Assembly: GCA_026874595.1 (NCBI GenBank)
Contig: CM049306.1
Location: 51,038,019 to 51,102,018, forward strand
Direction of reading: 5' to 3'
DNA length: 64,000 bases
Source of the DNA: Sipunculus nudus
Taxonomy: Eukaryota; Annelida; Sipuncula; Golfingiida; Sipunculidae
Part shown: positions 1-64,000 of the stretch, piece by piece
Numbering within the stretch: position 1 is the first letter of the stretch
Layout: every line of letters starts with the position of its first letter
Notes under the pieces: model-generated
What the model was told of the DNA's origin: nothing
Seen by the model: only the letters and a program-made list of their open reading frames with translations
Database searches by the model: none
Made by a program: the position numbers and the translations under genes

Positions 1-487
1 TAGTACAGAAAGCGTAAATTTGATTTGCTAATTAACAATGACATGCATGCATAATGCAGATAATACTGATGAAATAACTAAAAAGAAACATGATTACAAG
101 ACCATATCATATTGAAGACAGGAGTTTACGTCTAAAGAGTGAAGCCCACAACTTTGTTACTCTTCAAGAGAAGCTTCTTTTCTCTTACCAGGTAGAGAAC
201 ATACAAAAATTGGTTTCGAAATTAATGATGACCTTTGAGTTACATTTTGAACCAGGGGCGGCAAGGGGGAATGGTCAATTTTATCATCCCCACTTTTCAA
301 AGAATAATACTGTAAATGAAATATATTATTTATTAGAATTGTATAGACTTTGGTTCCATTTATGAGTTTACAATGAAATATTATGTCTAAACCTGGTTTA
401 GAATTAACTTATACTGGATACATAATACCTTATTTTCTAAAACCTATATTTACAAATATAAATGTAAAATATTTCAAATATAATAAA

Positions 488-538
488 GTATATATATATC
501 TATATATATATATATTATATATATATATATATATATAT
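488..538. repeat. (TA)n microsatellite
   Basis: About 50 bp of alternating TA with two interruptions. Confidence 0.9.
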
Positions 539-1511
539 TTGAAATGTGTCAAACAGATGTTAAAGTGTGTGTGTGTGAATCATCTCCCCCCACCCTTGAA
601 GATTAAAACTGATGCCACTGTCTTGAACTATCACTATAGTTGTGTAAAACCATATAATATATTCATCCATGTATGATGGAATAAATCAATTTGAAATATC
701 ATAATAAAGTTTCTTTTATATTTATCATCTCTTTTTTATTTTCATGTGGACAAATACAGGTCTATGTAAAAATATTATAAAACCTGCAAATTCCTGAAAG
801 TCAATTTTCATGGAGAATGTGTTAAGATTAGTCTAAAGGACCAAACCCTCACTGTCTCCTCCTTGAATGATTCTTCCATATGCCACTGTCTGACCCTATT
901 TACCCTATAATTCAGAGTTCTTTTTAATTCAGGGTGAAGCTGAATCATCTTTATCACTTCTTAAAAAACACTGACAAATAAGATCAATATGACATTTGCC
1001 ACAAAGAGGTCTGGGGCAAATGAATAACCTTATAATGGACTTTAATCTTTTGACGTTACTCCTCAGAAAAACCGGGAAACAAATGTTAAATAAGAAACAA
1101 AGGCATGCATGCAAGCAGGGGTCGTAATAATGCCTTTCTGCCTGTCTCAGACAGCCAAACACGTGCACGGAAAGACATTTTTCATTTTGTACCAATCTGT
1201 TGCAAAGGTGAGCACGTAGATGTTTTCCACAGTAGTAGCTGATAAGTAGTAGCAAACATGAATCACAAACACACACACAAACAAAATATTTTACAGATGG
1301 TCTTCCACCGACTCCCTAAAATGGTCTATAATTTCTTATACTTTCTGGCATTTAGGCCCTCATCTCCTATATTCTATTGTTTTTTACTGCATAATCGTGT
1401 TTCTGATATAACAAGCAAGTGTAAATGTAGGATGTCATGTAAGATGGCAGAATCAGGTTTACACTGAGCAAAATGTGACTGAAACTTTGACATGAAGGTA
1501 GAATGCATCTT

Positions 1512-1797
1512 TAGGCCGTTTCCCATGTACGCTTTTCTACGCGCAAACGTCGAGACATTTCAAACAAGTTGAAGCATTTCTATGTACGCTTTTCATCGCG
1601 CTTGCATTTATCGTGATGAAAAAAAAGTTGATTCCTGTTGGACCTTTCTGCTCGCATTTTTACTTAGTACAGTAAAAACAGTCAGTACCCCGGTTTCAGC
1701 CAGCAGAAAAGTGCACATTGAACATATATTCTGTGCGGTTTTCAGCTTGTTCATTTCAAACGCGATGAAATTCAGGAGTACATGGAAATCCAGCCTT
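1512..1797. mobile_element. possible small MITE-like inverted-repeat element
   Basis: AGGCCGTTTCCCATGTAC near 1512 is mirrored by an imperfect inverse (GTACATGGAAATCCAGCC) near 1780-1797. The interior is richer in CpG than its surroundings and repeats the phrase ATGTACGCTTTTC. The inverted match has several differences, so this is weak. Confidence 0.3.
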
Positions 1798-4700
1798 AGA
1801 GGAAAGGCATTTTTACCTGTGGAAAAGAACCTGTATTAATGCCTTTCCCTTGGAAAAGTGAAAATTTCAAAGTATTACAATCCCTGCATGCAAGTCCAAA
1901 GTAAACTATACATTTGGGTGTATCTATCAATGATTTAATATTTAAGATATAACTACTACGAGTAATCATGAAACAGTTAACATTTATCACATATATGACA
2001 TTTGGCTAGCATTACATAAAAATAATACATGTATAGCAATAATTAGAGAATACTGCACAAACAGATGCAATTCAAATAACCTAAGGAGAAGTACTCTGAA
2101 ATCCATACCCACTGAATGAATATCAAGGATATACATCATACCTGCAAGAAATAACATATGGAAATGGGTAATAAAATGTAAATATTAGTGACAACAACTT
2201 GTTATCTGGCCTTTTTCCACCTGCACCCATTATATTTGAAAATACAGACGTTTGAATAGTATGATATTCCTATGTGTCAGAAAAAAGTCCCAGACTTACC
2301 TACAGACGCAAAAATAAACATTATCTTGATTTTAATATCAATGTACTTTGATTTGGTATCAAAGCTAATTACTGAAGGATATGTTGCTGATAATAATATA
2401 ATTTACCATTGGTATTGCAGCATATTTATATTTTCAGGGTATTTATGTGGCCTGTGTGTAGCACTAACTATCCTTGATAAAGAAAACTCACTTTGATATT
2501 ATTGACATTATTTAGATTTACTTATGATCAGTTAAACAGACATATCTCAACTGGCAGTAACTGAGAAATTCATTGAACATTGACAGATCTTACAATATTA
2601 ATCAGAAGGTACAATTTTAAACTGCTAAACAAAGATCATCTGCATTTTATTCCTGATACATATTCAAGATTTAATATAGTGAATATGTATGATATAATGG
2701 AATTCTATATGAAATAATAATATCCTGGAGTAGGAAAAAGTATATCAACAAATATCTAGGCAAAACATTTGAATCTATGTTAATATCAGAAGCTGCTGAA
2801 CTCAAGACTTTGGCAGTTTAATTAGGTGTGTACATGACACATGGTAAGAGCTGAAAATGAAATAAAACACATGTAGTGTTTAAAACACATAAAGTGTTTT
2901 ACAAACTACTATTCTTGGAACCATTAACCATATTCCAATTGCTTAAAATGAAGAAATCCAAGACAGGTAATTGCACTTGGTTATTCTAAATGTTTTATGG
3001 TCCAAAGACTTTCTTAAGAATCTTGCTTTTGCTAATGAAGTTATAAGAACTGGAGCACTTGAGATATACAGACTTCAACTTGAATTCTGACCAAAGCATA
3101 GGCAGAAAATGTGTTCAGATCTTAATAAAAATGATCTTTGGTTTCCCATACATAGACTTGTGCTCTGCACATTTTCTCTCATCAGATTGAGACAGATCAT
3201 ACTGAACATGAGACAGTGTTGTCATACCTTCAAAAGATCATCCTTCATCAATAATAAAATATATATCAACCTCAACCATAACATCAAACCATCATTGTTT
3301 CAGGTCTAGGTTCCTTCCCCATTACATAACTTATAGTATGTCTGAGGTATAAATTGTCTACAAATGGATATTCTTATTTGATTACCTTTTACGAAAGTTC
3401 TGATTGGTCAGATGGAATCAAGCAATTAAACATTGTCCATCCAAATATCAATCATATATTTCAGTTGTCTGATTTAACATTCAAGCATTTTTCATTTTAT
3501 CAGTATGTAATCTCAGAGTTCATCTAAATTTATCAGATTAATCAAATTAATCATCTTATGTGTCAATGCATACTTCAAATATCTAACCCTAACACAATTA
3601 TTCTCATCATTTGGCTATATATTCTGCTTAAATGTATCCTCAATTCTGTTCAATTTCTCTTTATTTAAGCAAAATATAGTTTTACCTGCTAGTGCAAGGA
3701 ATCAAGGCCTGAATAAATGACATGCTTGATGGTATGGAGAGAAAACATAAAATACATACTAGAAAAAATTCTGTACAAAATATAGAGATCTTCCCTGTTA
3801 ACAGCAACAAATTTAAGTCCTACACCAAGATTAAATTTCAAAAACCATAAAAAAATCACTATATATTGTATATATTGAATTATATAAGATATTACATTTG
3901 TTATTCCACCATTTAATCATTCAATTATTACTGGTACCCCTTCTTCACCTGATAAAAAATTAAATAAAATAAATCAGCTCATGTGATGAAAAATTACAAC
4001 CACAGGCATGTTTGTGTTTTCATGTATGTATTTGATGGAAAGATATTTTAAATGCCCAATGTTTGAATGAATATTTCTTTTCTTTGCATTCAAGAAAGAT
4101 TAAATTTGTTTGAATTATTAACTATTTTCAGGTCACATTCCATCAAACAAATGATGTTAAAATACAGAAGACTTTGGGATTCATAACATATACAGAGTAT
4201 ATTTTAGATCTAAAAGGAGCAGTTTTGGTAGTCATAGTGACACTGCCTTATGTCTTCATTAAATATGCAAATACATTCTTCTAAATCAACACCTGGAGCT
4301 GTAGCTTGAAAATGATGTTAAGCTGTATGTTACTTGCCAATTAGTAGCAGAAATCATATTGAGTTTTTCTCTGGACGATGGAAATCTGAGCAAATACATT
4401 TTGTATTACCCACCAAGTCAAAGTGCATATATAGATATGTTATGATAAAATTACTGGCAAAGTGACCTGCAGACATTAAATATTCAAAGCCGTAATGCCC
4501 ATGCATAAAATAAATGGACCTTGTGATGCAGAGCTAATAACACATTCTTAAACTTCCAAAGGTTTTGAGCCACTACATCATTTATTATATTAAATACACA
4601 TTTTAGCTATATGTTCACACAAGCACCTTTGGCAAATTCCATTCACTTTCTTGGAAGGCTCCAACAATGAAAGCTACTGGTATATTTTTGTTGCAATCTT

Positions 4701-6385
4701 TCAGTTGTGTCAAATCATCAAGTTCAACCTGAACAAAACCTTTGATTTTTATCTGAAGCTATCAGTTTATAGACTTAATTATGAGAAACATTTTTTAACT
4801 GAAATTTGAAAAAAAATATTTGTAACCATAAATTATTGAAGGTAGCGCAAACTAGTAGCAATCAACTATGACAAGATCTTCAGACAGGAAAGCCTGGATT
4901 TTTAAAAGCAAATGTTTAGACTGGCAACCTTTTTTTCAGATATGACTTGCAACCTATGATGCTTAGATTAGTGAAATTCTCTTGTACAATATTACTACCT
5001 ACACCACCACAGACTATGTAACTGACACTAACCTCACAAACATGGATATGTTACTACTTCATCTAATATCTAAAGCCCTTTTGATTCGCAAGTGCCTTTA
5101 CTGACTTCACAAAATTTAATCTGAGCATGGTTATGGAGATATGTCTCAAGGTTCATGAACCAGAAGAAAAATTTTATCGGTCCTTGTATCCTTTCTTATG
5201 CTGTCAACAGGACCCTTCTTAGCTGTAAGTCCCACCATTATATACAGATACACCAAAATTCATATGTCAAATACAGAAATAACAGTAGCCCTATGAAAGA
5301 TTGTTGTACCCACAAAAGGCAACGTGAAGTGACATGTGCATTATGACAGTTGGATGAAGTGGCTAAATGTCCCTGCATGTTAAACAAGCCAAAGGCATCA
5401 ACAATGCTGACATATGACAGGATTTAATAACTAAATTTATGAAGTTTAGAGATGCAAGTTAAGTTTTAGCATTTCATAATGCTAGGACAAACTGGAGGTC
5501 TGCAGCCTGAATCTCTTCTACTAATGGCTCAGCAATGAGTAAGGTTCAGAAGTGATTAATATATGCTTCAGAAGAAGATATATGGAAATCCAGCCTGAAG
5601 CATGTTAATACAGTGAATATGAAATGGATATGATTTTTTAGTATTTACCAGGAGAGGACACCGATTCGAAGCACCATAAGTGAGGTAATACGAGCACTTA
5701 TGAACTTGGCCAAGTCTACATCATTTAACTTTGAAACTTCAGCATGACAGGTTATGAAAAAGGCATGTTAAACTGCCCATAGTTACTTCAGATCATGTCA
5801 AATATGTTGTGGACCTATTGGTTATAGAAATGAGATCAGGGAGTGCATTTTTTATGGTATCTGACCTACATCTTGCTGAATATTTGAAAGCTCCCAACAC
5901 TTAATGTGTAAAAATGTGCCCTGCTCATTATGAATGCCTAGACATGTCATGGATAATGTAAATTCATTTTTCCCCCCCATTAGATATATTCACATCCCTG
6001 TCCAGCAGTTCCTTTCACAAGGCACAAAGTTAAGACACACAGGGTTACCCTCTGTTGGGAAACCCCCCATGTTAATATATATGCCACATGCCCTTACCTC
6101 ACAAACATGATAAAAATACTGCCAATATGCCATATAATCTTGAAATATTGTGATTATAGGCAGAATAATTCACAAACCTTAACTTTTATAATACCTTAAC
6201 TTGTGCCCTACCTTTGATTGCTTAATCACAAACCAACACCAACAGTGTCACTTTTAATACATGAATATTCACTTGAATATTCATAGATTTGAATATTCAT
6301 CTATACGACATACATCCTACAAACACCATTGGTCAATAAATCTCCAGTTGTGCTTTATATGTTTATGTCTGTTTGGAGGTTACTA

Positions 6386-6655
6386 TTAAGATGCAGCCTC
6401 CAGCAGACGGTATTGTTCATGACAACTGTCCTGTTCACTAATTTTGGCAGATTTATACTTATTTTCGTGATCCTCCTCCATGGATAGGAGTCCGTCTGAT
6501 TCAGTCTCATCAGCGTTGTTGATGCTGACGTAGTACTGCACACTTCCCATGGCTTTAAAGTATTTCATGGCCGTTTCATTGTTGCTAATCGCTACCTGAG
6601 GAACCTTCAACACTTTTTTCTTCAAAAAGTTGTCCACAATCCAGAAAATAATGGC
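6386..6655 (-). CDS. STIMATE: STIMATE coding exon 7 (last membrane helix, C-terminal tail, stop)
   Basis: 270 nt including the TAA stop, with acceptor tttttgtag. It begins [18 protein letters not shown], completing the last membrane helix (human ALMFWVVDNFLMRK). A tail of about 75 residues follows, with an acidic stretch (DETESD, MEEDHE). The human tail likewise has acidic clusters but ends in a lysine-rich ER-retention-like signal. Here the end is RLLEAAS, with no obvious dilysine motif. Confidence 0.94.
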   Translation of the reverse strand, partial: AIIFWIVDNFLKKKVLKVPQVAISNNETAMKYFKAMGSVQYYVSINNADETESDGLLSMEEDHENKYKSAKISEQDSCHEQYRLLEAAS

Positions 6656-9600
6656 CTACAAAAAATATAATTTTTTTTCTCTGTTATACCAATTTGACAA
6701 AATAAATGCAAAATGGTTTGAAAATGTTTCAGTGGTATGCCTACATTGTTACTTTTTTTTATGACCAATAATCATTATATTATGATAGCTGATTGTTTAA
6801 CCTGGGCCAGTTGTTGACATTAACATTCCTTTAAATGGCCAGCCATAAGTAACAGTGAGGTATGGATGATGGTTTAACTACTAGGCTTATTTAAGCTATA
6901 CTTACATTAACTATAAATGGAATGATAAACATCACAATCACAATCTCCAAGTGAGGGTCTTTGATGGGTGACATGATGAACCTGCGCACCTGAAATCACA
7001 GAACATTAAAAACATGACTAAAAGTTCATGAAACTAGGGCACTGACATGTCATGAAGAATCTCGTAATTACAGAGGAAACATCAATTATGGACCCTTCTC
7101 TACTCTGGACCCTTGAGGCAGTCCTATGATAAATATACTGAGTCATCAGTAACCTCTTTATAATGGACTCCTAAATATGACAGTCAAAAACAATATCCTG
7201 CCAGTGTCAATAACTGGGAGATTTTGTAGGATTTTTACAAAGGAAAAGTTATCTTTAAGGTGCTACACTGTGATTCATCCTACAAATTGGAAAATTGGGT
7301 CACAGTGTCCTCATTTTAAGTCACATCTCTTCATTAGATATGACAGCATGTATAATAATAGGGCCTTTAATATTTCTACTTTCCATAGAGTTGCCCACAC
7401 TTTCACTTTACATGTACTTTCATTAATAGAGAGGGTACCCTCAAACAAACACTTCTGCATGGCTTTGAAATAAATCTTGTCAACCACTTCCTTATTTGAC
7501 ATTGTCTTTCACTGAGGAAATATTATATTCCCTTCCAAATACAAATATAAACCTTTAACTGGCAATCATCAGATATAGATATGGCATACAAGGATCTCAC
7601 TATGAATATCAAATGTTTCATTTGATCACAAAACAGATTTTTGTCACAAGGAATTTCACAAGTTCCATTTTGCAACTGTGATGAGTAGCTAAAGATTCTG
7701 ACATAGTACGTGTCCTACATTTATAAACAGATTAAAAAAGTTGTCTTGCAGTTTAATAAAACTACAAGTCTATTTAAAGTGACTGAATGTAAACTGAAGT
7801 TCTTTGGTGAATATAGGCAGGAGCCTGTAGTATTCAAACATAGGAGAATACAAGACAACAGATAGAAGGGTTGAAATAAAAATAAACCCACATGCCCTAG
7901 GCCCCTTGCTTGAAATTTTTACACCTATAAGCATATTGGGCCTGTAGTAAATATGTTTTTAACTGCATAATGAATGTTTCATTAATACAAATTTTCCTTC
8001 ATGGAACTAGATCTGAATTTATCAATACTGATTATCCAGATATGTAACTGCTAACCTACCTCATGCCAGAAGTGAAAGAGAACCAGAAGACTCATGAGGA
8101 TCTTCTCCACCAAGATGACTAGTACATAGAGAGCACACTGTCCCATCCACGCATTACACTGAGGAGGTGATCCTGGAAAATACAGAAAGACAACTCTGCT
8201 AACTAAGAAAACCCATTATACTCCACCAAGATGGAGAGCACACTGTCCCATCCACGCATTACACTGAGGAGGTGATCCTGAAAAATACAGAAAGACAACT
8301 CTGCTAACTAAGAAAACCCATTATACTCCACCAAGATGACTAGTACATAGAGAGCACACTGTCCCATCCACGCATTACACTGAGGAGGTGATCCTGGAAA
8401 ATACAGAAAGACAACTCTGCTAACTAAGAAAACCCATTATACTCCACCAAGATGACTAGTACATAGAGAGCACACTGTCCCATCCACGCATTACACTGAG
8501 GAGGTGATCCTGAAAAATACAGAAAGACAACTCTGCTAACTAAGAAAACCCATTATACTCCACCAAGATGACTAGTACATAGAGAGTACACTGTCCCATC
8601 CACGCATTACACTGAGGAGGTGATCCTGAAAAATACAGAAAGACAACTCTGCTAACTAAGAAAACCCATTATACTCCACCAAGATGACTAGTACATAGAG
8701 AGCACACTGTCCCATCCACGCATTACACTGAGGAGGTGATCCTGGAAAATACAGAAAGACAACTCTGCTAACTAAGAAAACCCATTATACTCCACCAAGA
8801 TGACTAGTACATAGAGAGCACACTGTCCCATCCACGCATTACACTGAGGAGGTGATCCTGGGAAATACAGAAAGACAACTCTGCTAACTAAGAAAACCCA
8901 TTACACTCCACCAAGATGACTAGTACATAGAGAGTACACTGTCCCATCCACGCATTACATTGAGGAGGTGATCCTGGGAAATACAGAAAGACAACTCTGC
9001 TAACTAAGAAAACCCATTATACTCCACCAAGATGGAGAGCACACTGTCCCATCCACGCATTACACTGAGGAGATGATCCTGAAAAATACAGAAAGACAAC
9101 TCTGCTAACTAAGAAAACCCATTATACTCCACCAAGATGACTAGTACATAGAGAGCACACTGTCCCATCCACGCATTACACTGAGGAGGTGATCCTTGAA
9201 AATACAGAAAGACAACTCTGCTAACTAAGAAAACCCATTATACTCCACCAAGATGACTAGTACATAGAGAGCACACTGTCCCATCCACGCATTACACTGA
9301 GGAGGTGATCCTGGGAAATACAGAAATACAACTGTTATCTAAGAAAACCCATTACACTCCACAAAGATGAAAAGAACATAGAGAGCACACTGTCCCATCC
9401 ATGCATTACACTGAGGAGGTGATCCTGGAAAATACAGAAATACAACTGTTAACTAAGAAAACCCATTACACTCCATCAAGATGACTAGTACATAGAGAGC
9501 ACACTGTCCCATCCACGCATTACACTGAGGAGGTGATCCTGAAAAATACAGAAAGACAACTCTGCTAACTAAGAAAACCCATTATACTCCACCAAGATGA

Positions 9601-12432
9601 CTAGTACATAGAGAGCACACTGTCCCATCCACGCATTACACTGAGGAGGTGATCCTGAAAAATACAGAAAGACAACTCTGCTAACTAAGAAAACCCATTA
9701 TACTCCACCAAGATGACTAGTACATAGAGAGCACACTGTCCCATCCACGCATTACACTGAGGAGGTGATCCTGGGAAATACAGAAAGACAACTCTGCTAA
9801 CTAAGAAAACCCATTATACTCCACCAAGATGGAGAGCACACTGTCCCATCCACGCATTACACTGAGGAGGTGATCCTGAAAAATACAGAAAGACAACTCT
9901 GCAAACTAAGAAAACCCATTATACTCCACCAAGATGACTAGTACATAGAGAGCACACTGTCCCATCCACGCATTACACTGAGGAGGTGATCCTTGAAAAT
10001 ACAGAAAGACAACTCTGCTAACTAAGAAAACCCATTATACTCCACCAAGATGACTAGTACATAGAGAGCACACTGTCCCATCCACGCATTACACTGAGGA
10101 GGTGATCCTGAAAAATACAGAAAGACAACTCTGCTAACTAAGAAAACCCATTATACTCCACCAAGATGACTAGTACATAGAGAGCACACTGTCCCATCCA
10201 CGCATTACACTGAGGAGGTGATCCTGAAAAATACAGAAAGACAACTCTGCTAACTAAGAAAACCCATTATACTCCACCAAGATGACTAGTACATAGAGAG
10301 CACACTGTCCCATCCACGCATTACACTGAGGAGGTGATCCTGAAAAATACAGAAAGACAACTCTGCTAACTAAGAAAACCCATTATACTCCACCAAGATG
10401 ACTAGTACATAGAGAGCACACTGTCCCATCCACGCATTACACTGAGGAGATGATCCTGGGAAATACAGAAATACAACTGTTAACTAAGAAAACCCATTAC
10501 ACTCCACCAAGATGACTAGTACATAGAGAGCACACTGTCCCATCCACGCATTACACTGAGGAGATGATCCTGGGAAATACAGAAATACAACTGTTAACTA
10601 AGAAAACCCATTACACTCCACCAAGATGACTAGTACATAGAGAGCACACTGTCCCATCCACGCATTACACTGAGGAGGTGATCCTGAAAAATACAGAAAG
10701 ACAACTCTGCTAACTAAGAAAACCCATTACTCTCCACCAAGATGACTAGTACATAGAGAGCACACTGTCCCATCCACGCATTACACTGAGGAGGTGATCC
10801 TGAAAAATACAGAAAGACAACTCTGCTAACTAAGAAAACCCTTTACACTCCACCAAGATGACAAGTACACAGAGAGCACACTGTCCCATCCACGCATTAC
10901 ACTGAGGAGGTGATCCTGGGAAATACAGAAATACAACTGTTAACTAAGAAAACCCATTACACTCCACCAAGATGACTAGTACATAGAGAGCACACTGTCC
11001 CATCCACGCATTACACTGAGGAGATGATCCTGGGAAATACAGAAAGACAACTCTGCTAACTAAGAAAACCCATTACACTCCACCAAGATGACTAGTACAT
11101 AGAGAGCACACTGTCCCATCCACGCATTACACTGAGGAGATGATCCTGGGAAATACAGAAATACAACTGTTAACTAAGAAAACCCATTACACTCCACCAA
11201 GATGACTAGTACATAGAGAGTACACTGTCCCATCCACGCATTACACTGAGGAGGTGATCCTGGGAAATACAGAAAGACAACTCTGCTAACTAAGAAAACC
11301 CATTACACTCCACCAAGATGACAAGTACATAGAGAGCACACTGTCCCATCCACGCATTACACTGAGGAGATGATCCTGGGAAATACAGAAATACAACTGT
11401 TAACTAAGAAAACCCATTATACTCCACCAAGATGACTAGTACATAGAGAGCACACTGTCCCATCCACGCATTACACTGAGGAGATGATCCTGGGAAATAC
11501 AGAAAGACAACTCTGCTAACTAAGAAAACCCATTACACTCCACCAAGATGACTAGTACATAGAGAGCACACTGTCCCATCCACGCATTACACTGAGGAGA
11601 TGATCCTGGGAAATACAGAAATACAACTGTTAACTAAGAAAACCCATTACACTCCACCAAGATGACTAGTACATAGAGAGTACACTGTCCCATCCACGCA
11701 TTACACTGAGGAGATGATCCTGAAAAATACAGAAAGACAACTCTGCTAACTAAGAAAACCCATTATACTCCACCAAGATGACTAGTACATAGAGAGCACA
11801 CTGTCCCATCCATGCGTTACACTGAGGAGGTGATCCTGAAAAATACAGAAAGACAACTCTGGTTACTGAGAAAACCCATTATACTCCACCAAGATGACTA
11901 GTACATAGAGAGCACACTGTCCCATCCACGCATTACACTGAGGAGGTGATCCTGGAAAATACAGAAAGACAACTATGCTAACTAAGAAAACCCATTACAC
12001 TCCACCAAGATGACTAGTACATAGAGAGCACACTGTCCCATCCACGCATTACACTGAGGAGGTGATCCTGGAAAATACAGAAAGACAACTCTGGTTACTG
12101 AATAAAAGATTAATTGATACCTACTCAGAAAATCCCTGATTACGGTTAGATTAATTTAACCCAGGCTCAGTGACCTTGACCTATTTTTCAAGGTCACAGG
12201 GCTAAAAATAGTATGTTTTTCCAGACTGACAATTTATATTTTCTTCTCATCTATAAGAAGTACAGAATTATGGATGCAATTCCTTTTATAACATCTGGTT
12301 CCAAACATTTTCTGTGACTGCTATATGAAAGTTGCAAAAAGTCTAGATTTTATTTGGTACAGTGCTTTATGGTATATTTGTGATTGAACTGAAGTGGAAG
12401 TCTTAAATTAGCACAGGTTCTCTTAAAAAAGA

Positions 12433-12463
<31 letters not shown>

Positions 12464-15400
12464 TATAGTATTTGTATAATGCCAATTCTCTGATGGTCGG
12501 ACTCACAGCGCAATTCACACACACACATACCCACATACAATTTCATGGAAATCTACTCCCTGTGCCTAACCCAGAAAAAAATTATACATATTAATTACCA
12601 AAAGCTTGCCGAAAGAGATACGTTTTTAACTTAGTTTTAAATGATACAAGAGTTGGAGATTTTCTAAGTGTAATGGGAAGTGTATTCCAAACTTTTGGGG
12701 CTATGAAACAGAAGGTACATTCACAGATTTTAATATTCAATTTGGTACTTTAAGAAGATTTCCGCCAGCCAAGCACAGCATACGCAAAGGCCAATGGGTA
12801 ATTTTTTCAGTCAAATATGATGGAAGTGAGTAATCAAAATGGCGGTAAACAAAAACAGCAATTTTGTATTGCGGTACTTGATGGAAAGCCAATGGAGCTG
12901 TTTCGCAGCGGGGTGACGTGGCCGGTCTTACGCTTCTTAAGAATGAGATGCGCAGCATTATTCTGGACCATCTATAGCTGCGAGACTTGCTCTGCAGGTA
13001 ACCCAGCAGGAACTGAATTATAGTAATCCAGGCGAGATATTCCATCTGAGCCTGAAATCAAAAGACTTGCTGGTGGATATCTGGCAAGTGCTTGTCAGAT
13101 CAGTGTTTTATGTTGACTGGTTTACCTGCATGGTGGTTTACTTTATGTAAATTAACAGTATATGGATATGTGACCTGCACATTTAATAAATCTTTAATAG
13201 TGGATACATGACTAAAGCTGAATTTATTACTTACATGGTAATATACCAATCTATCAAAATAAACCTAATTTTCCTAACTTTTGTGTCAGCAATTTAACAT
13301 TAATTAAGCTAATCTGAACAATTCATCTGGGTAATTAAATGTGAGCTGGCCTGTGTCATTTTTTGGCTTATACTTTCAACACTGAGTGTACACATGGGAA
13401 ATCAAAGGCCAAACAAATGGCAGAAAACACATTTTAGCAATGCTACCAGCAGAATACAGCCATGACTGCTGTTTTAAATGTCCATTTTTTTATTCTTTTT
13501 TCACAAGAGGTCATTTGTAATGACACAGGTGTTGGTAGTATTGCTAGGTTCATGCTCTAATAGTTGCTCAATATGCTATAGTCCGTCCCAGTACTCGTGT
13601 CCGCATGTTTTTCCAGAATAATTTTTTATACAAGTAAAGCAGTGTAAACCTTTCTTGTCCAATGGTTGCAGGAGCTATTCCGCCGACTACCTGCATAAAA
13701 AGTAATACCTTACCTTGCCTTGATTTTATATGAGACAAATAATCCAAAATATGACAAAAAATGCTACAGCGTTTACGACTTATTCCATACCTAAGAACTG
13801 ATAATAAACAAGCCAGTCAAACTTATGACGTCAGTCAATTGATGGTGACGTGCGACCGATCACAGTGACGTCTTTGTGACGTCACTGTTGTCTAACAAAC
13901 ACCAAACGCAGCCATAGACATGGAAAGTGTGACATGGAGGAATGTACTGTCTAGCAGTGCCGGGAAGACGCCATTCACGGTATTTCAGCAAAAATAACGC
14001 AAAAGAGTCGCAAAGTAAATACGTTTTTCATGATATATAAAAACTTTACACAAAATCGGCGGAATATCTGTATATCTGCTTCAGGCCAAAGGGCATTTTT
14101 AAAGAATATTTTAAAAATAATTATCACGAAAAAACATGCGGACACGGGTACTGGGACGGACTATAAACTCATGATATGAAATGGCTGAAATGAAAATGAA
14201 AATCACCCTGGTGATATGAAGGTTCACTCAGTTACTGAATGAAAATAAGGAACTTATATGGCATCAAGATGCAGGATAATTTATTATTCTGATGAGTAAA
14301 TCAGAAAACTGGGTTGCATTTTCATGAAGTTAACCTTCCATATAATCACAAAATAAACACAAGTGTTCCACTTCATGCACTACAATATCAACAAACTTCA
14401 CAAAAGATAGATATAGAGCTCAGGAGTATCTCTCTTTGTTTACTCAAAGGCCGCTGAATGACCACAGGAGCCCCCTTATAACTAACTGAACATTTTCTCT
14501 TCCCATGAGCACACATGGTGAAGCCCATCATTCTTTTCTGATGGAGGGAGAAGTAGATTACATCCTTCAGGATGATGACTGAAGTCTGTTGTTACCCTCA
14601 TACACCATGTGGAGTTTTATTATTTTTTTTTTTTGGGGGGGGGGGGGGGGTCTTCAGTATGCATTATTATTATTGCTCAGCTTGTAAAATCTATAAATCA
14701 CAAATGCCTCTTGGTGTAGAACTACTACCACAGAGATTTATTCATTAGTAAAACACCACAGCCTTTGGATTTAATGAAATTTCTAGTTAAGCACACAGGG
14801 TTAGCAGTCTTGACTGTCATGGAATTGGTCATGTGACGCACAGTATATACCAGCAAGCATCACAGCTGGCTTGTTTACAGAATAGCTTGAATTCACCTCC
14901 CTTCCCTCTTGTGCTACCCTTTTATTAAAAAAAAATTTATTTCCCTTATTCTGGACGTTGCTGATGGAGACTTTGTACCCAACCTTCAGTGCTCATGCAT
15001 TTCAGTTTAACAGTGTCATAATTCATTATAGTCTCTTTTCTGTAGGTTCTCTGTATTCTGGTCTATATACTCCTCATATCCTACAATGATCTGATATATT
15101 GCATAAGCCAAGTTAATAAGGGATATGTAACCTTTTTGCTGTCATTTCAGACACACTTGTATATGTTAGTGATGTTTGCAGGTGGCATAGATGTCTGTTC
15201 ATGTTTCTACAATTTTGTCATATTAAAATGACATTTAATCATCTGTACTGTGTTGATGGTGTTTGCTGCATACATAAACACTTATTCTGTCAACATAAGA
15301 TGTTAACAAATAATAGTCTTGCCACAGTCTGATCCACCTGTAGGTGCCCATTGAAATTTGGCGATTATCCTCTTAAACTTAAACATTATCACACAATATG

Positions 15401-18400
15401 ACATTAAAGATGAAGCGGAGCCAACGGCCTAATATGAGGTATAAAACTTCATAACAAAATCCAACATTTATATTTTGTTCTTCTAAAACTTGTAGCAAAG
15501 TGACACGGCTTCTGTCATAGGTTGAAAGCCTCACTGTAATAATTACATTTTTTATTATATTTATAAGACTAAACAACCAATTAGGAGCTTTAAAGTGTAG
15601 TTGTTTAAGCATGTGACCAATGACCTTGACCTTTCTAAAAAGAGTTGATATGATGTAAAAAATAGACTGTATACTGATTATTTCAAAGGGCACCCTCTTG
15701 TGGAACATACTATAATAACACTGTACCAGTCTCTCTGCTGATAACCGCCAATTAAAATGTATACAAATCAGACAGCACAGACTTAAAATAACAGATTTAT
15801 TTAATTTGTATATGGTTTTGTCCAATGGTAAATACATTTTTCATTAGAAGTGGATATCTCAGATGACATCAGGAAATACATGATAAACAGTACTGTAATG
15901 TAAAATCTACAGAACTACAGTTACCGGTAACATGATTTGCATGCTGTTTCATCCAATAGCATATATTTCATAATAAGAAGATAGCCCATGTGATTACAGT
16001 ACAGAAAATAGTTTGCAAACAAACAGAAGGGAAAATGATAATTCCAGCTTCCAGTTTATGGAAATAAGAGTGATAGTGATCACACTTCACAAATGTTACT
16101 TAGCTGGTACTATTCTTAAATAAAAGCTGTATAAAGCTAGCATTCTCTGTATATGCAATATGTATGCATATGCAGTACATAGACATGTGCAGCTAGTGAA
16201 TTGATGCCTATGATTCTATTAACACATATGCATATATATGGTATGTATGCAGCAAAACTAGGGATACAGCAAAGGGCCGCAGAATTAGAGAAGTCATCTC
16301 TCAGAGGAATATGCTATCACTGACGTCAAAATGTGGAAATCCCTAATCCTTTTACCATGCATATAGTACAGGGATCTATATGGATATTTTCATATGTCAA
16401 ATATGGAATCCCTTCAAGATGATATAATGTGGCACACCCATACACACTGCACATACATATATTGAATGCCACCTTAATGCTGAAATAAATGTGTCTGACA
16501 ACAGTGCTGGAATAGGCTGTGTTAGGCTGATGGCTTCACAAATCACTTGATGTCAAAATGTACAAATCCCAAGTCTATTACCATGCATATACTACAGGGA
16601 GCTATACAGATATATGTGTATGTACTGCATATGCAAATATGGAATCACTCCAAGAGTGGCCCAGGGAATAAGCTCACCAAAGTGTGACTCCTGGGATAAT
16701 TAAGCTTTGTTCTGATAGCAGAACGCTCTAAAGAGGGGGTGTGTTACAGGGTGACATAAAAGCTGACCAAACTGTCTCGCTGGTGAAGCATGCTTTTCTA
16801 GCGAAGCAGTTGGTACGCCGGACTTGTGCACCACCCACATGGGTTCGAATCCAGGATTGGCCCAGTATTTTCCCTGAACAATTTGTCTTTGTAACAATTT
16901 ATACAGGGAGCTATACAGATACATATATGTATGTACTGCATATGCAAATATGGAATCACTCCATGATAATTAAATGTGGCTGATTCCCAGCTGCATACGC
17001 ATACACACCCTATACACATTTATAGAATGCCACTCTAATGCTGAAATTAATGTGTCTGACAACAGTATTGGAACAGGGCATACTGTGTTTCCTTTTTTGT
17101 TCGCGAGGGTTTTAATTTCGCGATATTCGCGAATGCGAAATAATCGCGAAAATAAAACCCTCAAAAATTATTGGCCAATTGAGTGTCCTTTTGTTTAGTG
17201 TAACCAATTCTTGTACGTGAATAGGTCATAACAGCGAGAAATTTTAAAATAAACAAAATCCAAGCAGGTATCTGGAAAAGTTCTCTGAAATTTGAACCAC
17301 CTGTGCTGCATGTGTGTCCGGGCCCATCGTTATATGAGTAGAATATTACAAACTCATGACTTATTCTCATTTTTAAAACTCACAGGTATGGCTTTACCAA
17401 AGATTTTACATAGGTTTTCATGAGATCGCAAAAATGAAACCCCCGCGAAATATTCTAAATGGAGAAATCGCGAAATTTCAGACTCGCGAATATGAAGCCA
17501 ACCACAGTATTAGGCTGATGGCTTCACAAATTACTGTCACAGTGGCTAATGTATTTTAAGAAAGTAAATTTTAACAAATATTTATATGATTGGTAATGTA
17601 TATATGTTTTTAAACTTAGGCTGGAGAATAAACCCTAACAGAAATATATGATTTACTTAATGTAATTTACTTTGTAACAGGCAGTGTTCATATTCTGCAT
17701 AAGAATTCTGTAGCAGCAGAGAGCACAATATTATAAATCTGTCCAACAGCTCAAACAATGAAGTCTTTGTCAATTGCTTTAGGTTTCCATATCTTCCCAA
17801 GATATGTCAGTCATAAACATTTTTTAATAATAGGATACAGTAGAGCTGTAGTGGTACATTATTTGACAATACTATATGTATCAGATACAAAAATATCGAG
17901 ATATGTCACTGACAATATGATACATGATAAGATACATGTGAAGTAGTATCAGAGCTCTTATTCCAAGTTACAAATTGCTCTATTTTGTTCAAGTCTGCCA
18001 TGTCTTAGCCTCCATGCTTCATATATATTTAAATAACCATTGCGGCCTTTTGAAACTGGAGTCTATGACCAGCATACTTGCTGTCAGAGTTTTGTTATAT
18101 CCTTCAGCGAGGAACGCTCTTTAGGAGGTCTAAGGCCAAAGAGGATGCAAATATTTTTGTCATTTCTAACAAGGCCTCATGTCCTACAGGTATGCAGTCA
18201 CTTGATATAAACCAGACCAATTGTCGGAGTTATTAGTATACTTTCTAACAACACCCCACACAAGCGAGAAAAATCCTTTTTAACTCAGTAAATTGATAAA
18301 TTCCTCCACATGTTTGTTGAATTTCTGACTGCATAAGTACAAGCATGGCTCACACAGGTTTTTGGATGCAGTCAACTTGCACGTGATACAGGAAATGATT

Positions 18401-21400
18401 CGTTGCCATAAAGACAGAGTTTCAGTTTGGGTTGTAAGTTCACATGTATTCTTTTGTGTAAATTCATCATATGTAGCCTAATGTTAAGATTATAGGCTGT
18501 ATACTACGATATGGATCCAACATGATGTAACACCACTGCGATGGATTCCTCAGTATGGCTTGTATCATGACTCAAGTTAGGCTTACCAGCCAAATATAAT
18601 TGCCTACTCAGTCGTGTTTTCAAAGCTCGAATAATGAATGAGCCACTTCAACTGGTTTGATCTGGCAAGGTTTAGCCAATCAGATGCTGATTAACTGATA
18701 TCTCGCCAGTTATGATTTGCTTTACATATGCTAGGGCACTGACTATAACTTGATTACTGACAGGTCAGGAAGGGCCCCGCAAAAGGAACAAAGACTTCCA
18801 GTGTGGGCTGAGCAATGCTTGAAAAAATAAAATAAAGGACCTGATTACATTCAGACACAGAGGGAACTGGCCCAAAACAGTATTTAAACATCTGAACAAA
18901 GATATGAAGGTCAGTGATAGTTGTGTATGAAGGTGTAACAGTGGAGCATCCCAAGCAACATGCAGAGGCATAATTACATCTGATGTATTAAACCTGGTCA
19001 GCATATTATTATTAAACAGTAGACCTTGACCTTTAAACTTGTGATTTCGAATTCAATATGGTTCTTCTCCTATTGTTAGGTAATCAAAAAATGAAAGATT
19101 TTGGATGAAACATTAACAATGCCTTCATAATCTTTTTAAAGATGTGGATCCTGTGACCTTCACCTGTGACCCTGTGACCCCTAAATCAAATTGGTCCTTA
19201 CATTCGTGGTGGGCTATTAATAAGTCAAGTTTGAACTCCAAATGTAACACAAAATTGGAGATATCTTCCAGAAATGAATTTGTGGACAGATGGCTCCTGT
19301 GACCTTGACCTTTGACCATGTGACCAAATCTTCCCCTATCAGGAGGTGAGCTATATGTGGCAGACGGATGGTCTAGGATGAGAATTTGGCTAAAAATACA
19401 TCTGCAAACTTTTTAAAGATGTGGTCCTGTGACTTCAACCTTTGATCTCAGGACCCCTAAATCAATAGGGTTCTTGTTTTAGTGGTGGGCCACATAAAAG
19501 TAAAGTTTGAAATCCAAATGTAAATTCCAAACTGGAGTTATAATCTGGAAACGAATATGTTGAGATTGCTAGTCGGATGTCAGACCTTCTGTTTGATGGT
19601 CATATATTGTCAACATATATATATGATACAGGGAAATATGATGATTTTAATACAATATTTGAAGGTATATATACCTTTTGCAATAATGTGAGTTATCTCA
19701 TACTATTAGTTCATTTTGGCTGAATACTGGTACAATAATTGTTCCAGCAATACAATCCTGGTACACACATTTACCAACTCCAATTCACCTGCTTTATACG
19801 TTGTTATGGTTCTTTGTGTGTGTAAACACAGTCCACTAGTGTATGTTTACCTCAACAAAATGTGAACATAAGTCTAATATTGTGCAAAAACAATTACTCC
19901 AAAACCAGGAAAGGAAACATGAAAGAAGAACAAGTGACCCATGGGTCATGACGCTCAGCCAACTGACATGTTGATAATATGTCCTTGCACAGACAACAAA
20001 TTAAGATAGGTGGCATCATTGTTCATGCATATTAGCTTAATTTCATCAAGAGCCATAAGCACAACAAATTTGATGACAATCCAACCAGCCTTACACGAGG
20101 AATCTGGCAATTTGTGTGTATTCTGCATTGTTTCTGGGGTGCTCAAACATACCCCAAAACTCTAAGAATACAGGCTTCTGTGACCCAATTTCAGGTTTCT
20201 GGGGAGAACTTTTGAGGAACTCTCAAGATGTCAAGTTAGAAGATTCTGGGCCCCATGGTTATTATTTGTGCCCTACTTTGGTAATGAATTTTCAATTATT
20301 CTGAGGGGTGCTTATAAGCCCCATAGCTCAGAAAATATGGGTAACAGAGACCTTAATTCATGTTTCCAAGGAGACTTTTCACAGATCTCCCTGGATGTCA
20401 TGTTTGAAGATTCTAGGCCCATGTTTACAATTTGAGCCCTGTTAAGGGACGACCACACATTTGAAGGTCTCATAAATAGAGAAATAAATTGTGTTAAAAT
20501 TTTAAAAAAAATTAGGATGGCTGGATGGACAACGGACAAAGGGTGATCGCTATAGCTCAGATGACTTACAGTCAGCTGAGCTAAAAATCAGGATTTATGA
20601 AGTGTCCCGGTATGGCCACAATGTGGTGTACATGAAATATTTGTTTTGCGCCACTGCTCCCAGTACAAGCTTATTTCTAATTGTGCACAGGAGTGAGCAA
20701 GCAGTTTTAGAAAAACAAAACTGGCAGATACCTTTATATTTTTAAGAGGAAACACTATATTTCAATTTTTAATATATTAAATTTAGGAGAACAGGTGACT
20801 TTGACTTTGTATCACAATGTTTTGGTACACTAGTGAATAATTACAGAACTAGGAAACAGATGTAAAATATCATGTCTGGCCCTCAGTGACCACTGGTCAG
20901 TACTCACCATATTCACCAAAGACAAGTGTGTAGTAGCCCTTCTTGACCACTACCAGTTGTATAAGCTTGAGTCCCACATATATAACCAGCAGTCCCAAAG
21001 TTGAGTCCAGCAGAAAACTGATCACATACCTACAAACAGACAAACAGCTGATTAACAACTCAGCATACACAATCAGCAAGATTTTCAGGACTTTCAAGGA
21101 CAATATACCCCCCCGTACATCTGCTTTTTATGGACCAGCCTCCATATTTGAAATTTAAAATTTCTGAGGAAAAAAGTGTTAATGCAGATGATTGTCTCTT
21201 CTTTCTTGCTGCTGAATTGACCTCACCACCACGGCACATATGCGACGCCCTTTTCACCTGATTATGATAATGAGACCTCAAACAGGTTTTCCATGCCCAT
21301 GGTAGCGAGAGCTCTTTACAACACAATAGTGACATCACAAAAGTTGATGACGTAAGATGTTGCATTGATGACGTTATCAACTGGAATCGCTATATATGTC

Positions 21401-24400
21401 TGTTTTCAAGTGTTGAGTATATCGCAGTCATTGTGAACAGTTTTGCTATATTTTGTATTATTTGTCTCATGCAAATTACGTGCCAGGTAAGACATTGTCA
21501 TTCACTTTGTAGTCGAAGGAATGGCTCCTGCAACCTTTGGCCTAGACTTTTTATACTGTTCCCTTTGTATAAATAAATATCCCAGAAAACATACCTCTAG
21601 GGTACCGATACAGACTACACGTTCCATTTGGGAGCGGTCTAAACAATTATGCAAATTTTGTTATTTTTAGGCAACTGATGGTTTACAGTAATATTGGCGA
21701 CCTGATTGGCTGCATGGTAATAGTTATGCTCAAGATTATTCAATAAATGAATATGCTATTAAGGTCATGTAAAATTCATGGTGAGGTCAATAAACGGACT
21801 TAACTGAGATCACATGACAAGACTTCTGTGACTGGGAAGGTAGATAAAGAAAAACAATATGGATCAAGACTACATCATAATCCTATAATTAATAAATAAT
21901 AATAAAGTACAAATTTTTTTCAGTTCAAATAACATTATTCAGTATTCACCAGCAATAAAATTGACAGACAAAAATGCAAGAACACAAAATTTAAGGACAT
22001 TTATAAACATCTGGTTATTTTTCTAAAATTTACGGATATTAATATACTTAAATGCTGTCATTTTGAATTCTTGGACTTTCATGGTTTCTAAGGACCCATA
22101 CAAACCCTGTTACAACAGCGAGCACAATTCCTTGCCCTTGCTGAATTTCCATGCTCTGACCACTGACTTCAGTGTATTCTCAGTGGTTAAACTTTTTTCT
22201 GTTTTTTTTTATCAGAAAATAAGGAAAGCATTTCTGATATACACTAGCATACTTAAAGAGAACAAATTCTCTTATAAAACTGGGTCAATTTTTTTAAACA
22301 GTTATCTGTCATTATTACCAAGTGTTTATTATTCTTAAACTGACAAAGATGTCACAAGCAATGTATGGCATTATAAGCAAAATATTATCTTCACAAAAGT
22401 TAACTGGAATTTGACAGCGATGTATGATGTGAAGACAATGTTAACTTGTGCAATGAATACAGTCAGTGTGTGCAGTAGGGCTATAATGAACATCTGAACC
22501 CCCCAAGATTTCATGCAGAAGTATTTGCCTACAGTAATATTGCCTGTTCACAAATCATATGAGACACCTTTTTCAAGCTAACAGACATAAAATTGCAAAA
22601 GAATGAGTCAAATATGTTTTTATTAGACTGAACTTTATGTGATATTTGGTATCAAGTAATTTGCTGAATTTCCTCACTGGTACTAGATAAAAGCCAGTGG
22701 TCCCAAAGTACAAGGTTTATTACACATGATATATTTGTACTGAGCCAAATTTAACACAAAATATTCAGTAAACCCATTAATCAACATGCAGCAGGGCTAT
22801 TCAGTTATTTCTTATTGTATATTATGTAGGATTTGCAAACTCATATGCCTATTGAGTTGATACACAGCTCCAATCTACTGCATTGTTGAGGCTTTTTTTT
22901 TTAAATCTGGGAATAATGAAGATAAATGTGCCCAAGAGCATTGAAACACAATTAAACTTTCCTTGATCTCTTTATATATGTAAAAAACATACAATATAAA
23001 TTATATATGTAAACATACAAAGGAATTCACTGTTATTTTTTATTCAAATCTTTTTATGTGCATCTGATCCCCTAGCTAACGCACACAGTATTTGGGTTTG
23101 CACTAGTACATTGGTAGAGTAACAGTCTACATATAAATGTATTACTGCAAGTGATGTTAGATGTGTACTAAAATATATATAATGAAAATCCCTAGATGAC
23201 AAATGTATAATGTCAATGTACCTTCATATTACATGTGTTACTTTAATTTTTATAAGTCTATTGAAATCTGAGTGTATGACTAATAAATGTTGCCGATGAC
23301 GAAAAAACTTGTTAACTTGCATAACTGGGAAACTGGTTTAACGGTCCAAATGACCGAAATTGCAAGTAAAAGGGCTTTGCGACTCGAAGTAAGGGTCGTT
23401 CACAAGGATCGAGTTCGGTTCTCGAATGGCATGGCTGGATCTTCGCTGCTGGGATCGGTAGAGGGAATGAGGGTTGCTTTGGGCTTTGTGGCTGTGGGTG
23501 CTGTAGCTTTCTAACAAGGACTTCAACCCAGGAGAGAAGATGGCGCCCTCTACGGCTCCTTGCTTGGCTTGGCGTGGCACTGCGACTGTTGGCTCAGAGA
23601 ACATGCTTAAGGCAGGGCACAGGGCTGAGGTCTTGACCGCAGCAACCTGTAGCTGCTTGATGAGCGTATACTTCTTTTGGTTGGACTAATAAATGTGTGT
23701 ACAACAGAAAATAAGTGTTGGTTTTCTTTAAATGTTGGATGATACTTTCCTTTTAAAATTAGATTTATTAAGTCTGTGTTATTCAAGATATTTAAGCACA
23801 CATGATTTATTTCCCCATTGTTCCTGCGTTCCAAAGACACCCCTGCACCCCCTTAGTTTACGATTTATCTTTGAGTCATTATACAGTCTGGACACTGTTT
23901 TATGATTTATGATTTCACGTGAGTTGAAAAGGAAATACAATACAAACATATAACAAAGGTCTGACAGAGAAAAGGAACAAATACATCTTTTCTTTCAAAC
24001 TTGAATTTGTTACTTTAGACAACAATTGAATCAATTTTATCTTAATAATTAGAAAAAAAGATAGAGAGAATAGAGCACAAAATTGTTGAGTCACTGTAAT
24101 ATTAAAAGTAAAAACATATGAAAAAAAGAGGGTACATTTGCCACAAAACAGAATTTTAAAGGCTTCAGGGCTTTTCCCTTTATAATTTTTTTATCATTTT
24201 TAGAGATCATATCATACAATGAGTTTGTTAAAAGTACTGCAGCCTTAAGGAAGCAAAGCTATCTGAACAGACTGACTCACAAAGACTGAAAAAAGAGAGC
24301 TTCTTATAATATTCATGTTAAAAAGTAAACTTGGTATTTTTTATATATGATATTTATTAAGAATGTACAACTTACTATAGTAGAAAGTATGTGTCAAAGT

Positions 24401-27400
24401 AAACTTTGCACCTTGCACTAATCTGTGATAATGGTCATGATCAGTTGTTGTACAGGGAATCACTAGCCTTCATTAAGTTTGACTAATTAACAGATCACTC
24501 AAATTGCCTGTTAGTTAAAATTACTCAGCCTGATGGCTGGTTTAAATGACCCTACAAAATATCTTAAACCCGGTAAATCATATTCCCTGATAATGTATAG
24601 TTAGGCCACACCATAAATAGTGTTATAAGGAATGGCAAATCCATATTCTTCATGCATAATTTTTGTGTATGAGCACAAAGCTCTGGGTATCAATGTTGCC
24701 AATTGCTGCCCATGGTGCATGGGCATAACATAAACCAGTCAATATAGGGGGGAATGGGGGGTATATATCTCCCTAACATAGTATCCGCATAACTTCGTTT
24801 TGGTGGATACAATTATAGACTTTGGTGCTATTTATGAATTTACTATGACTTATGGCTTAGAATTAACTTATACTGTAAACATAGTACCTTATTTTCTAAA
24901 ACCTTATACTTACTTATACTTAATTACCTAATTAATCTAAAATTTAGATAATCTTTTGCAATGAAACAGATCATGGTAAAAAAAAGTGGTTTAGTTTACA
25001 AAAACATTGATCTTAGTAATGTAGATTCTCAGTACACAAGCCGCTGAGCAACTTCAAAAGGAATTGACTTATAATTTATATTTAAAATTATAATTTTTAG
25101 GTACTGGTAACATATGCTGTAGGAAGAACTTCATATCTCTTAAGTTTCCTGATTGAAAATGATATGTAATACTTTATCCATAAAATAAGAAGAAGATTTA
25201 AATGTGAGGACTGCTTGATTTTGCTTTGGTTTAACCAGGATCATTTTCATGGAAAACAAACATGTAAAGTGTAACCAAAAGATCACTAGTTACATAGCTG
25301 ATAAATCAGAAAGTCAGTCATCTTAAAATTAACCCACTGTGAATTTTTTACAGTTTAGATTGTTTAAATTATTGTAACACAATTCCAAATTTGGGGCAGA
25401 TCCAAGATTTGGGGGAGAAGATTACTGTTTCACCGAGGGATTAAAGCCCTCTATAAGTCCACAACTCACTGAAGGGAAAAAAAAGGGGGGGGGGATGTTT
25501 TGCCTTTAAAATTTTGGAAAAACTCCAGTAACACAAGTAATTTGTCTCATTTAGAGAGGATTTTAAACCCGTTACTCCATCACCCCAATCCCCAGGATTC
25601 ATCCCCATATATATCTAGTGTGTGGGTGTTATCATTGTTATCTTGACCACTTCCCCCACTCAGTACACACTGCACCTCAAAATACATGAAATAGAGTGGA
25701 GTACACAAGTCTGTGTGTGATTTATGTAATATGGGCCTATTAGCATTTTTTTGGTGGCAACAACATTCCTTGTACAGTTATATGGATCCTTTTGTTCAGA
25801 GATAGTTGTACTAGTTATACTTTATCACCTCTCTCTTTGAGCTGTATCAATCTGCACCTAGTGACTCCAGCTGAGTAGGTGTGTGACAGATTAATTATCA
25901 TATATACTTTTCCTGATACATATGAACATCAAATCAATCTCAAAACCATGACTAAGTTGACACCTTGAGTGTATTTGAAGTACCCTTTGTATGACCAGAA
26001 ACAATTTAAGGAGGTTAAGTTAGTAAAAACTTAGGCCATACAAAATAAATTTATTGTTCTATCGATTTGCCACTGCCACTTTCTTTGTGCATCAAAATAT
26101 TTTTATCAAATTCAATCCTGATCCTTGTAAATTTTTGTGACTTGTGCTATAGCACAAATTCTCTAAAAAAAGGCATGAAAAATATACTAAATTTTGTTTT
26201 GATTAAATACACCATATCAAGAACTGGAGTAAATTTTTGCATTCTCTAGGCTAGCTGACAAAATTTCACACATACATGTCTCAACCATATAAAAAAAAGT
26301 GCAAACTAGCACCAGATTTTTTAGAGCCAAGAATCTGTAGAACAATATTTTTGTTTGTGTTCGTGCCTGGGCTTGTTATATTTTCTGAATACAGATTGGC
26401 TGGTACTTCAAAAATAGGCAAAAGAAAGTAACTGAAGATTCAGTGTGTCACATGTCTGAGCAGATTTAACTATGCATGTGGTTATGAGAGGTTCCATAGG
26501 GTTAGCTGATGAGAATGAGGGGCAAGAGAAGGAAATTGTGAAATTTAGTGTAATTACTATAGAAAACATACCATGTGCATGGATCACCAGTGAACAAATC
26601 TGCGAGGAAAACATTGGCAAAATGGATAACTGCAGCACCAATCCCTTGCTTCGAGGTATCAAAGAACCTGCAATGAACAGATACAAGCAAACCTTATCAC
26701 ATGTTGTCACTGAAATAGTATGTAACTTAAAACTTGATGTATTGGTATGGCTAACCACGGAATCTGATTAAGCCTTACCCCATCTAAGCATATATACACA
26801 ATGAACATCCAATGAATAAAGGTAAATCATAACATCCAACATCTGTTGCCTTAATGAGGTTTGTGTTAGTAATTATCTTTCACTTACACTCTCTAAAACA
26901 GCTTGTCTTCCGGCATAGTTTAGCTAGGACTTGGATATATTGTATCTTTTCCTAAACTTCAATTATTCATCAAACAGTAGTTACTGACAGCATATATTTG
27001 TCCTGTTGACTTCTTTAAAGTCAGATTTCATCATCATCATTATCAGAAGGTAGCCTACTGGTTTCAGACAGCTGATTCGTATGCAGGGGCGGATCCAGGA
27101 TTTTGGAAAGGGGAGGGTCACATCTAGGAAGACTGAAAGCAAACCTAAAAAAGACCCTCTGGTCTGTGAAAGAGGGGGTCAAGGTCGCAAAATTTAGTTT
27201 GAAACCCCCCCTTAAAAAGCTTGTTTTGGCTCCAAAAGGGGAAGGGGGAGGGGGGGGGGGGGTTAGGACCCCCTTGACCTCCCCTGGATCTGCCACTGGT
27301 ATGCATTTGACATTTCAGTTGTACATAGAGTTTTCACAGGATAGAGAAAATTATGATAAATTTCAGTCATATCATAATGTTATTTTCATTTCAGATTATT

Positions 27401-30400
27401 GCTAAGGCTGGCAGAAGTAGTAGCAAGTTAAAATAGATCTGTATAATTTGTTTTATCATAACTTCATCTGAAACATTAAATGATATCAAAGTTCTTGAAC
27501 GCAAACCATACCTAAATATTTACTCAGAGCTTATGAAGTGATTTATGATCTACTACACAACTAGTCAACACTTTCAATTTTTTAAATTATAAAATCAGTT
27601 CCTTGTTCATGCTTTTCAATTCTTGTTCTTATGAATTCACCACATATCCAAATTCAAAATCACTCTTTTTTCTTTTTACTTCTGAAGTAATGTTCTTTGT
27701 TCATCACACTTCCACATTCTTATTTGTTATTCACTGCACTTCATTATATATTCATGCTCTCTGTACATTACATTTGCATATTCATATTTAATGTTTTTGG
27801 TCCCCTCAACTTCCTGCATGTATCAACACCACAGATCCTGCTGTCTCTTGAATTCCCCTCAGTCAATACAGGAACTGGAGACTGCATGGCTTCAAGTTTG
27901 TGTCAACAACATGTTCTGCCTCTATAGTATTAGTAAATTGATTCATATTCCTTTTTTTAACATTAATCTAAGTAACCTGAGAGAGTCATATTAGGTTACA
28001 ATCATCTCTTTTGATTATTATCATAAATACCTTTTGCCGTATTCATACAACTACAAGCAAATACAGTTAAAAACTCATCTTAAGATCACCTCAGTTTAGC
28101 AACCACCTAAAATTAATGACCAGGTTTCATGGTCCCAATTCCTTTTTGCTCTTTACATCAGACTTTGACTGGATAACCACCTTAAAATGCGACTACTTTA
28201 TTAAGGTCCTGTTTGAGGTTGTTATTTCCAAGTTTCAATGTAATCCGGATTGTGAATCCATTTACTCTGTCCGCACAGGGCCATTAATCCACATAATTTT
28301 GGTTTACTGTGGTCTGTTTGAAAGAGTTTCTACAGCAGTTTGGTTTACTTTACTGGTTCCTAGTGCATTTAGGCAAATCAGTTCTCTGTAGAATTTCTAG
28401 TCTGTGTGTGGCCACTTTTGTTACCATTTGACCTAATCCTTCCATAGAAATATCAATTTTTGCAGTACATTTTACAACCAATTGCAAACTCACATTTTAT
28501 TAAATAAACTGATTTGGGTTTTGTGAAGCGAAATACACTACAGACGCAAAGCGTACTACACTGACACTTAAGTAAACAGGTTTAGCATGATCTGATAAAG
28601 ATATGAACCAATTGGGGATATAGCCTTTATCAATGTATGCCTCTTCTAGTGAGCCATACATAATGTTGCACTTCTGAACCGGTCCCCCTCAACACCCAAA
28701 ACACAGGTGTTTTGGGTACCTATAATGGTGTCAGTCGTGATGAGCACTGTCGGGATGGGTGCGCGGTTCCTGGGCGTGGTCTTATGAAACTTGAATATTA
28801 CTTAATCCCTCAATATTGTTATATTTTAACAGTTGCTTCAGGAAAAGTGGCTTTTTCATGAGCCGCACATGAATGCATATCAATGTACGGTATATATACA
28901 AATTAACTACATTCCCAGGTTGGGACAGAGCCAGAGAGAGTGCGAGAGACAGAGACAGAGAGAGATAAATATTTCATATTGAGTACTTCTGAAAGAAAAA
29001 AGAATTTCTGGCATTATCGCCTGTCAAGATGCTGACTGTCGTCAATGCAATCATGAACGTGTCTTGTGATAAATATTATATATTTTGCTGGGGAAGTGCA
29101 TAATTTATGTATAATATTGCAAATGTTCGTGAAGACAAGTTTTTGCAGCTGTTTAATCAGCGTTTTATACAACTTCTGTGCTGCTAATTAACTAATTACC
29201 TAATTTATCGGTGTTAGCTTCAGAGTGAGCAGGTTTCCTTTCTTTGACTTACATCTACACTGGGTTGCTTAAATCAACAAATGTTGTTTGGTATTGAAAT
29301 CGTATATTATGAAATAAAGATATTGTTATTTTCTATGATAAATATCCAGCAACAAGAATTAGATGTGTAAAAATAGCGTTCAAGGTCGATTTTTTTTTTG
29401 TCGTCCCAACCTGGGAATGTTGTTAATATGTGTATATATACCGTACATTGATATGCATTCATGTGCGGCTGATGAAAAAGCCACTTTTCCTGAAGTAACT
29501 GTTAAAATATAACAATATTGAGGGATTAAGTAATATTCAAGTTTCATAAGAGCCGTCGCGTCCATGCCCAGCAGCACCAATCTCGCTTTGTATAAACCGG
29601 CACGCCTAGCCCGACCACGCCAATCCCGACCACGCCCAGGAACCGCGCGCCCATCCCGACCGCGCTAATTACGACCGTAATTCCTATAACGAAACACCGA
29701 GAAACACTAACTGAACTACAGAATTTTAAATAGATAAATAATCATCAGTTGAATATATCTATGCAATATTGTGTCATAAATGTATGTCATAAAGGTTAAT
29801 GAGAGTGTTTTGTGTCGTAGTCGGTTCACCGGCAGACACAGCAGACATTTATTCCAGCTATGACACTGCTTCCTAGTGGCACAAGTCACACTCAAGCTCA
29901 GCACTTGTAAGGTGTACAAAACACTCTTCCTTTACTTTTATTTTACAAAGTATTGTCACAATACTGCATTGACATATTCGATTATAATTTATCAACTGAT
30001 GCCAGTATTTTGCTTCAAATTTAAATTTAAAATAGTGTTTCGTGGTGTTTTGTCACAGGTGTTTTGGGAGTATAGACGGACCCTTTCTGAACATGTAAAC
30101 ATGGATCCAGTCTTGATATTATTCTTGTATTAACTCTAGCACCATTATGCCATGTGGGTGCAACGCTTTAAGGGCGCAAAGTCCCATGGCCAGTTTCCAG
30201 AAGAAATTCCTGAATCCCTGACACATATGATTATACAGTCATAAAAACACACTGGGGACAAGTTATCCAATAAGATATAGCTAAGTTGATATATTTCATA
30301 CAATAGGACCCTACTTAATTATAATTACCCACACAGGTGCCAGACTACATAAAACGAATAATAAACAACTCTTATCAAACATGAGGAGAGACCAGGCTTG

Positions 30401-33400
30401 TAGACAGATGAGAAAAGAACTGACATCACTCACAGACATAATAGATCCATGACATAATTAAAATATGACAAGATTATACTAAAGTTTGAGGATAAAGCCA
30501 CCAGGTTTTTCGATTAAAATCATGCCATATGAGGTAAAATTTAAAGTTAAAAAGTATTTTAAAAATCCTCAGTAAATAATTATTATTATAAACCTGGAAC
30601 AAATTATCAGTTCAAGGCAAATTTCTATCTGCACAAAGAGCTATCTGAATTTGTATTTATAACTGAACCTCAAGAGTGAATTTTATTTCCATGTGAAAAA
30701 GAGAAGTTTCCTCCAATATCATAATTATGAGATGGGAGTTGATGAAGGGAAAAACTGATCAATGATCAGTTCTTAATAAGTTTAAGCTTATTAGAACTTT
30801 ACAATTATCCTCTTTGTTTTTGTATCCTTTGGGTAATATGCATCATAACTCCATATAAAACATTATTCCACAATATATTTTTTGTTCTGTTTTTTTTAAT
30901 GAAATTTTACATGACATGAAAGCCTCAGATTGTACATATATGTGTATACAAAAATACATACATGTATATAAAGTATCATGTGCCCCATGTCCTGTTTACA
31001 CGTGTACCACACCTTGTAAAGATAATCAGTATGAGGGTCCATAATTCCAATTCCCTTTGATATGTAAATACAAGGTACATACTAGAACTTAAAATATACC
31101 GAGAGATTAAAGATCCCATCTGATTGGGTAACCACTGACAGCTTTAAAAGTTGTTCAGTGTGGCACTGAGTGTGTACTTCATTCTGTATACCACCACACA
31201 CATGTACAAAAAGTGTATCAATTTTCAAGTACATAATGTACTGTATTACCCAGCAATCCATATTGTATCAGGAAAAAGCAAGAACCATTTGTATTACAGT
31301 CACACCTACATTAATAAAAGAACACGTTTTCATGTATCACCATGATGACATACACCAAAATGTATTTTTACCTTGATGGCCACATTTCTGGCATGCTTCT
31401 AGACTATGCGCAGTTATATGGAGCCCTCATTACAGTTTCACAAAGCTGGCCTTCTCACTTGTTTTATTGAGGGAATAATTTCAACAGAGCTTATATATAT
31501 AGTCCATTCCAGCACCCCTGTCCACCTGTTTTTTTGTGATTATTTTTTTGTGAATCAAAGAACTCCAGAACTTTTTGACCTTAGGGCAGAAAGAGAAAAA
31601 AGCATAATTAAATATTATGGTAATAATGGCATACCTTGTGTCATTTTCCTGTAAACAATTTAAAACCATTTTATGAGTAACTAGTCTATTCTGTAGCGAC
31701 ATCTTGCTACTAATCTGTGAAACAGGCATATCAGGGTATAGTGATGACGTTATAATACACATGACGCACTAAAGAGACACCAACATTCACGAGACCAATA
31801 ATCAAGAGCTGCCGACCCCTGTTTACTGTGAGACTTGTATTCTCCTTGTGCACGCGCTTCATTGTTATGTCACATTACTTTTTATCCATATCCAAGATGG
31901 ATAAACAATGACCACTTATTAGGGACCTGATGAACCTTGGATATATATGAGACATGTCAACCAGGCTGTAAAGTAAATTATATTTATATAGGGGGTAGGT
32001 AAGGTACCAAAAATTACGGTTTTGCCTCTTCATGCAATTGGTGCAAATTTTGTTTGGCAGGTTTGTCTTATGTAGAGATAATTGTGAAAAAACCAGGTGG
32101 ATAGGGGGTGTGGAACGGACTATAGAATGTATATATTTTTACACACACACATGTAAACACACACAGAATACTTCACATGGTAGTAACAACAAAATATGGT
32201 ATTCACAGATAAAGCAATAAATTACAATAAGTATGACATATTAGGCCATCAGTGGTGTTCAGATTAATCAATAAAATTGATGATTGATCATTTTCTTCTG
32301 GAATCAATTAAATCGATTGCATTTTTGTGTAATTGATTAAAAACAATTATGTATGCACATGCAATAAATCTAATCCTATCAGAGATACTTGAATGCAAAG
32401 TAACGAACAGCATCAAAATGGAACCTTGCACAGCCAACAATCATCTGACATTGAGTCGACCTTGGATGCAGGTGGACTGATAGTTTCATTATGGATGCCG
32501 ATGTATATGTCAGACTATTTACTGGGGTCGATATTTTAGGACTAGTATACAGCATATTTCGAGGTAATATAGAAAGCACATTAAACAATCGATTAATAAT
32601 CTATCAGCGGTTGTTTTTACTTTTCAATTATCCATTATGATTTTAAAACCAATTCCTATCACTATAGGTCATACGAACAAAAGTTATTGTGCTATAGATT
32701 CACTGCTCCCATTTTTCAGGGATCAACATTTTTATTTTTCAAATGAAGAACAGGTCCCTGTTAATATTGCTAATTTGTGGACATTATCTAAAAGAATTGT
32801 TAAAGGCAAGGAAAATGGACTAAATTTTGTGTTGATAGTTTTCACCATTTTAAGAATTGGAGTCAATTTTTGTATTTTCTAGGCTGGCTTGCAAAATTCA
32901 AAACAGTTTGAACCAGTAAAAAAAGGGAACAAAATACAAAAAAACAATTGTTTGCTCACACCATATAAATTCTTTTGTATGGCCTTATTATTAAGCTTTC
33001 TTGATTTCAAGTCTTTACAAGCACAGGAATCATCTTGTCATCAGACCCTCTTAGTTAAGACATTAGAGCTGATCTGAGAAGTTTGATAGAGTTTTCAAAA
33101 TGTTTTTGCCTTTTAAGGTTCTGGCTGGGTTCACACAGGGGTGAATTTTCTGTTCTGTTTAAACTTGGGCAACAGGATGTCCTACCCTTAAATTTAAAGT
33201 TTACGTTAATGTTATCCCTTTTAGAACCTAATTGTTATTTGAAAGACCAAATGTTTCTCTGCACAGGAAGCAATCATTCAGGCATTCTTGGTATCACAGA
33301 TCTGGTGCCATTTGCAGACTGATTATTATTAATCATCATTTTCAAGTTTCAAATTTAAACATTCTTGAGCTTAATTTCCTTTATGTGTCCTTATTTATAG

Positions 33401-36400
33401 GAACAGTTTTACAGTTTAAACCAATTAACCGTGGTTGTCATAAAGGAACTTGAGAAGGCTCCAAGCCAAACGTTTAAGTCAAACATCCATTTAATCTTTA
33501 AATTTTCATGTTCATTCTTACCATATGTATTTGTGAGTTTGAAGTTACCTGAAGTATAAATTTCATGTCACATTTGGTAACTAGAATGAGTCTGTTTTTT
33601 TATTGCAAAAGCACAGATTTGCACCCCTGCCTATGGGTTTCCAAACCCCAAATTTAAGGAAAAAAATATGAATACTTCAACAGTCAGAGGTTCACAAAAT
33701 TCCTAGATTTCTGAAGAACTGATCTTGAAGGTTAATATCAAGGTCACCAGTTTTTTAACTCATTTGAGATTTTGGTAGAACAATTCATGTATTCTTATAT
33801 CGAATTTCACCAAAACATTTTGATTGGTTCAAAGATTATAGTATTAAAAAAAAGATGAAGGTCAAGGTCACCAGTTTTTGAACTAATCCAACAATTTGGT
33901 AGAAAGATTTTACAGGTCAAAATTCTTTACAATATTTTTAGTGATTCAAAACTTGAAAAGTTTTGGTTGTCACAAATATTTTCTGTTTCTGCTAATTTGA
34001 CCTCGCTTCAATTTTCTATTTTCTTTGAGAACTTGAGAACAAATTTGAGGAAAGAATATGCAGTGCTTCAAAAGTTATTCACAAGAAATTGTAGAAATAA
34101 TAAGCACCAACTCCACTGATTTGACCTTGAAGATCCACGTCAAGGTCATAAGTTTTTGTACTTTTCACAGAACATGGTTGAAAAAATTATTGTTTCATTT
34201 TAAAGAAAAGTTAGTGGGTTAAAAAAAATTAATTTTCAGCCTATTTTACCTAGGTGGTGAAGATCAGGGTCACCAGTTTCGGAACTTGTCCAAGATTCTG
34301 GTAGAAACAAATAAATTTCAAATTTCATGGACATATATTGAGTGATTCAAAAGTTATTGTGATCACATGAAATGGCCAAGACAACCACTACAGATGACGA
34401 CAGACGTTTGGGTCTATATGTCTCCCTCCATGGGAGGGGAGACATAATTACAATAACTAAAACCTCTGTTCACAGATGGAATTATATACAGAATACCATC
34501 TGCAAGTAGATCAGCTCAGTATTAACACCTGATTATCATATGTGAAAAAGTACAGTGAAGTTCAACCTGGAATGAAATGAAAAGCTGTTTGATTGCTGCA
34601 TAAGCCCCTGATTTCTCCATGGAGAGACTAGCCCAGTAATTTTTAGCTTCTGTGCTAATTCTGTAGGCTGATTATGGGTGCTTAATGTTACTGCCAGAAT
34701 CGTTTCTAAATTATCAGCTTCAGGGACAATCCAGATAATGGCAGATGGATTACATCACTGATTATGGATGGATGTATTCCATGAGGCTAATTCTGATGAG
34801 ATCAGCTGGCAAAACAGTTTCAAAGTGCACTGATCAGTAACTTGTTATGTAAATTATCCTGTTGTTTAAAATATTTTTTAAATACCTTTTTTTTTATTTT
34901 CAAAGCAAAAGCAACATAATCTAATTCTATTCTCTTGTGGTTATTATTAAAAAGTAATCTTTAGTGATCCCAGTTTAAAATTGGCTTCATCCTCTGAATC
35001 TTTCATTTGACGTCTATGCATTTAGAAATTTCTTAATTAGTTTTCAAATGATATTGACCATGATTTCAGTTGGAGTGATTGGGAGAAAGGGGGGGGGGGG
35101 GAGCAGACACAAAAAAATTAGATAATATCACTAGTATCCTGTATAAGATAAACATGTTCAAAATCTTTCACCTTAATGATTTCCAGAGCAATCCATTGAC
35201 CTGTTTTCGAGAAATGTGAGGTCTGTATGTTCTAACCCACATTTCAAACTATTAAAGGGCAGGGGCGGATCCAGGATTTAGGAAAAGGGGGGGTCCAACC
35301 CAGGAGGACTAATGAAAATCCTAAAAAAAAAGGTCATCACGTCTAGAAAAGGGGGGTCCAGGCCGCAAAATTACGTCTAAAACCCCTTAAAAAAGGTTGC
35401 TTCGGGTGAAAAAGGGGGGGTCCGGACCCCCTGGACCCCCCCTGGATCCGCTTCTGAAGGGTCAAGGTAACACTCAAGGTTAAAGGTCGTTCTCCTAACT
35501 TGAATACCTAGGCTTCATCTTCTGACCCATATCTATGCATGCAGGCATTGTTTTTTTAATTATTGTTTTTAGGTGGCTGTGATGAAAGTAAACTACACAA
35601 ACCAGAAACAGATTACACCACCATTCTTATAGGTTACACCACCAGTCTTATAGGTTACACCACCAGTCTTTTAGGTTACACCACTGGTCTTACAGGTTAC
35701 ACCACCGGTCTCCTGTAATAGGTAAACCTGTTCACAGTAATTTCAGGTGAATTAGTCAATTCACTGCAGAGATATGTGTGGTTTTAACCCAAAGCAGATG
35801 AACAGATGGACACTGTGCAAACATGGTTGCAGGTGGGGCCACCATTTTTTGTGTTTGTTATAAAGCTATCCAAGGGCTACATTTGTATAAAAAAATTTTC
35901 CTGATCGGTCAAACGGTTCCCGAGAAATGAGGGTTTATGTGTGGAAACAGACACACAAATGGACGCTGGGCAGAGAGGAAAGGTCAGAGGTCAACGCAAA
36001 TTGGTTAGGCCCCAGTTCACATGTGACCCAATAATTGGTGTAAGTTTTCGGAAAAATTGGTTCAGTAGTCTCAAAGGAGTTCTCCAGAAACGAACGTGGC
36101 GGCGGCAGAACCCCCTCAAAAACATAGTATCCGCAAAACTTCGTTTTGGCGGATACAAAAATACCAGTCTGCAGAAACTAATAAAAACACTTAATGGTCA
36201 ATATCCATGCAAAGAATCATGCTGATGTCTGCATTAGTTGTTCAGATACTTCAGCTTTTATAACAAATTTTCCATTATTTTGAGGGATACTTCGGAGTCC
36301 TATACCTTGAAGGATATGGGTAACAAAGACCTAATTTCAGGTTTCCACAGGCACTTTTCATGGGCCTCCTTCCATGACAAGAATGAAGATTCTAGGTCCA

Positions 36401-39400
36401 GTTGTTACAATTTGTGCCACATTAACAGATGACAGCAACCTTAAAGGTCTAAAAAAATAGAGAAAAAAATTTGATAAATTGAATAAAATATAGGTGGCAC
36501 CACCAGTCTGCAGAAACAGATGAAACACTCCATAATCAATGTCCATGCAAAAAATCATGGTGATCTCTGCATTAGTTGTTCAGATACTTCAGCTTTTGTA
36601 TCAAATTTTCCATTATTCTGAGGGATACTTCGGAGTCCTATAGCTTGAAGGATATGGGGAACAGAGACCTAATTTCAGGTTACCACAGACACTTTTCATG
36701 GGCCTCCTTGCATGACAAGAATGAAGATTCTAGATCCAGTTGTTACGATTTGTACCCTGTTGACAGATAACCACATCTTTAAAGGTCTCAAAAATAGAGA
36801 AAAAAATTCGTAAAAATTTGAAAAAATACAGGTGGCGCACCCAGTATACAGAACCTGATGGAACACCTCATGATCAATATGTCTGCAAAAAATCATAGCC
36901 ATCAGTGTTGTAGTTATTGAGATACTGCAGTTTTTGTATCAAAATTTTCATTATTCTGGGGGGTATTTTGGAGCCATACAGCTTAAAGGATATGGGTAAC
37001 AGAGACCTAATTTCAGGTTTCCAGGGAGACTTTTCATGGGTCTCCCTGTGTGTCAAAAAAAAAGGTTCTAGGTCCAGTTGTTATGATTTGTGCCCTGTTA
37101 ACAGATGTTCATATCTTTAAAGGTCTCAAAAATAGAGAAAAATTCGTAAAAAAAACCCGAACAAATACAGGTGGTGCCACCAGTCTGCAGAAACTGATGA
37201 AACACTCCATGATCAATATCCATGCAAACAAATATGGTGATCTCTGCATTATAGGTTTAGATACTTCAGCTTTTGTATCAAATTTTCCATTATTCTGAGC
37301 TGTACTTAGGAGTGCCATAGCTCAAAGGATATGGGTAACAGAGACCTAATTTCTGGTTTCCATGGAGACTTTTCATAGGTCTCTCAGTGTGTCAAGAATG
37401 AAGATTCTGGGTCCAGTCTTTACTATTTGTGCCCTGTTAACTGATGTTCACATATTTAAAGGTCTCAAAAATAGAGAAAACAATTTGTAAAAAATCGAAA
37501 AATACAGGTGGCTCCACCAGTCTGCAGGAACTGATGGAACATCTCATGATCAATATGTATGCCAAAAATCATGTAGTTAATGAGATAGTTAAGTTTTTGT
37601 ATGATATTTTTGACTATTCTGGGGGGTACTTTGGGGCCCCATAGCTCGAAGGATATGGGTAACAGAGACCTAATTTCTGGATTCCAAGGAGATTTTTCAT
37701 CGATCTCTTAGAATCCCAAGTTACAAGATTCTAGGTCCAGCGGTTACGATTTGTGCCTGGTTAACGGACAGACAGACGGACGGACGCCGGACAAAGAGTG
37801 ATCGCTATAGCTCAGATGACTTTCAGTCAGCTTAGCTAAAAAGTATAAGTTATGAGGACATGATCTCCCTCATTAAAAAAAAGTCAAGCAGAAGTCTTTT
37901 AGCTCAGTGGTAGAGCAGACGATCGGCCATCATCAGGTCATGGGTTCAATTAAGATTTGAAGGGAACCAAATGTTCTGTGTATTCATGTTGAATCTATCT
38001 ATTCACTGCATGGCTATATGTAGTGCTACAAGCATAGTTGTGGTAGTAATGACCAGTATATCATGATTATATTGTTTTAATGACCTAAAAGTAAAAAAAA
38101 ATGTATGCCATACATAGACTAAGGTACACTAAACTGCAGATCATATAAATATAAAATTTACTGGTAGTAACGCAATCAAACAATGATAGGAGTCCACAAA
38201 CTAGGGACCCATGGGTCTTGACGCTCAGCCGAATTTGTCTAGAAGGATATTTTTAAAGAAATTTTTCAGAATGACAGTGCTGTTACCTTAATCAATGACC
38301 TTGTGACCAAAAAATTTTAGAACTTATAATCCTTGAACTTGCAGCATTTAGATTATTGTAACAATATTTTATGAAATTGACCCTGACCTCTGACCAGGTA
38401 ACCTCAAAATCTTCAGATTTCCTCACTTTGGGCAAGTAAGCCATGTGTGAAAGATGGAAAGTTTGGGATTAAAAGTTTGATTTACAATGCATCCACAATC
38501 TATTTAAATATGTGGCTCCTGTGACCTTCAACTTTGATCTCTTGACCCTGAAAATCAAAATGAATTTACTTGAGTGGTGGGCCATTATTAAATCAAGTTT
38601 AAAGCCAATCTGTCTATCCAAAGCAGAATTATCATCCATAAACTAATTTGTGAATGAACGGGCCCTGTGACATTGACCTTTGACCCTATGACCCCAAAAT
38701 CAAACAGAATCATCCCCTATTGGCATGTAAGCAATATCTTGAAGATGGAAGTTTTGCGATATAAAAGTTTGGCATCAAATGCATACACATTCTTTTTAAA
38801 GAAATGAGTCCTGTGACCTTGACCTTTGACCGCTGGACCCCAAAATTGACAGGGTTCTTACTTAAGTGGTGAGCCATATGCAGGATGGTAAGTTTGGGTT
38901 GAAAAGTTAGGTTTAAAATGCAGCCATAACCTTTTTGAAAAGGTGAGTCCTGTGACCTTGACCTTTGACCTTGTGACCCCAAAGTCATATAGGTGCTTGC
39001 TTTAGTTGTGGGCCAGATGTATGTCAAAGTTTGAAATCCATGTCTTTATCCAACTTGAGTTATCATCTGGAAACAAATTTAATGGATTGACAGACGGACA
39101 GCTAGACAGACAGACAAACAGACAGGGTGATTACTATAGGGTATCCACTTGTGATCAATAAACTATCCAAGTTTTGGGACACTAGACGTAATCACAGCTG
39201 AGAAACTGACATGATTGTTGTCATTTTATAGTAAGAAAAACCCCTGAAAAACTAGAATACGGGTAGTCGACAAGCGACTACGTGTATCCGCCAAAATCAG
39301 AGAAGGACGGGTGAAGTGAGGCATGGATTGAGTGGCAAGGGGATATAGAGTTACATGTGTTAAATATTAGAATGGATCTCTGCCACATAAACATGATTGT

Positions 39401-42400
39401 AGGTGGCGCCACCTGTTATTTGAACGAGAAACTATCCAGGATATATACACAAGCAAAATTTCATGTGGAAAAGTCAAACCACTGCAGAGATATGAGTGAT
39501 TTTATCCCACAGCAGACAAACAGATGGACGCTGTGCAAAAACAGCTGCAGGTGGCGCCACCATTTTTGTGTATGTTATAAAGCAATCCAAGGGCTACATT
39601 TGTGTAAAAATATTTTCCTGATTGGTTGAATGAGTCGGGAGATATAAGCATGGATGTCTACAGCGTGAACGTGAATGTAGGTGGCGCAACCTGTCATAAA
39701 ATCAAGAAAGCTATGCGGGATGTATAAGCATGCTGAATTTCAGGTAATTTGGTCAAACCACTGCAGAGAAATGAGTGATTTTAACAGAAGGCAGACAAAC
39801 AGATGGACGCTGTGCAAAAATGGCTGCAGGTGGCGCCACCATTTTTGTGTATGTTATAAAGCTATCCAAGGGCTACATTTGTGTAAATGTTTTTTCCTGA
39901 TTGGTCAAACGGTTCCAGAGATATGAGCTTGGATGTCTGCAGTGTTAACGAGAATGTAGGTGGCATCACCTGTCATAAAATTAAGAAAGCTATCCAGGAT
40001 GTATATGCATGCCGATATTTAGGTGAATTAGTCAAACCACTGCAGAGATATGAGTGATTTTAACCCCAGGCAGATGAACAAATGGACACTGTGCAAACAT
40101 GGTTGCAAGTGGCGCCACCTTTTGTTGTGTATGTTATAAAGCTATCCCAGGGCTACATTTGTGTAAATTTTTTTTCCTGATTGGTCAAACGGTTCCCGAG
40201 ATATGAGCTTGGATGTCTGCAGCGTTAACGAGAATGTAGGTGGCGCCACCTGTCTAAAATCAAGAAAGCTATCTAGGATGTATACGCATGCCGAATTTTA
40301 GGTGAATTAGTCAAACCACTGCAGAGATATGAGTGATTTTAACCCCAGGCAGATGAACAAATGGACACTGTGCAAACATGGTTGCAGGTGGCGCCACCTT
40401 TTGTTGTGTTTGTTATAATGCTATCCCAGGGCTACATTTGTGTAAAATTTTTTTCCGGATCGGCCAAACGGTTTCCGAGATATATGGGTTTATGTGTGGA
40501 GCGTTAACGTGAATGTAGGTGGCGCCACCTGTCATAAAATTAAGAAAGCTATCTAGGATGTATATGCATGCCGATATTTAGGTGAATTAGTCAAACCACT
40601 GCAGAGATATGACTGATTTTAACCCCAGGCAGATGAACAAATGGACACTGTGCAAACATGGTTGCAAGTGGCGCCACCTTTTGTTGTGTATGTTATAAAG
40701 CTATCCCAGGGCTACATTTGTGTAAAAATTTTTTCCGGATCGGTCAAACGGTTCCCGAGATATATGGGTTTATGTGTGGAGCGTTAACGTGAATGTAGGT
40801 GGCGCCACCTGTCATAAAATGGAGAAAGCTATCTAGGATGTATACGCATGCCGAATTTTAAGTGAATTAGTCAAACCCCTGCAGAGATATGAGTGATTTT
40901 AACCCCAGGCAGATGAACAGATGGACACTGTGCAAACATGGTTGCAGGTGGCGCCACCTTCTGTTGTGTATGTTATAAAGCTATCCCAGGGCTACATTTG
41001 TGTAAAATTTTTTTCCGGATCGGTCAAACGGTTCCCGAGATATATGGGTTTATGTGTGGAAACAGACGCACAAACGGACGCTGGGCAGAGACGAAAGGTC
41101 AGAGGTCAAGGTCACTTGGTTAGGCACCAGTTCACATGTGACCCGATAATTTGTGTAAGTTTCGGAAAAATCTGTCCAGTAGTCTCAGAGGAGTTCTCCG
41201 GAAACGAACGCGGCGGCGGCGGCGGCGGCGGCGGCGGAACCCGGTCAAAAACATAGTATCCGCAAAACTTCGTTTTGGCGGATACAATAATCATTAAAAT
41301 AACAAAAAAATACAGGTGGCACCACCACTTTTCGGGAACTGACAAAAGTAGTCAAGGTCAATATTCAAGGCAAGATTCATGACAATTAACAATTGACATT
41401 AATTATCAAGATATTAGAAGTTTGGTATCAATTTTTTTATTATTCTGGGGGGTACTTTCAAGCCCTATAGCTCAGAGAATATAGGTCACAGTGACCTAAT
41501 TTCAGGTTTCCGTGGAGATTTTTTAATGACCTTCCTGGATATTCACTAAGAAGTTTCTAGGACCAGCGGTTACAGTTTGTGCCCTGCTAATGGACGGCTG
41601 GATGGACAACAGACAAAGCGCCTATAACTCAGTTGACTAATAATGAACAGCAGAACAGTAATCAACGACAACAATTATCTGTTAAACAAAATACAGGCGA
41701 GCCCACTTTGTGTCATATCGGTTAATAGAAAATCCCGCTTATTGTCACATAAATCTGAAATCCCAAACCATTTCCGATATGAACAATGGTAAATCTGACT
41801 GTTTAATATCATGGAATATTGTCATATTCCCGTTTATTGTCATGCTTGGAAACCATGGCAGTGATACCAGATCGCAGTTAATATCACACCAGACGCCGAC
41901 ATGGCAATCAACGAGGCCAAGAGCCTGTAATCGGTCAGGCGTATCAAACGATCTCATCTCCCACCTGTGTGCGGCAGGCAAGGGCAGTGATGCATGCAGA
42001 TCAGTCCCCGTCAATTAGCTATTAGTCTTAAGGTACCACGGTAATCCAGATCATTGCATTTAGACTTCGTAAATTAACAAGGGCGATGTTTGTGATCACG
42101 TCATACATAATGAACTCCTGGCCTTTGCAAGGGTGTGGTTTACACCTCGGTGAAGTTTTGCCGAGGTTATATGAGGCACGAGCTCTAAACGTTGCTGGTG
42201 ACGGGAAATCCCCTTTAAGGTTCCACGAAAAGCTGGAGGTTTTGTGAGCACAGGAGGAGATACTCGGTCTAAAACCTAAATCGCGGCGAAACTTCAGCAA
42301 GTTTACAATGGCATGACGGTGCCCGCTCCCCCAATAGTCCTATCATAAAGACGTTCATGGAAGTTTGAGTCATTCATAAGATACCCGAAAATAAGGGGCA

Positions 42401-45400
42401 ATAGTAGGGGAAATAATTATTTAGTAAAACTGTTAGCCTACGCATAACGTTATAACCTTGCCGCATATTTCCAGACATTTGACCTCTTGACCCAGACGCT
42501 ACATGTTTTTTCTGTTAGCAAGTCGGATTTTTGTCAGTTATTGCGGCATGCGGCACAAAATTCACAGGAAATAAATTGTCAGGTGTGCATTAACGTAATT
42601 TGATATGCCGTTTTGCATTAAAAATATTCATAAACGTTTCTGTTTCCTTTTTGTTGATGATTTATTTAATATCATTTAATTGAGATATAAGGCTTCTTCT
42701 ACGACTCAAAAGGACATCGATGTTGAAGCCCGCATAATGTCACATCCTGGTTATTATCATAATTTATGCATGCACCACCGACATGACAATAAGCGGGCTT
42801 GACTGTATATGGAACTCTCTGATTTCATAATTTTAAAGGTGTGAGAGAGAAAGAGAGAGGGAGAGAGAGAGAGGGGGTGGAGAGAGAGAGAGAGAGAAGA
42901 GGTTGGAGGGGAGAGAGAGAAAGAGAGTGAGTGATTAAGGGACTTAATACATGACTGCGTGTGTGTAATACATCAATTATAATATCAGTCTCTTGGTTAT
43001 ATGACTACCTTGTCACTCACCATATTTTCCATGGTCTTCTTTCAGGCTTTGGTTCACAGTATCTTTTGACTGTTAAAAACAAAAGGACAAGAACCCATTA
43101 TTAAAAGAACAATGAGACAGTTAATCAACATGAAACATATTTTTTATCCATCTTTTAATATGTAAAAACATATCACAGTAATTAAATTAATGCAAAAACT
43201 CCCTAAAAGACCAATACTTCAAAACATATACAAGGCTGAAGAAAAAAAGGTATGGTTCTCAGGCACTTTATTCAGAAATCAGTGCAAGCGGGTGCTATTT
43301 AATTTTTTTACCGTTTTTTGTATGTTTCAATAAAAATGTCATATGATCAGGGAAAAAGATGAAAATAACAGAATTTTATGGCTAAACAGGTAAATGCACT
43401 ATATAACAAAGGAAATCTTATCAAAATTGTATTATTTATCTTTTTTTTTACCATACCTTTTATTTTTTTTGGCCTAACAACAAAAAATTTAAATATATTA
43501 CAAAAAATAGTGCTGATGATTAATGAAACAGTATAAAGTGAAATGTCCAGTATGTTAATGGTTATACAAAGGTTCGTAGGAAATGATAAGTGCTATTTAA
43601 CCACCAAACAAAGTTATATATAATTAATATTTGTAATGCTGGTATGAAAATAAATATTGCAAACTGAGTTGGTATTTTAGTTTAATTTGAGAAAATTGTT
43701 ATGTGATTAATAAAAGTATTTTTAAATAGCTGGCTAAACCAGGAAGGCAGACCTTCTTCATATACCCCTTTCACACGGCAAATAGAACTTGGTTTCAAAC
43801 AATTCTGAATGCACATTAGAGCATTCACACAGCAATCCAAAGCGTTTTCAAACCCTTTTGCCCAAATCATTTTGAAAAAGTTTTGTGTGTGAAAGGGGTA
43901 ATGATTAGGTCAAAGGGATTTTACCTAAAATTTATTTATACTGTTTCTGACAAAAGCATTCCATTTATTGGAAAGTCTGAAGTGTTTCATTTTCTGTAAC
44001 TAGTCTGTGTAGTTAATTAAGTTGGAAATGTGATTCATTGTGTCTCTTTTTTCTTTGGGACTTGATATTTCAACAAATGGCTATAAAATATTAATCACAC
44101 AAGATCATTATTGGGTTTAATTAATTACATGGCCTAGATTATCAAGTGAACTCTATGAAGCACCAATTAATGTAATTAATTCACCATATAAAAATGATTC
44201 CAAGTGTTTTGCCAGTTTTCTTCAGCTAATGGCTTTCAAACTATCAGTGACCCATTGATTGTAACTGATCTGTTTATTCAGTAAGGAAATCTTCTATCAT
44301 ATTAATTGTTGATTCAATCATTTGGAAAAGATGTGTGGTTATTAAACATACTCAAGAAGTAGGTCATTAAATAGAATGTATTGTTTTATCAGTGTCAGAA
44401 AAACGTTGTGGCAATGATAACACCAGATATTAATTTATAACAAGAATATGAGGGAGTGGTATATGGGGATAATTTTATAGACCATCTAGGTTTGAGGTAA
44501 TCTGATATTAAACAGAGATTTTACATATAAATTAAAGGTGCGGACCAAATCAGCTAGCCCATCCCTGCACAATTTGGTTTATATTCAAACCACCACAGTA
44601 ACACAAAATATGCCACTTGTTACAAGTGGCCCATGGGCCATGTGGATCAGCTGAATGGAAGGAACATTGAGCAATCATTGGGTAATATGACTCCCAGAGT
44701 GCTCAAAATCATGCATTTTGCCAATAGGGACAGACTTATTTAATTTTTCCTTTCTCTGACCCCCCCCCCCCCCAAGTTTTTGCAATTTGGAAAATAAATA
44801 TAACAGTTTCCCTGTCGATATGTTATTGCGGCTGTTATGAGATGTGTCCATGAGTCGTAATATAAAGCCCTTAAAAACATAAACTTGTAAACCCCTCATA
44901 CAAAATGTGACCTACACAGCTTTAAGTCACAGCAAATGCCATGCCCATGGTTAGTGAAACATTTCCCCTTGTCTTTCTCATGACCATCTATAATCTGAGG
45001 ATCAGCAGAGGTAAGGTTTTCATCGGAGATCTTACTCAAGTCAAACCATTGAAATTATTCTCTTTCCCACTTTCTCAGTTCATCACTATCTAACCCGATT
45101 TCAGTTTTATGTATTAAACAGTTTTCTTCACGTAATGATGGACCGCTTACTTTCAAAACATCTAAGGTACAAACTGTAATATATTATATCAGCGGGGTGC
45201 ATATAGGGCACATATAGTTTCTATATATTCATTTCATCATCTGTAAAATTTGTATGGAAAAAAATTTTCATTTTTTTTAAATTTTGAAATATACTTATTT
45301 TTGTTTTCCCCTCCTTCTCCCCACCACTTTTCATTTCTTCATTCGAGAAACTATTTATTAAATATGTAAGGCATAGATATTAGATATAGGTAGCAGATTC

Positions 45401-48400
45401 TACATGCAGCTGCTATCATGTGTGCACATATGACTAACAGAATGTTAAAACAATGTTTGTTCACACAGCTTGCAGAATATAGGTCACAATGACATTATTT
45501 CAGGTTTCCCAGTATTTTTTTACAGGAACCTCCCTGGATCTTAATCAAATAAGAAGTTTCGAGGTCTAAATGCAACCAATCATGAAAGTTTGTCCTATAG
45601 GGTGCTCAAATCATGTTTTTTCACATATCATGCAGACTACAGGTCACTATGACCCAATATCAGGTTTCCTAGGGGATTTGCCTAGAACCTCCCAGGATGT
45701 AAAGTATGAAGATTCTAAGTCAAATGGTTACAATTTGTGCCCTGTAAACAGATGACTGCTTCATAGCTCAAAGGGTAACAGAAAGTTTATTTCATATTTC
45801 TAAGGAGATTTGCCTAGGACAAATGTATGTCCAGTTAGAAGATTCTGGATCCAGTGGTTATGATTTGGCCCATTTTCCAGATGACTGCATCTTTGAAGGT
45901 CTAAAAAATAGAGAATATAATTGCATAAAATTCTAAAATTATCAGGTGGTGCCACTAGTCTGCAGGAACTGATGAAAAACTCCATGATGAACATGCATGC
46001 ACAAAATCATGGTGATCACCGATCAATGCATTATATATAATTAGTTGTCCAGATACTGGAGTTTTTGCATGAATTTTTTAATTATTCGGGGGGGGGGGGG
46101 GGGCTTCTGAGCCCCACAGCTCAGAGAATATGGGTAACAGAGACCTAATTTCAGGTTTCCAAGCAGATTTTTCATGGAACTCACAGGATGTCCAGTTAGA
46201 AGATTCCAGTAGTTATGATTTGTGCCTGGTTAACAGACAGACAGACAGACATACAACTGATGAAGAGTGATCGCTATAGCTCAGATGATACTCATTCAGC
46301 TGTGCTAAACAATCAAACCAAGATCTTGCGATTCCCATATAGATTATAATATTACATGTGTTGACGGTTCAGTTTTGTCATATATTTGTACAAAAATATT
46401 TAAAAACAAAAAGGAGAATAAAAGCAGTATAAAACTAGAATGGCTTGTTTTTGCACTTCCAAAAACAGAAGTCTCCTCCCCCCCCCCCCCTTTGCATATA
46501 GTTATATCAATTAAGACACAGTGAGAGAATTGAAAATTGTACATTTTGGCAGATTTAATCTTGTAGATTAAGGTCAAGGTCACTGGTTTTCAGACTCCAT
46601 CGAGAACGTTGTTGGGACAATTCGTGTACTAAATTTGAGGACAAAATGTGAAATTTAACATTTCAGCAGATTTGACCTTGAAGATGGTCAAGGTCACAGG
46701 GTTTGAACTTTTCTGAGATTTTTTGTAGGAACAATAAGTGTTTTACATTTTGAAAGAACTTGGTAGGAACAACTGGTGTATCAAATTTGAGGACAAAATG
46801 ATATATACTTCAAAAGTTATGAGGTTCACAAAAATTTCACATTTCAGCAAATTTGACCTTAAGATGAAGGTCAAGGTCACTGGGTTTGAACTCCTCCAAG
46901 ATTTTGGTAGGAACAATGAGTATTTAAAATTGAGGAGGAAAATATGCAGCCCTTCAAAAGGTATCATGATCACAAGATGTCCTACAGACAACAACTGTCA
47001 GATGACGAAAACAGACAACGGCACTAAAAACAACGTCTCCCCTAGAGGGGTGGGGGGAGACATAATTATCTGGAAATTGCTTTGTTAAACATTATGCATT
47101 TGTTATCAATGATATTTAATTTCTCCAAAAGTAAACTAGACATTTCTTGGCACCCGGGTGCCAGAGTATCCCCAGACATAGTAGGCCCCCACCCCCTTTA
47201 TAAATAGACCCCCATTTTTAGCAGCATATACTGACACTTGGCATATTCATTGTTTCTTCCATCTTACAATCCACAATCTTGTTAAAGATGTTGGTCCTGT
47301 GACCTTGATCTTTTTAAAGATGTGTCCTGTGACCTTGACCTGTGACCTCATGACCCCAAAATCAAATCTGGTCTTGCTTTTCCAATGGGACATATGCAAG
47401 TTAAGTTTGAAATCTATACATCAATAAAGCAGGAATTATCACCCAGAAACTAATTTTTGGACAGATGGCTCCTGTGACCTTCACCTTTGACCTTGTGACC
47501 TCAAAATTGATAGTGTTCTTCCTCTCTTGGAAGGAGAACTATATGTGCAAGATGAAAGATCTGAGATGAAATGTCTGGATGAAAATGCATCCACATCTTT
47601 TTAAAGATGTGTCCTGTGACCTTGACCTTTGACCTCATCACCCCAAAATCAATTTGGGTCTTGCTTTTCCAATGGGACATATACAAGTCAAGTTTGAAAT
47701 CCATACATCAATAAAAGCAGGAACTATCATCCAGAAACTAATTTTTGGACAGATGGCTCCTGTGACCTTCACCTTTGACCTTGTGACCTCACAATTGATA
47801 GGGGTCTTCCACTCTTGGCAGGTGAACTATATATGCAAGAGGAAAGATCTGAGATGAATTGTTTGGCTGAAAATGCATCCACAATCTTTTTAAAGAGGTT
47901 TCCTGTGACCTTGACCTTTGACCTCATGACCCCAAAATCAATTCAGGTCTTGCTTTTCCAATGGGTCAAATTCAAGTCAAGTTTGAAATCCATACATCAA
48001 TAAAAGAAGGAATTATCATCCAGAAACTAATTTTTGGACAGATGGCTCCTGTGACCTTCACCTTTGACCTTGTGACCTCAAAATTGATAGGGTTCTTCCT
48101 CTCTTGGCAGGTGAACTATATGTGCAAGATGAAAGAACTGAGATGAAATGTTTGGATGAAAATGCATCCACATCTTTTTAAAGGTGTGTCCTGTGACCTT
48201 GACCTTTGACCTCATAACCTCAAAATCAATTTGGGTCTTGCTTTTCCAATGGGACATATACAAGTCAAGTTTGAAATCTATACATCAGTAAAAGCAGGAA
48301 TTATCATCCAGAAACTAAATTTTGGACTGATGGCTCCTGTGACCTTCACCTTTGACCTTGTGACCTCACAATTGATAGGGGTCTTCTACTCTTGGCAGGT

Positions 48401-51400
48401 GAACTATATGTGCAAGATGAAAGATCTGAGATGAATTGTTTGGCTGAAAATGCATCCACAATCTTTTTAAAAAGGTTTCCTGTGACCTTGACCTTTGACC
48501 TCATGACCCCAAAATCAATTCAGGTCTTGCTTTTCCAAAGGGTCAAATACAAGTCGAGTTTGAAATCCATACATCAATAAAAGAAGGAATTATTATCCAG
48601 AAACTAATTTTTGGACAGATGGCTCCTGTGACCTTCACCTTTGACATTGTGACCTCAAAATTGATAGGGTTCTTCCTCTCTTGGCAGGTGAACTATATGT
48701 GCAAGATGAAAGATCTGAGATGAAATGTTTGGCTGAAAATGCATCCACATCTTTTTAAAGGTGTGTCCTGTGACCTTGACCTTTGACCTCATAACCTCAA
48801 AATCAATTTGGGTCTTGCTTTTCCAATGGGACATATACAAGTCAAGTTTGAAATCCATACATCAATAAAAGCAGGAATTATCATCCAGAAACTAATTTTT
48901 GGACAGATGGCTCCTGTGACCTTCACCTTTGACCTTGTGACCTCAAAATTGATAGGGTTCTTCCTCTCTTGGCAGGTGAACTATATGTGCCAGATGAAAG
49001 ATCTAAGATGAAATGTTTGGCTGAAAATGCATCCACATCTTTTTAAAGGTGTGTCCTGTGACCTTGACCTTTGACCTCATAACCTCAAAATCAATTTGGG
49101 TCTTGCTTTTCCAATGGGACATATACAAGTCAAGTTTGAAATCCATACATCAATAAAAGCAGGAATTATCATCCAGAAACTAATTTTTGGACAGATGGCT
49201 CCTGTGACCTTCACCTTTGACCTTGTGACCTCAAAACTGATAGGGGTCTTCCTCTATTGGCAGATGACTTACATGTGCAAGATGAAAGGTCTGAGATGAA
49301 ATGTTTGGCTGAAAATGCATCCACAATCTTTTTAAAGATGTGTCCTGTGACCTTGACCTTTGACCTCATGACCCCAAAATCAATTGGAGTCTTGCTTTTT
49401 CAATGGGACATATATAAGTCAAGTTTGAAATCAATACATCAATAAAAGCAGGAATTATCATCCAGAAACTAATTTTTGGACAGATAGCTCCTGTGGCCTT
49501 GACCTTTGACCTTTTGACCCCAAAAGGTATATGGATCATCCACTACTGGCAAGTGAGCTATATATTCAAGATGGAAGACCTAAGATGAAAGTTTGGCTTA
49601 AAATGCATCCACAGTATCTTTTAAAATGCCAGTCCAGTGACCTTGACCTTTGACCTCATGACCCTAGAACCTATAGGGTTCTTACTTTAGTGGTGGGCCA
49701 TACATAAGTCATGTTTGAAATCCATATGGCTATCAACACTGGAGATATCATAAGAGGTGTGTGATTTTCACCATATATGGCAATATTCAAGGTCAAGGCC
49801 ACTATCATAGGAAAGGTCATGACCCCAATTTAAATAAACATCATCCCATAACCCATACCTATGTATATGCATAATATAAAAGAAATCTGTTCATTAGTTT
49901 TTGACTTATAATGCTCACAGTACTGTAAGGTGGCAATTTTGGGGGTATTAAACGGCACAAAAACAAGTAAAGAATAATAGGTGGCGCCACCAGTTTCTGG
50001 AACATGACAACCCTATCCATGATCTTCCATCAACTTGATTTTGGGATAAATCCATGCAAGATTTCTTGAGATATTAAAGAATTTGTGTGATTTTCCCCAA
50101 AATTGGACCTATTCAAGGTCAAGGACACTTTCCTAGTAAAGGTCATGACCTCATTTTAAATAGGCGTCGTCCTCTCACCCATATCTATACATATACCAAG
50201 TTTGGTAAAGTTCCGTGAAATATTTTTTGGGTTATCGCGCCAACAATATTTATATGCGGCGGCGGCGGCGGCGGGTGGCGGCGGCGGCGGGACCGGTATG
50301 AAAACATAGTATCCCCCGACTTTGTCTGGTGATACAATAATTTTAACCTCTGTCACAAAATTCCATTCCTATAAATCAAAAGCTGTTTCAAAGTATGCAA
50401 TGAAAAGAATCCCTTGTTGATCTAGTAAAACCATTAAGATTAGTACTAATAGTAATAATTGTAGGCATAATTATCTTTATTCTTTCTGCAATAACCTTAG
50501 ATGCAATTTTACAGTCATTATTTAACAGGAAAACTGGGTTTCCAATTTTGTATTAATAATCCATTAATACATTTTTTTCAAGAAGTGTTATCACAGCCTG
50601 CTTTTGAGAGGCAGACATTTCATCCACCTGAAGTGATTTGTAAAAGAATCAATAACTAAAAGATCCTTTTTTGATCCAAAAATATTTATACTTCAAGGTA
50701 CTTTTCCCCCAGTCCTTAAACCCCCCCCCCCACCCACCCCCAAAAAAAAGAACAGCAAGGCCCATGGGTGGGAGAATTTCTTAGTTTTACTGAATGTTGG
50801 TCATACTTCCTTCACTTCCAAGCATCCAGTTAACAAAGGCAACTTTAGATCACATCACTGCTGTATGTTGTAGGCCAAGCAGATTCTTCCATACTACTTC
50901 AATACTCAACACTGCATTACTTATGCCAACTAAATGGTTGGCTTCATATTTGCGAGGCTGATATTTCGCAATTTCTTCATTTTTAATGTTTTGCAAAGGT
51001 TCATTTTCTTGATTGCACCTGAATCTATGAAATCAAAGTAAAATAATATTCACATTTATTATAAAATAAAAATAATTCCCATAATACCTCACTCATTACC
51101 ATTATAGTCATTGTATTATAACCAGTCTCAAAATCAACGTTTTGACAATCATCTTTTTGTGTTTGCATTAGAAGGTTGCAAAACCATCCACAGATTATGT
51201 TGTTGATTTACAAACCTTGTTTTCAGAGGTGTGATAATTAATTTATTTGTGCAGAACCTGCAGATGCATCATATCCTCTTGTTCATCCTCGATAAAAGGG
51301 AAGCTTATTCCTGAGGGTTTCATATTCACTATTATATACCATTTGTGAATATTGTGAAAATAAAACCCTCGCTAAATAAAAGGCAACCACAGTATTCAAA

Positions 51401-51906
51401 ATTGCATATGTAGGATACAGTGGTAGCTAGAACAAAGGATGAACTAAACCTTTTGGGATTAGCAATAAGCTGAATAGTATGAAACTCCTCTGTGTGGCCA
51501 TTCATTTCATTTCATTTTTCATTTTTATTCATTTTACTGCAACAAGAATATATACATTATACATGAAAAAGTTCATTTGTATATTACTGTACCTGTGACA
51601 AAGAGGACTTTTTCATTTAAATAAAAGTTAGATTTAAAAATAAAACACTAATCTTATTTTTTTTTGCAGATATGAATTAACACAGAAAATCTTACCTATC
51701 AGGCAGGCAAAGGCTATGGCTGCTAAAAGTCCTTGAACGAAAAGTCCCAGTGGTCCAGTCAAGTCACCATGGCCACAATGAAAGACTGGGGCTGTTCCCA
51801 ACCCACTGACTGTTACATGTTCAAGTGTTCCAGTATAACCTGTGTGTGTTGTATTGACACTTCCCTCTAAGCCTACCCCTGTACTGTTCTGTAACCATGG
51901 AGACAT
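6386..51906 (-). CDS. STIMATE: STIMATE (TMEM110) homologue, 7-exon coding region
   Basis: Coding segments in transcript order: 51906-51696, 43069-43021, 26667-26572, 21029-20908, 8172-8060, 6989-6906, 6655-6386. They total 945 nt, giving 314 residues plus stop; human STIMATE is about 294. All junctions are GT-AG and the phases agree. Recognised by family blocks in order: [16 protein letters not shown] (72-87), FFDTSKQ (88-94), HFANVFLAD, a hydrophobic block ending FGEYG (120-160), [12 protein letters not shown], and [11 protein letters not shown]. About five membrane segments: 51-71, 95-112, 120-143, 170-195 and 211-236. The C-terminal tail (about 237-314) is hydrophilic and acidic after a KKK. 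In vertebrates the protein is an ER STIM1 partner that promotes ER-plasma membrane junctions for store-operated calcium entry; that role here is inferred from homology. Two N-glycosylation sequons (N7, N18) lie before the first membrane segment. The introns carry nearly all the repeats in the window. Confidence 0.95.
6906..6989 (-). CDS. STIMATE: STIMATE coding exon 6
   Basis: 84 nt in phase 0, with acceptor gatttcag and donor gtaagt. It encodes 28 residues (198-225): [15 protein letters not shown], then [13 protein letters not shown]. The spacing matches human [22 protein letters not shown]. It forms the cytosolic loop and the first half of the last membrane helix. Confidence 0.95.
8060..8172 (-). 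CDS. STIMATE: STIMATE coding exon 5 (source of the adjacent minisatellite)
   Basis: 113 nt, with acceptor gtattttccag and donor gtaggt. It completes Gly160 and encodes residues 161-197, including [19 protein letters not shown] and a membrane helix ending in HFWHE. The CxAWxGQCALY block matches human CGAWVGQCALY. The first 68 nt of this exon (8172-8105) plus the last 48 nt of the preceding intron form the unit of the array that continues to 12104. Only this copy is followed by the rest of the exon and a donor site, so it must be the functional one. Confidence 0.95.
8104..12104 (-). repeat. 116-bp minisatellite, 35 units, derived from the intron 5'-side boundary of STIMATE exon 5
   Basis: Unit starts are at 8104, 8220, 8325, 8441 and onward to 11999; spacing is 116 bp with 114-bp and 105-bp variants. 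In gene orientation each unit is 48 nt of intron end (with a polypyrimidine tract and AG) plus the first 68 nt of exon 5. The 114-bp form lacks 2 bp in the intronic part. The 105-bp form (8220, 9021, 9818) lacks 11 bp in the exonic part. Unit 1 is the real exon boundary. The other 34 keep an AG at the splice position (CCAG, TCAG or AAG) but lack a donor. Read on from the exon frame, each meets TAG shortly after the junction. Confidence 0.97.
12105..12432. other. intron sequence between the minisatellite and the LINE
   Basis: Unique-looking AT-rich intron containing a short CAAGGTCA-type motif near 12170-12195. No gene seen. The last minisatellite unit and unit 34 share a variant (GGTTACTGA), which may reflect the ancestral intron end. 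Confidence 0.5.
12433..12467. repeat. (AAT)n microsatellite, LINE tail
   Basis: About ten AAT units; forms the 3' tail of the minus-strand LINE fragment. Confidence 0.9.
12433..13060 (-). mobile_element. LINE 3' fragment (CR1/L2/jockey-like reverse transcriptase C terminus)
   Basis: Minus-strand frames, broken by shifts and stops, read SRLDYYNS, then LPAEQ, then a degraded VQNNAA block. They end with an intact stretch ([20 protein letters not shown], then [15 protein letters not shown], stop), the standard C-terminal signature of non-LTR retrotransposon ORF2. A short 3' UTR follows the stop and finishes in an (ATT)n tail at 12433-12467, typical of CR1/L2-type 3' ends. It is 5'-truncated and dead. 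Confidence 0.85.
13577..14165. mobile_element. 589-bp MITE, TATAGTCC family, copy 1
   Basis: Long terminal inverted repeats: TATAGTCCGTCCCAGTAC at the left continues through a CGTGTCCGCATG block. The right end is its inverse, finishing at 14165 (GTACTGGGACGGACTATA). About 36 bp match with few changes. The TA-rich flanks fit a TA target duplication. No transposase frame. The interior holds a cluster of TGACGT(CA) motifs (about 13825-13885). Confidence 0.9.
14166..16360. other. intron, no gene recognised
   Basis: AT-rich intron with a 16-G run at 14635-14650 preceded by T-rich sequence. The longest frame (15379-15837, minus) has no recognisable domain and lies inside the intron. Confidence 0.5.
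16660..16905 (+). mobile_element. tRNA-derived SINE-like insertion
   Basis: Has an RNA polymerase III B box, GGTTCGAATCC (16842-16852), and an A-box-like stretch with TAGCGAAGCAGTTGG starting at 16799, in tRNA spacing. There is no intact cloverleaf acceptor stem, and non-tRNA sequence follows. This fits a tRNA-headed SINE rather than a tRNA gene. The outer limits are taken from the interruption of the surrounding tandem copies. Confidence 0.6.
17083..17507. mobile_element. 425-bp MITE with TA target duplication, CGCGA-rich
   Basis: The left end CTGTGTTTCC and the right end GGAAGCC-like inverse AAGCCAACCACAG are flanked by TA on both sides (17081-17082 and 17508-17509). CGCGAA/TTCGCG words repeat inside. 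A sister copy of the surrounding sequence at about 16500-16540 lacks the insert, showing the empty site. A related element is at 50930-51392. Confidence 0.7.
17561..19019. other. intron, no gene recognised
   Basis: AT-rich intron. The frames near 18765-19004 (minus) are short and lack any domain. Confidence 0.4.
19020..19575. repeat. degenerate GACCTTGACCTTTGACC-type repeat units
   Basis: Three or four loose units with CCTGTGACCTT, TTTGACC, TGACCCCTAAATCAA and GTGGTGGGC phrases. They are diverged relatives of the arrays at 38.3-39.1 kb and 47.3-49.7 kb. No clear termini. Confidence 0.7.
19931..20586 (-). mobile_element. Helitron-like non-autonomous element, complete (family D)
   Basis: Left end: the palindrome TGACCCATGGGTCA (in CAAGTGACCCATGGGTCA), then GCTCAGCCAACTGAC. 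Right end: a 13-bp-armed hairpin (TAGCTCAGATGAC with GTCAGCTGAGCTA, 20553-20583) followed by AAAA. The body has one core unit of about 300 bp seen also at 36.2-37.8 kb. Read on the minus strand, a 5' hairpin, an internal copy of its arm and a 3' palindrome just before the end resemble Helitron2/Helentron-type (HINE) structure. That classification is inferred. Confidence 0.65.
20908..21029 (-). CDS. STIMATE: STIMATE coding exon 4
   Basis: 122 nt, with acceptor gtttgtag and donor gtgagt. It completes Trp119 and encodes residues 120-159 ([19 protein letters not shown], then [21 protein letters not shown]), ending one base into Gly160. It contains the third membrane helix with conserved LLD, IYVG and FGEYG blocks. 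Confidence 0.95.
21290..21560 (-). mobile_element. partial inverted copy of the TATAGTCC-family MITE interior
   Basis: On the minus strand this reads GGTTGCAGGAGCCATTCC, a GACTAC block, ATGAGACAAATAAT, then TGACG motifs. The order and wording match the interior of the 13577-14165 element. The terminal repeats are not present or not recognisable. Confidence 0.55.
21561..23277. other. intron 4 sequence, no gene recognised
   Basis: AT-rich. No exon-like or transposon-like signal that I could support. Confidence 0.45.
23278..23696. mobile_element. GC-rich 393-bp insertion flanked by 13-bp direct repeats
   Basis: GACTAATAAATGT occurs at 23278-23290 and again at 23684-23696. The 393 bp between are clearly more GC-rich than the flanks. 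The minus strand is open for about 115 codons across most of the insert (up to a TAA near 23338), including [21 protein letters not shown] do not recognise the protein. A plus-strand frame of 75 codons overlaps it. A retroposed transcript fragment with a target-site duplication fits, but there is no poly(A) tract next to either repeat. Confidence 0.5.
23697..26571. other. intron 4 sequence with a solo element end
   Basis: AT-rich intron. At about 24778-24814 it contains an isolated hairpin end (ACATAGTATCCGC, then TTTTGGTGGATACAA) of the GTATCC-hairpin element family, with no matching left end. No genes seen. Confidence 0.5.
24775..24814 (-). mobile_element. solo right-end hairpin of the GTATCC family
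   Basis: A GTATCCGC arm and GGTGGATAC arm enclose a CTTCG loop, as at the right ends of the elements at 39251-41290 and 35720-36160. The rest of the element is missing or unrecognisable. Confidence 0.6.
26572..26667 (-). CDS. STIMATE: STIMATE coding exon 3
   Basis: 96 nt, with acceptor cattgcag and donor gtatgt. It encodes residues 88-118 ([31 protein letters not shown]); Trp119 is split across the junction. DTSKQ and HFANVxLAD are the most recognisable STIMATE family motifs, and the segment includes the second membrane helix. Confidence 0.96.
27084..27298. mobile_element. 215-bp MITE with GGATCC-containing inverted repeats, copy 1
   Basis: The left end CAGGGGCGGATCCAGGATTT and the right inverse ending CTGGATCTGCCACTG are flanked by the 5-bp direct repeat GTATG on both sides. 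The interior is G-rich on the plus strand and non-coding. The CAGGG start is reminiscent of hAT termini, but the 5-bp duplication is shorter than the usual 8. Confidence 0.88.
27304..28690. other. intron 3 sequence, no gene recognised
   Basis: AT-rich. The reading frames at 27603-27994 are rich in Phe/His/Ile/Leu and have no domain. Probably non-coding. Confidence 0.45.
28690..30070. mobile_element. composite foldback-type element with nested inverted repeats
   Basis: A 24-bp palindrome (28694-28717, arms ACCCAAAACAC) opens it. The arm at 28751-28926 is the inverse of 29403-29659, the latter with about 80 extra bp of CGACCACGCC-like sequence. A second inverted pair is about 29690-29835 versus 29915-30060 (AACGAAACACCG, CATCAGTTGA and AGAGTGTTTTGT blocks). 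The right edge, ACAGGTGTTTTGGG, mirrors the left palindrome. No transposase. Confidence 0.65.
30071..31497. other. intron 3 sequence, no gene recognised
   Basis: AT-rich, with a short ATGTATAT/CATGTATAT-rich patch near 30940-30975. Confidence 0.4.
31498..32124. mobile_element. 627-bp MITE, TATAGTCC family, copy 2
   Basis: The left end TATAGTCCATTCCAGCACCC and the right inverse (GGTGTGGAACGGACTATA at 32124) match the ends of the element at 13577-14165 with substitutions. The interior is largely diverged but keeps TGACG motifs near 31743-31770. Non-coding. Confidence 0.85.
32125..33690. other. intron 3 sequence, no gene recognised
   Basis: AT-rich. A phrase near 32810-32885 (AATGGACTAAATTTTGT, TTTTTGTATTTTCTAGGCT) resembles one near 26185-26253, so a low-copy dispersed repeat may be present. 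Confidence 0.4.
33700..34452 (-). mobile_element. tandem-core element with GTCTCC hairpin end (family E), copy 1
   Basis: Four or five loose units of about 170 bp built around AAGGTCAAGGTCACCAGTTTTT and GGTAGAA phrases. The right end is a hairpin at 34420-34443 (arms GTCTCCCTCC and GGGAGGGGAGAC) followed by ATAATTA. The left limit is uncertain. Confidence 0.6.
34453..35259. other. intron 3 sequence, no gene recognised
   Basis: AT-rich, with a run of 13 Gs at 35089-35101. Confidence 0.4.
35260..35456. mobile_element. 197-bp MITE with GGATCC-containing inverted repeats, copy 2
   Basis: Same ends as the element at 27084-27298 (left CAGGGGCGGATCCAGG, right CCTGGATCCGCTTCTG). Again flanked by a 5-bp direct repeat, here AAGGG. 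Confidence 0.88.
35613..35715. repeat. 21-bp tandem repeat, about 5 units
   Basis: The unit is TTACACCACCAGTCTTATAG plus G, repeated from 35613, 35634, 35655, 35676 and 35697 with few changes. Confidence 0.9.
35720..36160 (-). mobile_element. truncated GTATCC-hairpin (family F) element, right part only
   Basis: Contains one core unit (GCAAACATGGTTGCAGGTGG, AAGCTATCCAAGGGCTACAT), then the shared tail with ACGGACGCTGGGCAGAG-like text and a short CGG run. It ends in the hairpin with arms GTATCCGC and GGCGGATAC. No left end; the first 20 bp beyond the hairpin run into the next element. Confidence 0.65.
36160..37838 (-). mobile_element. family D element with five ~338-bp core units, 5'-truncated
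   Basis: Units start near 36166, 36508, 36845, 37189 and 37522 (CAGTCTGCAGAAACTGATG phrase). Each runs through ATTATTCTGAGGG, ATGGGTAACAGAGACC and TTGTGCCCTGTTAAC. It ends with an ACAGACGGACGGACGCC stretch and a hairpin at 37808-37838 (arms TAGCTCAGATGAC and GTCAGCTTAGCTA) followed by AAAA. Repeated look-alike reading frames here are produced by the repeats and are not genes. Confidence 0.75.
37893..37970 (+). mobile_element. tRNA-like SINE head or tRNA pseudogene
   Basis: TAGCTCAGTGGTAGAGC (37900-37916) is a near-perfect A box/D arm, and GGTTCAATTAA (37943-37953) is a B-box-like T arm. A 5-bp arm with one mismatch frames a 7-nt loop with GGC at the anticodon position. The T stem and acceptor stem do not pair, so it is not a working tRNA gene. 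Confidence 0.55.
38203..39145 (-). mobile_element. family D element with GACCTTGACCTTTGACC core units
   Basis: Left end GGGACCCATGGGTCTTGACG followed by CTCAGCC, as at 19931. Five or six diverged units with CCTGTGACCTTGACCTTTG and GACCCCAAAATCA phrases. The right end has GACAGACGGACAG tetranucleotide-like text and GTGATTACTATAGGG. The final hairpin is decayed. Confidence 0.6.
39390..41060. repeat. ~280-bp tandem array with GGTGGCGCCACC palindromes
   Basis: About six units. Each has two AGGTGGCGCCACC motifs about 150 bp apart, at roughly 39403/39549, 39678/39829, 39957/40107, 40237/40386, 40517/40667 and 40798/40947. Some motifs are mutated. The core lies inside the element at 39251-41290. 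Confidence 0.85.
41211..41237. repeat. (CGG)9 microsatellite
   Basis: Nine perfect CGG units beside the right end of the family F element. It varies in length between copies (short at about 36098, longer and interrupted at 50256). Confidence 0.9.
41300..41640 (-). mobile_element. truncated family D unit
   Basis: One core unit (ACAGGTGGCACCACC, ATTCTGGGGGGTACTTT, TTTGTGCCCTGCTAA) and a decayed right end, CCTATAACTCAGTTGACTAA. Abuts the family F element. Confidence 0.6.
41720..42805. mobile_element. Tc1/mariner-superfamily, pogo/Tigger-like non-autonomous element
   Basis: The right end, inverted, reads CAGTCAAGCCCGCTTATTGT next to TA (42806-42807). The left end keeps CCCGCTTATTGTCA at about 41733. 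The interior is richer in GC than the surroundings. Its frames (41710-42300) have no transposase motif. The left terminus is decayed. Confidence 0.55.
42841..42934. repeat. (GA)n-rich simple repeat
   Basis: Purine-only tract of GAGA with GGGG interruptions, 85 bp upstream (plus sense) of exon 2. Confidence 0.9.
43021..43069 (-). CDS. STIMATE: STIMATE coding exon 2 (49 nt)
   Basis: A small exon with acceptor ttaacag and donor gtgagt. It encodes [16 protein letters not shown] with codons 71 and 87 split. This is the basic loop after the first membrane segment and matches human KRFREPKHERRPWRIW almost residue for residue. It is isolated between introns of about 8.6 kb and 16.4 kb and is too short to be found by reading-frame length; it was found by homology and phase. 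Confidence 0.95.
43763..43900. mobile_element. 138-bp MITE with TACCCCTTTCACAC inverted repeats
   Basis: The left end TACCCCTTTCACACGGCAAA is mirrored by TTTTGTGTGTGAAAGGGGTA at the right end. No coding capacity. Confidence 0.8.
43901..44621. other. intron 2 sequence, no gene recognised
   Basis: AT-rich, nothing supportable. Confidence 0.4.
44622..46308 (-). mobile_element. family D element, complete, with several decayed core units
   Basis: The left end ACAAGTGGCCCATGGGCC, then GATCAGCTGA, matches the 19931 and 38203 left ends. The right end has a GACAGACAGACAG tract, then GTGATCGCTATAGCTCAGAT and a partly decayed hairpin ending about 46308. The interior contains three to four units of the 338-bp core (TTTGTGCCCTGTAAACAGAT) and a 16-G run at 46088-46103. 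Confidence 0.6.
46550..47068 (-). mobile_element. tandem-core element with GTCTCC hairpin end (family E), copy 2
   Basis: Three units with AAGGTCAAGGTCACTGG and GGTAGGAACAA phrases. The right hairpin at 47035-47061 (arms GTCTCCCC and GGGGGGAGAC) is followed by ATAATTA, exactly as at 34443. The arm sequences differ in compensating ways. Confidence 0.6.
47290..49745. repeat. 288-bp tandem array, about 8 units, rich in AGGTCA half-sites
   Basis: Unit starts (TCCTGTGACCTTGACC) fall near 47324, 47612, 47901, 48189, 48478, 48766, 49054 and 49343, spaced 288-289 bp. Each unit has two related halves, one with TGACCTTGACCTTTGACC and one with TGACCTTCACCTTTGACC. On the minus strand these read as AGGTCAAAGGTCA (DR1) and TCAAGGTCA elements. 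The repeated frames seen here are by-products. Confidence 0.92.
50256..50291. repeat. interrupted (CGG)n microsatellite
   Basis: CGG units with one GGGT interruption, next to the right hairpin of the family F element. Confidence 0.9.
50341..50929. other. intron 2 sequence, no gene recognised
   Basis: AT-rich, with a C-rich patch at about 50719-50745. Confidence 0.4.
50930..51392. mobile_element. relative of the 17083-17507 MITE
   Basis: Left GGTTGGCTTCATATTTGCGA and right AGGCAACCACAG followed by TA match the ends of the 17083-17507 element. AATAAAACCCTCG also recurs near the right end. The left outer limit is approximate. Confidence 0.6.
51696..51906 (-). CDS. STIMATE: STIMATE coding exon 1 (start codon, first membrane segment)
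   Basis: Encodes residues 1-70 plus the first base of codon 71. The start is the ATG at 51906-51904 (MSPWLQ). An in-frame TGA lies 39 nt upstream in the same exon, which rules out an N-terminal extension. The N terminus is Ser/Thr/Gly-rich with NST and NTT sequons, and is followed by the first membrane segment ([16 protein letters not shown]). The donor follows CTGATAG and reads gtaaga; codon 71 is completed by exon 2 as GTC (Val). This matches the human block in which a membrane segment runs straight into a KRxxEPK motif. The N-terminal 45 residues are not recognisably conserved, as is normal for this family. Confidence 0.93.
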
Positions 51907-51965
51907 CACAATACTCCACCCTATCCTGTTACTCCTGTCTTTTCACACTGAATGAAGAAGATGAC
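51907..51965 (-). other. STIMATE: 5' UTR portion of the start-codon exon
   Basis: A polypyrimidine tract ending in ttgtttacag (AG at 51967-51966) makes a good 3' splice site, so the start-codon exon probably begins at 51965 with 59 nt of 5' UTR. This implies at least one upstream non-coding exon. The best candidate ends at 59721. Confidence 0.65.
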
Positions 51966-52985
51966 CTGTAAACAAAGAGAAATAAAAATCATCTTTAAAC
52001 ATTAGATATATATATATACTACTACAGGTAGTAACCAGATACAACAGTGCATACACAGTGGAGCAGTATCTGAACACTGTTTATCCGAAAAATCATTTAT
52101 CCTAAACTGAAAACCGACAACCAATATTTTGACAGTTTCTCGGAAATCCTAACTATAAAAATTATTCAGCAACTATTTGACTTCTGTTTTTCCAGGGCCA
52201 AGTAACAATAATTTAAATGTATTTTAAATTAACTAAACTGATGGAAAACCTCATAAAATGCTATTGCCAACATTTATTTTGAAACAGCTCCAATAATTTA
52301 TGTCTGTCAGTTCTGATAAAGGCCCATGCTTGGTGGCAATACGGCAATCATGGTGAATCAAAATGGTGGTCTATCAAAACAAAAACCCTGTCCCCTGAGA
52401 AAATCAGACAAAAAATACCCTACTGTACCTCCACAAGGGCATGAATTCACATCTAGACCCATGCAAAAATATAATCAACTGTTCCTTAACCCTTAGCTCA
52501 CAAAAGAAAAATATCACTGTATTTCATTAAAAACATTTGCAATACTGATGACATTCAATCAAAGCCAGTTATTCACATACCTTATATGTAGAATTTATGT
52601 GCAACATGGCTTACTGGGTATATAGTAACTAGTGAATGCCTACTAGGAAAAGTTCTCATAATACCCCTATGACAGTTCACTTTGAACACTGCATGTGACC
52701 TCCTGGGACCTTCCAGTCACATGCTGTGAGATATGGAAGGATCCTACAGGTATGGCCACCAGGGACTTACTGGGAAAAACCAAGCAAACCCAACGCTCTG
52801 TAAAACATAATCTGATTGGTTCAGCATGTAAACAAAGATGACTGCGCCCATGTGGAGCTTGTTGTGCAGCACTGCAAGAGAGGAAATTTACAAACAGTGG
52901 GGGAAAACTGACCTCAGGCTACCCCAGCAAGCTGGTATAGAGACCGTCCTGAAAGGTGACAACTGCAATATGTATATTCCAAGGT
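51966..52985. other. 5' intron sequence, no gene recognised
   Basis: Intron upstream of the start-codon exon. No exon-like signal supported. Confidence 0.4.
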
Positions 52986-53008
52986 GGGGGGGGGGGGGGG
53001 GGGGGGGG
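52986..53008. repeat. poly(G) run of 23
   Basis: Twenty-three consecutive Gs on the plus strand. Other long G runs lie at 14635-14650, 35089-35101 and 46088-46103. Confidence 0.95.
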
Positions 53009-53857
53009 AATTGGAAAAAGTCTGTGCCACCAAGCACTTTTGACCCCAATACAAACTAGACATTTCTTGGCACCGTATCCCCAGACAATTAATCCCCCCC
53101 CCCTCTTTAAGAATAGGCCCCCCATCTTCAGCAACAATTAATATCAGACCACACTCAAAGAAAAGGTCACTCTCATAGAAAAGGTCATGACCCCAATTTC
53201 GATTTACATCATCCCCTAACCCATGTCTATGTATATGCATATTATGAAAGAAATCTGTCCATTAGTTTTTGACTTATAATGCTCACATTACTGTTAAGTG
53301 GCAATGATGGGGTATTAGACGGCACAAAAACAAGTAAAAGAATAACAGATGGCGCTATCAGTTTCCGGTACATGACAACACTATCCAAGATCTTTGGTCA
53401 AGTTGATTTTTGGACCAATCAATGCATCCCTTATTGTCATATTAATGATTTTGTGTGATTTTCACCGTATATGGCATGTTCAAGGTAAAGGCCACTCTCA
53501 TAGGAAAGGTCATGACCCCAATTTAAATAAACATCATCCCATAACCCATATCTATGTATATGCATAATATGAAAGAAATCTGTCCATTAGTTTTTGACTT
53601 ATAATGCTCACAGTAGTGTTAAGTGGCAATGATGGGGTCTTAAACGGCACAAAAACAAGTAAAAGAATAACAGGTGGTGCCACCTGTTTCCGGTACATGA
53701 CAATACTATCCAAGATCTTCGGTCAAGTTGTTTTTTGGACCAATCCATGCATCCCTTATTGAAATATTAATGATTTTGTGTGATTTTCACCATATATGGC
53801 AATATTCAAGGTCAAGGCCACTCTAATAGGAAAGGTCATGACCCCAACATATATATA

Positions 53858-55217
53858 CAGTGGAACCCCACAATTACGACCACCCTGGGGACCGAGCAAA
53901 GTGGTCGTAATTTGGGGGTGGTCGTATTTGTGAAACTCTGATCTTGGTTGCATATCACACGCCGATGTTTAATGTATATCAGTGTGTATTTATTACATAT
54001 CTTCACTGTAAATTATGACAAATATTTAACTCTGGGCATGAACCTTATTATGAATGTTTTTGTGTGTAAGTGAAAAGAAAAAATTGTTAAAAATATCTAT
54101 TCATGATAAAAATTAATATACATGTACACACGTAATGCCTGACGATTAACCCATAATTACACTAAGGGCAATACGAAAATCTACTTAATGCATATTGAAC
54201 ATAATACGTGGCAGAATATCTGCACGAAAGACTTGGAATTTTGGAAGCACTGTGAATAGAATATCATTGTATCAGACTATGTTAATTCTTCACGAAGGAG
54301 TCCAAGGTGGTTTGTCTTGAGATCACACATGTAGAGCGCACGGCACAGGCGGTCAGTTCATCTTCCAGGGCACAGATCTGTTCCATCAGCTTGGTGCAGT
54401 TCTGCTGCTGCAAGAATCCCTTTAAGTCAGAGGCCCACCGTAGTACATCCTTAAGGAGAGCTCTTTCCGAGGCATTGTTGCACAACAGCAAGCAATTTAA
54501 ACTCAAACTGAACCAGTATAGAAATTAACTGTCAGAGATTTATCTGGTAAGGCCAGAAAATTTGTGGGATTTGCCTCCATGCAAGCTTTATTTTTACATT
54601 ATACTGACTGCTCAATACTCAGTGTGAGTAAGGTATAAGCACATTTAGGATTAACTAGGTCGTTAATTGGACCAATGAGGATCGAACAATATGTGATGAG
54701 TAGAAATAATAAGTTCTCCACCCCGCACTCAGGGTAGCAGTGATACAGGTGATCACTGAGGGGTAATTAGCATCGCTTGCCCAAGACCCCAGGGCAGTTA
54801 GCCAGGCAGACCGGCTCATTAAGTAATCAGGCCTATGGTTACCCTCTTTGATCTTTAACGTACGCCTCAATGAGTCTCGGCGCAGACATCCAGTCAGGAA
54901 AATATGCGGGACCAGATTAACACTTGGGTTGGGAAACCTTGTTACCCTCTTTGATCTATTGTTAAGGCGCCTGTGACAAGGCGCAGCCATTGACTCGTGA
55001 CAAATGTTGTTTCGGTACATCTCGACGGTGGTCACATTAGCGGGGTCGCGTTAGTGCTGGGGCCGGGAAATCTGGTCGTAATTCTGAATTCAGGGGTGGT
55101 CGTAATTCTGAGTCATTTATAAACATAAAAAACTAAAAATAAATCGGGACCAAGCAAAGTGGTCGTAATTGTGGGGTGGTCGCAATTATGGGGTGGTCGC
55201 AAGGCGGGGTTCCACTG
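53858..55217. mobile_element. Tigger/pogo-type DNA transposon, deletion derivative, nested
   Basis: Inverted ends CAGTGGAACCCCACAATTAC and its inverse (GCGGGGTTCCACTG), with TA on both sides (53856-53857 and 55218-55219), as in the Tc1/mariner superfamily. ACGACCACC/GGTGGTCGTAAT words repeat inside both ends. It sits within a repeat unit whose text resumes on the other side. It carries a transposase C-terminal remnant (54282-54506) only. Confidence 0.8.
54282..54506 (-). pseudogene. C-terminal fragment of a Tigger/pogo-like transposase
   Basis: A minus-strand frame of 74 codons. It has a hydrophobic helix-like start, then SERALLKDVLRWASDLKGFL, an acidic LEDELTA stretch, and the ending RQTTLDSFVKN. 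A terminal Q-T-T-(I/L)-x-x-F-x-K motif is common at the C terminus of Tigger/pogo-type proteins. The DDE catalytic core and DNA-binding domains are absent, so this cannot be an active enzyme. Confidence 0.6.
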
Positions 55218-56024
55218 TACATCATCCCATAACCCATGTCTATGTATATGCATAATATGAAAGAAATCTGTCCATTAGTTTTTGACTTATAATGCTCACA
55301 GTAGTGTTAAGTGGCAATGATGGGGGTATTAAATGGCATGAATTCAAGTAAAAGAATAACAGATGGCGCCACCTGTTTTCTGTACATGACATTACTATCC
55401 AAGATCTTCGGTCAAGTTGATTTTTAGACCAATCCATGCATCCCTTATTGAGAAATTGAAGATTTTGTGTGATTTTTACCATATATGGCAATATTCAAGG
55501 TCAAGGCCACTCTCATGGAAAGGTCATGATCCCAATTTAAATAAACATCATCCCATATTCCATATCTATGTATATGCATAATATAAAAGAAATCTGTCCA
55601 TTAGTTTTTGACTTATAATGCTCACAGTACTGTCAAGTAACAATTTTGGGGGTATTAAACGGCACCAAAACAAGTGAAGAATAATAGGCACACGTTTCTG
55701 GAACATGACAACCCTATCCATGATCTTCCATCAACTTGATTTTGGGATCAATCCATGCAAGATTTCTTGAGATATTTAAGAATTTGTGTGGTTTTCCCTA
55801 AAACTGGACCAATTCAAGGTCAAGGACACTCTCCTAGTCAAGGTCATGACCTCATTTTAAATAGGCGTCGTCCTCTCACCCGTATCTATACATATACCAA
55901 GTTTGGTAAAGATCCGTGAAATATTTTTTGAGTAATTGCGCCAACAAGATTTATATGCGGCGGCGGCAGTGGGACCGGTATGAAAACTTAGTATCCCCCC
56001 CCACTTTGTCTGGGGATACAATAA

Positions 56025-57756
56025 TCCAATTATGCTGGTGATTTGAAATACCTGCAATGTGATTGGCTAAATATTATGCAGGAGGGAATTCCACAGAGAC
56101 AGCACCGCCTGATGACCTCAGATCAAATGGAGTTAACCATTTCACTTTTACAGATATCACCATAAAAAATTCTTAAAATTTATGTGTAATATGGCTCGAA
56201 AGATTCAGAATAAAAAGGTCAAAATCATGACTTTTTCCATCAGAATTTTTTCCTACACAAACTTGTGACTTTAATTTCCAACCCAAATACATGACTTTTT
56301 CTTCTTAAATTTGTATGTGCGCGTGTCATATAATCCAGACTTGATTAAACACAGTTACACTAGACTAGCCCAAGTTCTGACAGCACTGAGAGGACAAATG
56401 GACCAAACCAATGGGGGTTGGGCAGCTTTTATGTTAACAAACTGGGTATAGGAATACTGGTCTTAAGAAAACACATGGCTAGCTGTGAAACACTGGTTTT
56501 AACAAAGAAAACATACTAAGTAGAATCATAATATCATTTTTTAATCAAAGTAAAGTATAAATTTTTACTTGCTGGTGGTTTAAGGCATCAGGATACCATT
56601 TAGGCTAAACAATTTACATGCTCAAGGTGCACCCTCGAAACAAAACCAACATGCACCTGACGATTACAACATGCACCTTGTAATACTAGTCAGAAAATTT
56701 GCCTGTAAGGAGTTTCTGTTGCTCAAAAAATAGAAATGCAAATTTATGATTGTAATGTTTATGAATAGTAAAAAAAATAAGATACTGCACCAACATTTTT
56801 TTAATTTGTTTATAATACATGCACAGAGTGCACCCTTGGTACAATTTCTACTTGTACAAAGTAAAATATAAATGAAAATGTGCACCCTCTATAACGCACC
56901 CTGAGGCATCCTGCCAGATTTGTGTACAACTCAAAATTACAAAATCTGACCCTGGCAAATCTGCCTGATCAAATATAGATTATGAAAAAATATTTCTTGA
57001 TGACAAATTTCTACAGTGATGACCACACCCAGGTCAAAAGGAACAGAAATCACAGGAAAGGATCCGGTATTTATTCCAACTGACTGGAGGCATGACTTCA
57101 AACCATATGCATTGCATAACAAGCCTAGCTAACAAGATTAATTAGCTGCAAGGATACTCAAGGAACTGGCCTATTACATAACGTAGTCTTAATGTCAGGC
57201 ACTCTTCCTGGGACAACCAAGTATACAGCTGTATTACTACTGAAATTACAGTAACATGTTTATTGTGAATTTTAATTAACTGTTTATCAATTACTGTTTT
57301 CATTTTTTTCTATATTGCAAATTAAAAAAAAAATATTTTATGTTATAAGTAGGTATTATTCATGACTTTTCTATAATCATTTAAGACAGTAATAATTAAT
57401 GTTTAATCACATCCTGAATTAAGACCTAGTAAATAAAAGTAAAGATAAATTATATAATTATTTTATTACTGACTACAACTGCATTATAATTAACATGATT
57501 TGACAACTGACCATTGTAATTAACTAATGTTGTGTAATACTGTAGTTACACTGATTAATAACATGTTCATTAGAAAAAGAGTGTGACCAACAAAGTAATT
57601 TGAACTGACAAATATGATAATGCTTTTAAGCTTAACCGATGGGTCTGCGGCTCATTAGTGATGCTGTCTATTGAATGATGACAAAGATAACCATGCAATA
57701 AGAATGAGTTGAAAGAGCTGTTATAAGCAATCCTTCTCAGTTTCAGGTTGTATATA
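56025..57756. other. 5' intron sequence, no gene recognised
   Basis: AT-rich. A phrase rich in GCACC/GGTGCA (CAAGGTGCACCCTCG, TGCACCTTG and similar) recurs at 56622-56905. Confidence 0.4.
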
Positions 57757-57800
57757 CAGTAGAACCCCTTTAATTCGGCACCATCAGGGATTAAGAATTA
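57757..57800. mobile_element. solo Tigger-like terminal repeat
   Basis: TACAGTAGAACCCCTTTAAT followed by TCGGCACC resembles Tigger/pogo ends. No partner end found downstream. Confidence 0.45.
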
Positions 57801-59720
57801 GGCCAATTTAAGCATTTTGCTAGTTTACGTATCAAGGTCATCTCAAGCAGAATACACTGCCCAGGAGAGAGGATTACCTACTGCACCCTAATACAATATG
57901 TGAAATGAATTATATTATTTAAAAATATGCATAAAACGATAAATGAAGTAAATTTAGCCATCAACGATTCTGCAGAATGTACTTTTTCAAATTCCTGGAA
58001 AAGTATTTCTCTAATAAGAATACCTTCCAGAATAACTCCTGATCGATCTTGTATCCAATGCCCTGTGCCACTACATGCATTTCTCACTTTCATGTCCTGC
58101 ACAAACAGTGAGAAGGTGTTTAAAGTCTGAGGGTATATAAGCTCTATGCGACTCGTATATAAATACATGTACTAACTTCAGACTCCATCTGAGTCCTGTA
58201 CTGATACAGGGAGCTTATAGACCAACTCAAATCAAGTAATTTTTAGAATAATTAGACTATGTGGAAAACAGAAGCACCAGTACTGAGAATTTCTGGACAC
58301 TGTCAGAGGTCTGTTCCAAAAATGAGAGTATTTTTGTCTAAATCTGAGTACCAATACTGGGAGTATGTGGACCCAATAGGAGTTCTGTGCTAAGACTAAG
58401 ATCATGCTGATTCCATTTGAGTTTCAGAGCTGTTATAAGGCTCAGAGAATTGGGACTTGATCTAGAGCTGCACTAAGGCCAAGAGAATATGAAATTCGTC
58501 TGAGAATTGTACCATGAGAGATTGTTGGTTCCATTTACAATGACCAATCACCTATCTAACCCTTGTTAACTAAAGATAATCCCTTTGGGCTTTTATAAAC
58601 ATTAGCTTTAAAAGTTGATATTATGGCTCACAGGCTGCTTGTTTTGTTTATATCAACGTGTTTATAATATATGAAAGCCCCTCAAAATAAAACAAATTCA
58701 ACATGGGCATCTGCCAGCAAGTCAGATAAGCAAATGGTGTTTTTGCATCAAGTTACCTTTCTACTTCTGCACATATGCAACCAACCACCTTAGGTTAAAT
58801 GTTTCCGGTTTGTCAACAAAGCCGTGTTCACAAACATGATGTTGATAAACAAGTTCATACATCCTTCACAGAGGTAATATAATAACTTTTCACAACCAGA
58901 ATTACCCTTAGATCATTAAAATATACACAGAGAAAGCCAGAAATCACAAATATTCTTTTTCAAAAGGTAGGTGAATAGGCACCTTTAAATTTGAACTGTA
59001 CTACAACAGAGTATGTACACTACAACTAAGTTCTGTTCCGATATCAGGTGTCTCATTAGGTGTCAGGTTTCCAATTATTGGATATCCTTTATCAAGACTT
59101 GGATTAAATGTATTTCATCAATCCTAAATATTAAAATTAATAAAACAGAAAAAAATAATGGGCTCTCTGGAAGCAGTCTATAGTTCTTAAAAGAATTAAT
59201 TCCTTTTCTTGTAATTAACCAGAGGTTTGTGTTTTGGGTTGGTCACTCATAATTATGTATTAATAAATAGCATTTGTGTGGTTTATCAAACAGAAATAGC
59301 AATTTATTCACATTTCACCTGATAGAATGTCTGACTAAATGTCAATATGACCATGTTTGATAAATTCTTATACAGGTTTATAAAATGATTAACAATGAAC
59401 ATTTAATAATAAATTATTGTGGATACTCTTTAGTTTCACTCCAGACTTGTATGTACACATACATCTGGACCACACATACTTTCTCGCCTGATCTGACATA
59501 TATATAAGCCCTTCTCTGATAATGAATCGCTTGGAATCATGATAGTTGGGAGTGTATTTGAACCTTTGCTTCAGATTTATAATGACACACAAAGAGCTAT
59601 GTTGAGAATTCATTTACTTAGTTAAATTCTCTTTATTTCAGTACCAAACCAGTGTGGTTGTATTAATTATCAGGAATACCAGTGTAAGGTGTGGTCAGAT
59701 GTTTTATTGGGGTAAACGTA
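57801..59720. other. 5' intron sequence, no gene recognised
   Basis: AT-rich. Near 58240-58500 the words CTGAG, TCTGAG and GGAC recur loosely. Nothing supportable as a gene. Confidence 0.4.
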
Positions 59721-59870
59721 CCTGTTGAGATGAAGTTACACTTGATTTAGCTGACAATTTAACCTGATCTCCATAAATGTAGCAGAGCTGGTGACATTTC
59801 CATATAACAGATGGCTGCTCGTATGTTGTGATTAAGAGTTCATTCACATGTCAGTTGTCAGTTTCACATC
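59721..59870 (-). other. STIMATE: probable non-coding first exon of STIMATE
   Basis: On the minus strand a strong donor (CTCAACAG followed by gtacgt) ends an exon at 59721, about 150 nt downstream of a GCGCATGCGC palindrome. Several short upstream reading frames occur in it and none is long. Joining to the acceptor at 51967-51966 gives an intron of about 7.8 kb and puts the ATG in the second exon. The left coordinate is set by the donor. The transcription start is a guess from the promoter motif. Confidence 0.45.
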
Positions 59871-60110
59871 CGGATGCATGCGCATGCGCTAAACCGATGT
59901 TGTTGGAAAGCCATTTGGCTCGTTCAAAATTAACACAAAAGACAGGGTGGCTGAAAAATGTAGCAATGATAATTGTACATATATCTATGTGTTATTTTCA
60001 ACTGCCAAAAAAATTAAAGCTTTCATAAATTTATTGTATAATATTTGGTGTCACCATGCGATTTTGTCCAGGCACTTGGGCGCATGCGCAGAGTGCTATT
60101 TAGTTGCCAT
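59871..60110. promoter_or_regulatory. candidate divergent promoter with two NRF1-type palindromes
   Basis: Two copies of GCGCATGCGC (59880-59889 and 60080-60089), the NRF1 consensus palindrome, lie 200 bp apart in a locally CpG-richer stretch. GCCATTTT at 60106-60113 matches the YY1 core, which often sits just after a start site. A minus-strand donor at 59720 and a plus-strand donor at 60186 face outwards from this stretch, as expected for head-to-head first exons. No TATA box is obvious. Confidence 0.5.
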
Positions 60111-60185
60111 TTTGTGGTCGAGCGAGAAGGAAGACTATCGGATTTCCCACTTTGCGAACCGTTATTACTTGTTGAAACTGAGCAG
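60091..60185 (+). other. possible non-coding first exon of a rightward gene
   Basis: Starts just after the second NRF1 palindrome, contains the YY1-like GCCATTTT, and ends at GAGCAG followed by gtcagt (donor at 60186). It has no convincing reading frame. The downstream gene is not recognised. Candidate continuation exons are at 60609-60689 and 62999-63029, neither proven. Confidence 0.3.
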
Positions 60186-60608
60186 GTCAGTTTTTCCTTT
60201 AATTTGGGGTTGAGGAAATTTATGCTTTAAGTACTGAATATATTTTCTATGATCAAGAATACGGATTGTAAATGTTATCTCCACAATTAAGATCGGTTTG
60301 TGTTGTATCCTCCACCTCCGATTATTCCTGCTGACGTCACAGCTGTGAACATTCAACATGCAAATCAGTTATGGGAAATGAGAGAAACATTCCAGTAGAT
60401 GTACAAACAGCGTTGAAAACGATTGACAATTCGCTTAAATAGCAAGGATACGGTAGAGAATATTCTTCCACATCCAGGTATGTGAAATTCGTTTTCTGGA
60501 TGAAAAACGGTGGTTGTTTCTTCTGTAGTTTGTGATTTTCGCACCCTGGGCGTCCGCAAGCTTGCTGGCGCAGTCGGGATCGGACGCAATCGGGGATGCT
60601 AATTTGAT

Positions 60609-60689
60609 ATGGATAGTGCGTTGGATAAAACACACAGAATGATATGTTTGTACTGTGTTTTAGTTACTTTGACGTACATGTTATTCAAG
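60609..60689 (+). CDS. possible N-terminal coding exon, type II membrane-like; unrecognised
   Basis: An ATG with G at -3 and +4 opens 27 codons that end at TTCAAG followed by gtaata. The peptide has a short polar start (MDSALDKTHR) and then a hydrophobic run (MICLYCVLVTLTYML), which would suit a signal anchor of a Golgi or ER enzyme. The frame stays open to 60881 without splicing. I cannot name a family and see no following exon with homology, so chance is a real alternative. Confidence 0.22.
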
Positions 60690-60881
60690 GTAATAATTTC
60701 AGGATTTTTTACGCACATTCATATATGTGGAAATATATCGGATTGTTTTTATTTTTGGTGCAATTTGGATCTTGCCAAAGCATATGGCGGCCACATTGAA
60801 CTAATAAATATTCATAAGCAAGAAAATGGTTGGCCTGAGGGAACCAATGATATGACGACTCTAAAATGCATATTCATGTAG

Positions 60882-63800
60882 TTCCGTGTACTCTTTAGAT
60901 GATTGGTTATTTAAAACAAGCGACTCCAAATATGGGATAAGAGGGCAACCGTGGCGTAAACAGGGACACGATACTTGCATGAACCTGACATTGACGCAGG
61001 AAATCTGCACGCAGAGGCGCTTCATTTTGTTAAAACCGTGAAATAAGTTGAACCACTCCCTGGGCCTTGACATATACATGGGCGTGTCAATATATGTTGG
61101 TGACAATACGTTGTTTTAGCGCAGTCCAGGGAACATAACAAATATTGATATTAATGATTGCTAAACCATTGTTAGAACAATATTTTTTAAAGCCTAATGC
61201 AGTAATGGGACTACTTATGCAGAGTGTCTCTTGTTGATCAAAATGATCAGTGTGTGTTTGGCAACGTGTCATGCTTTAAATTACGTAGTCACGTGACCAA
61301 CCACTGCATGGTGGTTCTACTTTTTACAAAAGACTCCGGCCAGATTTGATCCAAAATACAACTGGTTTCATTCGGAAACTCAGTCTTTATATATATTTCA
61401 ACTTTTACTGGGTTTTAAAATGTTTCCATGCCCATAATGCATAACTCTATTAACTGATCTATGTCCTTTTTACTTGGTTATAACATTAATTTATTAATTA
61501 AAATTCCTTGAAATATTATTTGTTAACAAAGATAAATATGTTCTACCGTAAATAAAATATAATTTTACTGTTTTAGGGGTTAATATCGAGAAATAGGAAA
61601 AGTAAAAAATTTTTTTCAGGAAGATTGCCTTGAACTCTGATATTTGTTTCTTTTTCTTTTTGATTGGATTTTTTTGTCTGTGACATTGGTTAATATCATT
61701 GAAATTCCCTGTACAAAAACTTTTATATTTCAGCTATAAGTGGAATTCACAGATTGCAGGAATATATTTGAGTTATTTTTCTTAGCCATAATGTTTAAGG
61801 AAGCCTTATAAAGGCTTTGCTAGCTCGGGCCCCCCCCCCCCTCCAATTTTCTTAATGAACAGTGCCCATTCCTAAACTATCCTCTTTGGTAAACTTGTTT
61901 TTGCCTGATTCTATATATATGTATCCACCAGTGAGTCTTGACTTTTGAGTGACCAAAAATGATGGTATTTTGATATTTTGACTTACAAGTTCAAATAATA
62001 AGAAAAATATAACACCAGAATTATGTAATCATGATGAAGTATAAATGTCTATATTTTATCAGATAAAAAACACACCAGTTAGTATAGTTGTCATTGTGTG
62101 CTGTGTGGAGAGCTCAGAGGGAAGGACACAAGGAAGTTAATTCATTTAAATTCTCTCTCCACACCAGTTTTTCCTGTTACAGATTGTACTGACAGAGAAA
62201 TTAAAATGGGTCAAGGGCTGATACTAGCCATAACAAAGATCAATTTTTGAAAAGCTGTGTAAGTTTAACACTTGGGACCTCTCCTTGTATGCTTAAATCA
62301 GGAATGCTCGCTCTTGTGGAAGTTTGGTCCATTTGTGTAAATACTTTGACAGTGTGGGGAACCTGATATTCTTTGTGGTTGATCAATTTGTTTCAGCATA
62401 CATCTGTGTGTGCCTAGGTCCATATCAGTAACAGTTAATGAATAAAAAATTATGGCATGACCATGAATTGCATTATAAATTTCAGTCTCATATGTGTACC
62501 AGTTTTATTTTGTCAATTTATGTTTTAGGTACAGCATGTAAAAGCAAAATTGTCTCTGGGTCATGCTTTTTTATCTAATGCCACTAAATGAAGTAATTTA
62601 TAAATGTTTAAAACTAACATTAATTAGTTCATTTTTTTTTCAAATTATACTCAGTGTATGAGATACCTCTGTTGCCTATAATAAACCATCAGTAAAAAAA
62701 AAATAAATAAAATTGGTCTTGTAATAAAGTAGATTTCAGAAGAGTTTCAGTTAGGAAAGTTCAAACCAAACTTTGAAAGTGAAGAAAAAAAAAAGAAAAA
62801 AATTATATATTAACCTTTAGTAGTTAAGTATGAAAATTGAATTATTGGTATAAAAAAATGTTTAAATTGCCTGGTGAAAGGTTGTGGGGAAAGTGGCTTA
62901 ATTAATTCATAAATTTTATTATAAAGACTGTTTGTAATCAATTGAATGGAAATCTTGTGATTTTTGTTTCTGATTTGTGTTCTTTATGACCTTGCTAGGT
63001 AATATGGTAGCATAGGAAAATGGACAAGGGTAAGAACCGTTCGATTATCATAATTTATGCACCTCATGCTTGTGCTCTCAAACTGCAACATTGAATAAGT
63101 GGCTGTCAGAAATCTGATACTAAGACCTGCTTTTAGTCCGCATATATATCATCAACAGGTTCAGAAACATCTCTGGATATATATCTGCTTCTAATACATC
63201 ACTTTGCTCATCAGCTATTAGGTGCAACCTTTCTGTTTCAAAATTTCTGTTCTTTAAAGATTTATAAAACTGCAATCTTAATATGATTTTCAAATACTTA
63301 ATCACTTAAATTTTAGTTCCCTGTAATCTAGAATTTTATTGCTTTAATTTAAATCTCAATTAACAGACTCTTCGAATCTGCTGTACCCTGAAGTCAGGTT
63401 GTTTAATCTGCCATCCCATAAATTACGTGGTAACCTTTCATTCATAGCATCTACAATTTTATGGGGAAAAGTTTTAAGAAAATATAGCCAAGTGATTTTA
63501 TAAATGCTTATGTCAATAAGTGTTTTATTGAAATGAAAACTTTTCAAGTACAGTGGCATTTAAGACACAATGGCAATTTGAGCGGGTAATCACCCTTGCA
63601 TATCAAATTAAAGTGTAATTACCTGTAATTGGTGAAAGGGGACAAGTTTACAATTACCATCCTACAGGCAACTGACATCTGACCTACACTTTGGCTTTGC
63701 CTATCTTTGCTGTGGTGGCTTTTTATCTGATCAGTTGTATATGCTGGCATTCTGTTACATTATTACTATCTTTCACAAACGCTGCTTTATGTAAATATTT

Positions 63801-64000
63801 GTCCACCTGGTTTATTATAAATACAGGTATGCCATGTACTGTCTTGGTCTTTGATGGGTGTGTGTAGTTTTCCTTTGTCAATTTTATATGAAACTTCCTC
63901 TCATCTGAAGGTTGCTGTAAATTAGATGTTCATTCATCTGAGACAAGCTCATGTGACTTCAGAGTGTCTATGGCCACTCAAGTGTAAATGTTCCTTATGA
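60882..64000. other. rightward flank, no gene recognised
   Basis: GC falls back to the AT-rich background after about 61.3 kb. Minus-strand frames at 63120-63305 and 63356-63559 have somewhat protein-like composition (ERLHLIADEQSDVLE; MNERLPRNLWDGRLNNL) but no recognised family. They may be remnants of a mobile element. Confidence 0.4.
62999..63029 (+). CDS. possible 31-nt exon with start codon; unrecognised
   Basis: A T-rich tract ends in cttgctag (AG at 62997-62998). It is followed by an ATG in good context (GGAAAATGGACAAG) and a donor-like ggtaagaa, with GT at 63030. It would give a start of MDKG joined to an exon beyond the window, a plausible second exon for the rightward transcript from about 60.1 kb. 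The evidence is splice-site shape only. Confidence 0.2.

Follow-up and report, generated by a model that had tools for sequence, protein, structure and literature searches.

A 35-unit splice-acceptor minisatellite in the STIMATE gene of Sipunculus nudus, a long example of a mirage

STIMATE has a role in store-operated calcium entry. In Sipunculus nudus, an open STIMATE gene of seven exons with GT/AG edges, encoding 314 amino acids, lies on the minus strand of the window (the whole 64,000-nt stretch of DNA analysed here). The coding sequence starts with the ATG at 51906 in exon 1 (coding part 51696–51906) and runs through exon 2 (43021–43069), exon 3 (26572–26667), exon 4 (20908–21029), exon 5 (8060–8172) and exon 6 (6906–6989) to the coding part of exon 7 (6386–6655), which ends with the stop TAA at 6388–6386. 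The product matches PF12400 along the entire profile (positions 1–124 of 124; E 1.2e-35; 123.1 bits against a cut-off of 22). The match covers residues 117–238, and by arithmetic on exon lengths exon 5 codes for residues 160–197, within the match. Because exon 5 is 113 nt long, skipping it would shift the frame. A candidate second STIMATE gene was rejected: three of the four PF12400 matches in the genome are over the cut-off and lie in the present gene, and the fourth (C3:36676552; 19.7 bits, E 0.98) falls below it, shows by eye no STIMATE-like stretch among translations of at least 40 amino acids, and is treated as a chance match.

The boundary of intron 4 and exon 5 is spanned by a minus-strand tandem array running from about 12116 to 8106 and occupying the last ~3.9 kb of the 12,735-nt intron. 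Tandem Repeats Finder (TRF) reports a period of 116 with 33.6 copies and 95% matches (8234–12093, score 6810), and splitting the array at each GGATCA delimits 35 units, numbered here in transcription order (u01 to u35). This marker recurs every 105–116 bp across all 35 units; since no interval is twice that length, the pattern has not skipped any unit. Twenty-four units are 116 bp long, eight are 114 bp and three are 105 bp. Cut at the AG, the 116-bp unit consists of 49 nt of intron end and the first 67 nt of exon 5 (56 nt in the 105-bp units); the other 46 nt of the exon are unique. Every unit thus carries a polypyrimidine tract, an AG (35/35) and the start of exon 5, and the rest of the exon and its donor at 8059 follow the last unit only. 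A sequence-only reading of this DNA had proposed most of this anatomy: its 35-unit minisatellite holding a splice acceptor is recovered both by TRF and by the GGATCA split, exon 5 does occupy 8060–8172 (true acceptor AG at 8174–8173, in unit 35; donor GT from 8059), the exon 4 donor GT does start at 20907, and a single unit, the last, does continue into the remainder of the exon and a donor. Its 116-bp unit of intron end plus exon start also stands, but the division into 48 and 68 nt is corrected to 49 and 67 by the position of the AG.

Units differ from one another by 4.9 events on average, or ~4% (outer edge unit and four edge columns excluded), and the outer unit, which starts near 12116, has diverged over its first ~23 bases. 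With a 241-bp query, a whole-genome DNA search of a type that can miss common words reported 35 matches, none of them outside the array. That the array is false or mis-sized in the assembly has some precedent, since tandem arrays are often mis-sized. Amphioxus has minisatellite-like duplications of intron–exon boundaries, named mirages, in Adh3 and in the globin genes BflGb6 and BflGb9 (PMC3087553; Canestro et al., 2002, cited there), and the one in BflGb6 appeared aberrantly assembled in the amphioxus genome draft (PMC3087553). Against such an artefact, 25 of the 35 unit sequences are distinct, and the distinct units, their shared variants and the diverged outer edge look like real turnover; moreover, the array is a 4-kb element within a 110.9-Mb contig of an assembly of 153 contigs. 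We consider an artefact very unlikely.

Upstream of the true acceptor, 34 decoy acceptors (8278–12069, minus strand) place the last G of their AG at positions from 12068 down to 8278. All 34 have the AG and a pyrimidine tract, as the sequence-only reading had claimed, and in two of them (9992 and 9195) AAG replaces CAG. Splice sites were scored with human-type position weights, not weights derived from this organism; on this scale the true acceptor is equalled or exceeded by ten of the 34 decoys. Intron 4 contains 33 acceptor-like sites, the true site excluded, that on the same weights come within 2 bits of the true one or exceed it, and 32 of these lie within the array. Potential branch points give the true site no advantage: a branch-point-like TTAAC lies at -25 in seven of the 34 decoys and is absent from the true unit, where -46 to -15 holds no yTnAy motif and a looser pattern picks up only a TAAT at -44. 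These comparisons support the view that the true acceptor would not be set apart by its own sequence. If the acceptor met first were preferred, in a 5'-to-3' choice, most transcripts would use distal decoys and the gene would be largely silenced in the sequenced individual. In favor of this, the 21-nt acceptor sequence of the outermost decoy is identical to that of the true site, and this decoy and one other have a TAAC at -28 that the true unit lacks. However, the intact seven-exon frame and domain argue for a gene under constraint, and use of the distal decoys would imply exons 2 to 4 kb long; first-come choice is therefore given little credence.

Use of any decoy is predicted to lead to an early stop (34/34). 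In 30 of the 34 the stop is a TAG after ...GFS and in u02 it lies a codon further on; the three 105-bp units reach a frameshifted stop. The best donor-like site within the array scores 3.46 bits on the human-type matrix, versus 9.9 bits for the exon 5 donor (GTAGGT, 8059–8054, scored as GAG/GTAGGT) and 10.4 bits for the exon 4 donor (GTGAGT from 20907). With such a score, pseudo-exons contained within the array were rejected as unlikely. Upstream of the array, intron 4 holds 35 donor-like sites above 5 bits on that matrix. Because no decoy has a good donor of its own, a decoy exon would extend through the array to 8059, giving predicted exons of 218, 334, 450 and so on up to 4,008 nt, each with a premature stop. 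The sequence-only reading had described decoy exons that meet a stop just past the junction and have no donor; the stop is found in every case, but the lack of a donor does not hold, as each exon would reach the one at 8059. Since 218 and 334 nt are ordinary exon sizes, exon definition by itself may not exclude the nearest decoys. An RNA fold that hides decoys also finds no support at the last decoy plus exon 5, which folds no better than shuffled sequence (z 0.48, with 140 of 200 shuffles at least as stable).

Comparison of the units bears on whether the decoys do anything for the gene. With the diverged start of u01 and the edge columns excluded, variation is seen in 13 of the 49 intronic columns and in 13 of the 65 exonic ones, in exonic columns 45 and 48 only beside an 11-bp deletion. 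Both AG columns are invariant across units, and so are 36 of the 49 intronic columns; because similarity is this high, the unchanging AG is not informative. In the 32 units free of the deletion, five distinct exonic substitutions are synonymous and six change an amino acid (27% synonymous expected, p 0.17), and the decoy copies drift without clear coding constraint. No sign of selection for or against decoys was found in this comparison. It is conceivable that the array works as a splicing rheostat, in which decoys take a copy-number-dependent share of exon 4 junctions and the resulting premature-stop transcripts set STIMATE output, or yield a truncated protein ending ...LVE(C/Y)NGFS. Such a role would fit the presence of AG, pyrimidine tract and eventual stop in all 34 decoys and the ten decoy scores that equal or exceed that of the true acceptor. 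It also has a parallel in the variable number tandem repeat (VNTR) of human ABCA7, where exon 19 skipping rises and expression falls with VNTR length (PMC5954066), so a long array bordering an exon is not necessarily benign. Conversely, the uninformative AG, the drift of the decoys and the absence of a fold signal in the last decoy plus exon 5 speak against a rheostat, as do the amphioxus mirages, which are said not to interfere with splicing, the Adh3 data and the authors' own RT-PCR suggesting that it is undisturbed (PMC3087553). A rheostat is on balance very unlikely. The stronger form, a natural rheostat of variable copy number in which the number of decoys sets the premature-stop share and so adjusts store-operated calcium signalling from one individual or cell lineage to another, would be less probable again.

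The units also record how the array has turned over. The 11-bp exonic deletion, which shifts the frame, is common to the three 105-bp units, u34 (8222–8326), u27 (9023–9127) and u20 (9820–9924). These lie exactly seven units apart, a spacing that hints at duplication of a seven-unit block, with an offset test that is not significant. Two unit types alternate in u04–u11. None of the permutation tests of block structure reached significance (offset 2 in u04–u15, p 0.39; offset 7 in u16–u35, p 0.56; offset 1 in u16–u35, p 0.51). In amphioxus mirages, concerted evolution is described within a cluster with the boundary units excluded (PMC3087553). Here the edge of the outer unit u01 has diverged, and the inner unit u35, the true exon copy, has the same sequence as u30 and u33; repeat turnover therefore reaches coding sequence.

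At the unit junctions lies a short insert, GTGTAATGGG, whose best candidate templates are a stretch of 8–9 nt within the exon and an inverted match of 11 nt outside the array. Eight nt of the insert find a match in the exon, a length also reached by 271 of 20,000 random 10-mers, and the inverted match, AGTGTAATGGG, lies at 12667–12677 on the plus strand (equalled by 868 of 200,000 random 12-mers). Both tests were designed post hoc, once the insert had been seen, and the two templates compete; templating of the insert is suggestive only. Origin of the 116-bp unit from a dispersed repeat or transposon was considered and rejected: the unit has no match in 27 other stretches of the genome, and the genome search, of a type that can miss common words, reported the present locus only.

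Those 27 stretches, each 10 kb long and taken at round positions on contigs C1–C10 (270 kb), also give a background rate for tandem arrays. TRF finds in them 14 arrays with a period of at least 30 and at least 2.5 copies, two of them with at least 10 copies, and eight of the 14 have no match in the other stretches or in the window. Extrapolation gives ~74,000 such arrays genome-wide. If the genome has 200,000 acceptors, as assumed here, one would fall within ~1% of random 116-bp units, and by this rough arithmetic several hundred to a thousand acceptor-spanning arrays, mostly shorter ones, could arise before selection. Such arrays cover 15% of the bases of the window, versus 6.4% across the full set of 27 stretches and 3.5% across the first 18 of them. 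The window has further long-period arrays at 36163–37765 (338 bp), 39390–41044 (280 bp), 47308–49726 (288 bp) and 53155–53847 (325 bp). Among the matches listed, every one of these four finds a relative in one or more of 18 stretches sampled elsewhere, so they resemble dispersed repeat families; the 116-bp unit differs from them in this. One sampled stretch, C9:50000001–50010000, consists entirely of a 129-bp satellite (77.5 copies, 97% matches).

Taken together, we favor (at roughly 78%) a mirage minisatellite that was born locally, is carried as intron, and is tolerated since no acceptor but the true one has a good donor 113 nt away. Its birth would have been a tandem duplication that fused exon 5, at a point after ...CTTGGTGGA, with the end of intron 4, the insert of ~10 nt, which may have been templated, lying between them. 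To judge from the units, unequal exchange or slippage would then have amplified the unit to 35 copies and partly homogenised them. Exon definition would let the true acceptor win, being the sole one at 113 nt from a good donor, and small decoy exons would be unlikely, as no donor-like site within the array scores near the real donors on the human-type matrix. Leakage would be small, would go mainly to the nearest decoys, with their 218- and 334-nt exons, and would be cleared by nonsense-mediated decay, leaving the array near-neutral. We infer that exon 5 is spliced correctly. The gene that carries the array looks intact, because its seven-exon coding sequence is open and its PF12400 match exceeds the cut-off.

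Duplicated-splice-site experiments asked how a 3' splice site gets chosen. An intron with 35 near-identical acceptors, of which the last alone is correct, is a natural counterpart of such experiments, and RNA from this species would tell exon definition from first-come choice and show the extent of leakage. The locus also exposes coding sequence, since the first 67 nt of exon 5 lie in a minisatellite whose turnover reaches the true exon.

Arrays that duplicate a splice site have been described in other animals. The BflGb6 mirage is the closest in anatomy: its unit, as described in the amphioxus paper, joins the 3' end of an intron to the 5' part of the next exon and is thus also on the acceptor side (PMC3087553). 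By the same account, the two BflGb6 haplotypes have six and three units, in contrast to 35 units of ~116 bp in the single assembly available for the STIMATE array, and splice signals are found in many but not all amphioxus units, whereas the AG is present in 35/35 here. Mirage units are given as 10–72 bp in Adh3 and 150–160 bp in the globins (PMC3087553), and the 105–116 bp of the STIMATE unit falls between these ranges, length being no strict criterion. The genes differ, and splicing was checked by RT-PCR in amphioxus, whereas the STIMATE analysis used genomic sequence. Somatic instability has been reported for the Adh3 mirage (PMC3087553). On the donor side, the VNTR in intron 18 of human ABCA7 has a 25-bp unit, ranges from ~12 to 427 units and begins with the donor GT of exon 18 (PMC5954066). 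Like the STIMATE array, it is a large tandem array that includes the splice site of a coding exon, and use of the next unit shifts the frame; it differs in being described as intronic and in lying on the donor side. Retention of a single unit, which the paper's order of events puts at 2 ± 1%, is reported there as unaffected by VNTR size (PMC5954066). The human minisatellite of IFI6 (6-16, G1P3) likewise provides multiple splice sites at one exon edge (Turri et al., 1995, via PMC2572611 and PMC4526556), but it is on the donor side, and according to a citing paper two of its downstream units are used, giving three mRNA species (PMC2572611, PMC4526556). Intron gain by internal tandem duplication (Rogers-type model), discussed both for mirages (PMC3087553) and for repeats at exon edges within human segmental duplications (PMC2812944), is similar in that tandem duplication copies splice signals; it differs in that no new intron is evident in the STIMATE array, because the array has no good donor. 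In the literature searched, outside which most subscription journals fell and which did not cover Adh3 copy numbers, no acceptor-side example with so many units was found. The BflGb6 mirage, the sole acceptor-side example with a copy number to compare in the account consulted, has several times fewer units. The claim in the sequence-only reading that no standard feature class exists for such an amplified exon boundary fails in the face of the amphioxus mirages, which include an acceptor-side array of the same anatomy, and of the donor-side ABCA7 VNTR. The STIMATE array is a long new example of the known mirage class, not a new kind of element.
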